DNA of 64,000 nt from Bdellovibrionales bacterium (GTDB taxonomy: Bacteria > Bdellovibrionota > UBA2428): assembly GCA_018266335.1 (NCBI GenBank), contig JAFEAR010000090.1, positions 62,001 through 126,000 on the forward strand, given 5' to 3'. Positions 1 to 64,000 of this stretch are shown in pieces. A program made the position numbers and the translations under genes. Under the pieces are notes generated by a model. It was not told where the DNA came from and did no database searches. It was given only the letters and a program-made list of their open reading frames with translations. How positions within the stretch are numbered: position 1 is the stretch's first letter; each line of letters begins with the position of its first letter.

Positions 1-1
1 A

Positions 2-910
2 AATTCTGGCGATGGCCTATGGATCCACGGCGCGGCGGGCACGGCTGCCGGCAACATTGTGCATAGCTTCGTTACGCTCAACAATTTTTACCGTGGCATG
101 CATCTACAACAAGCCTCGCAGTCCACCGCCAGCCAAATCGTTGCCACCAACGGCGGCACCGAGGGCGTCCGGCTAGACGGCGCCAGCAACAATAAATTCA
201 CCGGAACACTCATGGTTGGGAACAACACATCAGATTGTTTCGTAACCAACGTAACCGGTACCGACGGACTTATTAACACCTCCTGCACCAACACCGGTGC
301 GGATGGATCCTCTGCCTACACCGGCTCCACATCCAATGCCGTTTTGCGCACCACTCGTAGCTTGGCCTCAAGCATCGTCGGTAAAGTCACCTCTGAAGGA
401 ACCAACGTGTCGGGGGCATCGGGCAGTTCTGGTCTCACGGCCATTAACTCCTCCGTTTTAGATTGGACTCGCTTCGATAACGCGCTCCGAGCCTGGGGTA
501 AATATGGCGCAGCGGCCCTGTTTAGCTCTACCCACCAAGGCTATTGCAGCACCGGCACCTGCCAAATCTGGGACTGGTCGCTGAAGAATACGGACACCGT
601 TGTGCTGAACAGATCCGGGAATGGCAGTACCCCTAACAGCACCTTCACTCCGGGCAGCGCCTGCCCCTCGGAGGTAAACGGCACCATCACCCTCTCGTCG
701 CAGACGGGTGGATACACCTACTTGGCGAACGCCATCGAAATGCTAGGCGAAGAAGGCAATGGCAACGGTCTTTGCGAGAGCAACGAAACCTGTATCTACA
801 CGCCGAACTACGGCGCGTATCAAGGGCACGGCACGCTCAACAGCTGTACCTTCAGCAACGGCATCGTGACCAACGTGAAAATGTACGGCTACTCCATCAA
901 CGGCTACTAG
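2..910 (+). CDS. Repetitive extracellular surface protein, C-terminal part (5' truncated by window edge)
   Basis: The reading frame is open to the left edge, so only the last 302 residues are visible and the true start lies outside. The first part is rich in Asn, Gly, Ser and Thr with short beta-strand-like repeats ('GTEGVRLDGASNNKFTG'), typical of right-handed parallel beta-helix surface proteins of the NosD/pectate-lyase fold. The last third has paired cysteines (SCTNTG, CSTGTCQIW, CPSEVNG, LCESNETC) that could form disulfides, consistent with export. No catalytic motif is visible, so an adhesin or surface-layer role is inference. It ends 15 bp from the converging ABC-transporter gene. A phage-tail-like or autotransported fibre is an alternative. 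Confidence 0.6.
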   Translation, partial: NSGDGLWIHGAAGTAAGNIVHSFVTLNNFYRGMHLQQASQSTASQIVATNGGTEGVRLDGASNNKFTGTLMVGNNTSDCFVTNVTGTDGLINTSCTNTGADGSSAYTGSTSNAVLRTTRSLASSIVGKVTSEGTNVSGASGSSGLTAINSSVLDWTRFDNALRAWGKYGAAALFSSTHQGYCSTGTCQIWDWSLKNTDTVVLNRSGNGSTPNSTFTPGSACPSEVNGTITLSSQTGGYTYLANAIEMLGEEGNGNGLCESNETCIYTPNYGAYQGHGTLNSCTFSNGIVTNVKMYGYSINGY

Positions 911-925
911 CTAGAGTGAAGAGCC

Positions 926-1861
926 CTAAAAATTCTGGAAGTAGCGCGCACCCGGGTGCGGCTTCGCAATCACTTTCAAATCGTAGAGCTGTTTGGCGAG
1001 TTCGGTCCAACGCGCTTCGGTCATTGTTCCCAAGCCAGCTTTTTGCGTGGCTTCGGTGCGCACTAGAGGGAGCTGAGCCTTGGCACTCGCATCGAAGGTG
1101 GCCAGGTCCATGGACGGATTCAACGCCTGCATGCGCAAGTTAGTTTCTTTGGGCGCCTTTAAATAATCTTCCCAACCGGCCCGCAAAGCCTTTACGACTT
1201 TTTCCACCACCACGCGATTGTGTTCCACGTAGTCGCGCCGAGCCACCAGCACCGTGGTGTAGGGATTGTATCCCGCTTCGGCAATCAGAAAAGTTTGCGG
1301 ATCGGCACCGATGTGTTCGGCGCTCAGGGGCTCGCTCGTGACGAAGCATTGCTGAGCAAAGTTGGTATCCTTCTGAAATTGGGCGATTCCGCCAACGTAG
1401 GGAACAATTTTAACCTTCTTCTGGCTGAATTTTTTTTCCAGGAAGAGCGTGTACGGCACGCCCTTTTGCATCGCTAAGGTTCCATCCTGCGCGAAAACCT
1501 CCGCCAGCGATTTTAGACCGCGCGATTTGTGCACCATGATGCCCTGGGGAAAAGTTTGGTAACTCGCATAGAGCGCCACCAAATCCAAACCCCGCTCCTG
1601 ACCCACCACAACTTCGTCGCCGGTGACGACGCCGAATTCCACCTTGCCCGAAGCCACCAGCTGCGAAACGGGAGCTCCAGCGCCTCCCACCATGAGCTCG
1701 ACGGGAACCTGGGCTTTGAGAAAGTGGCCATTCACATCGGCCGCGTAGAAGCCACCGAACTGCGGTTCGGGCTTCCAGTTAAGGGCGATTTTAATCTTAG
1801 AAGTTTGCGCGCCGGCCGAAACCGAGCACGCCAACAGTGCGGCTACAAAATATTTTTTCAT
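926..1861 (-). CDS. ABC transporter substrate-binding protein, NMT1/THI5-SsuA family
   Basis: A 311-residue periplasmic binding protein with an N-terminal signal peptide (residues 1-18, ending SVSAGAQ). The segment 'IALNWKPEPQFGGFYAADV' followed by a Gly-rich loop and 'QLVASGKVEFGVVTGDEVV' is characteristic of the NMT1/THI5-like and SsuA/TauA binding proteins. These deliver pyrimidine thiamine precursors, sulfonates, nitrate or similar small solutes to an ABC permease. It is the last gene of a three-gene minus-strand set with the permease and ATPase just upstream (9-bp gap), so the three form one importer. No thiamine riboswitch is visible upstream of the set, so the substrate (thiamine precursor or sulfonate) is undecided. 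Confidence 0.88.
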   Translation of the reverse strand: MKKYFVAALLACSVSAGAQTSKIKIALNWKPEPQFGGFYAADVNGHFLKAQVPVELMVGGAGAPVSQLVASGKVEFGVVTGDEVVVGQERGLDLVALYASYQTFPQGIMVHKSRGLKSLAEVFAQDGTLAMQKGVPYTLFLEKKFSQKKVKIVPYVGGIAQFQKDTNFAQQCFVTSEPLSAEHIGADPQTFLIAEAGYNPYTTVLVARRDYVEHNRVVVEKVVKALRAGWEDYLKAPKETNLRMQALNPSMDLATFDASAKAQLPLVRTEATQKAGLGTMTEARWTELAKQLYDLKVIAKPHPGARYFQNF

Positions 1862-1870
1862 GGCTGCATC

Positions 1871-2632
1871 TTACCTTGAGAGTTCAGAGGAATGCCAGTG
1901 CCCCAGCAAACGCCGCGAAACCCAATTGAGGGTTGCAAACGCGGCCCAACCCAAAAACGAAGCCAGCAGCACGCAGGCAAAGACTTTATCCACCCGGTAC
2001 TGCGTTTTAGCCACATCAATGACCGAACCCAAACCGGTACCACTGATGAACTCTCCCACCACGGTGCCAATCACGGCCAAACCCGCCGCAATGCGCAGCC
2101 CCGCCATGACGTATGGAAGCGACGAGGGAATCGCCAACTTGCGCAATTCCGTCAGGCGCGACACCCGGTACAAGCGAAACAACTCCTGGTGACCGGGGTC
2201 CACGGACAAGAGCCCCACCAAACTGTTCGCAATGACGGGAAAAATAGAAACAATAAAGGAACACGCCACCACGCTGGGCAGTCCGTATCCAAACCAAATC
2301 ACCAGCACGGGCGCAATGGCCACCACGGGTACCGTCTGAAAGAACACGGCGTAAGGCAAAAACATTTTACGCATCAGCGGAAAAACCGAGAGCAAGAGCG
2401 AGGCTACAAAACCCAAAAGCGCGCTCGCCAAAAATCCCAACAACGAGGCCAGGGCCGTAGTGCCGAGCGCGCCCAGAAGTTCGACTCGGTCGGACCACAG
2501 CACCACCGCCACCTGCGACGGTGCGGGCAGCAAATAACTGGCCACAATTCCACGCTGCACCAGAGCTTCTACTAGCAGCAATCCCAACACCAACGGCAAC
2601 AGAGGCCACATCCACCCGGAGCGCAATTTCAT
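1871..2632 (-). CDS. ABC transporter permease, SsuC/ThiX type
   Basis: A 253-residue inner-membrane permease with about six hydrophobic segments. The region 'NSLVGLLSVDPGHQELFRLYRVSR' to 'LPYVMAGLRIAAGLAV' matches the EAA loop of binding-protein-dependent permeases of the SsuC/TauC/NitT family, which contacts the ATPase. Its ATG overlaps the TGA of the upstream ATPase gene (ATGA, 2629-2632), indicating translational coupling. It would form the membrane channel for the solute bound by the NMT1-like protein next to it. Confidence 0.9.
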   Translation of the reverse strand: MKLRSGWMWPLLPLVLGLLLVEALVQRGIVASYLLPAPSQVAVVLWSDRVELLGALGTTALASLLGFLASALLGFVASLLLSVFPLMRKMFLPYAVFFQTVPVVAIAPVLVIWFGYGLPSVVACSFIVSIFPVIANSLVGLLSVDPGHQELFRLYRVSRLTELRKLAIPSSLPYVMAGLRIAAGLAVIGTVVGEFISGTGLGSVIDVAKTQYRVDKVFACVLLASFLGWAAFATLNWVSRRLLGHWHSSELSR

Positions 2633-3399
2633 ACGCTTCCTCCGGCGGAATGAATGCGATCGGTGAATTCACGCAGCTGACCGGCAAACTCGGCGCTAAG
2701 ACGCCAGTCGGGAGCTCGCATCTGTCCCACGCTTGCCGCCACTACGCTTTGATCCGAGGCAACTCTGGCCGGACGTCCTTCGAGGGCCACAATGCGCTCC
2801 GAAAGGTACACGGCCTCCGAGAGCGAGTGAGTCACAAAAACAATCGTCATTCGGGCTTCCACCCACAAGCGACGGAGTTCCGCATCGAGAGCATAGCGTG
2901 TGGGTTCATCGAGAGCGGCAAAGGGTTCGTCGAGGAATAAAACTTCGGGCTGAGTCACCAGAGCCCTGGCCAGAGAAGCGCGCATTTGCATGCCGCCGGA
3001 AAGTTCGCGCGGGTATAGCTCAAGCGCTCCACCTAGTCCCACTTGATTCAAGGCCACGCGCGCACGCTCAGCTCGCTCCGCCGGAGCAACTCCCTGCAAC
3101 TCCAGGGGCAAGGCTACGTTGTCGAGCACCCGGCGCCAAGGCAAGAGGCGGGCCTCCTGAAAAACGAAGGATCGCCGGGCAAGCCCCAGGCTAGCCAAAA
3201 CGGAGCCCTTCACCTGCGTGTCGAGCCCCGCCAGGATGCGCAGCAAGGTGGATTTTCCACATCCCGAGGGTCCCAGGAGTGTGACAAATTCGCCACGTTC
3301 AATTTGGAGGCTAAAATCGCGAAAGACCGCTTCGGCGCCGAAAGTTTTAGTTACGCGGTCGAGCGACAAAGCAAAAGTCATAGGTTCTGAGCTCACCAT
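2629..3399 (-). CDS. ABC transporter ATP-binding protein, SsuB/ThiZ type
   Basis: A 256-residue ABC ATPase with Walker A GPSGCGKST (about residues 43-51), a Q-loop near 'FVFQEARLLPWRRVLDNV', signature LSGGMQMR, Walker B VLFLDEP and the switch histidine in FVTHSLSEA. The 'QEARLLPWRRVLDNV' stretch is typical of the nitrate/sulfonate/taurine subfamily. It is the first gene of the importer set transcribed leftwards; the 80 bp to the divergent barrel gene at 3479 must hold the promoters of both. Confidence 0.93.
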   Translation of the reverse strand: MVSSEPMTFALSLDRVTKTFGAEAVFRDFSLQIERGEFVTLLGPSGCGKSTLLRILAGLDTQVKGSVLASLGLARRSFVFQEARLLPWRRVLDNVALPLELQGVAPAERAERARVALNQVGLGGALELYPRELSGGMQMRASLARALVTQPEVLFLDEPFAALDEPTRYALDAELRRLWVEARMTIVFVTHSLSEAVYLSERIVALEGRPARVASDQSVVAASVGQMRAPDWRLSAEFAGQLREFTDRIHSAGGSV

Positions 3400-3478
3400 A
3401 GCGCAACTTTTTTGACTCCGCTGGCGTCGTCAATTTAATTTCAACCGCACTCAGAAGCCCCGGTTATGATGATTGGAC

Positions 3479-4075
3479 ATGACCACGGCCGCTATCCGCA
3501 GGGCCTTCGCCGCCCTCTTATTTCTGGGAATTCATTCCTATGCGCGCGCGGGTTTTCTGATGGAAGGCGAAGGCACCTACGGCCTTTCCAAACTCAAAAG
3601 TTCTACCGAATCGAGCGCCACGAACGCCTACGGCGGATTTTTCGCCGGTGCGAGCGTGGGCAAGAAACCTGCTTACGTCATCGGATTCCGCTTCAACTAT
3701 CTTCAGCAGGCCTTTTCGTCGCTCGATGCTTCCTCCAAATCAAGTTTCTCCGCTGTGGAATGGGGTCCACAACTGGGCATCGTCATGGGCAAGTCGCAGT
3801 CTTGGTATCTCGACGCCAGCTACCATCCCTATGTGCGGGGCAGCGTTTCGGAAAACGGAACTAGCCTGGGCAACGTGTCTGGCTGGGGCTATCAGGCCAG
3901 TTTAGCGTACGCTCCGCAAATTACGGAGTCGGTCCGGCTGGGACTCAAGCTGGTTTACCATGCCGCAAATTTATCTTCGCTCATCACACCGGCCTCGGCC
4001 GAAGAAAAGGTGAAGTTCAGCTCGAGCGAAGTCATGCCCGTTTTGTTTTTAAGCATGCTCTTCGGCGAAGATTAA
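3479..4075 (+). CDS. Small outer-membrane beta-barrel protein, function unknown
   Basis: About 198 residues starting MTTAAIRRAF with a signal peptide ending HSYARA. The rest alternates polar and hydrophobic residues in strand-length blocks rich in Tyr, Trp, Gly and Ser ('FFAGASVGKKPAYVIGFRFN', 'AVEWGPQLGIVMGKSQSWYL'). This fits an eight-stranded OmpA/OmpW-like barrel, with the last residue before the stop close to a terminal aromatic-like strand. I chose ATG at 3479 over the in-frame TTG at 3473; neither has a good Shine-Dalgarno. Family assignment is by composition only. The 3' end overlaps the convergent glycosyltransferase by 4 bp. Confidence 0.6.
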   Translation: MTTAAIRRAFAALLFLGIHSYARAGFLMEGEGTYGLSKLKSSTESSATNAYGGFFAGASVGKKPAYVIGFRFNYLQQAFSSLDASSKSSFSAVEWGPQLGIVMGKSQSWYLDASYHPYVRGSVSENGTSLGNVSGWGYQASLAYAPQITESVRLGLKLVYHAANLSSLITPASAEEKVKFSSSEVMPVLFLSMLFGED

Positions 4076-5250
4076 AATTTTATGCGGTAGCGGCGTGCCT
4101 GGTGCACCAACACTCCCACCAAAGCCAAACTCAAAATAAAAATGCTCTGATAAATTTCCAGGGTCTCCGACAACCAGCGACCCGCAATGCCTCGTGCACT
4201 GAGTCCCATGACGAGCGCAAGCACCATGACAAGTTTTCGCTCGCGCGCATTGCCGATCACGTAGGCCAGCGGAACCAACGCCGCCCACAGAATATAGGTA
4301 TGCTGCCAGGAAAGCGGCGAAGAAGTAACGGCCAAAAGTAGCAACGCCCCTACCGCGGCCGCAAAAGATGCCGGGGCCCGACGCGGACTCCGACCGGCCG
4401 CGAACAAATCGAATTTAGGGAGCGCTGCAATGACCGCGGCCGCGATCGGGATAAAAACCAAGAACGGAATTTTTGAGCGCTGATCTAAACCGAAGAAGTT
4501 TCCGCTCACCCCGTAGAATCCCTGGTACACGTAAGTCCGCACGCTCGACACCAGCAGGGGAGTAGTGGACTCCAGTTGTAAGCGCAGGTCGCGCCATAAG
4601 GTCAGACTCGGCACGCAAGCGAGCGCAAAAACACAGACCACCAACAGCAGCAGAGTGCGCCAAGATTGCTGCCGCACAAAAACTCCCCACCCTAAGAAGG
4701 GGTGAAATTTAAAGAAGGCGCCGAGTGTGTAAAGAGCGGCAGCACCCCAACGCGACCGGCGCGAAGTACTAGACGTCCACATGCCCACCGCAGTCCAAAT
4801 GAAGCACAAACTCAGGGCGTTGATCTGCGCGTTGTAGGCTTCGCCATCGATAAAGCGCAAACTTGCAACGAGCCCTAGCGACAAACCCGTTACGATGTCT
4901 CGCGGACGCATAGCCAGTTGCGCGTCACTCCGCACGGCGCGCAAGGCGAGCCACGGCAAAGCCAGCACCGCACAAAAATTTACGGCAGCAAAAATCCAGA
5001 GCACCAAGGCCTCTGACCCCCAAGCGAGCGGCGAGAAAAGCAGCAAAAGCGTGGGCGCATATTTATAGGCTTTGTAGTCGCCCGGCACGTAGGGATTTTC
5101 GCCGGCCCAAAAACGCTGCGCCGTTAATCGGTAAGCCAAAAAATCCTGTCCATGAATAGATTGAATGGCGAGTGTTTTGCTAACGAACACCGCCCCCACC
5201 ACGAGGAAGGAGACAAATAAAAAGATTTTTTCAGCGCGCGACTTCAACAT
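4072..5250 (-). CDS. Polytopic GT87-like (DUF2029) glycosyltransferase
   Basis: A 392-residue membrane protein with about ten hydrophobic segments. The N-terminal loop 'HGQDFLAYRLTAQRFWAG' then 'ENPYVPGDYKAYKYAPTLLL' matches the GT87/DUF2029 pattern, in which an Asp in the first periplasmic loop is part of the lipid-linked-sugar site and a YxYxP segment follows. Family members are GT-C-fold polyprenyl-phosphate-dependent mannosyl or arabinosyl transferases. The start overlaps the upstream homologue by 20 bp, so the two are probably co-translated paralogues acting on the same envelope glycan or lipid. The acceptor is unknown. Confidence 0.75.
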   Translation of the reverse strand: MLKSRAEKIFLFVSFLVVGAVFVSKTLAIQSIHGQDFLAYRLTAQRFWAGENPYVPGDYKAYKYAPTLLLLFSPLAWGSEALVLWIFAAVNFCAVLALPWLALRAVRSDAQLAMRPRDIVTGLSLGLVASLRFIDGEAYNAQINALSLCFIWTAVGMWTSSTSRRSRWGAAALYTLGAFFKFHPFLGWGVFVRQQSWRTLLLLVVCVFALACVPSLTLWRDLRLQLESTTPLLVSSVRTYVYQGFYGVSGNFFGLDQRSKIPFLVFIPIAAAVIAALPKFDLFAAGRSPRRAPASFAAAVGALLLLAVTSSPLSWQHTYILWAALVPLAYVIGNARERKLVMVLALVMGLSARGIAGRWLSETLEIYQSIFILSLALVGVLVHQARRYRIKF

Positions 5251-6412
5251 AGGGTTTCCGGCGAAGATGCCAATATAGGAGCGCCGTGGCCAGCACCAGC
5301 ACGCCCAGAGATTTCACGGCCGACGCCACCAACACCAAGCGCAGCGCCCGCGGAACCAAATCCGAATAGGCCAGCGATACCAGCGCCCAGGAAATCCAAA
5401 TCACCGCGCGCCAATAAATGCGGCCCCGAGGCTCGGGCGTCATTTCCCACTGCAAAAAACCCGCAAAGAGCAACGGTGCGTAGCCAATGAAAGCCGCGCT
5501 CTGGCTGAGGGGCGAAAAAGCTAAACTAAAGGCCGCGCCAAGAGCGGCGGCGTAGAGCAAAGTTTCGCGCCGATCCCGCATTCGACAACGCGCAAAGTAA
5601 ACGGCCAACCCCAAACCAACGAGCAGCGACGTCAGCCGGGCCCCCTTCCAACTCATCGTGAAACCCGTCAACGCCCGCCCCAGAACGAATAGGTGCTGAA
5701 AACTCAGCCAATTGTCGTTCTCCAATGTGAAGCGAGTGAGCGTCGCCGACCAAGTGCGATGAATCTCCATCAACGGATCCCAGCGCAACACCAATAGCGG
5801 AGCTAGCGTCCACAAAGCCAAACTACCCAAAAAAATAGGAACGAAACGCCGCCTAGGGTAACCCGCGCGAATGGCCACCACGCCCAGGAGGCCCGCAATC
5901 GGGAGCGGAGAAAACTTCCAGTTCACAATCATGGCTAGCAGACAGGCCGCCCAACCCACATGTTGGCCCTCGACCAACCAGGCCACGGCGAGCAACACAC
6001 AGCCCGTCATCATCAGCTCCACCCGCGCGTTGAGGACCGCGCCAATGAGCTCGGAACTCAGCAAAAACCAGAAAAGCTCGCGCAGATGCGCCCGCAGGGG
6101 AAACGCTCTAAACAGGGCTATCAGGCCGGCGGTTAACACGGCCCAGGAGCTCAATATATAGAGAGCTAGACCCCAACGATCCGGCAGCCAGGCAAAGAGA
6201 CCAAAATAGAAGAGCCCGCACGCGGGCGAATAGAACCAGGGGCCCGAGGGATAGCTAATGCCATGCGGATTTTGTCCTGCCCAAAGGAGTCGGGCGGACT
6301 GGCTAAAGATATCGTAGTGCCCGGAATGGGGCTGACGCAGCAGCGCCACAAACGAAAGGACAAAGGCCAAGAGCCAAAAGAGCCTTCCCCAAGCTTCTTG
6401 CCACCGCGTCAT
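5231..6412 (-). CDS. Polytopic GT87-like glycosyltransferase, tandem paralogue
   Basis: About 393 residues starting MTRWQEAWGRL. An upstream in-frame start at 6598 would give 62 extra non-hydrophobic residues that overlap prs on the other strand, so I reject it. The segment 'SGHYDIFSQSARLLWAG' then 'QNPHGISYPSGPWFYSP' parallels the catalytic loop of the next gene and fits the GT87 family. Around ten transmembrane segments follow. The gene is divergent from prs, with 70 bp for both promoters. Substrate unknown. Confidence 0.72.
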   Translation of the reverse strand: MTRWQEAWGRLFWLLAFVLSFVALLRQPHSGHYDIFSQSARLLWAGQNPHGISYPSGPWFYSPACGLFYFGLFAWLPDRWGLALYILSSWAVLTAGLIALFRAFPLRAHLRELFWFLLSSELIGAVLNARVELMMTGCVLLAVAWLVEGQHVGWAACLLAMIVNWKFSPLPIAGLLGVVAIRAGYPRRRFVPIFLGSLALWTLAPLLVLRWDPLMEIHRTWSATLTRFTLENDNWLSFQHLFVLGRALTGFTMSWKGARLTSLLVGLGLAVYFARCRMRDRRETLLYAAALGAAFSLAFSPLSQSAAFIGYAPLLFAGFLQWEMTPEPRGRIYWRAVIWISWALVSLAYSDLVPRALRLVLVASAVKSLGVLVLATALLYWHLRRKPYVEVAR

Positions 6413-6482
6413 GCACGTGCACGTTAGGCGCTCGGGTTCAAATTGCCAATCCACCTTCGCTTCGATTAGCCATGAAGCTACG

Positions 6483-7475
6483 ATGTCCGATTCGAACCAC
6501 CGTTCATCCGTCCACCTCTCCGCCCGCCCCTTCAAAGTCTTCGCCGGATCCTCGAATCCTTCGTTGGCCGAAGAAATTGTGACCCTCCTGGGGTCCAAGC
6601 TGGGCGAGCGAAAGCTTTCTACTTTTTCGGACGGTGAGATTCAGTGCGAAATTCGCGAGAACGTACGCGGCTTGGACACCTACGTGGTGCAAAGCACCTG
6701 CAACCCGGCCAACACGCACCTCATGGAGCTGCTTATTCTGGGCGACGCTCTCCGCCGCGCCTCCGTGCGCTCGGCCTGCGCCGTGATTCCCTATTACGGC
6801 TACAGCCGGCAAGATCGCAAAACGGCTCCGCGCACGCCCATTACGGCCAAACTCATTGCCGACCTCATCACGGCCGCCGGCTTTAACCGCGTCATCGCCG
6901 TAGATCTGCACGCCGGCCAAATTCAGGGCTTTTTTCATTTCCCGGTGGATCACCTCTTCGGCAGCCCCGTGATGGTGCCCTACCTGAAACAGCAATATTC
7001 CAACAAAGAAGTCACCATCGTTAGCCCCGATGCTGGCGGTACGGAGCGCGCACGGATCATGGCTAAATTCATGGGCGCCCCCCTGGCGATCGTGGACAAA
7101 CGCCGTTCGGGCCCCAATGAGGCCAAAGCCATGAACCTCATCGGCGAGGTACGCGGCCGCGTGGCCATTATTGTGGACGACATGGTCGATACCGCAGGCA
7201 CCCTGACCGAAGCCGTACGACTGCTCCGGAACGAAGGCGCCGCCGAAGTTGTGGCCTGCATGAGCCATGGCATTTTCTCGGGCCCCGCCCTGACCCGCCT
7301 AAAAGACGCGCAACTCAATGAAATCATTGTCACCAACACGATTCCCCTGAGCGAGGGTATCAAGAACCTTAGCAATTTGCGGGTGCTCACGGTGGCTCCC
7401 ATGGTGGCCGAAACCATCCGTCGCATTCAGTGCAACGCCTCGGTGAGCGCTATCCTCGAGGGCGACGTTCTTTAA
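6483..7475 (+). CDS. prs: Ribose-phosphate pyrophosphokinase (PRPP synthetase)
   Basis: Makes PRPP from ribose 5-phosphate and ATP for purine, pyrimidine, His, Trp and NAD synthesis. Recognised by 'FSDGEIQCEIRENVRG', 'YYGYSRQDRKTAPRTPI' (ATP-binding and flexible region), 'DLHAGQIQGFF' (divalent cation site), the catalytic loop KRRSGPNEAKAMN and the PRPP-binding signature 'VDDMVDTAGTL'. At 330 residues it has a roughly 12-residue N-terminal extension (MSDSNHRSS...) over the usual 315. The start at 6483 is chosen because residues encoded upstream (from 6411) look non-coding and overlap the divergent gene. It heads the prs-rplY-pth-ychF run. Confidence 0.97.
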   Translation: MSDSNHRSSVHLSARPFKVFAGSSNPSLAEEIVTLLGSKLGERKLSTFSDGEIQCEIRENVRGLDTYVVQSTCNPANTHLMELLILGDALRRASVRSACAVIPYYGYSRQDRKTAPRTPITAKLIADLITAAGFNRVIAVDLHAGQIQGFFHFPVDHLFGSPVMVPYLKQQYSNKEVTIVSPDAGGTERARIMAKFMGAPLAIVDKRRSGPNEAKAMNLIGEVRGRVAIIVDDMVDTAGTLTEAVRLLRNEGAAEVVACMSHGIFSGPALTRLKDAQLNEIIVTNTIPLSEGIKNLSNLRVLTVAPMVAETIRRIQCNASVSAILEGDVL

Positions 7476-7566
7476 TTGTAAGACGCCGTCTACAAAAGCC
7501 CTGGTAAATGTTTGCAAATGTTGCTAAGGCTTCCGTCTCGCACGCTTTAAAATAAAGGGTTTGAAA

Positions 7567-8358
7567 ATGAGCACCGAAACTACTGAATCGAAGAACTTGA
7601 ATCTCACCGTGACCGGCCGTACTGGTCAGGGCAAAAACGCTTCCTTCCGCATCCGCCGTTCCAACATGGTTCCGGGCGTGATCTACGGGCCCAAAATGAA
7701 GGGTCAGCAACTCGTCAGCGTTGTTCCGAACGAACTGCGCGAAGTTTATAAAAAAGTCGGTCGTGCCGGCATCGTCACGCTGATGGCGGGCGAAGGCGCT
7801 CCCAAAGAAGTGAACGGTCAAAAAGTTCTGATCAAAGAAATTCAGACCCACCCCTTCAAAAACCTCATCACGCACGTCGATCTGCACTCGATCGATTTGA
7901 CCAAGAAAATCCGGGTCACCGTACCCCTCGTGTTTACGGGCAAAGCAAAAGGTCTCTCCGAAGGCGGTATTCTCTCGATCATCGCTCGTCAGGTCGAAAT
8001 CAAATGCTTGCCGACTGACCTTCCGAACCACATCGACGTCGACGTTACCGACGTGGGTCTGACCGAATCGATTCACTTGGAAGACCTCTCCAAGAAATAC
8101 GCAAAAGAACAGGGCGACAAGATCGAGTTCATTTACGAGTCGAACTACGTACTCGTGGCCGTTGTTCGTCCCGAAGAAGAAGAAGTCAAAGCTGTGGTCG
8201 CTGCCGATCCTGCTGCTGCGGGCGCTGCCCCGGCTGCTGGTGCAGCTGGCGCCGCCGCTCCTGGCGCAGCTGGTGCAAAACCCGGCGCAGCTCCTGCAGC
8301 TGGCGCGAAAGCTGGTGCAGCTCCCGCTGCTGCAGCCAAAGCTCCTGCCAAGAAATAA
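7567..8358 (+). CDS. rplY: Ribosomal protein bL25, CTC/TL5 type, with Ala/Pro-rich tail
   Basis: Binds 5S rRNA in the large subunit. The N-terminal domain ('RTGQGKNASFRIRRSNMVPG', 'VIYGPKMKGQQLVSV') is the bL25 beta-barrel and residues about 95-190 are the CTC/TL5 C-terminal domain ('HVDLHSIDLTKKIRV', 'LPTDLPNHIDVDV'). From about residue 205 on there is a low-complexity tail almost entirely Ala, Pro, Gly and Lys, ending in APAKK. Such tails occur in bL25 of several delta-type and alphaproteobacterial lineages. The ATG at 7567 is preceded by AAGGG at a suitable distance; the TTG at 7561 is the alternative. The prs-rplY-pth order is common. Confidence 0.95.
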   Translation: MSTETTESKNLNLTVTGRTGQGKNASFRIRRSNMVPGVIYGPKMKGQQLVSVVPNELREVYKKVGRAGIVTLMAGEGAPKEVNGQKVLIKEIQTHPFKNLITHVDLHSIDLTKKIRVTVPLVFTGKAKGLSEGGILSIIARQVEIKCLPTDLPNHIDVDVTDVGLTESIHLEDLSKKYAKEQGDKIEFIYESNYVLVAVVRPEEEEVKAVVAADPAAAGAAPAAGAAGAAAPGAAGAKPGAAPAAGAKAGAAPAAAAKAPAKK

Positions 8359-8367
8359 TTGAGCTGT

Positions 8368-8961
8368 ATGAACGCGGACGCGGTTGTTGTCGGACTCGGC
8401 AACCCGGGTCCGCGTTATGCTTTTACGCGGCATAACGCCGGATTCATCGCCCTCGATCTTCTAGCCCAGGAAATGGGCGCTTCCTTTACTAACAACCGCA
8501 AACTGAAAGCCGAAGAGTGCACCATCGCGTGGGGTTCCCACCGCGTACTCCTGCTCAAACCCCAAACTTTTATGAATCTGTCCGGTGAATCCGTGCAGGC
8601 GCTCTATTCGCAATACAACCACCTACGGGAAAAGCCACTCATCGTGCTGCACGACGAAGTGGATATTCCCTTTGGTCAGGTCCGCGCCAAACTGGGCGGC
8701 GGTGACGCCGGCCACAACGGACTCAAGAGCTTGCGCCAGTGCCTGGGGCACGGCGATTACTACCGCGTGCGCATAGGCGTGGGGAAACCCCTGCAGGGTT
8801 CACCTATCCCCCTGGCGGACCATGTGCTGGCGCAGTTTGGTGACAATGAGCGCGAACTCCTCGCCAAAATGCTCCTTCGCTCGTTGGATATCACCGAGCT
8901 TTTACTCAATAAGGATTTAGAAAAAGCGCAAAGACTTGCGGCCGCTCCCCTTGGCGGGTAG
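8368..8961 (+). CDS. pth: Peptidyl-tRNA hydrolase
   Basis: Releases tRNA from peptidyl-tRNA that has dropped off ribosomes. The family motifs are present: 'VVVGLGNPGPRYAFTRHNAG' with the catalytic His in RHNAG, 'LLLKPQTFMNLSGESV' with the substrate-binding Asn, the catalytic Asp in LHDEVDIPFG, and 'GGGDAGHNGLKSL'. At 197 residues it has the normal length. Start MNADAVVVG at 8368, 9 bp after the bL25 stop. Confidence 0.96.
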   Translation: MNADAVVVGLGNPGPRYAFTRHNAGFIALDLLAQEMGASFTNNRKLKAEECTIAWGSHRVLLLKPQTFMNLSGESVQALYSQYNHLREKPLIVLHDEVDIPFGQVRAKLGGGDAGHNGLKSLRQCLGHGDYYRVRIGVGKPLQGSPIPLADHVLAQFGDNERELLAKMLLRSLDITELLLNKDLEKAQRLAAAPLGG

Positions 8962-8971
8962 TGAGATCTTT

Positions 8972-10081
8972 ATGGGTCTCAAATGCGGTATCGTCGGCTT
9001 GCCGAACGTCGGAAAATCCACTCTTTTCAACGCCGTTTCCACTACGGCTAAGGCCCAAGCGGCCAACTATCCCTTCTGCACGATTGATCCCAACGTGGGC
9101 GTCGTGGAAGTGCCCGATGCGCGCCTGAAAATTATCTCTGACTACGTGAAGCCCAAGAAATTGGTGCCGACACACTTTGAATTCGTCGATATCGCCGGCC
9201 TCGTCAAAGGCGCCAGCAAGGGCGAAGGCCTCGGCAACCAATTCCTAGGTCACATCAAAGATTGCGACGCCATCGCGCACGTGGTGCGCTGCTTCGACGA
9301 CGGCGACGTCGTGCACGTGAACGGCAGCGTAGACCCGCTCCGCGACGTCGAAATCATCGACACCGAACTCATGCTTGCAGACCTCGCAACGGTCGAGAAG
9401 CGTCTCGACCGCAGCGCAAAGGCCGTTAAGACGGGCGAAAAAAATGCCGCCGCCACGCTCAGCATGCTCGAGCGCATCAAGAAGGCGCTGGAATCGGGCC
9501 AAGCCGCACGCACCGTTACCGCCACCCCCGAAGAGTGGACTTTGGTGCACGATCTCCACCTCATCACCCAAAAGCCCATGCTCTTCATCGGTAACCTGGA
9601 CGAAGCCTCGGCCGGCAGTGGCTCCGAAGAAGGCAATTCGCACTACCAAAAGCTCAAAGAGTACGGCAAAAAAGTGGGCGCCGAAGTGATTCCCATTTGC
9701 GCCAAAGTAGAAGCCGAAGTGGCGGAGCTCGATCCGAGCGAACGTCCTTCTTTCTTAGCCGACCTCGGCATCAAAACGGCCGGACTGGATAAAGTCATCA
9801 CGGCAGCTTACCGCTTGCTGGGTTTGCGCACCTACTTCACCGCCGGCGAGCAAGAAGTGCGCGCCTGGACGATTCATGCCGGTTGGAAAGGCCCCCAGGC
9901 TGCGGGCGTTATTCACTCGGATTTCGAACGCGGCTTTATTTGTGCCGAAACCTACCACTTCGACGACCTCGTGAAGTGTGGCAGCACGCAGAAGGTAAAA
10001 GAAGCCGGCCTGCTCCGCACCGAAGGTAAAGAGTACGTCGTTAAAGACGGCGATATTCTCCTCTTCCGCTTCAACGTGTGA
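8972..10081 (+). CDS. ychF: Ribosome-binding ATPase YchF/OLA1
   Basis: A 369-residue TRAFAC ATPase. G1 is GLPNVGKST at the extreme N-terminus, the switch region is '[20 protein letters not shown]', and the NxxE variant of G4 that switches specificity to ATP is seen as 'IGNLDEAS'. A C-terminal TGS domain follows ('[17 protein letters not shown]', '[15 protein letters not shown]'). YchF binds ribosomes and is redox-regulated in other bacteria. Start chosen at MGLKCGIVG (8972); the longer frame overlaps pth and has no family match. Confidence 0.96.
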
Positions 10082-11196
10082 TTCGAAAGTTAAGCTCCCT
10101 TCTTTGCCTAGCAATCGCCGTGACGAGCTTTGCTCCGGCGCGCGCGAATTTAGATGGCGCCGATTGGATATTTCACCACGACGGCAAGGAGTATCGCTTT
10201 AAGTGGCTAGCCCGTACGCGGGGAACTCCCGTGATTGCGCTGGCCGATTTGGTACAGACCTTTCACCTGGATGCGCAGTTCGACCCCCAAAATTTTCGGG
10301 TCACCCTTAAAAACCCCCACTCCGGCAGCACCGTTACTTTTCACACGCACTCAAAAACCATTGAGGGACGACTCAAAGTTCCCGGCTCGATCTCAGGCTA
10401 CACGATTGATTTATCCAAAGCTCCCCGCTTCGAGGGCGTGCGTTTGTGCGTGCCCCTCGATTTTGCAGACCGAGCGCTCCGTCCCCTGCTAACGGGCATG
10501 CGTCCCTCCAACCCTTTGGTGCGATCGGACGTGCGCGCACAAATTACGCTCGATCCCGGCCACGGCGGCAACGACTACGGTGCCAGCTTCAAGCAATCCA
10601 CTTACTTCGTGCACGAAAAAGACGTCACGCTTTCCCTCGCTTGGGAGCTGCGCCGCGCATTGGAAAAGCGGGGACTCTCCGTGGGGATGACCCGCGAAGA
10701 CGATAGCTATCTGGCCCTGCCCGAACGCACTCGCCTGGCTAACGCCCAGGGGTCAAGACTCTTCGTCTCACTCCACCTCAACGCCGATTCCTCCGATAAG
10801 CAGAAGGGCTTTGAGGTGTACGTGCTATCGCTGGTTCGTAGCGACGAAGGCGCTCGCAAAGCCGTGGCCGCTGAAAACCAATTCATTCCCGAAGATCTTT
10901 CGGAAGAAGTAGACCGCGCATTGGCCGAACTCCGGGCGCAGGCCAACTTCGAAAAATCGCTCCAGTGGGCCAAGAAAAGTTCTTCGGCACTCAAAATGGG
11001 CGGACTCAAACCGGCCCACTCTCCCGTGAAGAGCGGGCCCTTCTACGTGCTCTATGGAGCCGATATGCCGTCGCTGCTGGTGGAATGGGGCTACCTGACT
11101 CATTCCCACGACCGCGAAACGCTGCTTTCGCCCGACGCACGGGCCGCGTCCATCAACGCCCTGGCCGACGCCATCGCCCGAGAGTTCAAACCTTAA
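10078..11196 (+). CDS. N-acetylmuramoyl-L-alanine amidase (Amidase_3), exported
   Basis: Zinc amidase that cuts the stem peptide from peptidoglycan during septal splitting or cell-wall turnover. A signal peptide (residues 1-23) is followed by a region of about 110 residues resembling the copper-amine-oxidase-like N-terminal domain ('GTPVIALADLVQTFHLDAQF'). The Amidase_3 domain follows, with zinc ligands in 'ITLDPGHGGNDYGA' (His), 'VHEKDVTLSLAW' (Glu) and 'FVSLHLNADSS' (His), and the catalytic Glu in SLLVEWGYLTH. It starts with GTG overlapping the ychF stop (GTGTGA), so it is translationally coupled to it. Confidence 0.92.
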   Translation: MIRKLSSLLCLAIAVTSFAPARANLDGADWIFHHDGKEYRFKWLARTRGTPVIALADLVQTFHLDAQFDPQNFRVTLKNPHSGSTVTFHTHSKTIEGRLKVPGSISGYTIDLSKAPRFEGVRLCVPLDFADRALRPLLTGMRPSNPLVRSDVRAQITLDPGHGGNDYGASFKQSTYFVHEKDVTLSLAWELRRALEKRGLSVGMTREDDSYLALPERTRLANAQGSRLFVSLHLNADSSDKQKGFEVYVLSLVRSDEGARKAVAAENQFIPEDLSEEVDRALAELRAQANFEKSLQWAKKSSSALKMGGLKPAHSPVKSGPFYVLYGADMPSLLVEWGYLTHSHDRETLLSPDARAASINALADAIAREFKP

Positions 11197-11225
11197 GACA
11201 GAGACACTTTTCCGCGCTAAGCATA

Positions 11226-11963
11226 ATGGCCATGAAACGTTCTTACGGTCGTCCGCCCGAAGGTCTTCGCCCCATTTCCATTGAGCCGCACTACTACGAT
11301 TACACCGAAGGCTCCTGCCTAGTGTCGTACGGCAACACGCAAGTGCTTTGCGTGGCCACGGTGGACGACGGAGTACCTCCGCACGTGCGGGGTACGGGCC
11401 AGGCCTGGGTTACGGGCGAATACTCCATGCTGCCGCGCTCGAGTCCCGAACGCATTCGTCGTGAACGTGACAAGGTGGGCGGCCGCACGCACGAAATCCA
11501 GCGCCTCATTGGCCGGGCTCTCCGCAGCGTGGTCGAACCCAAGGGCTGGGGCGAAAAAACCGTTATTTTGGATTGCGACGTACTTCGCGCCGATGGCGGC
11601 ACGCGCACGGCCAGCATCACGGGGGCCTTTATTTCGCTGGCGCTCGCTCTGCGCAAAGTCAAAAAAGAGGGTCGCATTCAGGGCAGCGCCCCCTTTCCTA
11701 TTCGCGAATATGTTTCGGCCGTATCGGTGGGTATCGTAGATGGCGTGCCCGTGCTTGATTTGGATTACTCCGAAGATTCCACCGCCGAAACCGACATGAA
11801 CCTGGTTATGACCTCCACCGGAAAGATCATCGAGATTCAGGGCACCGCCGAGCGCGAACCCTTTTCCGAAGAGCAATTCATGAACATGCTGGCGCTGGGT
11901 CGCAAGGGTTGCGAGAGCCTATGCCTCATTCAGCGCGAAATTCTTGGGCCCCTGACCTGGTAG
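11226..11963 (+). CDS. rph: Ribonuclease PH
   Basis: Phosphorolytic 3' exoribonuclease that trims tRNA precursors. The 245-residue protein begins MAMKRSYGRP (a second ATG at 11232 is possible) and has the family blocks 'GTGQAWVTGEYSMLPRSS', the Arg-rich 'RSSPERIRRERDKVGGRTHE', 'QRLIGRALRSVV', 'LDCDVLRADGGTRTASITG' (catalytic Asp region) and 'LDLDYSEDSTAETDMNLVM'. Followed 3 bp later by rdgB, the same order as in many proteobacteria. Confidence 0.96.
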   Translation: MAMKRSYGRPPEGLRPISIEPHYYDYTEGSCLVSYGNTQVLCVATVDDGVPPHVRGTGQAWVTGEYSMLPRSSPERIRRERDKVGGRTHEIQRLIGRALRSVVEPKGWGEKTVILDCDVLRADGGTRTASITGAFISLALALRKVKKEGRIQGSAPFPIREYVSAVSVGIVDGVPVLDLDYSEDSTAETDMNLVMTSTGKIIEIQGTAEREPFSEEQFMNMLALGRKGCESLCLIQREILGPLTW

Positions 11964-11966
11964 CGC

Positions 11967-12596
11967 ATGCGGTCGCTGCGTAAGCTCTTCATTGCCACTT
12001 CGAATCCGGGCAAGCTGCGCGAAATCATTCCCTTTGCTCAACAATTGCTGGGCGGAGATATTCCCATCGAAGGCATCGCACCTCCGCTCGACGAAGAAAG
12101 TGGCAGCACCTACCTCGAAAACGCCGCGCTGAAGGCCCACGCCCTAGATGCCGCGCTCCGGTCAAAGGGCGAGAGCAACTACGCCATTATTGCCGACGAC
12201 TCGGGGCTCGCCGTAGATGCTCTCGGGGGCCGTCCCGGTATTCATTCGGCCCGCTACGCCGGCGACCATGTGGCACCGGAGCTCCACATGCAAAAATTAT
12301 TGCGTGAGTTACAGCCCGTCAAAGAACTCAGCGCACGAACGGCTCGCTACCACTGTGGCCTGGTGCTCCTCGTTCGCAACGACACGCTCACCGAGCTCCA
12401 GGCCGAAGGTACCTGCGAAGGTCTGATTAGTTTTGGCGCCGAAGGGGCCTCGGGTTTTGGTTACGATCCGATTTTTATTCTGCCCCAGTACGGTCGCACC
12501 GTGGCCGAGCTCGATGAAGCCACCAAGCAAGCGATTTCTCATCGCAAGCACGCTTTTGATTTGCTCCGAACACGCTGGAGTCAGCTGAGCCCATGA
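11967..12596 (+). CDS. rdgB: XTP/dITP diphosphatase (RdgB/HAM1 family)
   Basis: House-cleaning enzyme that hydrolyses deaminated purine nucleoside triphosphates. Motifs: 'LFIATSNPGKLREI' (phosphate-binding SNxxK), 'EESGSTYLENAALKA', 'IIADDSGLAVDALGGRPGIH' with the catalytic Asp, and 'SGFGYDPIFIL'. Length 209 is normal. It overlaps the start of nth by 4 bp (ATGA). Confidence 0.95.
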   Translation: MRSLRKLFIATSNPGKLREIIPFAQQLLGGDIPIEGIAPPLDEESGSTYLENAALKAHALDAALRSKGESNYAIIADDSGLAVDALGGRPGIHSARYAGDHVAPELHMQKLLRELQPVKELSARTARYHCGLVLLVRNDTLTELQAEGTCEGLISFGAEGASGFGYDPIFILPQYGRTVAELDEATKQAISHRKHAFDLLRTRWSQLSP

Positions 12597-13243
12597 GAGA
12601 GACGCTGGAACAAAAGAAACGCCGGGGAGCCGAAATTGTTCGCCGCTTGCGCGAAGAATTTCCCGAACCCGAGTGCGCGCTGACCCACGACGGGCCCTTT
12701 CAACTTTTAATTGCCACTATTCTGAGCGCCCAATGCACGGACGTGCGTGTAAATTTGGTGACACCGGCGCTCTTCGCAGCGGCACCAGATGCGGCCGCAA
12801 TGGCGAAGCTAGGCGAAAGCAAAATTCGCACGCTCATCAAAAGCATCAATTTTGCTCCCACGAAGGCCAAGAATATTCTGGCCACCGCAAGGCTCCTCAT
12901 CAAACACCACGACGGCCAGGTGCCAGCCAACATGGATGCCCTCACGGCTCTGCCGGGCGTAGGTCGCAAAACGGCCAACGTAGTACTGGGCAACGCCTTT
13001 CATGTTCCCGGAGTGGTGGTAGACACGCACGTTCGCCGCCTGGCCAACCGCATGGAACTCACTCGGCACGACGATCCCGTGGATATCGAAAAGGACCTAG
13101 AAAAACTTTTTGTGCCCGAGGAATGGATCGATCTTTCGCACCTGCTCATTCTGCACGGACGCAAAACCTGCGCGGCCCACAAACCCCAATGTCCCACCTG
13201 TCGGGTGAATAAATTCTGCCCCTCGGCATTTAAGGAATTATGA
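12593..13243 (+). CDS. nth: Endonuclease III, DNA glycosylase/AP lyase
   Basis: Removes oxidised pyrimidines. The helix-hairpin-helix 'LPGVGRKTANVVLG' contains the catalytic Lys, 'VDTHVRRLANR' the catalytic Asp, and the C-terminus has the [4Fe-4S] set in 'CAAHKPQCPTCRVNKFC' (spacing C-X6-C-X2-C-X5-C). 216 residues, full length. Coupled to the neighbours by ATGA overlaps on both sides. Confidence 0.97.
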   Translation: MRETLEQKKRRGAEIVRRLREEFPEPECALTHDGPFQLLIATILSAQCTDVRVNLVTPALFAAAPDAAAMAKLGESKIRTLIKSINFAPTKAKNILATARLLIKHHDGQVPANMDALTALPGVGRKTANVVLGNAFHVPGVVVDTHVRRLANRMELTRHDDPVDIEKDLEKLFVPEEWIDLSHLLILHGRKTCAAHKPQCPTCRVNKFCPSAFKEL

Positions 13244-15060
13244 TGATGAAACTACGTATCGCTTTTCTGTCGTTCCTCCTTCCTCTGGCCAGCGGCGCCA
13301 CGACGCCCTCCCACTTCGGTGAGTTCTATAGTCAGCAAATCGAGGCCCGCCGGGCCGAAGCCGTGGCCGTGGAGCCACGATTGGAGCGCGACACACCCGC
13401 GGAACAACAGCTAGGAAAGGTGAAAGAAGTTCGTGCCCTCCTCAAACTCTATGCAGCGGCGTTACCCGCGGGAACTTACATCTGGCGCGCGGTGGGCCTC
13501 CCCATGGAACTGCGGATGCCGGCGGCCGGCGGTGCGGCACCGGCCTTTTACAATACCCATTTGATTTGGGCCTATTCGAATGGCAAACGCGTGGCGGGCT
13601 TTCGCCCCGTAGACACAAACACCGGCTGCGACTCGGGCTGCGCAGAGCTTGTGTACCATTTGCGTTTCGATGTCAGCGGCAAGGTGAGCGACATTGTCGA
13701 AGAAAAGCACCATCCGCTAGAAAAGTTAGGCGGCGCCAAGCTGAGCCCCGAGGACAAACAACAGCTCATTAGCATTGCTTCCACACTACCGCGCGCGCTC
13801 CGGGAAGTGCGCGAACCTTCGGAGCTGGCCGATCAACACGAGACCCCTCACCAAACATGGACCTTCCTGAAGCCCTTTACTGTGAAGGGTGCGGCGTACT
13901 CAAGTTACCGCGTGTACCAGTCTGCCTTGCAGGTCTCCCAATTTTTACACCCGGAAGAAGCCGGCGAGGTTGCCGAAGCCAGCGCCGCCTTTGCCTCGAG
14001 TATTTTGCGCACGGAATGCAGCGACGTCGATGCCAGCAGTAAAAAACTCGCTCAGGCTATGAACGACACGAAAGAACAACCGGCCATCCGCAAAGTGGCC
14101 TTTCAACTCACTCCATTCTTTTTCAATTGGTCGCTCGCCTGTGAAAGCGGCACCTCGGCCGAAGATCGTGCGCAGCAATTGCTCAAACACAATGAATTTT
14201 CGGGACCACTCCAGAAGAACTATTGCACGGCTAAACGAGCATGGGTGGGGTCGCCCGCCGGTAAAACTTTGCTACAACGCTTGGCTAAGGCCAAGGACTC
14301 CTCCGCAATTTCCGCCTGCGACGCAGCGACCGAAGCGACCCTCACCTATTTGGCGGCCAACCAAAAAGTAGAGGCCGCCCGTGCTGCCGAGCTACTGCAA
14401 AACGCCGAAGACGATCCGGAACTCGTCATGGCCATTGGACTGAAGGCGCAAGCGAATGGCCTTCCTGCCGTTGCTCGCCAAGCGCGGGCCATTTTGCAGG
14501 CCCAGTTTCCGAATCGCCCCGCGCTCGAACTCGCGGCTTTGCCGGCGCCCACGCATGAAGAAGTGCAAACGCACCTCCAAAGAAGTCGGAGCAAGTTGCT
14601 CCACACCCTGCCCCATCTGCGCGAAGCTATGCCCAAGCTACCCGGCAAAGTAAAGATCGGCACGCAGGGATCGCAGGCCATTTTGTTCTTTGCCGCTTGG
14701 TGCCCCCACTGCCGCAATGTCCTTACGCAAATTCAGCGAACCGGACTGAATGCCGTGCTGGCGCAAAAGCTTCATTTCGTAGAAGTTTTCCCCCGTGATT
14801 TTAACGGCACGGGCCGCCAACTATGCGACTCGGTCGGATTCAATCACGAAACCTGCGCCCGCTTTCAACGCATCGACGAGTCCGCAACCGCGCAAACTTT
14901 TTACGATCGTCTGGCGCTCTTTACGGTTCCCCGCCTAGTTATTCTCGATCCCAAGCAAAGAATAGCGCTGGGCGATTTCGTTCTCGATTTTGCCGATGGA
15001 CGCTCCCCACTGCGCGACTTGCAATGGATTCTTGAATCACTCGACAAGGCTAAACCCTGA
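13240..15060 (+). CDS. Exported protein with C-terminal thioredoxin fold, possible FMN-binding-like N-terminal region
   Basis: A 606-residue protein with a signal peptide (MMMKLRIAFLSF...SGA). The C-terminal ~150 residues hold the redox motif in 'ILFFAAWCPHCRNVL', i.e. a CPHC thioredoxin/DsbA-type active site, and end in 'FTVPRLVILDPKQRI', where cis-Pro sits in a TVPR context as in thioredoxins. The N-terminal ~250 residues contain 'CDSGCAELVYHLRFDVSGK' and 'VKGAAYSSYRVYQSAL', which recalls the S/T-G-A-T-x-S site of covalently flavinylated FMN-binding domains, but the FMN-attaching Thr is replaced by Ala. The middle has no recognised family. It is followed with 1-bp overlap by an ApbE gene, so a shared envelope redox role is a reasonable inference. 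Confidence 0.65.
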   Translation: MMMKLRIAFLSFLLPLASGATTPSHFGEFYSQQIEARRAEAVAVEPRLERDTPAEQQLGKVKEVRALLKLYAAALPAGTYIWRAVGLPMELRMPAAGGAAPAFYNTHLIWAYSNGKRVAGFRPVDTNTGCDSGCAELVYHLRFDVSGKVSDIVEEKHHPLEKLGGAKLSPEDKQQLISIASTLPRALREVREPSELADQHETPHQTWTFLKPFTVKGAAYSSYRVYQSALQVSQFLHPEEAGEVAEASAAFASSILRTECSDVDASSKKLAQAMNDTKEQPAIRKVAFQLTPFFFNWSLACESGTSAEDRAQQLLKHNEFSGPLQKNYCTAKRAWVGSPAGKTLLQRLAKAKDSSAISACDAATEATLTYLAANQKVEAARAAELLQNAEDDPELVMAIGLKAQANGLPAVARQARAILQAQFPNRPALELAALPAPTHEEVQTHLQRSRSKLLHTLPHLREAMPKLPGKVKIGTQGSQAILFFAAWCPHCRNVLTQIQRTGLNAVLAQKLHFVEVFPRDFNGTGRQLCDSVGFNHETCARFQRIDESATAQTFYDRLALFTVPRLVILDPKQRIALGDFVLDFADGRSPLRDLQWILESLDKAKP

Positions 15061-15905
15061 TGCGCTTCCGCAACTTACTTCCTGGCTTAACGCTACTGGG
15101 GGCCTGTTCAAGCCACCAAAAAACTCCTGGCCCCGTCGCCGCCGCACGTCCTAGTCCGAATATTGTCTTTAGTTCTATGGGCACGGTGTGGACCCTGGAC
15201 TTCGTCGCTAACGACCGCAGCGTGGATACACGCACCCTCCAGGACGCGCTCATGCGCGAAGCCCTTGCGGTGGACCGGACATTTTCGGAGTGGAGCGAAG
15301 ACAGTGAGCTCCGGCAACTCGAAAAGGCCAAACTCACGCGCGCTAATATCAAAGCCAGCCCCCTTTTCATTCGTGGTTTACGCTTGGCCCAAGACGCCTG
15401 GAACTTGAGCGATGGCGCCTTCGATATCACGGTCGGTGCGGTGGTATGGAAAGCGGCGGCCCAGCCCGTGGGGCTCGGGGAGCTGGTTTGGAAGGGCGAC
15501 ACCTTTAGCTTCCGCAAGGATCCGCTCCGCCTAACCTTCGCCGGCATCATCAAAGGTGCGGCCGTGGGTGAGCTCGCCGCTAAAATTTACAAATCGGGCG
15601 TGAAGCGCTTCACGCTAAGTGCGGGCGGCGGCAACGTAGCCGTAGCGGGCCCCACGCACATCGAATTCATTTCTCGGTCCCAGTCGGACCAACATGGAGA
15701 GCAACACGTTTTCGATCCGAGTGCCCCCACACGCAAACTCGAGCGCAGCACCGAAGTAACCTGTACCTCGTCCTACAACGCACCGGAGACTTGGTTTCAT
15801 ATGTCGGGAATTGCCGACGCGCTTTCTACGGCACTCATCGTGAAACCGCAGCTCGATAAGCTTCCACAGAACTGCCAAGCCAACCTTAAGCAGCTCGCCA
15901 AATAA
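15060..15905 (+). CDS. apbE: FAD:protein FMN transferase, lipoprotein (ApbE family)
   Basis: ApbE attaches FMN covalently to a Thr of exported target proteins. The lipobox is in 'LTLLGACSSHQK' (Cys about residue 16). Family blocks: 'MGTVWTLDFVAND', 'DRTFSEWSEDSELRQL', 'LSDGAFDITVGAVVWKA', 'AGIIKGAAVGELA' and 'FTLSAGGGNVAVAG'; the usual D-A-L-S-T segment is seen as 'GIADALSTALIV'. At 281 residues it is slightly short compared with about 330. The ATG starts on the last base of the previous stop codon, so the thioredoxin-fold protein and ApbE are made together. Confidence 0.85.
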   Translation: MRFRNLLPGLTLLGACSSHQKTPGPVAAARPSPNIVFSSMGTVWTLDFVANDRSVDTRTLQDALMREALAVDRTFSEWSEDSELRQLEKAKLTRANIKASPLFIRGLRLAQDAWNLSDGAFDITVGAVVWKAAAQPVGLGELVWKGDTFSFRKDPLRLTFAGIIKGAAVGELAAKIYKSGVKRFTLSAGGGNVAVAGPTHIEFISRSQSDQHGEQHVFDPSAPTRKLERSTEVTCTSSYNAPETWFHMSGIADALSTALIVKPQLDKLPQNCQANLKQLAK

Positions 15906-15912
15906 TTATTTT

Positions 15913-16884
15913 TTAGTGACTGTGGTCGTGACCGTCGTTGGCCGAATGTCCTGCAGGAATTTCGGGCAATACGGCCGGCCCCGCGGGGCCCATTTTACCG
16001 AACAAGGTTTCTTCCTTAGCGTCGCCCGTTAAAAAGCGCCCTTTTGCTTCGAGCAGGTCTACTTTAGCATCACGTCCCGTGGGTTCATCAAAGCGACTTC
16101 CCACGCGCGTTTGAATATAACGAATGCCGGGCGATTCCTGCTTCACCCGAACCTTGCCCACTTCACCATTAGCCAACACGTAAAGCTCATCGGCCGAAAA
16201 ATCGTAGGACCAAGCTTCCGCTTTGCCACCCAAGTCGGCTTGCAGCTTTTTACCCAGCTGAGTTTTGTAGAATTCATCATCGATGGGCGTGAGATTAATT
16301 TTTTCACTCTCAGACATTTTCGCCCGATCCGCGCGACTTCCCCCAAAGACTCCCGGCATCTTGGGCAAAGGTCCTTTGGCTTTATTTTCTACGACCCGCA
16401 AATTGGCCGGCAGAGTCTGGAGCGCTTCGAGAATGCTGGAGTTTGCTTCTACCGATAGAATAAAAACTAACTTGCGCACCTGGCGCTGACGATCCTGCAA
16501 GGCACGGTTCTTAATTTCTAGATCGCCCCGATTTTGTAAATCCGACAGGGGCGTTTCATCGAGACGCTTTTGTTTTTCTTTAAGTTGCTCGTCCGTAAGT
16601 TTCTCTAAACGCCGGTAGTTCAGATAGTCCGTATTGAATTGCCGGTACCGTGCTTGCAAAACTTTTTCGGGCAGACGCTCAACGGCGCGAGGATCAACAT
16701 CGTCAAAAGTCTCCGCGCCCTTGCTGAGCGTCTTAAAATTTTCGGGATAACTTTTGTAGGCCTTCAGGAGTTCAAAGAAGACAGCTTTCGGAGCGGCAGC
16801 CTTGGGTTCGGCCGCCCATGCGGAGCTGCCCAGAAACGCAATCACAAAGAGTAGGCGATGTACCATCTGCTTAAGATGATACAT
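15913..16884 (-). CDS. Exported protein of unknown function with His-rich C-terminus
   Basis: About 323 residues with a signal peptide ending SSAWAAEP. The mature part is charged and helical ('LTDEQLKEKQKRLDETPLSD') and ends in 'GHSANDGHDHSH', a possible metal-binding tail. No family recognised. Two starts are possible: ATG at 16884 (weak AGGG upstream) or ATG at 16866. An inverted repeat, CGATGTA at 16856-16862 and TACATCG at 16880-16886, spans both. It lies 32 bp downstream of the sugar-transporter permease gene on the same strand but a small hairpin separates them. Confidence 0.6.
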   Translation of the reverse strand: MYHLKQMVHRLLFVIAFLGSSAWAAEPKAAAPKAVFFELLKAYKSYPENFKTLSKGAETFDDVDPRAVERLPEKVLQARYRQFNTDYLNYRRLEKLTDEQLKEKQKRLDETPLSDLQNRGDLEIKNRALQDRQRQVRKLVFILSVEANSSILEALQTLPANLRVVENKAKGPLPKMPGVFGGSRADRAKMSESEKINLTPIDDEFYKTQLGKKLQADLGGKAEAWSYDFSADELYVLANGEVGKVRVKQESPGIRYIQTRVGSRFDEPTGRDAKVDLLEAKGRFLTGDAKEETLFGKMGPAGPAVLPEIPAGHSANDGHDHSH

Positions 16885-16886
16885 CG

Positions 16887-16916
16887 AAAACCCTGCCCTG
16901 CGGCAGCCCCGGGAAT
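16887..16916 (-). terminator. Candidate weak terminator between sugar permease and downstream gene
   Basis: On the minus strand the intergenic segment reads CTGCC-GCAG-GGCAG followed by GGTTTTC, a five-base-pair stem with a four-base loop and a short U run. It could end part of the xylFGH-type transcript. The stem is short, so attenuation or chance are alternatives. Confidence 0.35.
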
Positions 16917-18083
16917 CTAGTCTTTTTGGCGCTCAACTATGGAATCGATGGCCACGGCCAGAATCACAATCGCACCCTTCATCGGCATTTGGTAAAAAGT
17001 GGGCACGTTCATAAGACTCATGCCGTTGTTGAGACTTTCAATAATGAAGGCCCCAATTAAGCTGCCGAGCACCGATCCCTTACCACCCCGCAAGCTGGTT
17101 CCACCAATGACCACCGCCGCAATGGCATCGAGCTCGAAGAGGTTGCCGGCCGTGGGCGTCGCACCGTTGAGACGCGCCGTAAGAATAACTCCGGACAGGG
17201 CCGCCAGCACACTCATCACCGCGAAGACGGCGAAGATCACACCGCGAACGGGAATGCCGGCTAGGCGCGCTGCCTCAGCGTTTCCGCCGACAGCGTATAT
17301 GTAACGTCCAAAGCGCGTGCGGTTCAAAATCCACGAGCCCGCAAAGGCCACCACACCGAAGACCAAAACGGGAATCGGCAAACCTTGGTAGGCCGAACAA
17401 ATCAAATAGGCTCCAACCGCCAAACAGAGAATGGTTCCCACTTTACCCGCCACTCGCCAGGTGGGAGCAGCAGACTTTTGCGCGCGGCCACGCTTTTCAT
17501 CCCACAAGGTGTAGAGAATCCACGCCAAGGCGCAACCCATAAGAATCATGAAAGTGGTGGAGTTCGAAAGGTAGCCAGCGCCAAATTCATTGAGCACCGG
17601 ACCCATGGGCGAAATACTGCCGCCATTGCTGAAAATCATGGCCAGACCGCGCGCAATCACCATCATCCCGAAGGTGATGACGAAACTGTGAATGTTCAGT
17701 CCGGCAATCCAAATGCCATTAAAGGCACCCACCACGAGCCCCAGCAGCAAAGCCACCGTGACCGTCGTAAGCACTCCCGGCAACCCCGACGCGCCCCAGC
17801 CCCAGGAGGTCTGCGCAATCGCCACCACAATACCGACGAGAGCCGAAACCGAGCCGACCGACAAATCCACTCCACCCAGCAAAATAACCCAGGTCATGCC
17901 CACGGCCAGAATGCCGTTAATGGCGGTCTGGCGCAGAAGGTTAGAGAGGTTACGGGCCTCAAAAAACACTCCGCCCGTTAGCCAACTAAACACCAACACG
18001 ATGACCACCAGAGCAATGACCGTGGATATTTGTTTCTTTTCCATGCTCGAGAGCACGATCGAATTCTTTTTCGCAGTAATCAT
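16917..18083 (-). CDS. xylH: Sugar ABC transporter permease, XylH/RbsC family
   Basis: A 388-residue inner-membrane protein with about ten transmembrane segments. 'GMTWVILLGGVDLSVGSVSA' and 'GGNAEAARLAGIPVRG' are hallmark blocks of the BPD_transp_2 sugar permeases, and the 12-bp-scale spacing to an XylG-like ATPase and XylF-like binding protein makes a xylose-type importer likely. The start at 18083 has AAGG just upstream; ATG at 18044 is the alternative. Sugar specificity within the pentose/galactose group cannot be fixed from sequence alone. Confidence 0.85.
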   Translation of the reverse strand: MITAKKNSIVLSSMEKKQISTVIALVVIVLVFSWLTGGVFFEARNLSNLLRQTAINGILAVGMTWVILLGGVDLSVGSVSALVGIVVAIAQTSWGWGASGLPGVLTTVTVALLLGLVVGAFNGIWIAGLNIHSFVITFGMMVIARGLAMIFSNGGSISPMGPVLNEFGAGYLSNSTTFMILMGCALAWILYTLWDEKRGRAQKSAAPTWRVAGKVGTILCLAVGAYLICSAYQGLPIPVLVFGVVAFAGSWILNRTRFGRYIYAVGGNAEAARLAGIPVRGVIFAVFAVMSVLAALSGVILTARLNGATPTAGNLFELDAIAAVVIGGTSLRGGKGSVLGSLIGAFIIESLNNGMSLMNVPTFYQMPMKGAIVILAVAIDSIVERQKD

Positions 18084-18088
18084 AAACC

Positions 18089-19639
18089 TTACGCTACCTT
18101 CTCAACGCCCGCGGCGAGCTTCATGACGCTCTCCTGATTGGCTTCGTTCTTGTTCAACACTCCGGCCATGGCTCCCTCGCGCATAACGAGCACGCGATCG
18201 CTCAGACCCAATACTTCGGGCAAATCCGAAGAAACCATCACAATGGCCACGCCCTGTTCGGCGAGCATATTGATGAGGCCATAAATTTCTTGGCGAGCTC
18301 CCACATCGATCCCGCGCGTGGGCTCGTCCAAAAACAAAACGCGCGGACCAATGGCGAGCCATTTGGCCAACACGATTTTCTGTTGGTTACCGCCGCTGAG
18401 CGTGCGCACTTCGGTTTGCGCGCTAGGCGTTTTAATCCTTAGCCGCTCGATGTATTCACGCACCACCTGGCTCGATTGGTGCCGGTTCAATACGTTCATC
18501 GGCGACATGCGCGGAAGCGCTGCAAGTGTAACGTTTTCTTCTACACTCCGATCAAGCAGCAAGCCGGTGATCTTGCGATCTTCCGTAACCAGGGCCACAC
18601 CCCGGTCAATCGCGTCGTTGGGCCCATAAATGTGAGTCTTCTTCCCGTCTACCCAAACATCGAAGCTCACCCGCCGGCGCGACATCGCGCCGAAAAGCGC
18701 CGAGATAAGCTCGGTACGCCCGGAACCCACGAGACCCGCAATGCCAAGAATTTCGCCGGCACGCACCGAAAACGAAACATCCTTCACGGCGGGAGTGCTG
18801 GCATTCCGTGGACGAACATTGAGGTGCTCCACGCGAAAGGCTTCGGCACCTAATTTCGGATGGCGAACGGGATAAAGATCGGTGATGGCCCGTCCCACCA
18901 TCATGGAAACAACTTTTTCGGGCTCAAAAGCACTGCGCTCGATCTCGCCGACGGTCTGACCATCGCGCAAAATTACGATGCGATCGGCTAGCCGAAAGAC
19001 TTCTTCCATACGGTGCGAAATATAAATAATGGTGTGACCGCGGCCACGCAGCTCGCCCAGAATACGAAACAAGGTTTCCGATTCGGTTAGGCTCAGCGCC
19101 GAAGTAGGTTCGTCGAAAATAAGCACATTGGCATTCGTCGCGAGGGCCCGCAAAATTTCTACCAGCTGTTGGTTGCCCACACTAAGATCGCGCAGCGGCA
19201 AGGTAACGTCCACTTCCACGCCAATATCGCGCAACCAGCGACGCGCCTGCCGATCGCGTGCGCGCTCGTCGATGATGCCCAGAGCCTTGAGCGTGAGCGG
19301 CTCCATCGAGAGAAACATGTTCTCTGCCACCGTCATATCCGGAAACAAATTCAGTTCCTGGTGAATGATGGCCACGCCACGCTCGCGTGCATCTTTGGTG
19401 GATTTGAACTTTTGTTCGGCACCATCCAGCAAAACTTGGCCCTTGTAATCGGGATAGGGAATAACCCCCGACAGAACTTTCATGAGCGTAGATTTACCGG
19501 CGCCGTTCTCTCCCATAAGGGCCAGAATTTCGCCGGGACGAGCGCGAAAATTAACGTTGTTGAGCGCCTTCACGCCCGGGAACTCCATGGAGATCCCGAG
19601 CATTTCTAGATGCCCTTTGTCGAAACTAGCGGGTGACAC
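18089..19639 (-). CDS. xylG: Sugar ABC transporter ATPase with two ABC domains, XylG/RbsA family
   Basis: 516 residues with two ABC domains. The first has Walker A GENGAGKST, signature LSVGNQQ and Walker B VLIFDEPTSAL; the second has the degenerate Walker A GLVGSGRTEL and signature LSGGNQQK that are normal in this family, then VLFLDEPTRGIDVG. It energises the permease encoded 5 bp downstream. The binding-protein gene is 21 bp upstream, giving operon order F-G-H. Confidence 0.92.
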   Translation of the reverse strand: MSPASFDKGHLEMLGISMEFPGVKALNNVNFRARPGEILALMGENGAGKSTLMKVLSGVIPYPDYKGQVLLDGAEQKFKSTKDARERGVAIIHQELNLFPDMTVAENMFLSMEPLTLKALGIIDERARDRQARRWLRDIGVEVDVTLPLRDLSVGNQQLVEILRALATNANVLIFDEPTSALSLTESETLFRILGELRGRGHTIIYISHRMEEVFRLADRIVILRDGQTVGEIERSAFEPEKVVSMMVGRAITDLYPVRHPKLGAEAFRVEHLNVRPRNASTPAVKDVSFSVRAGEILGIAGLVGSGRTELISALFGAMSRRRVSFDVWVDGKKTHIYGPNDAIDRGVALVTEDRKITGLLLDRSVEENVTLAALPRMSPMNVLNRHQSSQVVREYIERLRIKTPSAQTEVRTLSGGNQQKIVLAKWLAIGPRVLFLDEPTRGIDVGARQEIYGLINMLAEQGVAIVMVSSDLPEVLGLSDRVLVMREGAMAGVLNKNEANQESVMKLAAGVEKVA

Positions 19640-19660
19640 GCGAACGCCGTACGTACCGGA

Positions 19661-20683
19661 TTATTTCCGGCCGTAGATCTCCTCGCGGGTGTGAAAGCCC
19701 GATTTAATAATTTTCTCTTCGATGTCGGCCTTTTGAATCGGAAACACCGGCGTGTTGAGCACGGGCACCTGATTGCCGCCGCCTACATCAACTTTGCCTT
19801 CCACGGTTAGGGCTTCGCCCTTCGCCAACTTCACCGCCGCTTCGGCCGCCGCATCCGCCAACGGTTGAATTGCTTTCAGCACTTCGAACTGTTGACGATC
19901 GGCCACCAAGTTTTTCATGGCGGTCAAATCGGCATCGGCGCCGCCAATGAACACCTTGCCTAGCAATTTTTGTTCGGCGAGGGCCTGCACGGCGCCGTTG
20001 GCCATGCCGGAGTTGTTCGCCAGGATGGCGTCGATTTTATTCTTATGCACGGTGAGTGCGTTCTCGACGGTCTTCATGGCCAGGTCGGGCGACCAGCCCG
20101 CATGGGCTTGATTCACGACCACTTTGATATCCGGGAATTTCTTGAGCGTATCTTCTACGCCGCGAGTGATTTCGTTGGCCACACTGTGACCCGATTCACC
20201 GCGCAGAATGATGTAATTGCCCTTGCCGTGCGTGAACGCCGCCGCAGCTTCGGCCTGCAGCACGCCCACTTTGTAAGAATCCTGAGTAACGTAAAGATCC
20301 AAGGGAGCGTTGTTGATCACGCGATCGTAGGCGATGACTTTAACACCGTCCCGATGCGCCATGGTCACGAAGCTGGAAGCCGCATTCGAGTTCACGGGCT
20401 GCACCACCAAAACTTTGACTCCCTGCGAGAGCACGTTCTCTACTTTGGCGAGCTGTTCCTGTTCGCTGTTGTTAGCGGCGGCGAAGACCACTTCGGCGCC
20501 TAGAGATTGGGCTTTGTCTTCGAAGAATTTCTTGTCCTTAGCGTAACGCTCTTCCTGGAGCGTTGCCAAAATGAAACCAACTTTGACTTTGCCGGTGGTG
20601 GAAGCCGATTTTTTGCCGGTGCAACCGACCAACGAGGCAACGGTAACGAGCGCGGCGAGAGACGATGCAAACATGCGACCCAT
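19661..20683 (-). CDS. xylF: Sugar ABC transporter substrate-binding lipoprotein, XylF-like
   Basis: About 340 residues starting MGRMFASSLAAL with lipobox 'VASLVGCTGKKS', so it is a lipoprotein. The Peripla_BP_4 fold is visible in 'VKVGFILATLQEERYAKDKK', 'NNSEQEQLAKVENVLSQGVK' and 'VLVVQPVNSNAASSFV', closely like D-xylose-binding XylF. The start at 20683 has GGAGATCCTT just upstream; the longer frame to 20896 crosses the promoter region. It is divergent from the TPR lipoprotein gene (124 bp between starts). Confidence 0.87.
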   Translation of the reverse strand: MGRMFASSLAALVTVASLVGCTGKKSASTTGKVKVGFILATLQEERYAKDKKFFEDKAQSLGAEVVFAAANNSEQEQLAKVENVLSQGVKVLVVQPVNSNAASSFVTMAHRDGVKVIAYDRVINNAPLDLYVTQDSYKVGVLQAEAAAAFTHGKGNYIILRGESGHSVANEITRGVEDTLKKFPDIKVVVNQAHAGWSPDLAMKTVENALTVHKNKIDAILANNSGMANGAVQALAEQKLLGKVFIGGADADLTAMKNLVADRQQFEVLKAIQPLADAAAEAAVKLAKGEALTVEGKVDVGGGNQVPVLNTPVFPIQKADIEEKIIKSGFHTREEIYGRK

Positions 20684-20807
20684 AAGGATCTCCTTCGTTC
20701 TAAAACCCTTTGTTATCCCACCCCGGTCGCCTCTTATCGCGTCATTTTCGCGCAAAGTCAAAAGCCAAGCCTCGTTTCCGGAGAAGGCGAAGTATATAGT
20801 TGCAAGA

Positions 20808-21590
20808 GTGAGAATTCGTTCCGTTTCCCAGCTTATTGGCCTCGGTGTTTTGGCGGCCTGCGCCTCGAACTCCCAACGCTCCGAACAGGACCGCACCTAC
20901 GCGCAAACTCACTTCGAAGTAGCCATTGGTTTTTGGCAAGAAGGTCATTTTCCGGAAGCTCTGGCCGAGTTTCAAAAGGCCCACAATCTAAACCCCGAAG
21001 AGCCCGACTACCTGATGCATCGGGGCATGGCCTACCTGCGGCTAGAACGCTTTGACCTAGCCGAAGCCGATGTGGCCCAGGCCTGCACTATGCGCAAGCC
21101 CTACCCAGAGTGCTGGAACAACCTGGCCTACGTACAGTTGGCGCGCAAAAATGCCCCGGCAGCGGCCATTTCGGCCCGCAAGGCCCTCGAAACCGACACC
21201 TACACGGCTCCCGAGCTAGCCCTCGGTAACCTGGCCAATGCCCAAATTGAAATGAAACAGTACGCCGAGGCCAAGGCGACCATCGACCACGCTCTGCGCC
21301 TAAGCCCCAACAACTGCGACGTACGTTTTTTACTGAGTCGCCTGGCCATTCGTCAGAATGACTACGATTTGGCCCTGAGCGAATCCAAGCGCACCGTGTT
21401 TTTCTGCCGACTCAACCCCACGGCTCACCTGTGGGAGGCTTACTCGTTCTACAAAATTGGCCAACGGGCCCGGGCCGAACGCAAATACCGCGACATCATG
21501 GACCTATTTAGAAAATCCGAAGCTGTTGACGCCAGCCGAACCGCGTTAGAAAAGCTGAACAAGCGAATCCCACTGGACGAGCCGAAATGA
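20808..21590 (+). CDS. TPR lipoprotein, PilF/PilW-like
   Basis: About 260 residues starting at GTG 20808 (VRIRSVSQLIG) with lipobox 'GVLAACASNSQ'. At least four tetratricopeptide repeats follow, e.g. 'AIGFWQEGHFPEALAEFQKA', 'LMHRGMAYLRLERFDLAEAD' and 'ALGNLANAQIEMKQYAEAKA'. This layout matches PilF/PilW, the outer-membrane pilotin for the type IV pilus secretin. The RodZ-like gene follows 16 bp downstream and PilT is convergent after it, which supports a pilus role; other TPR lipoproteins look similar. An ATG start further upstream would remove the lipobox context. Confidence 0.7.
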   Translation: MRIRSVSQLIGLGVLAACASNSQRSEQDRTYAQTHFEVAIGFWQEGHFPEALAEFQKAHNLNPEEPDYLMHRGMAYLRLERFDLAEADVAQACTMRKPYPECWNNLAYVQLARKNAPAAAISARKALETDTYTAPELALGNLANAQIEMKQYAEAKATIDHALRLSPNNCDVRFLLSRLAIRQNDYDLALSESKRTVFFCRLNPTAHLWEAYSFYKIGQRARAERKYRDIMDLFRKSEAVDASRTALEKLNKRIPLDEPK

Positions 21591-21606
21591 AGAGGAATGT
21601 AGTTTC

Positions 21607-22656
21607 ATGAGTGAGACAGAAAAGGGCACTTTCGACGCCGTAACTTTTGGCCACTGGCTGCGCGACGAGCGCACGAAAAAGAACATCAGCCTCGAAGAAA
21701 TTGCGGCCGTTACTAAGGTTCACATCACCCAGCTGAAGAACCTAGAAGACGGCATTCGCGATCGCCTGCCGGCTCCGGCTTTTGTGCGCGGTTTTTTGCT
21801 CTCCTATGCTCGCCACTTGAATCTGAACGAAGACGAAGTGCTCTCGCGATTTAAGGAAGGCCAACCCCAAGAAAGCGGCCAACCTCTCGGCCGCGCCATG
21901 CGCGCCGCTCAATCGAGCAGCCAGCCTAAAGTGCGCCTCGTGGAAGGCTCCCGCATCGGTCATGCTCCCGCTTCGAAAGATTTGGAAAAGCCTCAGCCTG
22001 CCCTGCTGAAGGGCAAGAACATCGCGCTGATTGCCCTCGGACTCGCGCTCATCGTGGGCGTGGGCATGCTCATCTCGCTCGGTAAAAAACACAAAAAGGC
22101 CCGCAAGGAAGCCGCTCAGGTAAGCGAAGTAGCAAGCACCCCCGTGCCGACCACACCCCCTCCCGCGGCTGCGCCGACCCCCGAAGTCCCGGCGCCCACC
22201 AAAGCCCCCGAACCCGTGGCACCTAAAGCCGCCCCCGCCGTGGCCGCCAAGCCGACCCCTGCCGCACCGGCCGAGGCAACCGCGCCCGGTAGCAAAAAGT
22301 TCTCGCTTGAACTGCACGCCATCGAGCAAAGCTGGGTCAACGTGCGTATCGACGACAAAGATTCTTCGGGCATGATTCTCGCCCCCGGCAAAGCCTATCC
22401 CTTCGAGGCGGACCGTCGCGTGATTCTCTCACTGAGCGACGCCGGTTCGGTAGAAATCAAATGGAATGGCACGTGGTACGCCCCGCCCGGCTTCCGTGGC
22501 GATGTACGCTCCCTCACTCTTCCCGATCAACTCAACAAGCTGACGCCGCGTGCATTGGCGCCCAAACCTAAAGTGCCCAAGCCCAAACCAGCAGTAGCTC
22601 CGGCCGAGCCCGTCCCCGAGGAAGGCAATGCCCTTCCCCAGGCACCCACGGAATAA
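21607..22656 (+). CDS. RodZ-like protein: XRE-type HTH, one TM helix, DUF4115
   Basis: 349 residues. Residues 1-85 form a Cro/CI-like helix-turn-helix of the RodZ type ('WLRDERTKKNISLEEIAAVT', 'RLPAPAFVRGFLLSYARHL'). One transmembrane segment lies near residues 140-158 (NIALIALGLALIVGVGMLI). A long Pro/Ala/Lys linker follows, then a DUF4115 domain ('HAIEQSWVNVRIDDKDSSG', 'VEIKWNGTWYAPPGF'). RodZ links MreB filaments to the elongation machinery; in some bacteria such proteins also regulate genes. The C-terminal Lys/Pro tail is unusual. Confidence 0.82.
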   Translation: MSETEKGTFDAVTFGHWLRDERTKKNISLEEIAAVTKVHITQLKNLEDGIRDRLPAPAFVRGFLLSYARHLNLNEDEVLSRFKEGQPQESGQPLGRAMRAAQSSSQPKVRLVEGSRIGHAPASKDLEKPQPALLKGKNIALIALGLALIVGVGMLISLGKKHKKARKEAAQVSEVASTPVPTTPPPAAAPTPEVPAPTKAPEPVAPKAAPAVAAKPTPAAPAEATAPGSKKFSLELHAIEQSWVNVRIDDKDSSGMILAPGKAYPFEADRRVILSLSDAGSVEIKWNGTWYAPPGFRGDVRSLTLPDQLNKLTPRALAPKPKVPKPKPAVAPAEPVPEEGNALPQAPTE

Positions 22657-22668
22657 CTAGGGCTTGCT

Positions 22669-23922
22669 CTAACTGCTCGTTCCCGTTTTTTTGATGTTCG
22701 GAAGTCCACCGGGCGGAGGCAAGCCGCCGGGGGGCGTCTGCGCAGGAGGGACCGCCGTCAGCGGCCGCGTTCCGGCGACTCCCGACTGAGTTCCTCCCGA
22801 AGACATAGGATTCATGGCCAAGTTGGTGACCATGCTGTTCTGCTGGTTGTTCGCGCCGGCGTCGCGGGGCGCCCACTGCGTGAAGAGTGTTTTATCGTTG
22901 GCATTTTCCCAAGCATCGGGGCCCAGCACCGTGCCTGCCCGCACAAGCTCCAAGAGGGCCTGGTCCAAAATGACCATGCCTTCTTTGCGACCCGTCTGCA
23001 TGGCCGAAGGAATTTGAAAGGCCTTGCCTTCGCGAATCAGGTTCGCAACGGCGGGGGTGTTCACGAGAATATCATGCACCGCCACACGGCCACGGCGATC
23101 CGCCGTGGGAATAAGCTTTTGCGAAATTACGGCGCGCAAACTCTCCGAAAGCATGGAGCGAATTTGCGGCTGCTGCTCGGCCGGAAAAGAGTCGATGATC
23201 CGGTCAATGGATTTGGGCGCCGAGTTGGTGTGAAGTGTAGCGAAGACCAAGTGGCCCGTTTCGGCGGCCGTAATGGCTAGCGCGATGGTTTCGGGGTCCC
23301 GCATTTCGCCCACCAGAATCACGTCCGGATCTTCGCGCAACGCCGCTTTGAGCGCCGAGGCAAAATCCGTAAAATGCGATCCCAGCTGACGTTGGTTCAC
23401 CATGCAGCGTTTGGTTTCGTGCTGGTACTCGATGGGATCTTCTAGCGTCAGAATGTGCTGACGGTAGTTCACGTTGATGTGGTTGATCATGGCCGCCAAG
23501 GTGGTGGACTTACCGGAGCCCGTGGGACCCGTAACGAGCACGAGTCCGTTCGGATACGTGCACGCTGTTTTGCAGATAGCGGGCAAGTTAAGCTCTTCCA
23601 TGGTCGGCGGATTTTCCGCCAGGGCGCGAAAGACCGCGCTCAAACCGTGGCGCTGGTAAAACACGTTCACCCGAAAAACACCCAGGCCCGGAACTTTGAT
23701 CGCAAAGTCGGAGCTGCGCTTCTGCGCAATTTCGGTTTTTTGTTGGGGCGAAGTGATTTCACCGATCATCGTTTCTACATCTTTGGCGCTCTGCACGGGC
23801 ACTTCAATTTTAGCCAGGTCGCCACGAATACGAATCATAGGACTCGCATTGGCTGCGACGTGCAAGTCGGAGCCTTTCTGCTTAATAAGTAACTGCAATA
23901 GAGGAACGACGGCGGCGGCCAT
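22669..23922 (-). CDS. pilT: Type IV pilus retraction ATPase PilT family
   Basis: 417 residues. Walker A GPTGSGKSTTLAAM, Asp box 'ILTLEDPIEYQHE', Walker B 'DVILVGEMRDPETIALA', His box 'TGHLVFATLHTNSAPKSIDR' and 'AVISQKLIPTADRRGRV' identify a PilT/PilU retraction motor rather than PilB. The N-terminal 'LIKQKGSDLHVAANASP' is also typical. The C-terminus is about 60 residues longer than usual and is Pro/Gly-rich (TAVPPAQTPPGGLPPPGG). No other pilus gene is next to it except the PilF-like candidate. Confidence 0.93.
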   Translation of the reverse strand: MAAAVVPLLQLLIKQKGSDLHVAANASPMIRIRGDLAKIEVPVQSAKDVETMIGEITSPQQKTEIAQKRSSDFAIKVPGLGVFRVNVFYQRHGLSAVFRALAENPPTMEELNLPAICKTACTYPNGLVLVTGPTGSGKSTTLAAMINHINVNYRQHILTLEDPIEYQHETKRCMVNQRQLGSHFTDFASALKAALREDPDVILVGEMRDPETIALAITAAETGHLVFATLHTNSAPKSIDRIIDSFPAEQQPQIRSMLSESLRAVISQKLIPTADRRGRVAVHDILVNTPAVANLIREGKAFQIPSAMQTGRKEGMVILDQALLELVRAGTVLGPDAWENANDKTLFTQWAPRDAGANNQQNSMVTNLAMNPMSSGGTQSGVAGTRPLTAVPPAQTPPGGLPPPGGLPNIKKTGTSS

Positions 23923-24026
23923 ACTTAAGATACTTATCGGTCGCCCGGGGCGTTAACTTAACAAACGTTTGACTCCCTTCGTCATCAACTTTCGCCAGCA
24001 ATCACCCGTAGCGGTAGAAGCCATTT

Positions 24027-25574
24027 ATGCCGACGGAAATTCTCATCACTAAATCTTCACGGGAAAGCCGCGTCGCACGCCTCGACAACGGCCACTTGGT
24101 TGAGTTGTTCATTGAACGGGCCAAGGACCGCGGAATCGTAGGCAACATTTACAAGGGCCGCGTGGCCCGCGTACTCCCTGGCATGCAAGCGGCCTTCATT
24201 GAAATGGGCCTGGCCCGCACGGGCTTTTTGTACGTTTCAAATATCATCGATCCCGAAGCCAAAGACATCAACGAAGACGGATTCGACGAAGATGGCGAGA
24301 ACGCATCCAGCACCGAAAACGAATCCGAAGAGCCCGCGGAGCCACGCGATCGCGACAAAGCCCTGCCGAATATTTCATCGCTCATCCACGAGGGACAAAC
24401 CATTCTCGTGCAGGTCATCAAGGAGCCCATGGGCACCAAGGGCGCACGACTTTCGGGCTACATCAGCTTGCCCGGGCGCTACCTGGTCTATTTGCCCGAC
24501 ACGCGCCACATCGGCATTTCTCGTCGCATCGAAAACGGCGACGAACGTGAACGCCTGCGGCAGATCATCGAAAAAAACCGCCCCGCTCAGGGCGGATTCA
24601 TTGTGCGCACCGTGGCCGAGAACGCCACCGAGAAGCACCTCAAAGACGACATGGATTACCTGGTCAAACTTTGGGGTTCCATTAAGAAGAATGCCGAGAA
24701 ACAATCCGCACCAAGCCTGGTGTACTCGGACTTGGATTTACCGAGCCGAATTATTCGCGACCGCGTCACCGACGACGTCGACCGCATTCTGCTCGACGAC
24801 CTGACAACCTTTAAGCAGATCACCAAATTCATTCAGTCCTTTTTGCCCCGCTTTAAGAAGCGCATCGAACTGCATACGGACAAGACCCCACTCTTTGAAT
24901 TACACGGCATCGAAACCGAAATTACGCGCGCCGTGGCCCGCAAGGTTTGGCTCAAATCCGGCGGCTACATCATCATCGACGAAACCGAAGCGCTCACCAC
25001 CATCGACGTCAATACGGGTCGCTTCGTGGGTCGGCGCAACTTGGAGGACACCATCCTCCAAACCAACCTCGAGGCCGTAAAGGAAATTGCCTACCAAATC
25101 CGCCTGAGGAACCTAGGCGGAATTATCGTGTTGGACTTCATCGATATGGATCGCGTGCAAAACCGCGACCGCGTTTACCAATCATTTCTAGAGGAGCTGC
25201 GTAAGGATCCGGTTCGTACCAACGTCCTTCCCATCAGCCAGCTTGGTCTGATTGAAATGACCCGCAAACGCACCCAAGAGAGCCTCCGCCAAAAGCTGAC
25301 CTCGGCCTGCCAATACTGCGAGGGTAAAGGCTTCGTGAAGTCGCGGGATACGGTGGCCTACGAAATACTGCGCGAGTGCCAGCGGGAGTCCGTGAACGCC
25401 CCCGATTCGCAAGCCCTCGCCGTCTATTGCCACCCCGCCATTGCCGAAATTTTTGCCGAAGAAGAGCGGGTTAGCATCGAAGAACTCGAGAAGAAACTGG
25501 GACGTCGCGTTACCATCAAGGTCGATCCCAACCTCCATTTGGAGGAGTACGAAATTTTTGCGCGCGACGTGTAA
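24027..25574 (+). CDS. rng: Ribonuclease G/E family endoribonuclease
   Basis: 515 residues. An S1 domain ('GNIYKGRVARVLPGMQAAFI') is followed by the RNase E/G catalytic core with metal-binding Asp residues in 'TIDVNTGRFVG' and 'IVLDFIDMDRVQNRDR', and the Zn-link motif CQYCEGKG. Between about residues 80 and 115, inside the S1 domain, lies an insertion rich in Glu and Asp ('DINEDGFDEDGENASSTENE'). There is no long RNase E scaffold tail, so RNase G type is the better name. The ATG at 24027 is 105 bp from the divergent pilT start. The next gene is the dnaA-like gene after a 500-bp origin-like gap. Confidence 0.92.
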   Translation: MPTEILITKSSRESRVARLDNGHLVELFIERAKDRGIVGNIYKGRVARVLPGMQAAFIEMGLARTGFLYVSNIIDPEAKDINEDGFDEDGENASSTENESEEPAEPRDRDKALPNISSLIHEGQTILVQVIKEPMGTKGARLSGYISLPGRYLVYLPDTRHIGISRRIENGDERERLRQIIEKNRPAQGGFIVRTVAENATEKHLKDDMDYLVKLWGSIKKNAEKQSAPSLVYSDLDLPSRIIRDRVTDDVDRILLDDLTTFKQITKFIQSFLPRFKKRIELHTDKTPLFELHGIETEITRAVARKVWLKSGGYIIIDETEALTTIDVNTGRFVGRRNLEDTILQTNLEAVKEIAYQIRLRNLGGIIVLDFIDMDRVQNRDRVYQSFLEELRKDPVRTNVLPISQLGLIEMTRKRTQESLRQKLTSACQYCEGKGFVKSRDTVAYEILRECQRESVNAPDSQALAVYCHPAIAEIFAEEERVSIEELEKKLGRRVTIKVDPNLHLEEYEIFARDV

Positions 25575-26078
25575 GCAGACACCACCTTACGCGCGGCAAC
25601 ATTGTCTATTTTCAGAGTGAAAGGGAAGAGCCTTTCACAAAAGCGTCAAAATTTTTGTGAAGCGTATTGACAGCATCTTATCCACAAAAGGCGCTGTAAG
25701 ACGGAAAGACGAATCGCCCAAAACCGCTATAAACGGCATCGGAGTAAGACTTTGGTAGGCCGTGGATTGAGCGAAAAGCCTTACTTCGTCGCATAAGTTA
25801 AAAAAAGGCAAAACAAGCTGAATATGCATAAAAATATTTAAAAACAGACGAAATGCTCGTACTTTAATTATCCACATTAAATTGTGAGTGAAGTGGATAA
25901 CACCTCAAGCCTCAAGAATTACGCGTAATGAAGAAAAGGCATGTGGATAACCTGTGAATAACTTGTGGATGAGCGAACTTTATGCGGAAAATTGCAATTA
26001 TGAATTCCGCCGGTCGATGTCAAAAAACTGTATTAAAGATGCTCCTCTTCGGACCTTTCTTTGGGGGAGATCTTAACC
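25575..26078. other. Candidate chromosomal replication origin (oriC) with DnaA-box cluster
   Basis: A 504-bp gene-free, AT-rich gap directly upstream of a dnaA gene. DnaA boxes of the TTATCCACA type: perfect on the plus strand at 25678-25686 and 25868-25876; perfect on the minus strand at 25942-25950; one-mismatch minus-strand copies at 25892-25900 (TTATCCACT), 25953-25961 (TTATTCACA) and 25964-25972 (TCATCCACA). Five of six lie in 105 bp. An A/T-rich stretch at about 25790-25870 next to the cluster is a candidate unwinding element. Plus-strand boxes are on the left and minus-strand boxes on the right. The same boxes could also serve autoregulation of dnaA. Confidence 0.72.
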
Positions 26079-27611
26079 GTGACGCTTATGAACGCTCCTG
26101 GCCCCGTGGCCGGGACGATAGGAACTGCCAGTGAAGCGAAAAGCCCTGAGTGGCTGCGCGCACTGCTTTCCGTGCGTCCGGACCTCTCCCAAGTATGCGA
26201 GCGCTACCTAAGCCAAGCTCAGCTCGAGGAAACGCCCGAGGGCTACATTCTCTCCGTACCCACCACATTCCAAGCTAACGGCATTCAGCCTCTCCTAGGC
26301 ACCTTGGAAGACGCCCTAGGCCGCAATATCCTTAGCGTACAAATTCGTCGCGTGAAGGCCGATACGGCTGTTGCCCGCCAGGCGCATTTGCAGATGCCGC
26401 TCCCGCTCACCACGCGTCGCCCCGACGCCCCGAGCCCCCTTGAAGCAGAAAAGCAACGACGAGCCACTCCCCCTGTGCTCGTTTCGTCGCCCATGTTCGC
26501 CGAGCCGATTGAGCTGTTGAAGCGTTGGGCTTTCAACGTCAACAACGGCGCTCGGAGCCAGTGCCTTTGGGTACATGGCGCCAGCGGCTCCGGCAAAACC
26601 TGGCTCTTAAAACAGCTGCACACGCTCATCGGCCTCGACAAACGCATGGTGTTTGTCGATGTCATGACGTTCTTCCACGAGTGGCGCCGCTCGATGGAAA
26701 CCAACACGCAGCTGAACTTCGTGCGCAAGTACCGTTCCGAGACGGACCTCTTCGTTCTCGAAGGTATCGATGAACTTCAAGGCAAACCCGGCACGCAGCA
26801 AGAACTGCTCATCACAGTGGGACGCCTGATTGACCGCGGAGCGAACATCGCCGTTTCCAGTCAAAGGGCCCCCCTCTTGCTACAGGAACTCATCGAACCG
26901 GCGCTCTTTAGCCGTCTGCACTCGGGCCTGAGCTTTGAAATGCCGGTTCCCGACCGCAGCTTCAAAGAAACGCTCTGGCGCCATTTGCTTTCGCAACACT
27001 CCCTTGCGGAAGCCCCCATCGACCTCGTCATTCTGGAACGTATCATGGCCATTCCGGCAGATACCGCCCGAAAAGTTCACTCCCTCTTTATCAACGTGAT
27101 TAGTCGACTCTCCTTTAAGCAGGGGCTCGACATGTCGGACGTTACCGAGCTCGCACTCAAGCACGGTCCCGCACCGGTCGCCTCGAACTTCGGCATGGGT
27201 GCCCCCAGTGAAGTGATGGAACGCGTGGCTAAAGTTTGCGGCCTCGGCGTGGGCGCCATTCAGGCTCGCGGCCGCCGGCCTGATGTTTGTCTGGCTCGGC
27301 GCTTCGTGTGCCTCGCACTCTCGCGTTTCTTGGGACTCACGAATAGCGTGATTGCAAATCTGATTGAGAAAGATGCTTCCACCGTCAGCCACTCGCTGAA
27401 GACCATCGAAGACGAAATCGAAACTAACCGTAAAATTGCCCAGCAATGGAATTACATTTGCTCGCAACTCGGCATGCAACCCCACACGGTTGAAGGCCAA
27501 AGCCGGGTTCGTCGCCTGCCCCTAACTCAAGTCCCGCCGCATAACGCTTTTGTGTTGTCCGAGCCCCACCCCTTGGGACTTTCCCAACACCCTGTTATTG
27601 TGGGCGGGTGA
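26079..27611 (+). CDS. dnaA: DnaA-family replication initiator, divergent
   Basis: 510 residues from GTG 26079 (GGGGGAG nine bases upstream; ATG at 26088 is possible). An N-terminal domain I-like region and linker precede an AAA+ core with Walker A GASGSGKTW, sensor I region 'ANIAVSSQRAP', box VII Arg in 'PALFSRLHSGLSF' and sensor II Arg in 'DTARKVHSLFI'. Domain IV is clear: 'VAKVCGLGVGAIQARGRRP', 'LARRFVCLALSRFLGL' and 'EKDASTVSHSLKTIEDEI'. Two features are odd. Walker B, usually LLIDDIQFL, reads FVLEGIDEL, so the Mg-binding/catalytic Asp pair is Glu-Gly. The signature GGRDHSTV is EKDASTV, losing the conserved His. It may be the only DnaA, or a specialised paralogue. dnaN is not adjacent. 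Confidence 0.85.
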   Translation: MTLMNAPGPVAGTIGTASEAKSPEWLRALLSVRPDLSQVCERYLSQAQLEETPEGYILSVPTTFQANGIQPLLGTLEDALGRNILSVQIRRVKADTAVARQAHLQMPLPLTTRRPDAPSPLEAEKQRRATPPVLVSSPMFAEPIELLKRWAFNVNNGARSQCLWVHGASGSGKTWLLKQLHTLIGLDKRMVFVDVMTFFHEWRRSMETNTQLNFVRKYRSETDLFVLEGIDELQGKPGTQQELLITVGRLIDRGANIAVSSQRAPLLLQELIEPALFSRLHSGLSFEMPVPDRSFKETLWRHLLSQHSLAEAPIDLVILERIMAIPADTARKVHSLFINVISRLSFKQGLDMSDVTELALKHGPAPVASNFGMGAPSEVMERVAKVCGLGVGAIQARGRRPDVCLARRFVCLALSRFLGLTNSVIANLIEKDASTVSHSLKTIEDEIETNRKIAQQWNYICSQLGMQPHTVEGQSRVRRLPLTQVPPHNAFVLSEPHPLGLSQHPVIVGG

Positions 27612-28942
27612 CTCAACAAGATAAAACGTTCGTCCTAGACACCAACGTTCTTCTCTTCGATCCCCAAGCTATTTATAAGTTCGGCGACAACCATGTTGTC
27701 ATCCCGATTACGGTGATCGAGGAAATCGACCGCTTCAAAAAGGACCTCAACGAGAACGGCCGCAACGCCCGTCAGTTCAGCCGCATGCTGGACGCTCTCC
27801 GCGACAAAGGCTCGCTCTCCAAGGGCGTTGCCATGAACGGCAAAACCGGCACCCTGCGCGTGGTCATGTTCCACGAGAGCACCGAAATTCCCGAGGAGCT
27901 CCACAGCGACAAAGCCGACAACCGCATTCTGGGTGTGGCCTTTGCGGAACTCAAAGACAAAGGCCCCGAACGGGTTGTCTTCATTACCAAAGACGTTAAC
28001 CTGCGCATCAAGTCCGATGCGCTGGGCATTCCAGCCGAAGACTACGAATCCACCAAGGTGCCCATCGAGGAGCTGTACTCGGGCGTAGGTGTGTTCGACG
28101 TCTCCGCCGACGACATCACCACCTTCTATTCCGAAAAGCGCTTGCCGATCGAAGATCCCGAGCTCTACCCGAACGGCTTCGTTATTCTGCGCGACCGAAA
28201 CAACCCCAGCCACTCGGCCGTGGGTCGTTTTGACGTGCGCATGGGTTCCGTGGTTCCGCTCATGACCGCCACGGAAGGCGTGTGGGGCTTGCATCCCAAA
28301 AACGTGGAGCAAACTTTTGCTCTCGATTTGCTCCTCAACGACGACATTCAACTCGTTTCGCTCGTCGGTAAAGCCGGTACGGGTAAAACCTTGCTCGCCA
28401 TTGCGGCTGGTCTGCAAAAGACCCTCGACGAAGGCAAGTTCCAGCGCCTGCTCGTGTCGCGCCCCATTTTTCCGATGGGTAAAGACGTGGGCTACCTACC
28501 CGGCGATATCGAACAAAAGCTGAATCCTTGGATGCAGCCCATTTTCGACAACATTGAATTCCTCATGGGTGGTTCCGAACGTCGGCACGGTCGCGGCGGC
28601 GCGGCCCGCGGCATTCAGGAACTCATGAACCAGGGCATGGTGAACATTGAACCGCTCACGTACATTCGTGGTCGATCCATTCCGAACCAGTTCTTGATCG
28701 TGGACGAGGCGCAGAACTTAACGCCGCACGAAATCAAAACGATTCTCACACGCGCCGGCGAAAACACCAAAGTGGTGCTCACGGGCGACTGCTACCAAAT
28801 CGACAACCCCTACGTGGACAGCGCCAGCAACGGCCTCGCCCACGTGGTGGAACGCATGAAGCTCGAAGAAATCTCGGGCCACATCACACTGATGAAGGGC
28901 GAACGCTCGCCGCTTGCGGAGCTCGCGTCTAACTTGCTGTGA
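27608..28942 (+). CDS. PhoH-like ATPase with N-terminal PIN domain (PhoH2/YlaK type)
   Basis: 444 residues starting at GTG 27608, overlapping the dnaA stop (GTGA). Residues 1-140 are a PIN nuclease domain ('FVLDTNVLLFDPQAIYKFG', 'PITVIEEIDRFKKD', 'DNRILGVAFAELKD', 'VVFITKDVNLRIKSDALG'), with the acidic residues expected for RNA cleavage. The C-terminal half is PhoH: Walker A 'LVGKAGTGKTLLAIAAG', 'RLLVSRPIFPMGKDVGYLPG', Walker B 'QFLIVDEAQNLTPHEIKTIL', 'VVLTGDCYQIDNPYV'. PIN-PhoH proteins have RNA helicase/RNase activity in other bacteria. Coupling to a replication initiator is unusual. Confidence 0.93.
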   Translation: MTQQDKTFVLDTNVLLFDPQAIYKFGDNHVVIPITVIEEIDRFKKDLNENGRNARQFSRMLDALRDKGSLSKGVAMNGKTGTLRVVMFHESTEIPEELHSDKADNRILGVAFAELKDKGPERVVFITKDVNLRIKSDALGIPAEDYESTKVPIEELYSGVGVFDVSADDITTFYSEKRLPIEDPELYPNGFVILRDRNNPSHSAVGRFDVRMGSVVPLMTATEGVWGLHPKNVEQTFALDLLLNDDIQLVSLVGKAGTGKTLLAIAAGLQKTLDEGKFQRLLVSRPIFPMGKDVGYLPGDIEQKLNPWMQPIFDNIEFLMGGSERRHGRGGAARGIQELMNQGMVNIEPLTYIRGRSIPNQFLIVDEAQNLTPHEIKTILTRAGENTKVVLTGDCYQIDNPYVDSASNGLAHVVERMKLEEISGHITLMKGERSPLAELASNLL

Positions 28943-29469
28943 TCGAGAATCGTAAAACGTATCGACTGCCCTTCCGCGCGAAGATTGTCTTTGCTTGCGG
29001 CGATAAGGTTTACGCCGGTAACAGCTCGAATATTTCGGCGGCCGGCATTTTCGTTACTCTCCTAGACAGCGCCCAGATTCCCCGCGAGTCCGAATGCCGC
29101 ACGGTGTTCGGAATCGCTTCGCAAAACTCCCCGCTCGTGCTGAACGCCGTCGTCAAACGCGTCGTGGCGCGCGATCCCAACCCCGAGGTTTTGCCGGGGA
29201 TTGCCTTTAGTTTTATCGATCAGCAACGGGACTTGGCACGGCTGGAAGACTTCATTCAGTCGAGTCGGCAGAATTTTGAGCTGGCCGCCACCATTTTGGC
29301 GAGTGGCGAGCCCGACCTTACCTCGCTACAACCCCTGCTGCAGGACATGCACTTGCCCCCGACTTCGGACCTCGGCGAGCTGCGCTTTCACATTGAACGC
29401 ATTCTCAGTTCGGTTGAGCTCGTCGACGAAAGCAACTCCCTCCTCCCGCCGCGTCCCCCCAAACCCTAA
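28939..29469 (+). CDS. PilZ-domain protein
   Basis: 176 residues starting at GTG 28939 in a GTGA overlap with phoH. 'RKTYRLPFRAKIVFACGDKV' carries the Arg-rich start and 'NSSNISAAGIFVTL' the (D/N)xSxxG core of c-di-GMP-binding PilZ domains; the RxxxR is only partial (RKTYRLPFR). The C-terminal 60 residues are helical and acidic without known match. Together with dnaA and phoH it forms a three-gene translationally coupled set, suggesting c-di-GMP input to that set; this is inference. Confidence 0.75.
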   Translation: MIENRKTYRLPFRAKIVFACGDKVYAGNSSNISAAGIFVTLLDSAQIPRESECRTVFGIASQNSPLVLNAVVKRVVARDPNPEVLPGIAFSFIDQQRDLARLEDFIQSSRQNFELAATILASGEPDLTSLQPLLQDMHLPPTSDLGELRFHIERILSSVELVDESNSLLPPRPPKP

Positions 29470-29476
29470 ATAGATC

Positions 29477-29492
29477 TGGCACAAAAACTGCT
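29477..29492 (+). promoter_or_regulatory. Sigma54-type (-24/-12) promoter A
   Basis: TGGCACAAAAACTGCT has GG at 29478-29479 and GC at 29490-29491 separated by ten bases, the invariant RpoN spacing, with a full TGGCAC -24 element. Transcription should start near 29503, giving a leader of about 60 nt before the small ORF at 29563. A matching promoter lies at 62736-62751 in front of the paralogous ORF. Confidence 0.65.
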
Positions 29493-29538
29493 TAGGCCAA
29501 CCCTAGCATCCACGAGGGAGGCTAAGGTCGGCCTAAGG

Positions 29539-29562
29539 ACGGGCCCCGAAAGGGGAAACCGT
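29539..29562 (+). promoter_or_regulatory. Leader hairpin A with GNRA loop and embedded Shine-Dalgarno
   Basis: ACGG (29539-29542) pairs CCGT (29559-29562) and CCCC (29544-29547) pairs GGGG (29552-29555) around a GAAA tetraloop; AAA forms an internal loop. The Shine-Dalgarno AAGGGG sits in the 3' strand, and the ATG follows the stem directly. An upstream inverted repeat TTAGGCC/GGCCTAA (29492-29498 and 29530-29536) flanks the transcription start. The same architecture is found at 62794-62816 with compensatory changes. Confidence 0.6.
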
Positions 29563-29823
29563 ATGGAACATGTAACCAGCATGATCCAATTGATAAGAGA
29601 AGTGCTAGAAACCGCAGTTCTCCTCGGCAAGTTGTTGACCAACTTGAGACTCCTTTGTGAATGCCTTTTCCACAAAGATTCCAAGCTAATTATACGGCGC
29701 AGCAGCGTTAAGTTCTGCGGCGAAAACTCCGAAGCAATGAGGAATGTCTCCTCGTGCCGATTCCGCAGCTTTTACCGGTGGCTCTGCCCGCTGTGGACGC
29801 TGCGCCGAAATTCTTCCGGATGA
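29563..29823 (+). CDS. Small sigma54-driven ORF A, paralogue of ORF at 62817
   Basis: The frame starts MEHVTSMIQLIREVLETAVL and continues as a leucine-rich amphipathic helix (LLGKLLTNLRLL), a Cys-containing stretch and a basic 'KLIIRRSS'. The paralogue at 62817 aligns over all of this and stops right after the matching IRRSN. Here the stop seems lost, and the frame runs 38 codons further, into the start of the protease gene (29744) in another frame. The functional product is probably the first 48 or so residues, either with a changed C-terminus or as a decayed copy. No database family recognised; membrane-associated peptide or toxin-like peptide are possible guesses. Confidence 0.5.
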   Translation: MEHVTSMIQLIREVLETAVLLGKLLTNLRLLCECLFHKDSKLIIRRSSVKFCGENSEAMRNVSSCRFRSFYRWLCPLWTLRRNSSG

Positions 29824-30955
29824 GACCCTCACCTACTGCCCATCGTGCGGCGTGCCCTTCTCGCGCGTTCCGCCCACGAACTCCTACATTCGCTTTGAAG
29901 AGCGTTTCTTTAAATACGCCAATGCCCGCCGCCGCGTTTGGACCGTGTTCCTTTCGGCCGCAACCCTCGTGGCCTGCTTTGCGCTGGTGACACTCCTTGA
30001 TGCCTGGAGTGCCGGCGGAAAAAAACTTCCACTCCATGCGCAGCGCTCGCTCGTTATTCACTTCTACGACATGCCCGGCTACCCCACGCTCTCGCGTCCA
30101 CTCAAGCGCGAGTCGGTGAACGTGGCGCTCCAGGCCTTCGAAGATCACTTCGGCGTTACGCTGCAGGACTACCACATCACCGAAAACACTCTGCCCGATT
30201 CTCTCAAGCCCTACTTCGTAGGCGCCGGTCCTACGCGACTCACGATTTGGGAAGAGCAAATTATTCCTCATCTGCTGGGCGAGTGGTCGCGCGATCCGAA
30301 TGGCCCGCTCCACGCCGTGGTTACGAACATTCCTCTCTTCGTAGACGCCAAACAGCCCAACATCGAAACTCGCCACTTGAGTGCCTCCAAGATGATTTCG
30401 GGTTTGGGGCATCCGGCCCTCGTTCTGGTTTCAACCTTCCGCATGCTCACGGAACTGCCGGAGTATCGGGACAGCAAACTGCCTATTCAATCGGGTTCTG
30501 AACAGGCTCGGCACGTAGGCGAATACCTCCTAGCCCACGAACTGGGTCACGCGCTCTTGGGTTTTACAGACTTCGTCATTGAAAAGCCCGTCACTCCGGC
30601 CACCTTACGCGCGCCCGCATCCATCAAGGCAAGTTCTCCCTACTCCCAATGCCTCATGCACACGGACGAAGCCGGGGGATTCGGCGCCTGGGAAAACATT
30701 CGGCACCGCACGCTGGGTCAAAGATCCACTTGCCATGCCTATACGCAGGCGTTACGTGCCGTCCGATTGCATGAAGAATCCCTCGAACTGCTCCGCAGCG
30801 GTCAACGCAAAGAAGCCCAGGCCACGCACGCCGAGGCCATTACCGAAGCGCAACACTCGCTGAACCCTTGGGTGGCCGAATTGTGGCTGCAAGAACATGA
30901 AAGCTTTTTGTCGCTCGGTGAGCGTTGGAGAAAACGCCTGCTCATGTTTCAATAG
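29744..30955 (+). CDS. Membrane-anchored zinc metalloprotease-like protein with N-terminal zinc ribbon
   Basis: 403 residues. A zinc ribbon with CGRC and CPSCG (residues 17-36) precedes one transmembrane segment (about residues 66-86, '[19 protein letters not shown]'). The catalytic part has '[15 protein letters not shown]', a HExxHxxxG zinc motif with the three-residue spacing seen in archaemetzincins, and '[13 protein letters not shown]' downstream could be the Met-turn. The C-terminal 60 residues are helical and TPR-like. The full archaemetzincin cysteine set is not complete, so the assignment is to a metzincin-like clan, not a named family. The start at 29744 overlaps the tail of small ORF A. 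Confidence 0.65.
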
Positions 30956-30960
30956 GGGGC

Positions 30961-32109
30961 ATGATCAATCTTGAATTGAGTGACGAACAAAAAGCTCTCA
31001 TCGAACTCGCCCGTAGCTTTGGCGAAAAAGAAATGGCTCCCAAGGCCGAGCACCACGATCACACGGGCGAATATCCCATGGAGATTATCAAGAAGGCCCA
31101 CGCCGTTGGCCTTATGAACACGCACATTCCGCAGGAATTCGGTGGGCTCGGGCTATCGACGCTGGATGGCTGTCTCATTGCCGAAGAGCTTTCTAGCTTC
31201 TGCAGCGGCATGTACACGGCGATCGAAGCAAACGGCCTGGCGCAAGCGCCCGTTATTGTGGCTGGCTCGGACGCCCAAAAGCGTGAGTTTCTCTCGCCCC
31301 AAGTGGAACAACCCTTGCTCGCTGCCTACTGCGTAACGGAACCCGCCGCGGGCTCGGACGTGCAAGGCATCAAGACCACGGCGCGCAAAGTGGGTGGTGA
31401 CTACGTTATCAACGGTTCCAAAATGTGGATTACGAATGGCTCGGTTGCTTCGTGGTACTTCGTGCTCGCACACACCGACACCACTAAAGGCGTAAACGGC
31501 ATGACGGGCTTTATCGTTCCACGTAACACGCCCGGCATTGAAGTCGGCAAAAAAGAAAAAAATCTCGGTCAACGTTGCTCGGATACCCGGGGACTTTCCT
31601 TTACCGACGTAAAAATTCCCGAAAAATATCGTCTCGGTGAAGAGGGCAAAGGATTTAAAATTGCCATGGCCGCCTTTGACCACACGCGTCCGCCGGTAGC
31701 GGCGGGGGCTGTAGGCGTAGCCCGCGCAGCTATGCAACACGCCATTCGTTATGCAAGCGAGCGCAAAACTTTCGGCGTGCCCATCGCTAAGCACCAGGCC
31801 ATTAGCTTCATGATTGCCGACATGGCCATGAACATCGAAGCGGCCCGGGGCTTAGTGTGGAAAGCCGCTTTCGAAATCGACTCGGGTCGCCGCAATACCA
31901 AGTTCGCCGCCATGGCCAAGGCCTTTGCCGCCGACATGTGCAACAAAGTTTGCACGGACGCCGTGCAGGTTTTCGGCGGCTACGGCTACAGCGAAGAATA
32001 TCCCGTCGAAAAGCTCTACCGCGATTCGAAGATTTTCCAAATCTACGAAGGCACGAGCCAGATTCAGCGCCTCATCATCGCCAAAGAAATTTTCGACCGT
32101 AACAAGTAA
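30961..32109 (+). CDS. Acyl-CoA dehydrogenase
   Basis: 382 residues starting [16 protein letters not shown] enzyme of beta-oxidation or branched-chain amino acid catabolism. Diagnostic blocks: '[19 protein letters not shown]', '[15 protein letters not shown]', '[20 protein letters not shown]' and '[18 protein letters not shown]'. The catalytic Glu is in '[10 protein letters not shown]'. Closest in style to the short/medium-chain AcdA type. No other beta-oxidation gene is adjacent. Confidence 0.94.
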
Positions 32110-32112
32110 TCC

Positions 32113-32424
32113 GTGCGCATTCGTCAGATGGCCTTCTCCTCGCGGCTGAAGGCCCACCGCAACTTGCTCACGCTCGAAACGCTGCAGTTCATCGTGGAAT
32201 TTTTAGTGGATGGCAACGCACGGCAGGCGGCCATCCGCGCCGGCATTCCCGAAACCTACGCCTCCCGCCAGGGTGCTTGGCTCAAGAAGCAAAAAATTGT
32301 TACACAGGCGCTCGAGCGCGATTTCGACGAACACGATATTCGCAAACTTCAGCGCGAAATCACGCAAATTCACGAGCACATGCAGAAGTGCCGCGAGATT
32401 TTGGGCCTCGAAACGACAATTTAG
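32113..32424 (+). CDS. Orphan terminase-small-subunit-like HTH protein
   Basis: 103 residues from GTG 32113, 3 bp after the acyl-CoA dehydrogenase. 'LTLETLQFIVEFLVDGNARQ' followed by 'AAIRAGIPETYASRQGAWL' matches the N-terminal DNA-binding segment of phage Terminase_2 small subunits (consensus LTxKQxxFVxEYLxDGNAxQAAIRAGYS). The C-terminal half is a coiled-coil-like helix ending GLETTI. No other phage gene is near, so it looks like a domesticated DNA-binding protein. Function unknown. Confidence 0.6.
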   Translation: MRIRQMAFSSRLKAHRNLLTLETLQFIVEFLVDGNARQAAIRAGIPETYASRQGAWLKKQKIVTQALERDFDEHDIRKLQREITQIHEHMQKCREILGLETTI

Positions 32425-32693
32425 TTATTCGACTGCTTTTTGATTTCGTCGAGAAAGCTGCGGAGGAATTCCGTTTGGGCGCGCTCCTGGAGCACGTGAA
32501 TCAAGGCCTTGTGACGGAGCTGATCGATGATATCGCCGCTGGCGCGGAGGGGAAAGTTGTTTTCGTGTTCAAACACGAGGGCTTCTAGGACGTCTTCGTG
32601 AGTCTGACCGTTGTAGAACTCCACCCAACGCGTGAACATCCGGGTTTCGTCGTGCTTGCGCTTTAACTGCTCAAAAGAGATTACGTTGCTCAT
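32421..32693 (-). CDS. Small hypothetical protein
   Basis: 90 residues, MSNVISFEQLKRKHDETRMF..., charged and helical with no signal peptide. No family recognised. Overlaps the convergent gene by 4 bp. 105 bp of AT-rich sequence separates it from the glycosyltransferase. Confidence 0.5.
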   Translation of the reverse strand: MSNVISFEQLKRKHDETRMFTRWVEFYNGQTHEDVLEALVFEHENNFPLRASGDIIDQLRHKALIHVLQERAQTEFLRSFLDEIKKQSNN

Positions 32694-32798
32694 GTTCAGC
32701 CTCCAACTTTGCTAACACCACGTCTCAGATGGTGCGGCATTGTAGGGTATTTAACGCTACGCGTCAATACTTAATTGGACATCTGCAACATATTGATT

Positions 32799-33968
32799 TT
32801 ATACGATATTATCCTTAAGTTGCCTAAGGGGGTAAAAGGTACCCCGCCATTGGATACCACCGCGCTTGAGGGTTAAGAGCGAAGCTCTCCACAGAATATA
32901 CAAAAAGAGCCCCACGGTGACCGGGAAGAGCGGAATCGCCCAGAGGGTCACCCCCAGAATCCACAAGTGGGAACCGTAAAGGACCGCTAGAATCAATACG
33001 CTCAATCCATTCAACAAAAGGCAGCTCGCCGACAAATGCGGACTCAGCGCCAAACCCACCAGGGGCCAAATGAACAGGAGCAACTGCGAGAGCGACCCCA
33101 AAAGCAAAAACAAAACACTGTAGTTAAGACCGGCAAAAGAGTTCTTCTCCAAACCACGAACCAATTCGCCCAGCGACGCATACCATTCCACATGCACGAG
33201 CGCGGTGCCCACCACGCAATCGGCGCGGCCACCGGCGCGCTTGATCACCTTCGCTAGCTTCATATCATCGTCGGGCCGCAAACGAATCGCTTCGTGCCCA
33301 CCGGCGCGATCGTAGGCTGTCTTACGCACCAAATTAAAGGCCCCAATGCCCACGTGGTCCCGGCTTTGCGAATCGCGCGCCTTCCAGGGCCGCGAATAAA
33401 AATTAAAGAAGAGCGCAAAGGCCGCCCCAAAAGCGCGTAACAAAACTCCGCGCATCTCCAGGCGAGGAGCCAAGGCAAGGTGATCGAGTTGATGCTCCCG
33501 CACGTAGGCCATAGCCCGGCGTAGGGTTGTAGGTTCCATGACCACATCCGCGTCGGTGAAGAGCAGAAACTCCGCGTCCGTGGACTTGGCACCCACGTGC
33601 AGGGCATGGCATTTCCCGAGCCAAGCGGCGGGCAGAGTGTGAATGCCCACAACCTTCAAACGCAAATCCTGGCGGCGCAGCGAATCCAAAATCGCACCCG
33701 TGCTATCCGTAGAACGATCGTTCAGCAGAATGACTTCTAAGTTGGGATAATCTTGCGCCAACAGGGAGCGCACGGCCGCTTCGATATTTCGCTCTTCGTT
33801 GCGCGCGGCCGCAATGAGCGCCACCCGTGGCCACTCGGCATCGGCCGGCGGCTCGACCTGATTAAGCAACTTGAGCGTGCGCGCGCCGGCCATCAAATCG
33901 GTAAAGGCCAGCAGAAGAAAGAAGCAGGCCAGAGCGCTGAGCGTAAGAGCCACAGCGCCCATCGCCAT
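32799..33968 (-). CDS. Membrane glycosyltransferase family 2 (HpnB/CrtQ-like)
   Basis: About 389 residues. An N-terminal TM helix is followed by a GT-A catalytic domain: 'PRVALIAAARNEERNIEAAV', 'LEVILLNDRSTDSTGAIL', the DxD in 'FLLFTDADVVMEP', 'VGIGAFNLVRKTAYDRAGG' and 'RLRPDDDMKLAKVIKRAGG'. Three to four TM helices follow. This layout resembles the glycosyltransferases in hopanoid and carotenoid clusters, though no such genes are here. The ATG at 33968 starts on the last base of the typA stop codon (TGATG), so it is coupled to typA; a TTG one codon upstream is less likely. Confidence 0.85.
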   Translation of the reverse strand: MAMGAVALTLSALACFFLLLAFTDLMAGARTLKLLNQVEPPADAEWPRVALIAAARNEERNIEAAVRSLLAQDYPNLEVILLNDRSTDSTGAILDSLRRQDLRLKVVGIHTLPAAWLGKCHALHVGAKSTDAEFLLFTDADVVMEPTTLRRAMAYVREHQLDHLALAPRLEMRGVLLRAFGAAFALFFNFYSRPWKARDSQSRDHVGIGAFNLVRKTAYDRAGGHEAIRLRPDDDMKLAKVIKRAGGRADCVVGTALVHVEWYASLGELVRGLEKNSFAGLNYSVLFLLLGSLSQLLLFIWPLVGLALSPHLSASCLLLNGLSVLILAVLYGSHLWILGVTLWAIPLFPVTVGLFLYILWRASLLTLKRGGIQWRGTFYPLRQLKDNIV

Positions 33969-35821
33969 CAACGTTGGTTTTTGGAGAGACCGCGCTTACG
34001 AACGCGCAGACTCTTGGGCGTGATTTCGAGCAATTCGTCCGCACCAATCCACTCGAGGGAACCCTCGATGGTCACGCGGCGAGGCGGCGTTAGAACGATC
34101 GCATCGTCTTTGTTAACGGTACGGAAGTTCGTCAGCTGCTTAGCTTTGCACGGGTTCACGTCGAGGTCGTTTTCCTTCGCGCACTCGCCAATCACCATTC
34201 CTTCGTACACGGGTTCGCCGTGACCAATGAACAAGATGCCACGCTCTTGCAGCGTTTCCAGCGCGTAAGCGTTCGAATCGCCCGCACGGTCTGCCACCAG
34301 CGCGCCCACCAAACGATGCGGAATTTCGCCGCGGAAGGGCTCGTAGCCGGCCGATTGGAAGTTCAGCAAACCTTCGCCGCGCGTTTCCGTCAGGAAGCGC
34401 GAGCGCAAACCAATGAGTCCGCGCGTAGGAATTTTAATTTCTAAGCGCACCCGGCCCGTACCGCGGTTCACAATGTTGTGGAGCAAACCTTTGCGCAGCT
34501 GGAACATTTGCGTAATGGCGCCTTGCGAACGCTCGGGAATGTCCAGGATGGCCATTTCCATGGGCTCGTAGCGAACGCCGCCTTCTTCCTTGAACAAAAT
34601 CTGCGGCTGACCCAGAGCAAATTCGTAACCTTCACGGCGCATGACTTCGGCCAAAATGGCAATCTGCAATTCACCGCGACCCATCAGCACGAAACGATCG
34701 GGACTGTCGGTGTCCTGAAAACGCAGCGCCATGTTGGTGAGGGTTTCCTTCATGAGGCGATCGCGGATTTTACGCGAAGTAACGTGCGCGCCTTCCTTAC
34801 CGGCGAAGGGCGAAGAGTTTACCAGCCACTCAACCTTTAGAGTGGGTTCATCAACCTTAATACGCGGAAGCGCCAAGGATACGGGGTCCCAACGCTGCGA
34901 AGCCGGTGTCGAAGGATCGGCCGCGCCAACCATGGTGTCACCCAGGTGCAGATCCTCAATGCCCGCCATGACGGCAATGTCGCCGCAGCTCACTTCGTCG
35001 GCGGCCACTTGCTTGAGACCATGGTAAGTGAACAAGTTTTGCACCTTGGCCACCTTCACGGTGGGCTTGCCGTTAGCATCTTCACCCACGACAGCCGCGT
35101 ACTCGCCTACTTTCAGACGACCCGAGGTAATACGACCCACGGCCAAACGGCCGAGGTAATCGGAGTAGCTCAAGTTAGCGATGAGCATTTGAAGTTTGCC
35201 GGCGGGATCCACGTTCGGAGGCGGCATGAACTCAATGATTTTATCGAAGAGGGGCACGAGATCTTTGGAATTTTCGCGATCCTCAAGATTGATAAAGGCT
35301 TTGCCCTCGCGAGCAATGGCGTAAACCACGGGGAAGTCGCACTGCTCGTCGGTCGCTTCTAAGTCGATGAACAAGTTGAAAACTTCGTTCAGAACTTCTT
35401 GCGGACGCGCGTCTTGGCGATCGATTTTGTTGATGACCACCATAACTTTGAGACCACGTTCCATGGCCTTACGGAGCACGAAACGCGTTTGCGGGAGGGG
35501 ACCTTCCGCAGCGTCGACGAGCAAGCAAGCACCGTCGACCATGGAGAGGATACGCTCCACTTCGCCACCGAAGTCGGCGTGGCCCGGCGTATCGACGATG
35601 TTGATTTTGTAATCTTTGTAGAGGACGGCCGTGTTCTTGGCCGCAATCGTGATGCCCCGTTCGCGTTCCAGGTCCATGGAGTCCATGGCCCGCTCGGCAA
35701 CGCTCTCGTTGGAACGGAAGGTTCCAGCCTGGCGCAACAGACCATCGACCAGGGTCGTTTTACCGTGGTCGACGTGGGCGATAATGGCAATGTTACGGAT
35801 TTTATCTACGCTAAACGACAT
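33968..35821 (-). CDS. typA: Ribosome-associated GTPase TypA/BipA
   Basis: 617 residues of the translation-factor superfamily. G1 [11 protein letters not shown]2 '[12 protein letters not shown]', G3 [11 protein letters not shown]4 [10 protein letters not shown]; the EF-G-like domains III and V and the BipA-specific C-terminal domain are present ('[17 protein letters not shown]' region is seen as '[20 protein letters not shown]'). It acts in 50S assembly and stress. Stop codon shared with the glycosyltransferase start. Confidence 0.97.
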
Positions 35822-35847
35822 TGTGAGGGGCTTGTATCACGATCGCC

Positions 35848-36294
35848 TCACAGATACCAGGTGCGTTTCTCGCCTTTGTCCTCTTTCGCACAGAGGGAAT
35901 AAGCATTGATAAATTCAACGAATTTATCCACGGCTTGGTAGTTCGAAAGGGCCGTATCAAAGGCACAGCCAAACTGCCAGTAACGGGTGCTGTTCTCTTC
36001 GGTCTCCATAACGCGTTTTACGATGATTCGGCACGGAAGGTAGGTCGAATTGGAGAAGTAAAAACGAAAGTCGAGCTCTTCGTCCAACGCGAAGGCGCCT
36101 TCGGAGTAGGGCATCCGGAAACTGCAACCGGATTTAGAGATGTCCAGCACCTCTACGCTCTTGAGACCGAGCTTTTCGATGTAGGTGTAAGAACCCAGAA
36201 TGCGATTAAAGAGCACCCGCTCATACTCACGCTTGAGTTTTTCCTGCTTATCGCGACGTGCTTCCGAAATCTGAACGAGTTTTCCCTGGGACAT
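35848..36294 (-). CDS. PilZ-domain-like protein
   Basis: 148 residues. '[17 protein letters not shown]' matches the DxSxxG segment of PilZ domains. The first 40 residues are Lys/Arg-rich ([19 protein letters not shown]), providing Arg candidates but no clean RxxxR. A strand-rich core ends with [14 protein letters not shown]. The Shine-Dalgarno GGAGGG lies inside an eight-base-pair hairpin directly upstream (36301-36327), which suggests translational control. Confidence 0.7.
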
Positions 36295-36300
36295 GTCTTA

Positions 36301-36327
36301 CCCTCCGATAGATAACTCTTCGGAGGG
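36301..36327 (-). promoter_or_regulatory. Hairpin sequestering the Shine-Dalgarno of the PilZ gene
   Basis: On the minus strand TCGGAGGG (3' arm, carrying GGAGGG) pairs perfectly with CCCTCCGA (5' arm) over eight base pairs with an 11-nt loop. The ATG at 36294 begins six bases after the stem. In the closed form ribosome access would be blocked. No U-run follows, so it is not a normal terminator for the upstream esterase gene, although a read-through role is possible. Confidence 0.6.
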
Positions 36328-36352
36328 AGTCGGGGAAAACCTGAGTTCTCAG

Positions 36353-37261
36353 TTAACCGTTCGGCGCCAATTTCTTGGCTAAAAAACGCAGAGCGTGAAT
36401 ACTCGTCGTACGGAAGATGTAATGGTCCGCGCCGGGAAAAACTTGGGACTCGAAGGGGACTTTGTGGTCCCTGAGAATCTTCGAGAACGAGGCATAGCCC
36501 TCTTGAAAACCAAAATCATCCCGGTCGCCAACATCGAAGTAAATATCCGGAAAATAAGGGACTTTATTGTTTTGAACTAGCCATTCGGGGCTACTTTCGT
36601 CGCAAACGGCCGAATTCGGAAACACCACGCGGGCCCAGCGCAGTAGCCACATGCCCTTATCTACCCCAACGGGGTGACGGCCAAAGTAGGCTTCCCAAAG
36701 AGAATCCGGCGCATGGGCATTGTATTCCAGAATGGCCGGAGAACTCGCGGTTACTACCGAGAAAAGCTCGGGATGCCGGAAAGCCGTTTTGAGAGCCCCA
36801 AATCCACCCATAGAAACCCCTGCCACCGCGCGACACTTGCGTTCACTACAGAGGCCCAATTGTTTTTGCATGAGAGGCATGAACTCGTTAACGAACCAGG
36901 TCTCGTAGGAGAAGGGACCAAAAGCCACGTTGCCTACGTCACTAAAGTAGCTCGCTACGGCGGTATCAAAAGAAATGAAAGTCATGGCCGGAAAATGAGG
37001 ATTCTCGGCCTTTAGCTTGGCGAGGTTTGCAGAAAAACCCTCGAACTCCCAGCTCGTGGAGTTTCCGCCCATGCCGTGCATGAAGTACACGACGGGTTCC
37101 GTCTTGGTGAGTGGAATTTCGGGCCGGCTACGCTCTACGCAAAAACCGACTTGCCGGGTTGTGGATTGAGAATAATACTTGCCGCAAACGGCGGTGGCCT
37201 GAGCCACTCCACTCAAGGAGAGTGCAAACAGCCCGCCCGCTAACCATGCTAATGTCTTCAT
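36353..37261 (-). CDS. Secreted esterase (esterase D/antigen 85 type alpha/beta hydrolase)
   Basis: About 302 residues starting MKTLAWLAGGLF with a signal peptide ending VAQA. Blocks: 'VVYFMHGMGGNSTSWEFEG' (oxyanion region), the nucleophile elbow GVSMGGFGA, the likely acid near 'DVGDRDDFGF' and the catalytic His in 'FPGADHYIF'. Start at 37261 chosen because it begins the signal peptide; the frame up to 37363 overlaps the upstream gene. Substrate unknown. Confidence 0.88.
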   Translation of the reverse strand: MKTLAWLAGGLFALSLSGVAQATAVCGKYYSQSTTRQVGFCVERSRPEIPLTKTEPVVYFMHGMGGNSTSWEFEGFSANLAKLKAENPHFPAMTFISFDTAVASYFSDVGNVAFGPFSYETWFVNEFMPLMQKQLGLCSERKCRAVAGVSMGGFGALKTAFRHPELFSVVTASSPAILEYNAHAPDSLWEAYFGRHPVGVDKGMWLLRWARVVFPNSAVCDESSPEWLVQNNKVPYFPDIYFDVGDRDDFGFQEGYASFSKILRDHKVPFESQVFPGADHYIFRTTSIHALRFLAKKLAPNG

Positions 37262-37289
37262 AATAGTTCCCCTCTTTTTTGCACCGACT

Positions 37290-38348
37290 TCAAAGTCCAA
37301 GTGCCCTAAAAGTCCCCGAGGTATCTTGCAGCTCTCGCGTGGCCGAGCCCTGACACTCATCACCCACGAAATCTAAAGATCCTGGTTCACCCTGCCCAAA
37401 CATCACCAAACTTCCGAACATGTGTCCACCCACCCGGTCGCTCACCACCCAACGGGCACCTGAACTAGCGAAAGGGTCTTCGGCTCCTTCCACGAGCAAG
37501 CCCTTGAGGGCTCGGCGCATGGACTTCTGAAAGCTCATGATTTCGGCGGGTTCTACAAGGGCTTCTCGGTTGATGTGGGCCAGAGTTTCGAGCTGATAGG
37601 TGCCTTCGCTCTCAAAAAGCGCGCCAATCAAAAGGTAAAGCTTGCCGGCGTGCCGGAAGGGCAAACCAAAAACGGTGCCCTCCGGGAAGCCTTCTTCAAA
37701 GTGAGGCTTATTGGCGAGCGTAAGGGACAGCGAAACACCGCCCCGGAAATCGGCCGCCACCATTTCGTAAACCGGGTTGGCCACCATAAGGGCATTGGCC
37801 TCGAATTTACCGTAAGCATTTTGAAAGGCCGTGATTCCGGCTGCCCACACCACACGGCGAGCGAGCAGAGAACCCGCGGGAGTTTCGAGCTGCCAACCAT
37901 CCACCGACGTGTCCGTGGACCGAGTTAGGCGACTAACGGGGCTCGAAAGCTTGAGCGTGCAGGCTTCGGGGGTGGGCAGAGTGGACTGCAACACTGGTTT
38001 CATGGCCTTACCAAAGTAAAGGTCCCATTGCGGCAGCCGAGCAGCCCAATCTTTTTGCGTCCAATCTACTTCGGCGGGCGAAACCCATTGGCGCTCCCAA
38101 CGGATTTTTGCTTCGCCCAGCTTAGGACCACAACGCAAACCAAAGGGAGCTTCGCTGTTGGCCGGCACCAAGTGCAAGCCCGACAGGGCACGCCCACCTG
38201 TGCGATCGCTCGCTTCCAAAATAAGGATCGATGCTTCGGGATTCTGCGCGCTGACCAAAGCAGCCTGCGCCAGCCCCGCGGGGCCAGAGCCCGCCACCAC
38301 AACATCCCATACGGTAGGTTCAGTTACAGTTGCGGTCTTTTTACTCAT
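37290..38348 (-). CDS. FAD-dependent oxidoreductase, amine-oxidase-like
   Basis: 352 residues. A Rossmann dinucleotide motif 'VVVAGSGPAGLAQAALV' followed by 'LILEASDRTGGRALSG' gives FAD binding of the amine oxidase/phytoene dehydrogenase style. The C-terminal FAD segment is 'GSLDFVGDECQGSATRELQD'. The protein is shorter than typical amine oxidases (about 450). It overlaps the GYF-domain gene by 4 bp (ATGA), so it is downstream of it in the same transcript. Substrate unknown. Confidence 0.75.
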   Translation of the reverse strand: MSKKTATVTEPTVWDVVVAGSGPAGLAQAALVSAQNPEASILILEASDRTGGRALSGLHLVPANSEAPFGLRCGPKLGEAKIRWERQWVSPAEVDWTQKDWAARLPQWDLYFGKAMKPVLQSTLPTPEACTLKLSSPVSRLTRSTDTSVDGWQLETPAGSLLARRVVWAAGITAFQNAYGKFEANALMVANPVYEMVAADFRGGVSLSLTLANKPHFEEGFPEGTVFGLPFRHAGKLYLLIGALFESEGTYQLETLAHINREALVEPAEIMSFQKSMRRALKGLLVEGAEDPFASSGARWVVSDRVGGHMFGSLVMFGQGEPGSLDFVGDECQGSATRELQDTSGTFRALGL

Positions 38349-39793
38349 TTAGTCTCCAACAGCTGACGTTTAACGACTTCGGGATCGAGTTTAAGGGGGC
38401 CTACGGCCGTTTGGCCCAGAATGCGCACTTCGCCCTCTACAGAGGACTGCAACGAAGACAGCTCGGTCCAAAGTTGACCCAGGTTTTTCTTCTTCGCCGA
38501 CTGCAGCGCCTTAGCTCCGCCCTTCGAATAAATATCGAGGGCCTCCTGCATCTTGAGCGATTCGAACATGAGATTGTAAATTTTGCTTTCGACATCGCCG
38601 TAGAACATGGGGCCCGACATCACGCCGCGCTGCTCGTCGAGCGCCTTGAGCAAAGTCGCTCTCCAGGGTTGCGAACCGCGTTGCCATTCTTTCAAACCAC
38701 GGGGGCCCATGGTGGCACTGCGACCGTAAAGTTTAAGCTGTTCAATAGCACCGGCCACTTCGCGCAGTTTGGTTTCGATTACGCCGCGTTCTTTTTCGGC
38801 GAGCGAGCTGCGCTCTTTCTGTAGGGCAAGTTGAATTTCGTTTACTTTTTCGGGCGTGGGCCAGGTGCCCACTTCGAAGTTCACTTCGCCCAGGAAGCCT
38901 TCGTGCGAGGCAAGCATCACGTGGTATCGGCCGGGCGGCAGTTCGGCACCCTCAATGTTGAGGGGCCCCACCGAGAAGTAACCGTCGATGACCTCCACGT
39001 TGAGACGCCAAATTTTTCCGACGGGCATGAGGTTGCGCTCATTGTCGGGATAAATGGCCACGCGCAGGGAGTTCGAGCGAATAAGCGGCGACAGCACACC
39101 CATGATGACCGGGTGCGAGTCGGCCAGCACGCGATTCGCAATGCGGAAGGGCGGGCCTTTGGGGTCCTGATTTTTGCGGAAATCGGCTAGTTCGCTCCAA
39201 TCGAAGGTCTTGGTAGCGGGGCGCGTGGCTTCGAGCGTGGACTGACCCGTGGCCGGCGTTTGGGTGGCCGAGGGCGCCAGGGCCGGATTCGCGAGCTTCG
39301 CGGTGGGCTTAGTTTCGTTCGGCGTGGGCGTAGAAGCCATGTCGAGGTACTTCGAAATGCCCGCAATAATCACTACGGCACCGAGCAAGGTGTACAAAAC
39401 GCCGCGACGAATGGCCGGCTTCTTAGCCGGTGCGGCAGCGGGTGCAGCCTCGGACTTAGGCACCTGCGCCGTAGGTTCGGATTTTTGGGTCGCCTTCTTG
39501 GTCGAAGCGGCTACCCCGATGGTTTCTTTTTGCTGGGCCGGAGCCGATTTTTCAGCCGAGGGGGTAAAGGTAGCGGCCGGGGTAACGGGCGCAGCGGGGG
39601 CCGGCGCGGCAGGCGGTGCCAGCACGGGAATTTCGTCCACGAGGGCCCAATCGCTCATACCTTCGGTAAAGAGGTACGCGGAATTATCCAGCTCTTTATT
39701 CTTAAGCTTGGCGTGAACATCGGCCTCGGAAAAAGGGCCCATCTCTTTATCTTTGTAATATACGAACCACTGGCGGTTAGGATCGGGTGTCAT
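38345..39793 (-). CDS. GYF_2-domain membrane protein
   Basis: 482 residues. Residues 1-58 form a GYF_2 domain ('WFVYYKDKEMGPFSEADVH', 'DNSAYLFTEGMSDWALVDE'). A Pro/Ala/Lys-rich cytoplasmic linker (60-128), one TM helix (about 130-150, RRGVLYTLLGAVVIIAGI) and a 330-residue extracytoplasmic part with a strand-rich region and a coiled-coil-like helical region follow. GYF_2 domains bind Pro-rich or other peptides. No enzyme domain visible. The ATG is 86 bp from the tRNA-Ser 5' end. Confidence 0.75.
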   Translation of the reverse strand: MTPDPNRQWFVYYKDKEMGPFSEADVHAKLKNKELDNSAYLFTEGMSDWALVDEIPVLAPPAAPAPAAPVTPAATFTPSAEKSAPAQQKETIGVAASTKKATQKSEPTAQVPKSEAAPAAAPAKKPAIRRGVLYTLLGAVVIIAGISKYLDMASTPTPNETKPTAKLANPALAPSATQTPATGQSTLEATRPATKTFDWSELADFRKNQDPKGPPFRIANRVLADSHPVIMGVLSPLIRSNSLRVAIYPDNERNLMPVGKIWRLNVEVIDGYFSVGPLNIEGAELPPGRYHVMLASHEGFLGEVNFEVGTWPTPEKVNEIQLALQKERSSLAEKERGVIETKLREVAGAIEQLKLYGRSATMGPRGLKEWQRGSQPWRATLLKALDEQRGVMSGPMFYGDVESKIYNLMFESLKMQEALDIYSKGGAKALQSAKKKNLGQLWTELSSLQSSVEGEVRILGQTAVGPLKLDPEVVKRQLLETK

Positions 39794-39811
39794 AATTCGA
39801 GTGAGTATAGC

Positions 39812-41518
39812 CTAGCTCGGGGGCTTTGCAGAGGGCCCGGAATCATGTAGGTTGAGCGGAATTTCGAATCGCCTGCACGGAGAAGTAGGATAATTGGTAA
39901 TCCAGCAGATTCGAAATCTGCCGCCTTCACGGGCTTGCGAGTTCGAGTCTCGCCTTCTCCGCCAATTCGAATCTTGCTTCATCAGAGCAAGAGTTCGAAG
40001 AGGCTTTACGATTTCATATTCAACGGTTACCCCATTCAAAACGCGGTTCGATAGTAGCTTGTCCAGTAGGAGCTTGCGCTCTTGGGGTGATCTGCGATTC
40101 CACAATGATTCTGCGTTGGTAGCCAGTTCGATAATAGATTCGACCGTCTCGCTTGCGGCAGCGCCGATCGCGAGCTGGGCGTGCTTCATAAGGCCCGCGT
40201 ATTCCAGCTGCTCTTCTTGCAAGCGCTTGCGCTGCCGGTTGTAGGTATCGCGATCGATCTCGCCGGCGTCGTAGCGATCGTAGGCGCGGTCCTCGCGCTC
40301 CTTCGCACCGACGAGCGCAGCCTCATAGCGGTCGAGGTCGTCTTTCACCGCCCGTCGCATCGACACCAATGTTTCGTTCACGGCGCGTATGAGCTCGTCA
40401 CGGAAATCCTCTCGGATCGAGATCTGCCCAACTGCGCCACCGAACTGTTCCATCATCGAATCTTCCGAGAGACTGCGCAGCGTCTTGTGGACGTACTTCC
40501 CGTTGGAGCAGTGATAATACTTGTACGTCTTCACCTCGCCCGTGGACTTGATCTTCTTCGTCTTCGGATCAAAGGTCACGTCACAGCCGCATGCCGGGTC
40601 GGCGCACTCGATCCAGCCATGGCCAAAGAGCGCATCGGGATTCTTACGGCAGGGGATTTTGATACCGAAAGTTTCCTGCACGCGCTGGAAAGTCTTCGCC
40701 GGAATGATGCGCTCGTGCTTTCCGGGGTACTCGACACCATCCCAAATAAAACGGCCGTCGTAGAACACGTTTTTCAATCGACGTTCAATCGAGCCGATGT
40801 GATATTTCTTGATCTGGCCGGACGGAACGAGCCCCTCGGCGATAATGCGCTTTCTCACGTCACGCAACGAAGGCGTGGGGCGCTCCGCGCGCATATCAAA
40901 CTCGCGCTGCACCAGCCGCACAATGGCCGCGCTGGGGTCGGGGACAATGATAGCGCCGCGGCGACGTTCAAATCCCTTTTCGGACTTCAGCTTTTCGTTG
41001 ATGTACCCGCGTGGCGGCGTACAGCCCGGGAACCATCCCATCTCGGCTTTCGCCTGCGTCGACCTGCGGACCTTGGTGCTGAGATCGCGGCTGTAGTTCT
41101 TGTTGATCGCGGCTTGAATATCGCGATTGAAAAACTCGGAGTCGGGGCTGCCACGGTGAAGAATCTTTCCGTCGATGACGTAATGAAGAACGATGCGACC
41201 TTCGCGAGCGAGCTTCTCGTTTTTCTCGGCATCCGTCAGATTGCGCGCTTCGCGATCGTACTTATGAAAAACGACGTGCTGGATGTCTTTTTTGAGAGCC
41301 TTATCGAGCACCTCGCCGTACTTTTTGCGGAGCTCAAAGTCGCGGGCAGTCTCAACGATGGGCACGACCTCAACGAGCTCGAGTCCTAACCGCTTGCAGT
41401 ATTCAACACAGTCGCGCTCTTGGGTGACGCGCGACGTGTTGCCTTCCTGCCCAAGGCTGCTGACCCGTAACGGCGCAATGGCCTTGTTGTTTCGTCCCAT
41501 CCATTCCGTAGCACCCAT
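39812..41518 (-). CDS. Large serine recombinase (integrase) of the element
   Basis: 568 residues as an open frame. N-terminal resolvase domain with the catalytic Ser in 'IAPLRVSSLGQEGNTSR', then a Recombinase domain ('RRSTQAKAEMGWFPGCTPPR', 'IGSIERRLKNVFYDGRFI'), a zinc ribbon (CADPACGCDVTF ... YYHCSNGKYVH) and a coiled coil. The last ~50 residues (WRRRRDSNSQAREGG...) are the antisense translation of the tRNA-Ser gene and flanking host DNA, so the C-terminus is created by integration and changes on excision. ATG 41518 has GGAGGA upstream. Confidence 0.92.
   Translation of the reverse strand: MGATEWMGRNNKAIAPLRVSSLGQEGNTSRVTQERDCVEYCKRLGLELVEVVPIVETARDFELRKKYGEVLDKALKKDIQHVVFHKYDREARNLTDAEKNEKLAREGRIVLHYVIDGKILHRGSPDSEFFNRDIQAAINKNYSRDLSTKVRRSTQAKAEMGWFPGCTPPRGYINEKLKSEKGFERRRGAIIVPDPSAAIVRLVQREFDMRAERPTPSLRDVRKRIIAEGLVPSGQIKKYHIGSIERRLKNVFYDGRFIWDGVEYPGKHERIIPAKTFQRVQETFGIKIPCRKNPDALFGHGWIECADPACGCDVTFDPKTKKIKSTGEVKTYKYYHCSNGKYVHKTLRSLSEDSMMEQFGGAVGQISIREDFRDELIRAVNETLVSMRRAVKDDLDRYEAALVGAKEREDRAYDRYDAGEIDRDTYNRQRKRLQEEQLEYAGLMKHAQLAIGAAASETVESIIELATNAESLWNRRSPQERKLLLDKLLSNRVLNGVTVEYEIVKPLRTLALMKQDSNWRRRRDSNSQAREGGRFRICWITNYPTSPCRRFEIPLNLHDSGPSAKPPS
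39879..39961 (+). tRNA. tRNA-Ser(CGA)
   Basis: Acceptor GGAGAAG (39879-39885) pairs CTTCTCC (39954-39960); discriminator G 39961, then encoded CCA (39962-39964). D-stem GGAT/ATCC, anticodon stem GCAGA/TCTGC with loop TTCGAAA giving anticodon CGA, a 15-nt class II variable arm (GCC/GGC stem), and T-stem GCGAG/CTCGC with TTCGAGT loop. The 3' end abuts the mobile element, whose recombinase gene runs antisense through this gene. Confidence 0.95.
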
Positions 41519-41591
41519 AAGTCCTCCGCTTTGTAAGAGATTTTGACTCGCAACGCCATAAACATCGGGTTCGATAGCGTCTCGCTGTCCC

Positions 41592-41762
41592 CTACCAGTC
41601 GATCAACCCCTTCGCCCGGTCTTCGTTGCGCCACCGGAGGAGCAACTTGATGGCCTCTATAGCCTGCTGCACCTCATCACGCGTGTATTGGGACCTTGGC
41701 TGAGGATCGCTCTGCAAGGGCTGTACTTCTTCGTATTCACGGTCATTTTCATGCGGTCCCAC
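41592..41762 (-). CDS. Small ORF between primase and recombinase
   Basis: 56 codons from GTG 41762, overlapping the 3' end of the primase gene by 14 bp in another frame. The product is acidic then helical ('DEVQQAIEAIKLLLRWRNED') and ends KGLIDW. Reasonable amino-acid composition and tight placement between two same-strand genes support coding, but there is no clear Shine-Dalgarno and no family. Confidence 0.45.
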   Translation of the reverse strand: MGPHENDREYEEVQPLQSDPQPRSQYTRDEVQQAIEAIKLLLRWRNEDRAKGLIDW

Positions 41763-44685
41763 TCATCGGACTCGCCTTCTTTCCATTGCCAGTTTTACTC
41801 GCGCCCTTCCCTGAGCCGGCTTTGGACCGCTCAAAATCTCCCTGAATCCCCCCTGATCCCCTCTGCCGTTTTTCAGCGACCGGGATCAAAACATACAGAT
41901 TTGCGTCCTTTCCTGACTGAGGAGCCACCGCGATCTTGTAACCGTTGTAGATGCGCCCTTGCTGCTTCGAGAGCTGCTTACCGAGGGAGACCTTACGTGA
42001 GGCCTCGTCAGTAAACTGCCCCACTAAAGGGGCCAGGAAATCCGTTTCGCCAAGCCCCAGTATCTCAGCCGTCGTGACTGGCCGGCTCCCAAATTCTTCA
42101 TGCCAAAGATTCACGAGCTCGATCCAAACGGCGCGGAAAGGATCGATGGCCATCTCAACTTTCCCCTGATTCGCCAGAAACCCTTCGAAACCAAGGTAAC
42201 CGAGCAGCGATCTCATCGTGACGGACCAGCTCTCATAGGAGCCGTAAGTCTTGCCAGTCCCGGTAGGTTGGCCAGCGGCTATCCAAGACTGAATCGCGAT
42301 CAGAATCACCTCAAGAAGGTGACGACGGTTTTCTTTCACCCACCTAAGAATTTGTGGATGCCGAAAACTCTTCTCGCTTCTCTCCCACGGACGTTCCATC
42401 TCGGCTTCGATGCGAATCGAAACACACCGCCGATTGAGCTCGAGACTCAGATTCGGATTGTTCCCCGTCATGAGCCACAGAGCCTCGTTCGGCGCCTGGA
42501 CCATCCTACTCACGCCCAAAACACGATCCGTGTATAAGGTCGAGGTAAGGACCGATGCGAGCGAGGGGCTGTGAAGCTTTCCACTGTGAAAGCGCCCCAA
42601 GTTCTCACCCATGTCGTCATCGAGATTGTCGAGAAGCACGATGGGCCGCCCGCCAATGAGCTCCGACAAAAACATCTTCTTGCGCTCGTCTTCGTTACCG
42701 GACAACACGCGCGCAGGAGTTTCCTGCCCTGTCGCTACAACACTCGCGAGTTGCGCCGCGAGGGACTTGCCCGAACCAGGCGTCGCCGCGTTTATCAAAA
42801 GCATGGGCGTCGGACCTGCGATCATTTTACGCAGGGGCGGCTGAAGAAACGCAATCAACATGTGCATCCGATCGAACTCCTCCGCGAACGGAAAATCCGA
42901 CAACAGCTCGAGCATCAAAAAATCAATCCCTGCCCGCGCCTCATCGGCGGAAACTGATTTGATGTCCTCAAAAGGCGATGCCCCAGACGGATAATTCAAA
43001 AAAATCTCGTCTTCCGCGTGATAGCCCGGCGCCACGACTAGCTGGCCGCTTTTACTGAAATAGGGACTCCCGGTGATGGTATTGAGCGAAGGGAGCCGAG
43101 GATCGGGAATCGCGGTCATGTCTCGGGGCACGTAATCCGGTAGGGTCGTCGGAAAAGTTCTCTCGTTCGTCTGCTTGAAGATATCGGCCGAACGAATGAG
43201 TAGCCCCGTCATTTTCACCGGCGCGACCTCGAGAAGGCTGCCGTTTCCGTAGTCGTCGAAGGTCGGTTCAATTACGAAGTTTCCCCGGCGAAAAATTTGA
43301 GCTTTCTGCTCGTTTCGGCGATGAATCACACGCCAGCAATCTTCAATCACCTCCCGCGGCTGACGGCCTGTCACGACGATTTCGGGCAGTCCAGATTCGC
43401 CATGCAATGCTTCGTCAAAATCTTCTCGGCCACTCTTGCGAAAGGTGCTCGCGCAATGCCGATCAACTTCGCCGGGATCGAACGTGGCGAGAAAGTCGCT
43501 AAGACCGCGAGAAGAGCAGTGATCGTGCTTACAGTGCCAACCCGGCCAACCGTCCTCTCTCGATTCAAAAACAACGGTCGATCCGTCGCCATCATTCCCG
43601 CTGGAATGCTCATCGCGCCAAGGGCATTTGACCGAATGAATGTGGTCCTTCACAGGGCGAACGTAGCTGCCATTTACTTTGCATAGCTCGACGATATCGA
43701 GCGTCGGCAGATTGCCCCTATATTGGGCCCAATCTTTTGCGACCGATCTCGTTGAACTCTCGCTTCCGGTAGCCGTAGCCTTTTTTGGGGCTACTTTTGT
43801 GCTCGGCCGCGATGCTGCTTCCTCGATCGTTTTCTGTTCATCTATTTCGGCGGCGTACTTTTCCAAAATATCGCTAGGCTCCGGCCACTGCTCAGGGGCG
43901 AAAAACCTTGCCGTCCGGTGCGGGCGTTCCTTGGTGTTCCCTCCCTTAACGGCCGCGGTCCCGTAGATTTTCCAAACGCGACCAATATCAAAGGTGTTCT
44001 CGTCAACCTTAGCGTGCTCGGTTCCGTGTTTTCTTTGAAAATACCGGAGAAGGAGCGCGAAGGAATGTTTCTTGTCATTCAATTCGTCGCTGTTGGGGTA
44101 GCTGATCGTCGGAATCAACAAGTGCAATCCGTTGCCTGAGAAAGCCTCGGCGGGATGAATGCCTTTGCTCAGGAGGTCCGCTCGTATGGCCTGACAGACA
44201 TCAAACGCGCTTTCGATTTCTAAGTCACTGGCTGCGATTCTCGGCGTTGACCGAATGGTGTCGATATCAATCGGAAACAGCGACCGCGAAATCACGTCTT
44301 GAGCTTTTGCGCCCTCTCCGGCCGACAGGCAGTTCGGTTTAAGCGCGTGAAGAAGATCAGGCCTCCTCGCGTTGATGCCGACGAAAAGCGCTTTCTTGCC
44401 GTGATGGTGTTCACAATCACGTACGAAGGCATCGATGTTATCGTAGAAACCAACCTTGGTTAGCTTGTCGTCGTAGTATTGGGCTGACTTGTCTCCGATT
44501 GCCCGTAGCTCAAGACAGCCGCCGGCAGATAAGATCCGCCGAGCGAGCATGGTGATTTCTCTTGAACGAAACTTAGGTTTCGGAAATTCGGTGTTCGCGT
44601 TCGCGAGCAACGTCTTAAGCTGAGACTTCGCCACGATGCCGTGTGTTTCCGCTGGTATCACGGAAGAGTTCTTATTGTTTGTCAT
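41749..44685 (-). CDS. Element replication protein: AEP-like primase, zinc finger, AAA helicase
   Basis: 978 residues. The N-terminal ~270 residues look like an archaeo-eukaryotic primase ('LFPIDIDTIRSTPR' with DxD, then 'AFSGNGLHLLIPTISYP' with the SGxGxHLxxP signature). A CHC2-type zinc segment follows ('VKCPWRDEHSSGNDGDGS', 'WHCKHDHC'). The C-terminal third is an ATPase with Walker A 'NAATPGSGKSLAAQLA', Walker B 'RPIVLLDNLDDDMGENL' and sensor-like 'LWLMTGNNPNLSLELNRRC'. This primase-helicase layout is typical of autonomously replicating plasmids, P4-like satellites and phages. The Lys/Gly-rich tail probably binds DNA. Confidence 0.85.
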   Translation of the reverse strand: MTNNKNSSVIPAETHGIVAKSQLKTLLANANTEFPKPKFRSREITMLARRILSAGGCLELRAIGDKSAQYYDDKLTKVGFYDNIDAFVRDCEHHHGKKALFVGINARRPDLLHALKPNCLSAGEGAKAQDVISRSLFPIDIDTIRSTPRIAASDLEIESAFDVCQAIRADLLSKGIHPAEAFSGNGLHLLIPTISYPNSDELNDKKHSFALLLRYFQRKHGTEHAKVDENTFDIGRVWKIYGTAAVKGGNTKERPHRTARFFAPEQWPEPSDILEKYAAEIDEQKTIEEAASRPSTKVAPKKATATGSESSTRSVAKDWAQYRGNLPTLDIVELCKVNGSYVRPVKDHIHSVKCPWRDEHSSGNDGDGSTVVFESREDGWPGWHCKHDHCSSRGLSDFLATFDPGEVDRHCASTFRKSGREDFDEALHGESGLPEIVVTGRQPREVIEDCWRVIHRRNEQKAQIFRRGNFVIEPTFDDYGNGSLLEVAPVKMTGLLIRSADIFKQTNERTFPTTLPDYVPRDMTAIPDPRLPSLNTITGSPYFSKSGQLVVAPGYHAEDEIFLNYPSGASPFEDIKSVSADEARAGIDFLMLELLSDFPFAEEFDRMHMLIAFLQPPLRKMIAGPTPMLLINAATPGSGKSLAAQLASVVATGQETPARVLSGNEDERKKMFLSELIGGRPIVLLDNLDDDMGENLGRFHSGKLHSPSLASVLTSTLYTDRVLGVSRMVQAPNEALWLMTGNNPNLSLELNRRCVSIRIEAEMERPWERSEKSFRHPQILRWVKENRRHLLEVILIAIQSWIAAGQPTGTGKTYGSYESWSVTMRSLLGYLGFEGFLANQGKVEMAIDPFRAVWIELVNLWHEEFGSRPVTTAEILGLGETDFLAPLVGQFTDEASRKVSLGKQLSKQQGRIYNGYKIAVAPQSGKDANLYVLIPVAEKRQRGSGGIQGDFERSKAGSGKGASKTGNGKKASPMSGTA

Positions 44686-44700
44686 GGTGACTCCAAGGGT

Positions 44701-45069
44701 CTAGCGCGAGTAATGCCGAAATCTCTTCCGGCCACCCCGACAAGCTTGTTTTTCTCGAATTAACAAATCGACGGCGCGAGGATCGTAGGCTTCGACACCC
44801 CATTCGCGTAGAACTTTTATGCAACCTTCTAGGGTGCGCTTATTGATCCACGGAGGGTTGTTGTCATTAAAGAAGAAGACTTGCTCCGTGTAGATAATCC
44901 GGGCGTCAGGATCGATGGCAACTACGCCTCCTTCTTTTGGCTTAAGCCAAATCGCATTATAGTCTCGATTGAATAAAATCTGACTTCCGTTCATACATAT
45001 CCAGATGCCGTAAGGGAGTCGGCACCGCATAATCTCGGCTTCGGAGATCCTATTCCGCCGCTCGCTCAT
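44701..45069 (-). CDS. Element protein of unknown function
   Basis: 122 residues, MSERRNRISEAEIMRC..., with a strand-rich centre ('VVAIDPDARIIYTEQVFFF') and a basic C-terminus (CRGGRKRFRHYSR). Not recognised. It follows the 96-residue-frame gene with a 4-bp overlap and precedes the primase by 15 bp, so it belongs to the same replication transcript. Confidence 0.55.
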   Translation of the reverse strand: MSERRNRISEAEIMRCRLPYGIWICMNGSQILFNRDYNAIWLKPKEGGVVAIDPDARIIYTEQVFFFNDNNPPWINKRTLEGCIKVLREWGVEAYDPRAVDLLIREKQACRGGRKRFRHYSR

Positions 45070-45284
45070 TTGCCGCCTCCGCTATTGAATTCGACGGCAA
45101 GGATCTCGCGCACCCGACCAGCGAGGCCGCGATCACCGAGGGCCTTCAAAAGCCGCCCGCGAAGGTATTTCCAACTCGGACTAGCGCCAAGTTCCTGCTC
45201 GACCGGATCGAGAATGTAGCTGCGATAATGATCAATCGCCTCGAGGAGCACGCACTCCAGGCGGTGGACTTCAGGTGATTTCAT
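45066..45284 (-). CDS. Small element protein of unknown function
   Basis: 72 residues starting MKSPEVHRLECVLL at 45284, where AAGGAGGC sits five bases upstream; a longer frame to 45356 is less likely. Helical and charged ('AIDHYRSYILDPVEQELGA'). Overlaps the next gene by 4 bp. No family recognised. Confidence 0.55.
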   Translation of the reverse strand: MKSPEVHRLECVLLEAIDHYRSYILDPVEQELGASPSWKYLRGRLLKALGDRGLAGRVREILAVEFNSGGGK

Positions 45285-45411
45285 TTTTGCCTCCTTGCCA
45301 AAAGCCGGAGGACTTGAGGGAACCAATCCGCCCATTCGCTCCAGCCATGCGCTCAAAAGAGCAAAGTGAAACGGGCAGGCCTATAAGTAAGAAAAAAGGT
45401 TAATTTAACTT

Positions 45412-46035
45412 CTAAGGGCGTTGGCCGGGACGATACTGCCCCGATCCCTCGAGAGCAGGTAGACCTTTGGTCCCAAGTGAACGCAATTGCTGGATCACTG
45501 CGCCAGAGGATTTTGCGCCGAAGATTTCTTTTATGACCCGAATTATCTCAAGCTTCTTCTTTCGCGGAGTCGTCCATTCGATTTTGTATCGCTTGCCGTT
45601 GTGCACGTAAGTTACGCGCTGGAAATGCTGCCGCGTTGAGGGGCCTTCAAGGGTCTTCCCCTCCTCTTCCATGAGCCGTTCGTAGCATTCTTTCATGCTA
45701 CGATACGCGCGACGCTTTAGAGGCTTCACCTCAAGCCCAAACTGTTGAAGTGCTTCCCGCATTTTAATCTCAATTTTTTTCCGCCCAAGAAGAATTTTTT
45801 TTGCCGCCTGCTCGCGCGATCGATTGTCACGTCCCTCCAGAGTCCATTTTTGTAAATTAACCGATTGCTCAAGGAGGAATCGCAAAAAATCGCGTTCTGC
45901 AGCCGACAACCGTAATGCGCTTTTTGCAGATTTCATCTTTTGCAAAACGTGGTCCGCTAGCGTCCACGCTTCCAATGGTGGAAGAGTAAATCGCTTATAG
46001 GCTTCTAATTTCGCAGTAAATTCGCTTTGGTCCAT
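45412..46035 (-). CDS. Basic element protein of unknown function
   Basis: About 207 residues starting MDQSEFTAKLEAYKRF at 46035 with GGAGGG upstream. Rich in Lys, Arg and Glu, mostly helical, with a C-terminal region 'RVTYVHNGKRYKIEWTTPRK' that looks strand-like and basic. A DNA-binding role is a guess from charge. Divergent from the GNAT-like gene. Confidence 0.55.
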   Translation of the reverse strand: MDQSEFTAKLEAYKRFTLPPLEAWTLADHVLQKMKSAKSALRLSAAERDFLRFLLEQSVNLQKWTLEGRDNRSREQAAKKILLGRKKIEIKMREALQQFGLEVKPLKRRAYRSMKECYERLMEEEGKTLEGPSTRQHFQRVTYVHNGKRYKIEWTTPRKKKLEIIRVIKEIFGAKSSGAVIQQLRSLGTKGLPALEGSGQYRPGQRP

Positions 46036-46123
46036 CCCCAACCCTCCATTCCACGGCATTGCTCCTAAGCCAGAGTCCCCCGGCGCGTTGCGAGCAGTCA
46101 AGACTCATGGGATAAGGCCTGCC

Positions 46124-46714
46124 ATGGCCGAATCTACGCTGCCGACCGGGTATACGATCCGCCCCATTTCAACCGCGGAATTCACGCCTCTTTACGAAAC
46201 CCACGGCCCGCGCCTTTTTAGCGATCTCATGGTCCTCAAAATGATGAAGGTCCTCGGCGAGCGCGAATTGACCGTAGCTCATGGGTTCCGCGATATGGTG
46301 TCCACGCGATACCGATTGAACCTCGGCGTCTTTCACAAAGATGAGTTTGTCGGATGGAGCTGGGGCTATCAGACTTCGCCGCTCGAATACTACATGGAGA
46401 ACTCGGCCGTGTTCCCCGAACATCGCCGCAAAGGATTGTATGCGGCCCTCGTGCGTGAAGTCATCCACACGACGACGGAGCACGGCTTTGCGGCCGTCTA
46501 TTCGCTCCACCATCTCGTGAACAACCCGGTCATCATCCCGAAACTCCAAGCCGGATTCATTATGACGGGCTTCAACGTGATGGACCTCTACGGCACGCTC
46601 GTGCGACTAGACTATTTTGCGAATCCGATGCGTCACCGAATCATGGAGGTGCGCTGTGGATATCGCAAACCTGACGCCGAGATTCTCTCCTTATTTGGAC
46701 AAGACGACCTGTAA
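46124..46714 (+). CDS. GNAT-family acetyltransferase-like protein
   Basis: About 196 residues from MAESTLPTGYTIRPIS. The Gly/Arg acetyl-CoA loop is 'VFPEHRRKGLYAALVREV' (R/QxxGxG/A form) and the preceding strand 'LGVFHKDEFVGWSWGY' fits the GNAT fold. The acceptor is unknown. Inside the element, so it may be cargo. Start at 46124 chosen for the family-like N-terminus. Confidence 0.75.
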   Translation: MAESTLPTGYTIRPISTAEFTPLYETHGPRLFSDLMVLKMMKVLGERELTVAHGFRDMVSTRYRLNLGVFHKDEFVGWSWGYQTSPLEYYMENSAVFPEHRRKGLYAALVREVIHTTTEHGFAAVYSLHHLVNNPVIIPKLQAGFIMTGFNVMDLYGTLVRLDYFANPMRHRIMEVRCGYRKPDAEILSLFGQDDL

Positions 46715-46732
46715 TAATCCATTGAGAGCGGC

Positions 46733-46921
46733 CTAGCTGGCAGAATCTACGAACGCTTGCATGAGCTCCTCAACGACTTTGGATGCAGGCAAAGTACCGC
46801 AGGCCTTTTGAAACGATTTGTAGAGCTTTTTGGATAAATAAAGCGATACCTTTCCTCGATCAGACTCTTCTTTCAGCAGTTTCTCACGGATGGCTTTGGC
46901 ATCAATTTTGGTAGCACTCAT
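46733..46921 (-). CDS. Ribbon-helix-helix-like small protein
   Basis: 62 residues. 'KVSLYLSKKLYKSFQKACG' (strand and helix 1) then 'LPASKVVEELMQAFVDSA' fits an RHH/CopG fold as found in plasmid partition and antitoxin proteins. No Shine-Dalgarno is seen. The 88 bp to the divergent resolvase gene hold several GTAT-type half-sites (46924-46970) that could be its operators. Confidence 0.6.
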   Translation of the reverse strand: MSATKIDAKAIREKLLKEESDRGKVSLYLSKKLYKSFQKACGTLPASKVVEELMQAFVDSAS

Positions 46922-47008
46922 ATATGTATACTAATCGGTATTTTGAGGCGTATCTTTATACTCCTATTTTATCTTGACTTTAATAACCCAATGCATCATG
47001 ATTAATGT

Positions 47009-47686
47009 ATGACTCCGGGCTCTCAAGCCCAAGGACGGAGCACAGCCCAGGTACGGGCCTTGATTTATGCGCGAGTTTCAACGGCGCATCACGACCAAAA
47101 ACCCGAGGTTCAGCTCGACGAGCTTCGCCGGTACTGCGCAGCCCGTGGGTGGACACCTGCCGAAGAGGTCGTCGATCACGGCTTCTCGGGCGGCACCGAC
47201 AAACGTCCCGGACTCAGACACTTACTCATGCAAGTACGCGCCCGGCGCGTCGATGTAGTAGTCGTCTCAAAGCTCGACCGCCTTGCCAGAAGCTTGCGCC
47301 ACCTCGTGGCCCTCCTCGATGAGCTCTCGGCGCTCGACGTCCAATTCGTCAGCCTCCACGATCAAATCGACATGCGTACCGCTGGTGGCAGACTCATGGT
47401 CCATATCGTGGCCGCGTTCGCGGAGTTCGAGCGAGCACTTATCAGAGAGCGAACGGTCGCTGGCCTGGCTCATGCAAGGGCGAAGGGCAAAAGACTCGGA
47501 CGGCCACGCCGCCGCAATGACGCCGCCATCCTCCATTTACGCGCAAAAGGGCTCTCGTACACCGCGATCAGCCGTGAAATCGGCTGCGATCGAAGCGCCG
47601 TGTACCGCGCTCTAAAAGCTGTGGCGAAAACGTCTCCAAAAACTGCGTCGCAAGTCTTCGAAAAATCACGCGCGGATGAAAGGTAA
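47009..47686 (+). CDS. Resolvase/invertase-type serine recombinase
   Basis: 225 residues. Catalytic Ser in 'ALIYARVSTAHHDQKPEVQL', 'VVVSKLDRLARSLRHLVAL', 'GRLMVHIVAAFAEFERALIR' and a C-terminal HTH ('GLSYTAISREIGCDRSAVYR'). Small resolvases of this type resolve multimers or invert DNA. Distinct from the large recombinase at the left end. A TTGACT -35-like element is at 46974-46979; there is no clear Shine-Dalgarno. Confidence 0.93.
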   Translation: MTPGSQAQGRSTAQVRALIYARVSTAHHDQKPEVQLDELRRYCAARGWTPAEEVVDHGFSGGTDKRPGLRHLLMQVRARRVDVVVVSKLDRLARSLRHLVALLDELSALDVQFVSLHDQIDMRTAGGRLMVHIVAAFAEFERALIRERTVAGLAHARAKGKRLGRPRRRNDAAILHLRAKGLSYTAISREIGCDRSAVYRALKAVAKTSPKTASQVFEKSRADER

Positions 47687-47692
47687 TTCCCT

Positions 47693-47899
47693 ATGTCGAA
47701 AACGGACGATTTCAAGCCATCGGTGATTGATCTCAGAGCCATCGCCTGGAAGCTCGCAGCTCTTGCGCAATTGCTCAAGCGCTACGACTCCGATGATGCC
47801 CTGCCGGGTAAAGAAATTCTGGGCCTCGGTATCCTCCTAGAGGATTTGGTTAAGGAATTTGAGGTCGCTCTCGGTGAGGACCGGCTCGATGTCCGGTAG
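47693..47899 (+). CDS. Small helical protein of unknown function
   Basis: 68 residues, 'MSKTDDFKPSVIDLRAIAWK'..., helical, acidic at the C-terminus. 6 bp after the resolvase, so probably cotranscribed. Not recognised. Confidence 0.5.
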   Translation: MSKTDDFKPSVIDLRAIAWKLAALAQLLKRYDSDDALPGKEILGLGILLEDLVKEFEVALGEDRLDVR

Positions 47900-47990
47900 C
47901 TCGGACACAAAATCACTCACACCGGATTTAGTCGTCTGCATCGGATTTTGACTCACGAGGTCATCTCGAGCGCCGATACTCAAAGAGGAT

Positions 47991-48305
47991 ATGCGTCTAA
48001 AGGAAGAGCTAAGAATCCTACTCAAAGAGCGCGACCTGACGGCCGCTCAACTCGCGCGCGCCTCGGGCGTCTCACCCAAGACGATTTCGGATTGGCTTGC
48101 CGGAACGCCACCTCGAAACATTGACCAGGTCCGCAAGGTGGCGCGCGTCTTCGGCGTTACAGTCGATCGGCTATGCTTTGGCGAAACTCTCACTGAGAAG
48201 CCGTCACAAGAAGCCACTCAGCCCACCAGTGACCTTGAAACGCTCCTGGGCGATGGATGGATCACGGGGCTCTTTGAAGTCAGATTGCGGAGGGTGAAAA
48301 AGTGA
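47991..48305 (+). CDS. XRE-family HTH regulator
   Basis: 104 residues. 'LLKERDLTAAQLARASGVS' then 'PKTISDWLAGTPPRNIDQVR' is a Cro/CI-type HTH; 'VARVFGVTVDRLCFGE' completes it. The C-terminal 30 residues are not recognised. The last codon and stop overlap the GTG start of the PLD nuclease gene, so the two are coupled. A likely candidate for the element's repressor or switch protein. Confidence 0.88.
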   Translation: MRLKEELRILLKERDLTAAQLARASGVSPKTISDWLAGTPPRNIDQVRKVARVFGVTVDRLCFGETLTEKPSQEATQPTSDLETLLGDGWITGLFEVRLRRVKK

Positions 48306-48850
48306 AGAGCTTATCGCTTATCCTCGTCGTACCAAGCGCGCTGGCTAACGCCACCGAGGCAGTGTACTTCTCGCCCTCGGGCGGCTGTGAAGAGCGTGTC
48401 GTAAGATTCATCAACGAAACCCATAAGACTCTCGACGTCGCTATATATTCTCTCAACAACACTGCCATCCTCCAAGCGCTTTCGACTGCCAAGACGCGCG
48501 GAGTAAAGATTCGCATACTACTCGACCGGGTTCAGGCCAGCGGAAATCGAGCTGTGACGCTGGGCTTGAGGCGCAACGGGTTTGACGTGCGCATCCACAG
48601 TAAAAACAAAATTCAACACAACAAATTCGCAGTGAGCGACGGAACGCGGATCGAAACAGGATCGTTCAACTGGACTAATCCCGCAGAGCACAGCAACGAA
48701 GAAAATTGTCTCTTTACCGATGATCCAACAACATCGAAGGTTTTTGAACGTCAATTCAAAGATCATCTCTGGGTAGTTAACACTGAAAAGCGCAGCGAAA
48801 GAGCGTTTTTACGCCTTATGAAAAAACCTCTAAAGGGGGAGAGAAAATGA
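48302..48850 (+). CDS. Exported phospholipase D-family nuclease (Nuc-like)
   Basis: 182 residues from GTG 48302. A signal peptide (MKSLSLILVVPSALANA) precedes a single HKD domain: 'HNKFAVSDGTRIETGSFNWT' (HxK, x4, D, then GSxNW). One-domain Nuc/EDTA-resistant nucleases dimerise to form the active site and are common on conjugative plasmids. It acts in the periplasm if exported. Coupled to XRE upstream and to a small membrane protein downstream (ATGA). Confidence 0.88.
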   Translation: MKSLSLILVVPSALANATEAVYFSPSGGCEERVVRFINETHKTLDVAIYSLNNTAILQALSTAKTRGVKIRILLDRVQASGNRAVTLGLRRNGFDVRIHSKNKIQHNKFAVSDGTRIETGSFNWTNPAEHSNEENCLFTDDPTTSKVFERQFKDHLWVVNTEKRSERAFLRLMKKPLKGERK

Positions 48851-49065
48851 CTATTGTTATCGTCGTAATTTTGAGCAGCATTATTGTCTACATCGACGCC
48901 AAAAAGCTTGGCGTAAAAAAGGGACTTGTTCCTGACGGACTCGATGCCGGTCCCTTCGGTTGGGCACTCGGCGTCTTATTCTTATGGATTATCGTGCTTC
49001 CCATGTATCTGTTTAAACGCAGCAAGTACGTGGCAGCTCAAAGCGGCAAAACACTGAACTCATAA
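48847..49065 (+). CDS. Small membrane protein
   Basis: 72 residues with two hydrophobic segments ('IVIVVILSSIIVYI' and 'GWALGVLFLWIIVLPMYLF'), joined by a Gly/Asp/Lys-rich loop, and a basic end. Overlaps the nuclease stop. Might help in immunity or secretion of the nuclease; unproven. No family recognised. Confidence 0.55.
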   Translation: MTIVIVVILSSIIVYIDAKKLGVKKGLVPDGLDAGPFGWALGVLFLWIIVLPMYLFKRSKYVAAQSGKTLNS

Positions 49066-49139
49066 TGACATGAACTTTGCTCTTCGTTTTTAGAGGAATT
49101 TAAAGCGCCTTTCAGGTCGCAATTTTCGAAAGGAGTCCA

Positions 49140-49736
49140 ATGAGACCTTTGGTATTAAGGTTTTTGTTCTTCTTTGGTCTAATTTGGCTGTGGGTCTATT
49201 CCGATTCAAGCCCCCACAACAACGGAGGACCATCGGAAAAAGTGGGTGCGCCATCATCTGAGGAAATTCTTGGCTATCAGGACATCTCATTCGGAATCGA
49301 CGTGAAGAAACTAGCCAGCATGAAGAAATGCTCACTCTCAAAATTTAAAGACGCATCCTCGGCGAGCCTCACCACGTACGGCTGCCAAAACTTCCGATTC
49401 GGGGATCAGCCGGTGGCTGCCCTTTTCACCTTTGCGGACAACGAGCTTGTCCGCATGGAATTTATTCTGGGAGAGGTGACTTCTGGAGAGTCGATTCGAC
49501 TTTATTCGAAGGCGCTCACGGATAAGTTTGGGCAACCTTACAAGCTCAATCAATCAGAGTTAGAAGCATTTGATGCAGGAAAAATCGATCAGGCGTCAGT
49601 TTCCTGGAACACAGATCAAGTCGCCTTAAAGGTAACTCGTATCGAAAATCACGTGATGGCGACGATCAGCTATTCGGACCTCTTTATTGAGCGAAAGATA
49701 GCAAGTGTCGCAAGGAAAGTGGGAGAGGGATTGTAA
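49140..49736 (+). CDS. Membrane-anchored or secreted protein of unknown function
   Basis: 198 residues with an N-terminal hydrophobic anchor (LRFLFFFGLIWLWVY), AAAGGAG upstream and a strand-rich mature domain with two Cys ('KCSLSKFKDASSASLTTYGC'). No family recognised. 1 bp before the next gene, which has a similar strand-rich layout, so the two may be distant duplicates. Confidence 0.5.
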   Translation: MRPLVLRFLFFFGLIWLWVYSDSSPHNNGGPSEKVGAPSSEEILGYQDISFGIDVKKLASMKKCSLSKFKDASSASLTTYGCQNFRFGDQPVAALFTFADNELVRMEFILGEVTSGESIRLYSKALTDKFGQPYKLNQSELEAFDAGKIDQASVSWNTDQVALKVTRIENHVMATISYSDLFIERKIASVARKVGEGL

Positions 49737-49737
49737 T

Positions 49738-50442
49738 ATGAATTCCGCCAGCTTCGTTCTATTGGGACTCTTCACCGCGACGGCCGCCTTCGCCGACGAG
49801 AACCTCCCTATCATCGAGTCATTGAAGGGCTTGAGGATGGGGATGAGCCTCGCAGCATTCGTTAAGAGGCCCCCCTGCGAAATCGTCAAACTTAGAATGG
49901 ATGACATTCACCACTCCGGGAAGCCGACCGAGGACTATGCTACCGCAATCTGTCGCCCTGCCGGAAAATTCGATGTCTACCACTTCGTCGATTTTAAATT
50001 TTCGAATGAAAAGTTACACGAGGTAACGGCGAACATGTTCTTGAAAGGCACAGCGCTTGGCAATGATGGCTTGGGGTGCATTCCGGCGGAGCTCAATGAG
50101 TACAACGAAGCAGTGGTGAAAACAATCCAGGCGGGGTACACGCGCCTCGGCCATAAAAAGGACTACTACCCCCAAACGGCCACATGTCTCCACGTAAACC
50201 GCCTTGTGGCGAAGCCATCGAAAATGAGGTTCGAGGATTTTAAGGGAGAACTCTTCTCTAACCTTCAACCTAACGCAGCACTCAATGAGGGAGTTCGCGA
50301 GGAATCAGACAAGTTTTGGAAGCACCAACACGATACGGCGTTCTGGTTTTTCAGCACGAACGTACCGGGGGTATCCGGCGATATTTTCTACAATGGCGGG
50401 GAGCCGCAGATGATTACAGTAACGCTTAGGAAAAAGCCGTGA
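49738..50442 (+). CDS. Secreted protein of unknown function
   Basis: About 234 residues starting MNSASFVLLGLFTATAAFADEN with a signal peptide. The mature part begins 'IIESLKGLRMGMSLAAFVKR', like the 'GIDVKKLASMKK' segment of its upstream neighbour, where a small-domain G-M-x-x-x-x-F pattern is typical of SmpA/BamE-like or DUF-type repeats. Four Cys. Not recognised further. GTG... frame upstream (49705) overlaps the previous gene and is rejected. Confidence 0.5.
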   Translation: MNSASFVLLGLFTATAAFADENLPIIESLKGLRMGMSLAAFVKRPPCEIVKLRMDDIHHSGKPTEDYATAICRPAGKFDVYHFVDFKFSNEKLHEVTANMFLKGTALGNDGLGCIPAELNEYNEAVVKTIQAGYTRLGHKKDYYPQTATCLHVNRLVAKPSKMRFEDFKGELFSNLQPNAALNEGVREESDKFWKHQHDTAFWFFSTNVPGVSGDIFYNGGEPQMITVTLRKKP

Positions 50443-50598
50443 CTAGCGCTTCGTGGAATTCTCAATCGCAGCTTTGAGCCGCGCCACCGCTTCTGCCAGC
50501 CGCCGTTCGGCGTCGAGCACCGCGCGGAGCGCTGCTTGAACTGTGGGGTCGGGCTGTTTGGTGGTGAGCGCCTTTTCTACTGTGTCATCGAGGTTCAT
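50443..50598 (-). CDS. Small ORF downstream of TerL
   Basis: 51 codons (MNLDDTVEKALTTKQPDPT...), starting ATG 50598 and ending with TAG at 50443. The product is a single acidic/basic amphipathic helix ('ALRAVLDAERRLAEAVARLK'). It lies 37 bp downstream of TerL and abuts the stop of the convergent secreted-protein gene. No known family, but coding composition and placement are convincing. Confidence 0.55.
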   Translation of the reverse strand: MNLDDTVEKALTTKQPDPTVQAALRAVLDAERRLAEAVARLKAAIENSTKR

Positions 50599-50635
50599 GA
50601 CCTAATTCTACAAGCCCTAGTAAAAAGAGCCAGCA

Positions 50636-52036
50636 CTATCTCCACCATTCGCGCCCGACTCTCCCACGAAAGCCGACAATAGGTGCGGAGACAAGCCTCG
50701 GCCCACCGTGGAGCCGAATGAGGGCCTGGCTCATGGCATCCACACAGTCGTCGTGGGCGCCGTTCGGGAATGCTGCACACTCCTCGACGAAATACTGCAC
50801 CCAGGAAGCTTGAGCCAGATCGGGCAACCACACGTTCCCGGCCTCAATCTCGGGGCTTGCAGCACTCGCGCGCGCTTCCTTACTCCCCTGTGGCTCAACC
50901 GGGATGAGTCCGCTTACCTCGTGCTTGAGCATTGCGATTACAGCCGGACCGTTGGCCTTGTCCTCGACAAGCTTCGTGCGCGCCGTGGGATATCGCGCCG
51001 AGAGCGATTTGATCGCACGCACCGTGGTCGGAAAATCCATGCGCTCGCGAATTTGATCGATGAGGTATTTGTCGGCGCCGATCTTGCCCCAAACCTGACC
51101 CACCACGAAGTCGGCCGTCTTCGTATCCTTAAACGAGAGGTCCCAACTCTGAATGATTTGGTCAAAACGCTGCGGAAGGTTCGTGTAAAACTTCCACCAG
51201 CCGCGTTTGAAGATGTTGCCCTCCTCGGCTGATGGGTGCTGTTGATAAAGAGCTTCCCACATCCGCGACCCGATCGCTGCGCGAATTTTTGAAAGGGCCT
51301 CGACATCGTAGCGCTCCGGGCAAAGCGCCTCGCCCGGAACGCGCTCCAGTGCATCGCCGTCTTCGGCCAGAGCCGGAAGCCTGATCTCTTCCCAATCGTC
51401 ATCGTGTTCGTTGAGTAGGTAGCCGGCCAGATCACGTTCATGCCAACGCGTCATGAGAATCACGATCGAGGCACCAGGCTCGGCGCGCGTGTAGAGGGTC
51501 GAATTGAACCAATCGATATGGTTTTGGCGGGTAGTCTCGGACGATGCCTCCTCCCAGTTCTTCACCGGATCATCGATAATGATAAGGTGGCCGCCGCGCC
51601 CGGTGATGGGGCCGCCGATGCCGGCCGTTATCATTCCGCCACCCTGAACCGTGTTCCACTTGTCCGAGGCAAGCGAATCCGAGGCAAGCTCCACTCCGAG
51701 CGCGCTGGCGTTCTCTTGTAGGAAGTTTCTAACGCCGCGTCCCCAAGTCGCGGCGAATGTGGCCTCATAAGAGGCCAGAATGACGTTGCGGTTTGGCCAA
51801 AGCGATAAGAACCAAGCTGGCGAATAGAGGGAGGTGAGCCAGCTTTTACCGTGACGCGGCGGCATGGAGATCACCAGCCGTGCGCCGCCCTTAGCGATGC
51901 CCTGGGCAACCCTGCGGTCGAGGAGCCTAATGTGGGGGTAGCGCCGGAAGCGCCCTTTCGTCAGGTGCTCCGCCATGCGTGCTGGGCTCAGGCGCCACCG
52001 ATCGTTGAAAAGTAGAGCCTCAGCAGCCTTCTTCAT
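50636..52036 (-). CDS. Terminase large subunit (DNA packaging ATPase-nuclease)
   Basis: 466 residues. Walker A 'VISMPPRHGKSWLTSL', Walker B 'GGHLIIIDDPVKNWEEAS', coupling motif 'ASIVILMTRWHERDLAG', and a C-terminal RNaseH-like nuclease ('IQSWDLSFKDTKTADFVVG' with the first Asp, 'TKLVEDKANGPAVI' with a second acidic residue and 'PNGAHDDCVDAMSQAL' with the third). All catalytic parts appear intact, so it is not an obvious pseudogene, yet no portal or capsid gene follows. Confidence 0.93.
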   Translation of the reverse strand: MKKAAEALLFNDRWRLSPARMAEHLTKGRFRRYPHIRLLDRRVAQGIAKGGARLVISMPPRHGKSWLTSLYSPAWFLSLWPNRNVILASYEATFAATWGRGVRNFLQENASALGVELASDSLASDKWNTVQGGGMITAGIGGPITGRGGHLIIIDDPVKNWEEASSETTRQNHIDWFNSTLYTRAEPGASIVILMTRWHERDLAGYLLNEHDDDWEEIRLPALAEDGDALERVPGEALCPERYDVEALSKIRAAIGSRMWEALYQQHPSAEEGNIFKRGWWKFYTNLPQRFDQIIQSWDLSFKDTKTADFVVGQVWGKIGADKYLIDQIRERMDFPTTVRAIKSLSARYPTARTKLVEDKANGPAVIAMLKHEVSGLIPVEPQGSKEARASAASPEIEAGNVWLPDLAQASWVQYFVEECAAFPNGAHDDCVDAMSQALIRLHGGPRLVSAPIVGFRGRVGREWWR

Positions 52037-52508
52037 CGCCGCCCTCCAAGAGCTTGCCTTCGATCACCTCGAGGGCATCCAAAGCACTGGCATCGGAGAG
52101 AATTCGTTTTATGTTCTCGGTACGGTGAACCACTTCGATCGGGCCGCCGCCTGCGCCCGTGTGTTCGTGCTGGATGCGCGCCTGCCGTCCCCAACGCTCA
52201 GGGTGCTTTCGTTCAAGTCGCCACGCCGCAGCCGTCCATTCTCCCTGCTGGGCAGCCCTGTCGATGACGGCCAGATCACGTAGTTCAGCCGCGGCCATCG
52301 CTTTTTTTACTGCGTCACTCAATTTTTGGGTGAGCTCCGTTGCGTCATCACTCTCAGCTTGTTTTAGCCACCGATAGAAGGACTGTTTTGAAAGGCCCTC
52401 GAGCGCTACCGCGGTTTCGACGTAACAGCCTGAGCGAATCGATGCCGCGATACGTTCAATCACCTTAGCGGTGAGCTTTGGAGAAGTGCCTTTTGGGTGG
52501 CGAGCCAT
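52020..52508 (-). CDS. Terminase small subunit
   Basis: 162 residues. 'ERIAASIRSGCYVETAVALE' then 'GLSKQSFYRWLKQAESDD' is an HTH of the phage small-terminase type, followed by a helical oligomerisation region and 'AAWRLERKHPERWGRQARI', a phrase common in TerS. Overlaps TerL by 17 bp. Confidence 0.85.
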   Translation of the reverse strand: MARHPKGTSPKLTAKVIERIAASIRSGCYVETAVALEGLSKQSFYRWLKQAESDDATELTQKLSDAVKKAMAAAELRDLAVIDRAAQQGEWTAAAWRLERKHPERWGRQARIQHEHTGAGGGPIEVVHRTENIKRILSDASALDALEVIEGKLLEGGDEEGC

Positions 52509-52509
52509 T

Positions 52510-52713
52510 TTATTTTGGCTCCTTAAAAAACTGTGCAGGTACCGTCGTCCGAATCATCTGCTCAATGGCCGAACTTTCGGTAACTTTGTTTTTTTTGCAC
52601 CAAATCGCTAAAGCGCTTTTAGCAGCCTCAGAAATGAAGAAGTTTACGCGCTTTTTCTTTGGTTCAGCCTTACGAATCTCAGACAGCACACGAGCTTCTT
52701 TGAGCCTAGACAT
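52510..52713 (-). CDS. Ribbon-helix-helix-like regulator
   Basis: 67 residues. 'KRVNFFISEAAKSALAIWC' then 'KVTESSAIEQMIRTTVPA' fits an RHH/Arc-like protein with a basic N-terminus. 1 bp before TerS. No Shine-Dalgarno; a TATAAT -10-like element within a palindrome sits three bases before the ATG, so the mRNA may be leaderless. Could control the terminase genes. Confidence 0.6.
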   Translation of the reverse strand: MSRLKEARVLSEIRKAEPKKKRVNFFISEAAKSALAIWCKKNKVTESSAIEQMIRTTVPAQFFKEPK

Positions 52714-52716
52714 TAA

Positions 52717-52728
52717 GTATAATTATAC
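52717..52728. promoter_or_regulatory. Palindrome overlapping a -10-like element upstream of RHH gene
   Basis: GTATAATTATAC is a perfect 12-bp palindrome three bases upstream of the RHH-gene ATG and contains TATAAT. It is a plausible autoregulatory operator and core promoter for the leftward RHH-TerS-TerL set. Confidence 0.45.
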
Positions 52729-52952
52729 ACATGAAATTACACACTAAAAGGAGTAAAAAAAATCTTAAAACCAAAGCCTTCTTTATGTAATTCACCAGAT
52801 GAAAAAAAGGGGAAGGGAGGAGATTCGGGGAGATTTTCTCCGTGCGCTTTAGATAACATCACCGCGGACAAAATGTAAAAAATCTGGGCAACGAAGGCAG
52901 CCCTAACGGCCAGAGCGAACCTTATCTATAGGCCTCAACTGGTTAAGGCAGG

Positions 52953-53459
52953 TCAGTCATCATTTTTCGAAATTTGTGCCTTCAGAGATTCGTCGATCGG
53001 GCGAGGCTTTAGTTTCTTTGGCGGATTGGATGTTACAATGACCGAATGAGCTTGCGCGGTAACCTGAATATTTCTCAGGACTTGAATTGCTTGTTTTAGG
53101 GACGGGTCGGCAGACACATCCTTGGATGCAAGACCTACAACCAAAGAAACTGCATCGGCCATCGAATTTAATTCGTGCCTCACTAAAGCTTCGCCTGAAA
53201 TTAAGTCTGACACTAGCTTAATGAGCGTATCCAAATGAGTTTTCTTCAGGACAACAAGAGGATCTTCCCTAAGTGAAGAGTCTTCCAGAACCATCACCAA
53301 ATCTTTGTTTGATGCCCAGCAAGCTCCAAAGTCCTTCGCGCTAGAATGCCGAACAGCAGACCATTTTGAATGATCAAATTTCCATACAGGGAGACGAAAG
53401 GCAGGCTCTAGGGCGCCAGTAAGAGCGAAAGAGGTCGGGGCTGGTGTTGGGGCATTCAT
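52953..53459 (-). CDS. Element protein of unknown function
   Basis: About 168 residues from MNAPTPAPTSFALTG at 53459 with AGGAGGT at good distance. Pro-rich N-terminus, then helices ('THLDTLIKLVSDLISGEALV'). No family recognised. 224 bp of AT-rich non-coding DNA separate it from the RHH gene. Confidence 0.55.
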   Translation of the reverse strand: MNAPTPAPTSFALTGALEPAFRLPVWKFDHSKWSAVRHSSAKDFGACWASNKDLVMVLEDSSLREDPLVVLKKTHLDTLIKLVSDLISGEALVRHELNSMADAVSLVVGLASKDVSADPSLKQAIQVLRNIQVTAQAHSVIVTSNPPKKLKPRPIDESLKAQISKNDD

Positions 53460-53537
53460 AACCACCTCCTGCTGAATTTCTCGGATATTGTCATCGATTA
53501 TCTTACCAAAAATCTCAGAAAAATAGGCAAAAAAACG

Positions 53538-53586
53538 ATTTTATGCGTCAAAACCACATGATTTAGTGCATAAAATACGGCAAATT
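53538..53586. repeat. Inverted repeat in AT-rich gap of the element
   Basis: ATTTTATGC (53538-53546) and GCATAAAAT (53578-53586) form a perfect 9-bp inverted repeat with a 31-bp spacer. It lies in a gene-free stretch (53460-53834) that is the most AT-rich of the element. Candidate operator or element origin. No ORF was found in the gap. Confidence 0.45.
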
Positions 53587-53834
53587 GTAGAAATTATCTA
53601 TATAAATACTCAAATTGATAACAGGAATATATATTTTTAAAACTGCTCATTTAAAATTCAACTACTTACATTGATATACACTACACTATGGATTGACTCG
53701 GAATCCGCAACAGTTAGCTTATTCTCTATAAAGCTACTTGAGGCCACGCCAACGTCCCTTGCTAGAACAGCAAGAAGCGGCAGCTGACTAAGAGTAGTGG
53801 ATGATCATCGCGTTCGGGGGGACGGGGGGACACA

Positions 53835-54569
53835 ATGACTCAAAGCAACTCGGGTGAACAACAAACGGATCACGAGAAATTCGGCGGTATCTTATCTGCG
53901 CTAGCCGGAGACGCTCATGGCTCTCACCACATAGCAACACTTAAGGATTTCTTCGAATCGATGGGCACATCGAAGGCGGCGAAGATTCTTGCGAAATTTA
54001 TGACCCAGGAGCCGGTTCGGTGGACAGAGGTTAAGGAACGGACGTGGCCGGAGGCGGGGAAAGCTGAGGAAAACCAGTTCTGGTTCATACAGGGAGATCT
54101 AATTTCCTCTCAGCTGGTGTTGTTGCCGGGAATTACGCCTTCGAGGCAGACGCACCCCCATTGGCTGGTGCTGTCGCCTACTTGCGATGTGATCCGAGCC
54201 GACTATATCAATTTAGCTCCAGCTTATGCGGTAAAGAAGTCCTTCAAGGCGGGGTCTGAGGATGAGAAAGATATTTACAACAACTTCAATTTAGCCGTGC
54301 GATTCAGAACATCGGCGTTTTTCCCCATTTCCTTCCTTAAAGAGGATGATCCTGATTTTTTGGGATACCTCGTCGATTTACGGGAGCCGGCTTTTTTGGG
54401 TCCCGATTCTGACCGTTCTGGAGTGGTCGTCATCGCTTCTCTAACGGTTGAGGGATGGCACCTTTTGAATATCTGTTTGAAGGAGCGCCAGACTCGGGCC
54501 AACCTAGAAGAAGAGATTTCGATGCGAGTTCAACCGGCTTCGTCATCCTCTATCAAGCCCACGGCTTAA
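53835..54569 (+). CDS. Element cargo protein of unknown function with SPTCD motif
   Basis: 244 residues, MTQSNSGEQQTDHEKFGG... preceded by GGGGGGAC repeats instead of a standard Shine-Dalgarno. 'HPHWLVLSPTCDVIRADYIN' carries a Ser-x-x-Cys-Asp motif within hydrophobic strands; such 'S-x-x-C-D' segments occur in proteins of defence and restriction islands, but I cannot name a family. At the right end of the element, the usual cargo position. Confidence 0.5.
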   Translation: MTQSNSGEQQTDHEKFGGILSALAGDAHGSHHIATLKDFFESMGTSKAAKILAKFMTQEPVRWTEVKERTWPEAGKAEENQFWFIQGDLISSQLVLLPGITPSRQTHPHWLVLSPTCDVIRADYINLAPAYAVKKSFKAGSEDEKDIYNNFNLAVRFRTSAFFPISFLKEDDPDFLGYLVDLREPAFLGPDSDRSGVVVIASLTVEGWHLLNICLKERQTRANLEEEISMRVQPASSSSIKPTA

Positions 54570-54950
54570 GTGCCAGTGTTATCTTGGCAGCGAGAAGCTT
54601 CCCTCAACCGAAAGGTTGGTTCGATGTCGTCACGCCATTCCCCGCCCCAGATCGTATAAAATACATCTAGGCCGCTAGTTCGATACACTCGGTTATAAAG
54701 TGATCTACGCATGCCCGCCATTTTTTGCGGGCAAAGAGTGACTAACGTCACTCTTTGACGCAAAAAATCCCGAGTACGCTACCAAGGCCGGCGACGGCCG
54801 ACTAGCGCACGCAGGGCCGAAAAGGCAAGGAAACCAAATCACTCCCACCGAAGCCCCTTCCGTACAATGCGACCTAGCAAGCGAAGCGAGCTAGCAGCAC
54901 AACCAAAGCGAGATTTGAGCAAAGCGAAAATCAAGCCTATCAAAACCCCC
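54570..54950. other. Gene-free boundary region of the element
   Basis: No convincing gene in 381 bp. CAACC-GAAA-GGTTG (54605-54618) is a small hairpin just after the cargo gene. A long inverted repeat lies at 54720-54768 and a short one, CTAGC/GCTAG, near 54873-54893. The region probably includes the element's right end. Confidence 0.5.
54720..54768. repeat. Long imperfect palindrome near the right end of the element
   Basis: ATTTTTTGCG (54720-54729) pairs CGCAAAAAAT (54759-54768) and AAAGAGTGAC (54733-54742) pairs GTCACTCTTT (54747-54756), giving 20 paired positions with a GGC/GA internal loop and a TAAC terminal loop. U and A runs flank both sides, so it does not read as a standard one-way terminator. 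A transfer or attachment site or a bidirectional hairpin are possible. Confidence 0.65.
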
Positions 54951-55736
54951 ATGACCGACGCACAACCTCTAGAACTCTACCAACTCTTCCTACTCCTCCT
55001 AGCCCTCCTCATGCTCATCGCCCATCTCAGCTTTTCAGCCGGCAAGTACGTTAAACACCACTGGCCCCAAATCAAACCCGAGGCCTCCGACTTCATTCCC
55101 TCCACAATTTTGGGATTAGTGGCACTCATCCTCGCCTTCACCTTCTCCATGGCCATTGGTCGTTTTGATCGGCGTTTAGAATTGGTAGTGCAGGAATCCA
55201 ACGCCATTGGCACCACGTATCTGCGTTCTAAACTCATGGAACCTGCCCAGCGCGGACAAGAAGTTAGAGACCTGCTCAAACAATACGTCGACGCGCGCCT
55301 GGAATTTTTCGAAGTCGGAACAAATGCGGAATTGATCGAGAAAGCCGAAGCCAAAGCGCGCCACATTCAAGATCAGCTTTGGAATTTAACCGTTCAGTTC
55401 ACGCAGAAGGATCGCGGTGCCGTGGCCGCACAATTTGTATCGTCGCTGAATGAAGTGATTGATCTGCAAAGCCAGCGGGCCGCCGCCCTTCGCAACACAA
55501 TTCCCAAAATCGTTTACGTCATCATGCTGCTCATCACGAGCGCCGGCATTGGCTCTCTGGCCTTTGCGCGCGGTGCCCACAGCGAATCCAGCCGCTGGAG
55601 CATTTCGCTCTTGGTCTGCTTGTTCGTGGGTGTCTTTACCCTCATTCGCGATTTAGATCGACCGCGGGCCGGCACCATTACCATCAGCCAAGAACCAATG
55701 CGCGAATTGAAGCGCTCCCTGCAGAGCGATCACTAA
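54951..55736 (+). CDS. Membrane protein, DUF4239 (bestrophin-like)
   Basis: About 261 residues. Four hydrophobic segments (LLLLALLMLIAHLSF; 'STILGLVALILAFTFSMAIG'; 'IVYVIMLLITSAGIGSLAFA'; a final one near residues 215-235) flanking a large middle region with 'RFDRRLELVVQESNAIGTTY', characteristic of DUF4239. Function unknown. ATG at 54951 chosen; a frame up to 54867 adds Lys/Arg-rich residues and may include element sequence. No Shine-Dalgarno is clear at either start. Confidence 0.78.
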   Translation: MTDAQPLELYQLFLLLLALLMLIAHLSFSAGKYVKHHWPQIKPEASDFIPSTILGLVALILAFTFSMAIGRFDRRLELVVQESNAIGTTYLRSKLMEPAQRGQEVRDLLKQYVDARLEFFEVGTNAELIEKAEAKARHIQDQLWNLTVQFTQKDRGAVAAQFVSSLNEVIDLQSQRAAALRNTIPKIVYVIMLLITSAGIGSLAFARGAHSESSRWSISLLVCLFVGVFTLIRDLDRPRAGTITISQEPMRELKRSLQSDH

Positions 55737-55814
55737 ACCGTTGCATAATTCTGTTCGGCACCCTTCCCTTCCCGCCAAGCCTCGCTAGCATGGGGAGAGA
55801 GGGAGAGCACGCAC

Positions 55815-56885
55815 ATGACACACCAATACCAATGGCTTTTATTATCCGCCGTTACCTTCTTTAAGCCAGTCTACGCGCAGGATTCGCACCCCGGGGACAT
55901 TGCGGCCGACGAAGCCGTCGCCCCCGCTGCAGCCAAACTTCTGGACTGCCCCGGGTACGATCCCCAGAACGATCCGTTTTCGTTTAACACGCGCTTCACC
56001 AAAGGACCGAACGCTGGTCAGTGCATCGACATGCGCGTGCGTCGCCCCATTGTCACGCTCACTCCCGAACAAGTTAAACGGTACTTACCCAACCTTAAAT
56101 TGAATCCGGGCGACCAAGTGCTCGCTAACGTTTCCGACGACACTCGCAACTACTACGCCGTGATTCCCGCGAATGCGGTTGAAAACATTGTGGTGCAAAA
56201 AGAGCTCTTCGATCCGGCCGGAGTCCTGGGTAAATGGCTCAACCACATGACGGGATTTTCGGCGCACATGCAGTCGCGCTTCATTATGAAAGACGGCAAG
56301 GAGGTAACCCTCATCCCGCAGAACGCGCAGGACCGCGCAAAGGGCGTACCCCAGCGCACCCTCAAACAACTCGTCGTCTCGTCCGAGGCGCTCACGCGGG
56401 CGAGCGGCGACTCGTTCGATCTAGTCAAAGGGCTGAAAGATTCCTTCGCCGTCGCCACGCGTGTCACCACGCTCGAGGCGAAGAAGACTAAGATGATCGA
56501 AAGCAAACACCGCATTCAGCAGTTCGAAGTTAATCCGGTCGTAAACACGCAACGAAACCCGTCCGACACTCCGGATAGCGTGCGCCAGAAATATTTCCAG
56601 TCGGCGCTAAGCCAAAGCTCTACCGAGAGCCAACAATTCGCCGCGGGCACCCCACTCATGTACAACACCCTGGAGCGCAGCTGTTTTACGCGAGGATTCG
56701 CCTTCTATGACGCCGTCAACAACTACAACGTTGAAATGCAAGCCATGTCCGACGCCTTCAAACGCAACCCCATGGCCTTGCGCGAATACCTACTTGCCCG
56801 AGGCATGCTGACACTGGATCCGGCCAAGCAGTGGCCAGACTTCGCAGTGGAATTGAAAAATAAGGGAAGTAACTTCGTTTACTAG
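55815..56885 (+). CDS. Secreted protein of unknown function
   Basis: 356 residues with a signal peptide (ends VYAQDSH). 'YNTLERSCFTRGFAFYDAV' resembles the Cys-containing segment of DUF4105-like proteins, but the rest does not clearly match. Four Cys in all. Preceded by a purine-rich GGGAGAGAGGGAGAG stretch as ribosome binding region. Not recognised. Confidence 0.5.
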   Translation: MTHQYQWLLLSAVTFFKPVYAQDSHPGDIAADEAVAPAAAKLLDCPGYDPQNDPFSFNTRFTKGPNAGQCIDMRVRRPIVTLTPEQVKRYLPNLKLNPGDQVLANVSDDTRNYYAVIPANAVENIVVQKELFDPAGVLGKWLNHMTGFSAHMQSRFIMKDGKEVTLIPQNAQDRAKGVPQRTLKQLVVSSEALTRASGDSFDLVKGLKDSFAVATRVTTLEAKKTKMIESKHRIQQFEVNPVVNTQRNPSDTPDSVRQKYFQSALSQSSTESQQFAAGTPLMYNTLERSCFTRGFAFYDAVNNYNVEMQAMSDAFKRNPMALREYLLARGMLTLDPAKQWPDFAVELKNKGSNFVY

Positions 56886-56931
56886 TCGTTCAGGACGCAC
56901 ACGGAAAAGTACAGTAGTTGTATACGAACGT

Positions 56932-57315
56932 ATGCGTGACTACTTCCGATATTTTTCCACCAAAATTGCTGAGGCCGTAGGCACGCCCCTGGCCTTCGGT
57001 CTCGCTCTCCTCACGGTCATCGTGTGGCTCTGCACGGGCCCCATGTTTCACTACTCGGACACTTGGCAACTCATCATCAATACGGGCACCACGATTATTA
57101 CCTTTCTGATGGTGTTCCTCATTCAAAACGCCCAGAACCGCGACACCAAGGCTGTGCACCTTAAGCTCAACGAGTTGCTCGTGGGTGTGAAAGGCTCGCG
57201 TTCGGAGCTCGTGGACCTCGAAGAAATGAGCGACGAAGAACTCGAAACCATGCGCAACGAATTTCGCGCCATCCACGAACGTTTGCACAAAGCCATGGAG
57301 AAGCGCAAAAAATGA
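56932..57315 (+). CDS. Low-affinity iron permease family protein
   Basis: 127 residues with two TM segments ('FGLALLTVIVWLCTGPMF', 'LIINTGTTIITFLMVFLIQ') and the family stretch 'NAQNRDTKAVHLKLNELLVG', followed by an acidic helical tail. Matches PF04120-type proteins common in proteobacteria; real transport activity is unclear. The stop overlaps the next gene (ATGA). Confidence 0.88.
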   Translation: MRDYFRYFSTKIAEAVGTPLAFGLALLTVIVWLCTGPMFHYSDTWQLIINTGTTIITFLMVFLIQNAQNRDTKAVHLKLNELLVGVKGSRSELVDLEEMSDEELETMRNEFRAIHERLHKAMEKRKK

Positions 57316-58046
57316 CCAACGATTTGCCACTCGCCAAACGTGTTGATCACCTGATGATCGAACACGAAACGCCAGCCGCTCTGTTTACCCTGTTCAGCGA
57401 ACAACTAGCCCTTCCCATCGCGTGGCCGTTTAAGGACTTTGGCGGCTACGAGAGCGGCGGCGTTTGCGCTGGCGACATCAATCTGGAATTTATACGCTTT
57501 AAGGAGTCGGACCCTCGCTACGAAAAACTCAATGCCGCGCGCATAACGGGCCTGGCCCTGGAGCCGGCCTTCGACTTTGCCATCCTCCAACAGCAACTCG
57601 CCACACTCAAAATTCCTTTCCGCCTGGGCGAACAGAACGAAACTTTTTCCGTGCTCATTGTGGAGGGCTTTGTGGCCGCGCCCTTTGCCGTGTTTTTTTG
57701 CCAGTACCATTTCGACGCCCCGGCCTGGCAAACCAAACTGCGCGCCCAACTAGCCGAAAAACACGGTGGCCCGCTGGGAGTGACGAACACGGCCGCCGTA
57801 ACCCTAGTTCCCATGAATTCCGCCAATGATTGGAAGCAAATTCTGGCTAAATCCACCGAAAATCCGCGCGTGGTTCTGGCGCGCGGCACGCAAAGCAAAA
57901 TCGAATCCGTTACTCTAAAAGTGCGCTCCGTGACTTCGGCCCGCAAAGGACTCACGAGCCTCGGCATTGAGCACCAGCAGATTGGCGACCAAGTGAAGCT
58001 CGACGAAACCGCCCTCAAAGGCCTTTCGATTTTTCTATCCGAATAG
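57312..58046 (+). CDS. Glyoxalase-like domain protein
   Basis: 244 residues. 'KRVDHLMIEHETPAALFTLF' is the start of a vicinal-oxygen-chelate module (VDH metal-ligand-like), and 'GGYESGGVCAGDINLEFIRF' the matching strand pair. The second half repeats the fold weakly. Reaction unknown. Coupled to the iron-permease gene. Confidence 0.7.
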   Translation: MTNDLPLAKRVDHLMIEHETPAALFTLFSEQLALPIAWPFKDFGGYESGGVCAGDINLEFIRFKESDPRYEKLNAARITGLALEPAFDFAILQQQLATLKIPFRLGEQNETFSVLIVEGFVAAPFAVFFCQYHFDAPAWQTKLRAQLAEKHGGPLGVTNTAAVTLVPMNSANDWKQILAKSTENPRVVLARGTQSKIESVTLKVRSVTSARKGLTSLGIEHQQIGDQVKLDETALKGLSIFLSE

Positions 58047-58051
58047 GGTCG

Positions 58052-58693
58052 CTAACTGCGCTTGATCCAAAATTCCAGCCGCTCGTGAATGGGCTGCGGA
58101 GGATAGACCCGCTCGAAACTCGAAGGCAAATCGCCGCCAAATCCGTAGTACGTCACCACTCGGGTGCCCGCCGGACAGGCCTCTAATTTTTCCTGAACAA
58201 CTTTCACGTAACTCGCAAAGAGATCCGGATTTAATTTAACCTCGGTGTCGATTTGAATTTCGGGATCGATGTTTTCATGAAACGGATTGTAGAGGTATAT
58301 TCCCTGGAACTCATTCCAATCTACCTCGGCCATGTCGCGCCACAGATACTTCACCCGTTGAATGCGCAAATTGCGAGTCACGGAGCGAGCTAGATCCACC
58401 AGCTTACGGCGGCGCTCCACCCCCGTAAAATGCGCCGCACTAGCCAAAGCACCCACCACGCAAAATTTACCCACATTCGAACCAATATCCAAAATGCGCC
58501 GGGCCCCGGGGCCATCCGCCGAATCGGCCGTTAGCCACGCAACGGCTTCGAGCGCAATGTTCACCGGCGTCCAATGAACATGCCCCTGCGATCGCGCGTC
58601 GACCGGAAAAATTTTATCAATGCGAGTATCGGGAACCCGCAGGCCCGCCTCTAAATCTCGCAAAAGATCGTCAAAGTCTTCCGTTCGGGACAT
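58052..58693 (-). CDS. SAM-dependent methyltransferase
   Basis: 213 residues. Motif I 'ILDIGSNVGKFCVVGALA', motif II 'AHFTGVERRRKLVDLA', and 'FQGIYLYNPFHENID' in the position of motif IV (NPxH/Y). It resembles Rossmann-fold class I methyltransferases. Substrate unknown. Convergent with the glyoxalase-like gene. Confidence 0.82.
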   Translation of the reverse strand: MSRTEDFDDLLRDLEAGLRVPDTRIDKIFPVDARSQGHVHWTPVNIALEAVAWLTADSADGPGARRILDIGSNVGKFCVVGALASAAHFTGVERRRKLVDLARSVTRNLRIQRVKYLWRDMAEVDWNEFQGIYLYNPFHENIDPEIQIDTEVKLNPDLFASYVKVVQEKLEACPAGTRVVTYYGFGGDLPSSFERVYPPQPIHERLEFWIKRS

Positions 58694-58768
58694 AGGCGTT
58701 AACTAGGCCGATGTGTTGCCGCAGGTCCAGGGTGACAGTTGTTTCTTTTTGGTCGAAGATCCGGTGCC

Positions 58769-59869
58769 GTGAGCATCGAAGCACTTTTTCAACCTCTGCA
58801 AATCAAATCCCTCTCCCTCAAAAATCGTTTTGTCATGGCGCCCATGACTCGGTCGTTTTCGCCCCACGGCGTACCCACATCCGAAGTAGCTGCGTACTAT
58901 CGTAGGCGCGCCGAAGGCGAAGTGGGACTGATTCTCTCCGAAGGCACCGTCGTCAATCGTCCGGCATCTTCGAACGATCCGAATATTCCTCATTTTTACG
59001 GAGCAGATGCACTTGCCGGATGGAAGCGAGTGATCGACCAAGTTCACGCCGCAGGCGGAGCCATGGCGCCGCAAATTTGGCATCAAGGCGTACGCCCCGA
59101 TCACCCGTCGGGATGGAAGCCTTCCGCTCCTTTCGAAGGCCCCTCCGAACGCTACGCCACGGACAAAGTAAACGGCGTGGCCATGTCGATTCGCGATATC
59201 GAAACCACTATCGCTGCCTTTGCCCAGTCCGCGGCCGATGCAAAAGATTTGGGTTTCAACGCGGTAGAACTGCACGGCGCGCACGGTTACCTCATTGATC
59301 AATTCTTTTGGGAAGTCACCAACACGCGCACGGACGCTTACGGGGGCCAAACTTTGGCGGCCCGCACTCGCTTTGCCACGGAAGTGATTCGCGCGGTTCG
59401 TCGCGCGGTGGGGCCCGAGTTTCCGATTATCCTCCGCTTATCGCAGTGGAAGCCCGAGGATTACCAATTCAAGATGGCCCGCACGCCCCAAGAAATGGAA
59501 TCATGGCTAAAGCCCCTCGCCGATGCCGGAGTAGACGTGTTTCACTGTTCACAACGCCGCTTTTGGGAACCCGAGTTCGCAGACTCAAATTTGAATTTTG
59601 CTGGATGGGCCAAAAAGCTGACCGGTAAAATCAGCATCACGGTGGGATCGATTGGACTCTCGAACGAATTTGACCGCGCTTTTCGCAAGCAAGATGCCGA
59701 AGCCCGATCGATTGACGATTTAACGCAACGCTTCGCCAAGGGTGAATTCGATTTAGTCGCCGTGGGCCGAGCTCTGCTTACTGATCCGCAGTGGGTGCAA
59801 AAAATTCGCACCGGAAAAACTTCGGAGCTCCGGGGCTTCGACAAAGAAGATTTAGGGCGCCTAACCTAG
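58769..59869 (+). CDS. NADH:flavin oxidoreductase, Old Yellow Enzyme family
   Basis: About 366 residues from GTG 58769. FMN TIM-barrel: 'LKNRFVMAPMTRSFSP', 'LILSEGTVVNRPASS', active site 'VELHGAHGYLIDQFFWEVTN' followed by TRTDAYGG, and 'DLVAVGRALLTDPQWV'. Reduces activated C=C bonds. The neighbouring nitroreductase suggests detoxification of electrophiles. Confidence 0.93.
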   Translation: MSIEALFQPLQIKSLSLKNRFVMAPMTRSFSPHGVPTSEVAAYYRRRAEGEVGLILSEGTVVNRPASSNDPNIPHFYGADALAGWKRVIDQVHAAGGAMAPQIWHQGVRPDHPSGWKPSAPFEGPSERYATDKVNGVAMSIRDIETTIAAFAQSAADAKDLGFNAVELHGAHGYLIDQFFWEVTNTRTDAYGGQTLAARTRFATEVIRAVRRAVGPEFPIILRLSQWKPEDYQFKMARTPQEMESWLKPLADAGVDVFHCSQRRFWEPEFADSNLNFAGWAKKLTGKISITVGSIGLSNEFDRAFRKQDAEARSIDDLTQRFAKGEFDLVAVGRALLTDPQWVQKIRTGKTSELRGFDKEDLGRLT

Positions 59870-60595
59870 CTGGTAACGCTCGGCCAAAAACTTTTGCAAC
59901 GCAACTTCGCGCGTTTCCATGGAGCCGCCCTGGGCAAAATACCCAGCGAGTTTAAGGGCCCAACTACCGCGCCCACTGATGGCCGCCATGTCGGCCACTC
60001 CTTGCGCTAGCGCCGAGGCACTGGGGGCGCGGTAGGTGTTTTCGTGAATCACCTGCTCGCGGGGCAAGCGTGGTCGATACTGGGGTGATTCATCGGGCAC
60101 TCCCAGGGTTAGTGCCGCAAAGGGAAATACTTTGGGTGGCAATTGGATGAGCTCCGAAATTTCTTGGAGCGCATTCATTACTCCACCAATCCAACAACCG
60201 CGGTAGCCGAGCATTTCGGCCGCCAAGAGCATATTTTCGCCGGCCATGACGGCGTCGCCGATAGCGAAGTGAAGCGAGATCGCCGGAATAGCCCCCAAGC
60301 GAGTGCCTTCGGCTTTGAAAATAGCGTCGAGACGATGCAAATCGCCGCAAACAATGAAGGCCTCGGAGGCCGTGGCCACATGCGGATTGCCACTGAGCTT
60401 CGCAATTTTTTCGCGCAGTGCCTTATCGGTTAGTCGCACAATGCTGTACATTTGCGCCGTGGCATCGGTGGGTGCACGCTGGGCGGCATAAAGAATGACA
60501 TCCAAATGTTCGGACGGCATCGAAACGGCCTTGTACTTGCGAACTGTCCAATGCGACCGAAAAAACTCGCGAACCGCCTCGGGTGATTGGGCCAT
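59861..60595 (-). CDS. Nitroreductase-family flavoprotein (NfsA/FRP-like)
   Basis: 244 residues. 'FFRSHWTVRKYKAVSM' (start of the nitroreductase fold with the Arg-x-(F/Y)xxxx signature), 'LYAAQRAPTDATAQMYSIV', 'EMLGYRGCWIGGVMNALQEI' and 'PFAALTLGVPDESPQYRPRL' match NfsA/Frp. FMN-dependent, NAD(P)H-using. Overlaps the convergent OYE gene by 9 bp. Confidence 0.9.
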   Translation of the reverse strand: MAQSPEAVREFFRSHWTVRKYKAVSMPSEHLDVILYAAQRAPTDATAQMYSIVRLTDKALREKIAKLSGNPHVATASEAFIVCGDLHRLDAIFKAEGTRLGAIPAISLHFAIGDAVMAGENMLLAAEMLGYRGCWIGGVMNALQEISELIQLPPKVFPFAALTLGVPDESPQYRPRLPREQVIHENTYRAPSASALAQGVADMAAISGRGSWALKLAGYFAQGGSMETREVALQKFLAERYQLG

Positions 60596-60597
60596 GA

Positions 60598-61047
60598 CTA
60601 CTTTGCCTTTCTCCGTACGTGGATAACTTTATCGACTTCCGCGACGAGCACTCCATCGGTGTCGTGAATCTCAACTTTAAAGGTGGGCTCAATTTTTTCT
60701 TTGCCCACCAGGTCGAGTTTGATCTGATCAATTTGCTCTTGGCTTAGGCGAAACTTCGCGCGGACCAGGCCACGCCCGGGTTTACGAAAGCGAATTTGCG
60801 CCGCCTTGTCCCACACCACATACTCAGGGCCCAAGTTCTCGAGCAGCATAAGCATATAAAAGGGATCGGCCATGGAATAGAGCGAGCCACCATAGTGCAC
60901 CCCCACATAGTTGGTGTTCCAGCGATGCAAATGCATTTCGACGTCCACCTCCCGAAAATCTTTAGAAAAGCGCTTCACGCGAATGCCCGCGCCCAGGAAG
61001 GGGGGCCAGAAATTGAGGAATTTAAGGAGAAGGTTTCTCTTACCCAC
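60598..61047 (-). CDS. Hotdog-fold protein (DUF4442)
   Basis: 149 residues. 'HRWNTNYVGVHYGGSLYSMA' and 'DPFYMLMLLENLGPEYVVWD' match DUF4442, a hotdog thioesterase-like family. Catalytic activity not shown. 2 bp upstream of the nitroreductase gene on the same strand, so probably cotranscribed. Confidence 0.82.
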   Translation of the reverse strand: MGKRNLLLKFLNFWPPFLGAGIRVKRFSKDFREVDVEMHLHRWNTNYVGVHYGGSLYSMADPFYMLMLLENLGPEYVVWDKAAQIRFRKPGRGLVRAKFRLSQEQIDQIKLDLVGKEKIEPTFKVEIHDTDGVLVAEVDKVIHVRRKAK

Positions 61048-61110
61048 CAGCGCACTTTACCCCTTCCTCAGGCCATTGACTCCTGTCGCGACAAGGCATT
61101 TAAACGGAGC

Positions 61111-62097
61111 ATGAAAAATTTACTCGGTGGATTCATTGCCGCACTTCTCTGCCTCTGCACGAGCGCACACGCCAGCCAAGACCGCAGCCCTCAGGAAGTT
61201 GCCCTGACATTTTTTACGGGCCCCAACACTCCGATGCCCGAATACGAAATGTTAGTGCTTGCAAGCTTCAAGGGGCATACAGCGCAACAGCGGCCTTGCT
61301 ATTTTCAGCTCTCCTCCGTAAATGGCGATCTTTTGGGCCAGGTTTTTTTGCCGGAAACAAAAGAGAGCGCCTCGATTCTGCTCAGCGATTTTCGCAACGA
61401 CGTTACCTACAAAGTGAACGATGCCGCCGGCACACTGCAAATGCAGTCGCGTCCACACGTCGAAACGGATTGGCCCTGGGAGCACAACAAATATCCCTTT
61501 AATAAACTCGATGCGCGGCGGATTCAGCCCGAGCGCTTTGACGTTTCGGTTCAAGACTTCATGACGGACGACGGCAAGCCGGCAAATTTGGCCTGCACGG
61601 GCGCCCAGTTAGTGCACCCCGATGAAGATCACACCCCTCCCGCTCCGAAGGATGGCGCCGCCGCACCCCTGAAAATTGTGCTTCAGCACGACCTCGCCCT
61701 CTCCGCGAGTGCCGACCCTATTTACATTGCCAATGGCCAAGTGAGCGCGACGCAACCGCAAGGCGCCTTTTGCGAATTGACGTTTACGGATGGCCCCGCC
61801 AAAACGGTGCGTGCCGGACGTGAAACGGTAGCGAAAACGAGCATGGAGTCCGACCCTGCTACCAAGCTGGTCGCTTGTCAGGCCGGCGAAGCACGCTGCC
61901 AAGACGGATGGAAAACTCTTTACGCCGCGAGTGTTAGCTTTTTCGATTTCCGCAACGGCGAAGATCCGGACGCAACTTTTGCGCTGATGACTTGTTCGAA
62001 CGACCGCTTTGCCGACACTCAAGAGAAAGCGCCGCTTCTGAGCTATGCAGACTTGCAAAACATCTTGAACGGTTTTGCACGCGTCTCGGCCCAATAG
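61111..62097 (+). CDS. Secreted protein of unknown function
   Basis: About 328 residues from MKNLLGGFIAALLCLC with signal peptide ending SAHASQ. Mature part is acidic, with Cys pairs ('CYFQLSSVNG', 'KLVACQAGEARCQDGWKTL'). The frame upstream to 60796 overlaps the divergent gene and is not used. No family recognised. Confidence 0.55.
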   Translation: MKNLLGGFIAALLCLCTSAHASQDRSPQEVALTFFTGPNTPMPEYEMLVLASFKGHTAQQRPCYFQLSSVNGDLLGQVFLPETKESASILLSDFRNDVTYKVNDAAGTLQMQSRPHVETDWPWEHNKYPFNKLDARRIQPERFDVSVQDFMTDDGKPANLACTGAQLVHPDEDHTPPAPKDGAAAPLKIVLQHDLALSASADPIYIANGQVSATQPQGAFCELTFTDGPAKTVRAGRETVAKTSMESDPATKLVACQAGEARCQDGWKTLYAASVSFFDFRNGEDPDATFALMTCSNDRFADTQEKAPLLSYADLQNILNGFARVSAQ

Positions 62098-62101
62098 CGA
62101 C

Positions 62102-62719
62102 GTGTACAATCCGCAAAAGTTTCATCCGCGGGACGACTCCGCCGCTTATGCACTTATGCGCGAGTTCAACTTTGCCACGGTCATAACGACCGTGGCAGGG
62201 CAGGCCCACGTGAGTCACCTGCCGCTTTTACTCCACCAAGAAAAGTTGAAGCTAGGAGTGCTCGAGGGGCACATGGCTCTAGCCAACCCCCACCACTCGG
62301 TGATGGAGGGCGCAGAGACACTCTGCATTTTTCACGGTCCCCACGCTTACATTTCGCCTAGCTGGTATGCAGATCCATCGGATGTCCCCACGTGGAATTA
62401 CGCCGTGGTGCACGTAACCGGAAGAGCGCGGCTCGTTAAGGAAGCATCGGAATTAGATGCTCTGCTGTCGCGACTAGTGGTGCACCAGGAAAGCTCACGC
62501 ACTCCGGCCTGGAATTATGATCAGGTGAATCCCAATTCCAAACGAGAGCTGCTGAAATACATCGTGGGATTTGAAATCGAAATTTCGCGGATCAATGCGA
62601 AGTTTAAGCTGGGACAGAATCGCGCCGCCTCCGACCGTCTTGGTGCGGCGGCAGGCCTCCTGCGCGAAGGCAACGAAACCGCGCAACAACTTGCCACCCT
62701 AATGAAAAACATTAAATAA
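62102..62719 (+). CDS. FMN-binding split-barrel protein, PaiB family
   Basis: About 205 residues from GTG 62102 (VYNPQKFHPRDD). 'HVSHLPLLLHQEKLKLGVL', 'LEGHMALANPHHSVMEGAET' and 'HAYISPSWYADPSDVPTWNY' are PaiB hallmarks. PaiB proteins are FMN-binding and in Bacillus affect protease and sporulation genes. Starts 4 bp after the previous stop. Confidence 0.9.
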   Translation: MYNPQKFHPRDDSAAYALMREFNFATVITTVAGQAHVSHLPLLLHQEKLKLGVLEGHMALANPHHSVMEGAETLCIFHGPHAYISPSWYADPSDVPTWNYAVVHVTGRARLVKEASELDALLSRLVVHQESSRTPAWNYDQVNPNSKRELLKYIVGFEIEISRINAKFKLGQNRAASDRLGAAAGLLREGNETAQQLATLMKNIK

Positions 62720-62735
62720 ATTAGCCAGATAAGTC

Positions 62736-62751
62736 TGGTGCACAAAATGCA
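62736..62751 (+). promoter_or_regulatory. Sigma54-type (-24/-12) promoter B
   Basis: TGGTGCACAAAATGCA has GG at 62737-62738 and GC at 62749-62750 with ten bases between, matching RpoN spacing. The sequence around it (TCTGG...TGCA) closely matches promoter A at 29477. The predicted start near 62762 gives a leader of about 55 nt. Confidence 0.65.
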
Positions 62752-62793
62752 TTGGCCGGCTTGCACCCAGGGATGGGTACAGGCCGGCCAAGG

Positions 62794-62816
62794 ACGAGCC
62801 CCGTAAGGAGGCCCGT
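62794..62816 (+). promoter_or_regulatory. Leader hairpin B with GNRA loop and embedded Shine-Dalgarno
   Basis: ACG (62794-62796) pairs CGT (62814-62816), GCC (62798-62800) pairs GGC (62810-62812) and CC (62801-62802) pairs GG (62807-62808) with bulged A 62809, around a GTAA tetraloop. The Shine-Dalgarno AAGGAGG is in the loop and 3' strand. The ATG follows directly, as in hairpin A. A large inverted repeat TTGGCCGGC/GCCGGCCAA lies upstream (62752-62760 and 62783-62791). Confidence 0.6.
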
Positions 62817-62954
62817 ATGGAATATGAAGCGATATTCCAATTTCTAAGGGACCTAGCGACAACGTTAGGTCTCCTCGACAGATTGTTGAGAATCTTGAGT
62901 CGTACTCGCCAAAGGAAATCGAGACGCCAAATTAAAATTCGGCGATCGAACTAA
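62817..62954 (+). CDS. Small sigma54-driven ORF B, 45-residue basic amphipathic peptide
   Basis: Starts MEYEAIFQFLRDL, continues 'ATTLGLLDRLLRILS' and ends with a Lys/Arg-rich stretch finishing IRRSN, then TAA. The helix with leucines on one face plus a basic tail suggests membrane or nucleic-acid binding. It aligns along its length with ORF A at 29563 (ME..IQLIREVLETAVLLGKLLTNL versus ME..FQFLRDLATTLGLLDRLLRIL). Good Shine-Dalgarno AAGGAGG. Too short for usual gene calling; I know no family for it. Confidence 0.6.
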   Translation: MEYEAIFQFLRDLATTLGLLDRLLRILSRTRQRKSRRQIKIRRSN

Positions 62955-62994
62955 CATTAGGTAATTCTTAAAAAAAAGAAGCACGGCAGCTTCT

Positions 62995-63025
62995 GCCCCG
63001 ACCCATCCCTGGGGGCCTTTTTGCG
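62995..63025 (+). terminator. Rho-independent terminator after small ORF B
   Basis: GCCCC (62995-62999) pairs GGGGC (63012-63016) with a loop containing ACCCATCCCT, followed by CCTTTTT. A second hairpin, GAAGC/GCTTC, precedes it. ACCCATCCCTGGG (63001-63013), part of the terminator, is perfectly complementary over 13 nt to CCCAGGGATGGGT (62766-62778) at the 5' end of the same predicted transcript. Confidence 0.65.
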
Positions 63026-63120
63026 GGAGCTATATTTATATTGATACGGCGCGTTATTTTGCTTATAGATCCCCTCGAACTCAAGGCCGAGTTCGCCACA
63101 CTCCACGAAAGGACCTCGTT

Positions 63121-63591
63121 ATGAACAAAATCACTCTCGCCCTCGTTCTAATGACCACCGCTACCCTGGCTTCTGCCGCCCCCCTTAGTTCGGGTCAGTT
63201 CAAACTCAGCTCGCTGAGCTGCGACGGCCGTGCGTTGAACGCGTCCGAACTTCCGAGCAGCTCGCTCGTGCTCACCAGCGACTCCTTAATTTTGACCGTA
63301 ACGGACAACAAAGCTTCGATCATCGAAGACATTTTGAGCTGCACCACGAAGTCCACGCTCAAACCCATCGTAACCGACGCGCAAACGATGACTTTAAAAG
63401 TGATGCAAGCAACGCAGGTTTGCAAAACGACTTCGGGCGAAGTGACCGAAGTGCTCGAGACGACCGGCATGGCAACCCTGACCGTGAACTACTCAATTGC
63501 TAAAGATCGCATCACGCTCGACGGTCAATCGCTCGTATCGGGCTTGTGCGCCAAAACGGCGCGCACCGTAAGCGTGTTCGAAGCGAACTAA
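63121..63591 (+). CDS. Small secreted protein of unknown function
   Basis: 156 residues with a signal peptide ([21 protein letters not shown]). The mature domain is Ser/Thr-rich, strand-like, with four Cys (SCDGR, SCTTK, CKTT, LCAK), suggesting a disulfide-linked beta domain of lipocalin-like size. AAGGA upstream. A hairpin CGAACTC/GAGTTCG lies at 63076-63095 in its leader. Not recognised. Confidence 0.55.
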
Positions 63592-64000
63592 GCGGCCTTT
63601 AAAAATTCCTCTTCAGCTGCGGCTGCAAGGTAACCTTTGCAGCCGTAGACTTGCACAATGCCCGCCTTGCCCTTCGCGTGGGCTTCGGTGGGCCCTTCCA
63701 AATCGAACACGCCCATTGGCAGCAACTTGGCGGTTGATTCGTTAATCAGAAAATCAGTTTTTAATTCTTTGGTGAGCGATTCCATTCGGCTTGCCGTATT
63801 TACGGTGTCGCCAATGACGGTGTACTCCATGCGCGATTGCGAGCCGATGTTGCCCGCAATAACTTCGCCGCTGTTCAGACCCATTCCAATCGCGATGGGA
63901 TTTTGGCCACGGGCGATGCGTTTTTTGTTCAACTCAACCAGCTTTTCGCGCATTTCGAGCGCCGCCCGTACGGAGTTCTCTGCATCACGCTCGGGATTGG
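63588..64000 (-). CDS. Class III adenylate/guanylate cyclase, C-terminal part (5' truncated by window edge)
   Basis: The frame is open to the right edge; 137 residues are visible. '[19 protein letters not shown]' and '[20 protein letters not shown]' are class III cyclase catalytic-domain blocks, with the substrate-specifying Asp in VIGD and the transition-state Arg in NTASR. Produces cAMP or cGMP. Upstream sensory domains are outside the window. Ends 4 bp inside the convergent secreted-protein gene. Confidence 0.9.

Follow-up and report, generated by a model that had tools for sequence, protein, structure and literature searches.

A candidate family of sigma54-driven peptide mRNAs with paired ends in Bdellovibrionota

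A stretch of 64,000 nt from a Bdellovibrionales contig (the window) holds two related modules, A and B, which are dispersed members of one family in a Bdellovibrionota genome (Table 1). We propose, with moderate confidence, that B is transcribed under sigma54 into an mRNA of about 260 nt, which would be folded shut around a helical peptide, in the manner of hok and aapA. Comparison of the copies supports the family itself, its inner fold, the pairing of the RNA ends, the succession of Shine-Dalgarno sequence, ATG and open reading frame (ORF), and selection on the peptide in one relative, G007. The sequence-only reading that first singled out this module had missed the end pairing, the extent of the family and a palindrome that surrounds the start.

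Table 1 Features of modules A and B, in window coordinates
Feature	Position	Strand	Basis and remarks
Module, copy B	62736-63022	+	Sequence, fold, blastn
sigma54-like -24/-12 site TGG-N10-GC, copy B	62736-62750	+	Sequence; 9 of 12 positions
P0 palindrome (arms)	62752-62760 and 62783-62791; span 62752-62791	none	Sequence and folds; arms covary across copies
P1, 5′ arm	62763-62778	+	Exact 13-nt complement of 3′ arm; duplex -33.1 kcal/mol, 0/1000 shuffles
Hairpin H1	62794-62816	+	Holds Shine-Dalgarno AAGGAGG (62805-62811); fold; 84.4% of cells paired over five copies
Gene for 45-residue peptide, copy B	62817-62954	+	ATG to stop; homologous peptides in C-F
Hairpin H3, within ORF	62848-62873	+	5 of 10 pairs changed on both sides, five copies
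Hairpin H4, within ORF	62874-62890	+	4 of 8 aligned pairs changed on both sides; helix in fold
CTTGAGTC motif, P2 partner of P0 right arm	62894-62901	+	Motif read in copies
P1, 3′ arm	63001-63017	+	Reverse complement of RNA 5′ end
T5 run, putative RNA end	63018-63022	+	Sequence
Module, copy A	29477-29758	+	sigma54-like site 29477-29491; ATG 29563; weak 3′ arm 29748-29756; frame open beyond module

Copies and their distribution

Modules A and B are homologous (blastn against the window and 84 loci, 70% identity over 182 nt, E 2e-15), as the sequence-only reading had held, and its suggestion of a repeated genomic family is borne out by four further copies, C-F, all in G007. A covariance model built from A and B (R2) matched C (L093, E 3e-11), D (L094, E 3e-8) and, weakly, E (L095, E 0.8). 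Searching with the pattern of the P0 arms returned C, D and the new copy F (L101), three forward matches against none in the control. A peptide profile made from A-E then also recovered F (E 3e-12); since C, D and E were already contained in this profile, only F is an independent recovery. We count the arrival at six copies by independent routes in favour of a peptide-mRNA family. Over an alignment of A, B, C, D and F (A6, from which E was omitted), C, D and F share 70–78% identity, A and B 63%, and members of different groups 55–61%.

G007 is one of four genomes of its class that were searched, and no convincing copy was found in the other three, one of which is 1.2 Mb. When 368 genomes from the phylum were scanned, four were matched by R2 at E ≤ 0.05, three by model R3 at E ≤ 0.1 and five by peptide profile A7 at E ≤ 0.01; in these scans, whose stricter filters may miss weak family members, convincing copies were confined to G007. 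The remaining hits of R2 (L096-L098) and R3 (L117-L118) were judged to be chance on reading their sequences, as were those of A7 (L123-L126), for which a renewed search with R3 gave no match. All four pattern hits in viral contigs (L001-L004) were taken as chance matches, the other module features being absent there, and a DNA search of five near genomes returned short chance pieces (three of eight loci inspected). At the Rfam gathering threshold one tRNA was the sole match in the window, and L093, L094, L095 and L101 gave none. A CsrA sponge was considered for B, as PrrB_RsmZ was its best match by E-value at a loose Rfam threshold, and was rejected at 18.6 bits against a gathering score of 44.

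The copies in G007 adjoin unrelated genes. C neighbours enolase; D, ABC transporter genes and a PIF1-like helicase; E, a hexapeptide-repeat protein and Tex; and F, a sigma54-activating response regulator (L115 5220-6566) and an SRP54-type GTPase (L115 7099-8577), the latter possibly FlhF. The response regulator could be an activator of F. Module A is preceded (26061-29469) by genes for a DnaA-like protein, PhoH/PIN and a small, PilZ-sized unknown protein, an order conserved in two relatives (L005, L006) that retain these genes and do not have the module. A PaiB neighbour, sought in four relatives by a search that had no positive control, was found in none. The window has the look of a Bdellovibrionota chromosome: its PhoH shares 77% identity with that of one metagenome-assembled genome, which bears the name Bacteriovoracaceae, and 75% with that of another. 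Identity to the PhoH of L017 is 63%, and the title of that record as a Streptomyces griseus MAG is probably wrong.

The spread of several copies among unrelated genes, their inverted repeats at both ends and the lack of module A after its upstream genes in L005 and L006 are what a MITE-like small mobile element could leave, with P1 and P0 being DNA ends and not RNA helices. Against such an element, the end sequences vary among copies and match within each copy, and the longest flanking direct repeat is at most 5 nt in A, B, C and E and a G+C-rich 7 nt in D and F. Judged by sequence, the shared terminal repeats and target-site duplication of a MITE appear to be missing, and we regard this explanation as scarcely probable.

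Inner hairpins and overall fold

The helices P0, H1, H3 and H4 have 88.9% of their cells paired over A, B, C, D and F, and 15 of their 40 pairs carry changes on both sides, which none of 500 shuffles reached, a level of covariation that is overstated by the relatedness of the rows and by a structure partly drawn from the same rows. Pairing fell to 26–55% when partners were slid by one to three columns. Copy E was dropped from this set because its H3 region differs, and it has no matching H1 fold. The Shine-Dalgarno sequence lies within H1 in the five aligned copies and not in E. H1 is the hairpin for which compensatory changes between A and B had been reported; we found no pair changed on both sides there, the double changes between these two copies being located in H2 (one) and H3 (three). 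H1 does covary once C, D and F are added to A and B.

Folding of B (62762-63027) gave a z-score of -6.8, with none of 200 shuffles as good, and the whole-RNA folds of the six copies ranged from -3.3 to -8.0, with none of 100 shuffles better in each. Copy A has both the weakest fold and the weakest end pairing. The opposite strand folds about equally well. Thus, fold energy leaves the strand undecided, and our assignment to the plus strand rests on the Shine-Dalgarno sequence, the ORF and the promoter.

These comparable folds, together with T-runs beside P0 on the minus strand (5 nt in A and D, 4 in B and C and 3 in F, each 2-4 nt past the stem), would suit a functional minus-strand RNA with P0 as its terminator, either with the plus-strand ORF secondary or with the minus-strand RNA as an antitoxin. 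We think this very unlikely: a scan of all six copies for minus-strand sigma70-like promoters found none that exceeded shuffles, E has no such T-run, and the Shine-Dalgarno sequence and ORF are on the plus strand.

Predicted pairing of the RNA ends

In B, positions 62766-62778 are the exact reverse complement of 63001-63013; by expectation the window would contain 0.06 matches to this pattern, which was drawn after the repeat was noticed. The 5′ arm of P1 starts at the RNA start predicted from the sigma54 site, and the 3′ arm stops right before the T5 run; a T5 run directly behind the 3′ arm occurs in this one of the six copies. The T-run had been described as part of a terminator; it is present, and the segment before it also complements the RNA 5′ end.

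Across the family, about 16 nt at the start of the RNA are predicted to pair, strongly in B-F and weakly in A, with a segment whose position in B-F is around ATG+176 to +195. We compared the pairing of 22 nt from GC+12 with the region ATG+60 to +300 against 1000 shuffles, and obtained z-scores (with the number of shuffles as good) of -6.5 (0) for B, -3.7 (2) for C, -7.3 (0) for D, -3.9 (1) for E, -4.3 (0) for F and -1.8 (54) for A. When arms were swapped among copies, B, C, D and E paired best with their own partners, while the 5′ arm of F preferred the 3′ region of D and that of A the 3′ regions of other copies. When the 5′ window was slid, the predicted start gave the strongest pairing in C, E and F and came within 1 kcal/mol of the optimum in D; B favoured +35 (-35.0) and then -5 (-34.3), and A favoured +15. 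The 5′ end of A pairs more strongly about 84 nt past the ATG than at the expected place. A local 5′ hairpin of -4.3 to -7.7 kcal/mol is predicted in all six copies.

The peptide

A Shine-Dalgarno sequence and ATG are found in all six copies. The peptides have 45 (B), 46 (C), 55 (D), 32 (E) and 50 (F) residues. ORF A (29563-29820) continues through 86 codons without meeting a stop inside the module and overlaps an ORF in another frame from 29744, possibly through decay or reuse of this copy. It had been aligned with the 45-residue ORF of B up to IRRS; the peptides are indeed homologous, and ORF A runs on past that point.

Over about 40 codons, dN and dS were 0.21 and 0.60 for D/F, 0.35 and 1.00 for C/D, and 0.43 and 3.18 for C/F, the last dS being near saturation. 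At the resulting dN/dS of 0.14–0.35, purifying selection acts on the peptides of C, D and F, and neither the broken frame nor the lost hairpin named beforehand as grounds for refutation occurs in these copies. For A and B (about 32 codons; dN 0.49, dS 0.55) dN/dS is about 0.9, and constraint on the peptide was not detected. Thus, the dN/dS comparison proposed by the sequence-only reading favours a constrained peptide in C, D and F and not in the A/B pair. Its picture of promoter, fold and peptide being kept together is supported in part, by C-F, with exceptions in A (no stop), D (no TGG) and E (no matching H1 fold, different H3, weak palindrome), and the lack of double changes in H1 between A and B also counts against it.

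The B peptide is predicted from its single sequence to be one helix (pLDDT 95.8, weak evidence at such a short length). The best-window helical moment was exceeded by 12 of 2000 shuffles for B, 176 for E and 143 for F, and hydrophobicity is moderate, with a mean of 0.33–0.70 in the best 18 residues of the six copies. Arginine-rich, polybasic tails end the peptides of B, C, D and F and exceed those of most type I toxins in length; E has just KRPKP, and A none inside the module. The combination of such tails with conserved hairpins in one RNA could indicate a regulator that binds the hairpin of its own mRNA through the tail and controls it. Since E and A retain parts of the RNA with a minimal tail or none, we give little credence to this role.

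Among 5.8 billion proteins the sole relative was P0002, identical to the E peptide, and peptide B alone as a query in the protein search gave none. NCBIfam and Pfam searches with all six peptides at E up to 5 gave no match to a known toxin or other curated family; PA1414_fam for B and Dishevelled for F (both E 1.1) were under the cut-offs.

A peptide may not be the main product at all. The module could produce a sigma54-controlled regulatory RNA, whose closed fold stabilises it and whose loops meet targets, with the ORF secondary (dual-function) or a remnant. Consistent with this, fold and end pairing persist where the frame does not, A having no stop in the module and an A/B dN/dS near 1, and E keeps the CTTGAGTC motif past its stop codon. 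There is also a precedent in PA1414/SicX, an annotated small protein gene that acts as an RNA according to an excerpt of PMC10247376. The Shine-Dalgarno sequence and ATG in six of six copies and the purifying selection among C, D and F speak for the peptide, and the copy with the open frame, A, is the weakest of the six in fold and end pairing. We consider a regulatory RNA possible, if on the unlikely side.

The sigma54-like promoter

TGG-N10-GC precedes both window modules at the same spacing, as had been noted. The site thus has what would be the -24 GG and -12 GC of a sigma54 promoter, 10 nt apart, and places the predicted RNA start of B at about 62762-62763, some 12 nt past the -12 GC. On its own, the motif is found 215 times in the window, where 178 occurrences are expected, and none of 100 shuffles reached the observed count; it is so common that a single site means little by itself. 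Across the family the exact motif precedes four of the six copies (A, B, C and F). The best sigma54-like 16-mer between -150 and -11 lies 79–86 nt upstream of the ATG in A, B, C, E and F, and matches 9 to 11 of 12 positions. In E it has GT in place of GC. In D the corresponding place only ties for best (7/12) and lacks the -24 TGG. A gene with a sigma54 DNA-binding domain was found in all four relatives.

The palindrome around the start

In A, B, C, D and F the arms of P0 measure 7–13 bp, and the palindrome stretches from about -11 to about +27; in E it is weak (GGCGA/TCGCC only). The left arm would lie outside a sigma54 transcript, yet the arms covary. P0 could be a terminator of the minus strand, a hairpin of read-through RNA, or a site at which nascent RNA pairs with the melted promoter. 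An operator for a protein is less likely, as arm spacing varies among copies and the arms covary. The right arm can also pair with CUUGAGUC to form a putative helix P2, which is weakly supported by the alignment: 91.4% of cells are paired and no pair is doubly changed. The CTTGAGTC motif differs by one or two letters in A and F.

A more specific and, to us, doubtful version of the proposed mRNA adds a switch at the start. The family would comprise sigma54-driven, hok-like peptide mRNAs of a little-sampled Bdellovibrionota lineage, in which the segment at about +14 to +27 has two alternative partners: CUUGAGUC, in the closed form, or the bases that immediately precede the start (P0). The P0 alternative can involve read-through RNA, antisense RNA or melted promoter DNA. 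If so, this segment would report transcription start or feed back on its own promoter.

Proposed mechanism and comparison with known systems

For the preferred reading, a locked peptide mRNA, we infer a start site, a translational lock, a trigger and an action on membranes as follows. The sigma54 promoter would fire B and start the RNA about 12 nt past the -12 GC; the first 16 nt or so would form the small local hairpin and later pair with the finished 3′ end. Inside this P1 clamp H1 would hide the Shine-Dalgarno sequence, with the ORF folded into H3 and H4, until an event such as 3′ trimming or refolding triggers translation. The 45-residue product would most likely be a membrane-acting helix. 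The unit would thereby act like a hok or aapA type I toxin mRNA, with sigma54 setting the time of synthesis. In the hok mRNA the 5′ and 3′ ends pair.

We propose this action as a locked toxin mRNA because the parts match the description of the Helicobacter pylori aapA mRNA. Excerpts of PMC6733600 and PMC8309996 describe that mRNA as stable, closed by long-distance pairing of its 5′ and 3′ ends and with hairpins that mask the Shine-Dalgarno sequence, and its peptide as a membrane helix with a basic C-terminus. As with aapA/IsoA, to the extent of these excerpts, there are multiple copies, a small helical peptide, a 5′-3′ closed mRNA and a masked Shine-Dalgarno sequence, predicted here; unlike aapA/IsoA, the present family has another peptide and RNA, a sigma54-like promoter and no supported antisense RNA. 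The predicted local 5′ hairpin resembles the metastable 5′ hairpin that leads to an inert mRNA in hok/Sok of plasmid R1 (PMC6733600, in excerpt), although the hok hairpin itself, as excerpted, leaves the Shine-Dalgarno sequence unmasked and the peptides here match no Pfam or NCBIfam toxin. Similarity to tisB/IstR-1 lies in an amphiphilic membrane helix and a structured, transcriptionally induced mRNA (PMC8309996, in excerpt), with SOS control in tisB against a sigma54-like site here and, again, no NCBIfam or Pfam match for the peptide. A small ORF was likewise considered for SicX (PA1414) and merRNA, two structured small RNAs of bacteria (excerpts of PMC3627812 and PMC10247376). The match of B to the PA1414 family is not significant (E 1.1), and merRNA, as excerpted, carries a c-di-GMP riboswitch, whereas a tRNA was the sole Rfam match in the window.

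The predicted peptides of B-F agree with the type I pattern of fewer than 60 residues in an amphipathic or hydrophobic helix; A, open for 86 codons, exceeds this size. The predicted end pairing and masked Shine-Dalgarno sequence likewise agree with an mRNA made inert by its structure. An antisense antitoxin RNA is not supported so far. Since toxicity is a prediction and no antisense promoter rises above shuffles, we do not call the family a toxin-antitoxin system. Several results count against the locked mRNA: the end pairing of A is matched by 54 of 1000 shuffles and A/B dN/dS is about 0.9; D lacks the TGG, E has GT for GC and no minus-strand promoter exceeds shuffles; the antisense strand folds similarly, no known toxin family is matched, hydrophobicity is moderate and the polybasic tails are long.

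Literature searches on toxin-antitoxin systems or small RNAs with sigma54 in Bdellovibrio and Bdellovibrionota returned nothing describing this family, and searches on sigma54/RpoN with type I toxins returned no end-locked toxic-peptide mRNA under sigma54 control. Few bacteria are known to have toxic-peptide mRNAs whose own ends pair to lock them. If confirmed, the family would connect a post-transcriptional lock with a sigma factor that depends on activators, in a phylum with predatory members, and its six natural variants could be used to test the RNA folding pathway.

Other features of the window

The window also contains a prophage-like stretch (39812-52036), with a serine-recombinase-type gene (39812-41518, minus strand) and a terminase large subunit (50636-52036, minus strand). 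A tRNA-Ser (CGA) gene lies inside the recombinase frame on the opposite strand (39879-39964), and a weak R2 match falls within the stretch at 45348-45464 (E 0.046).
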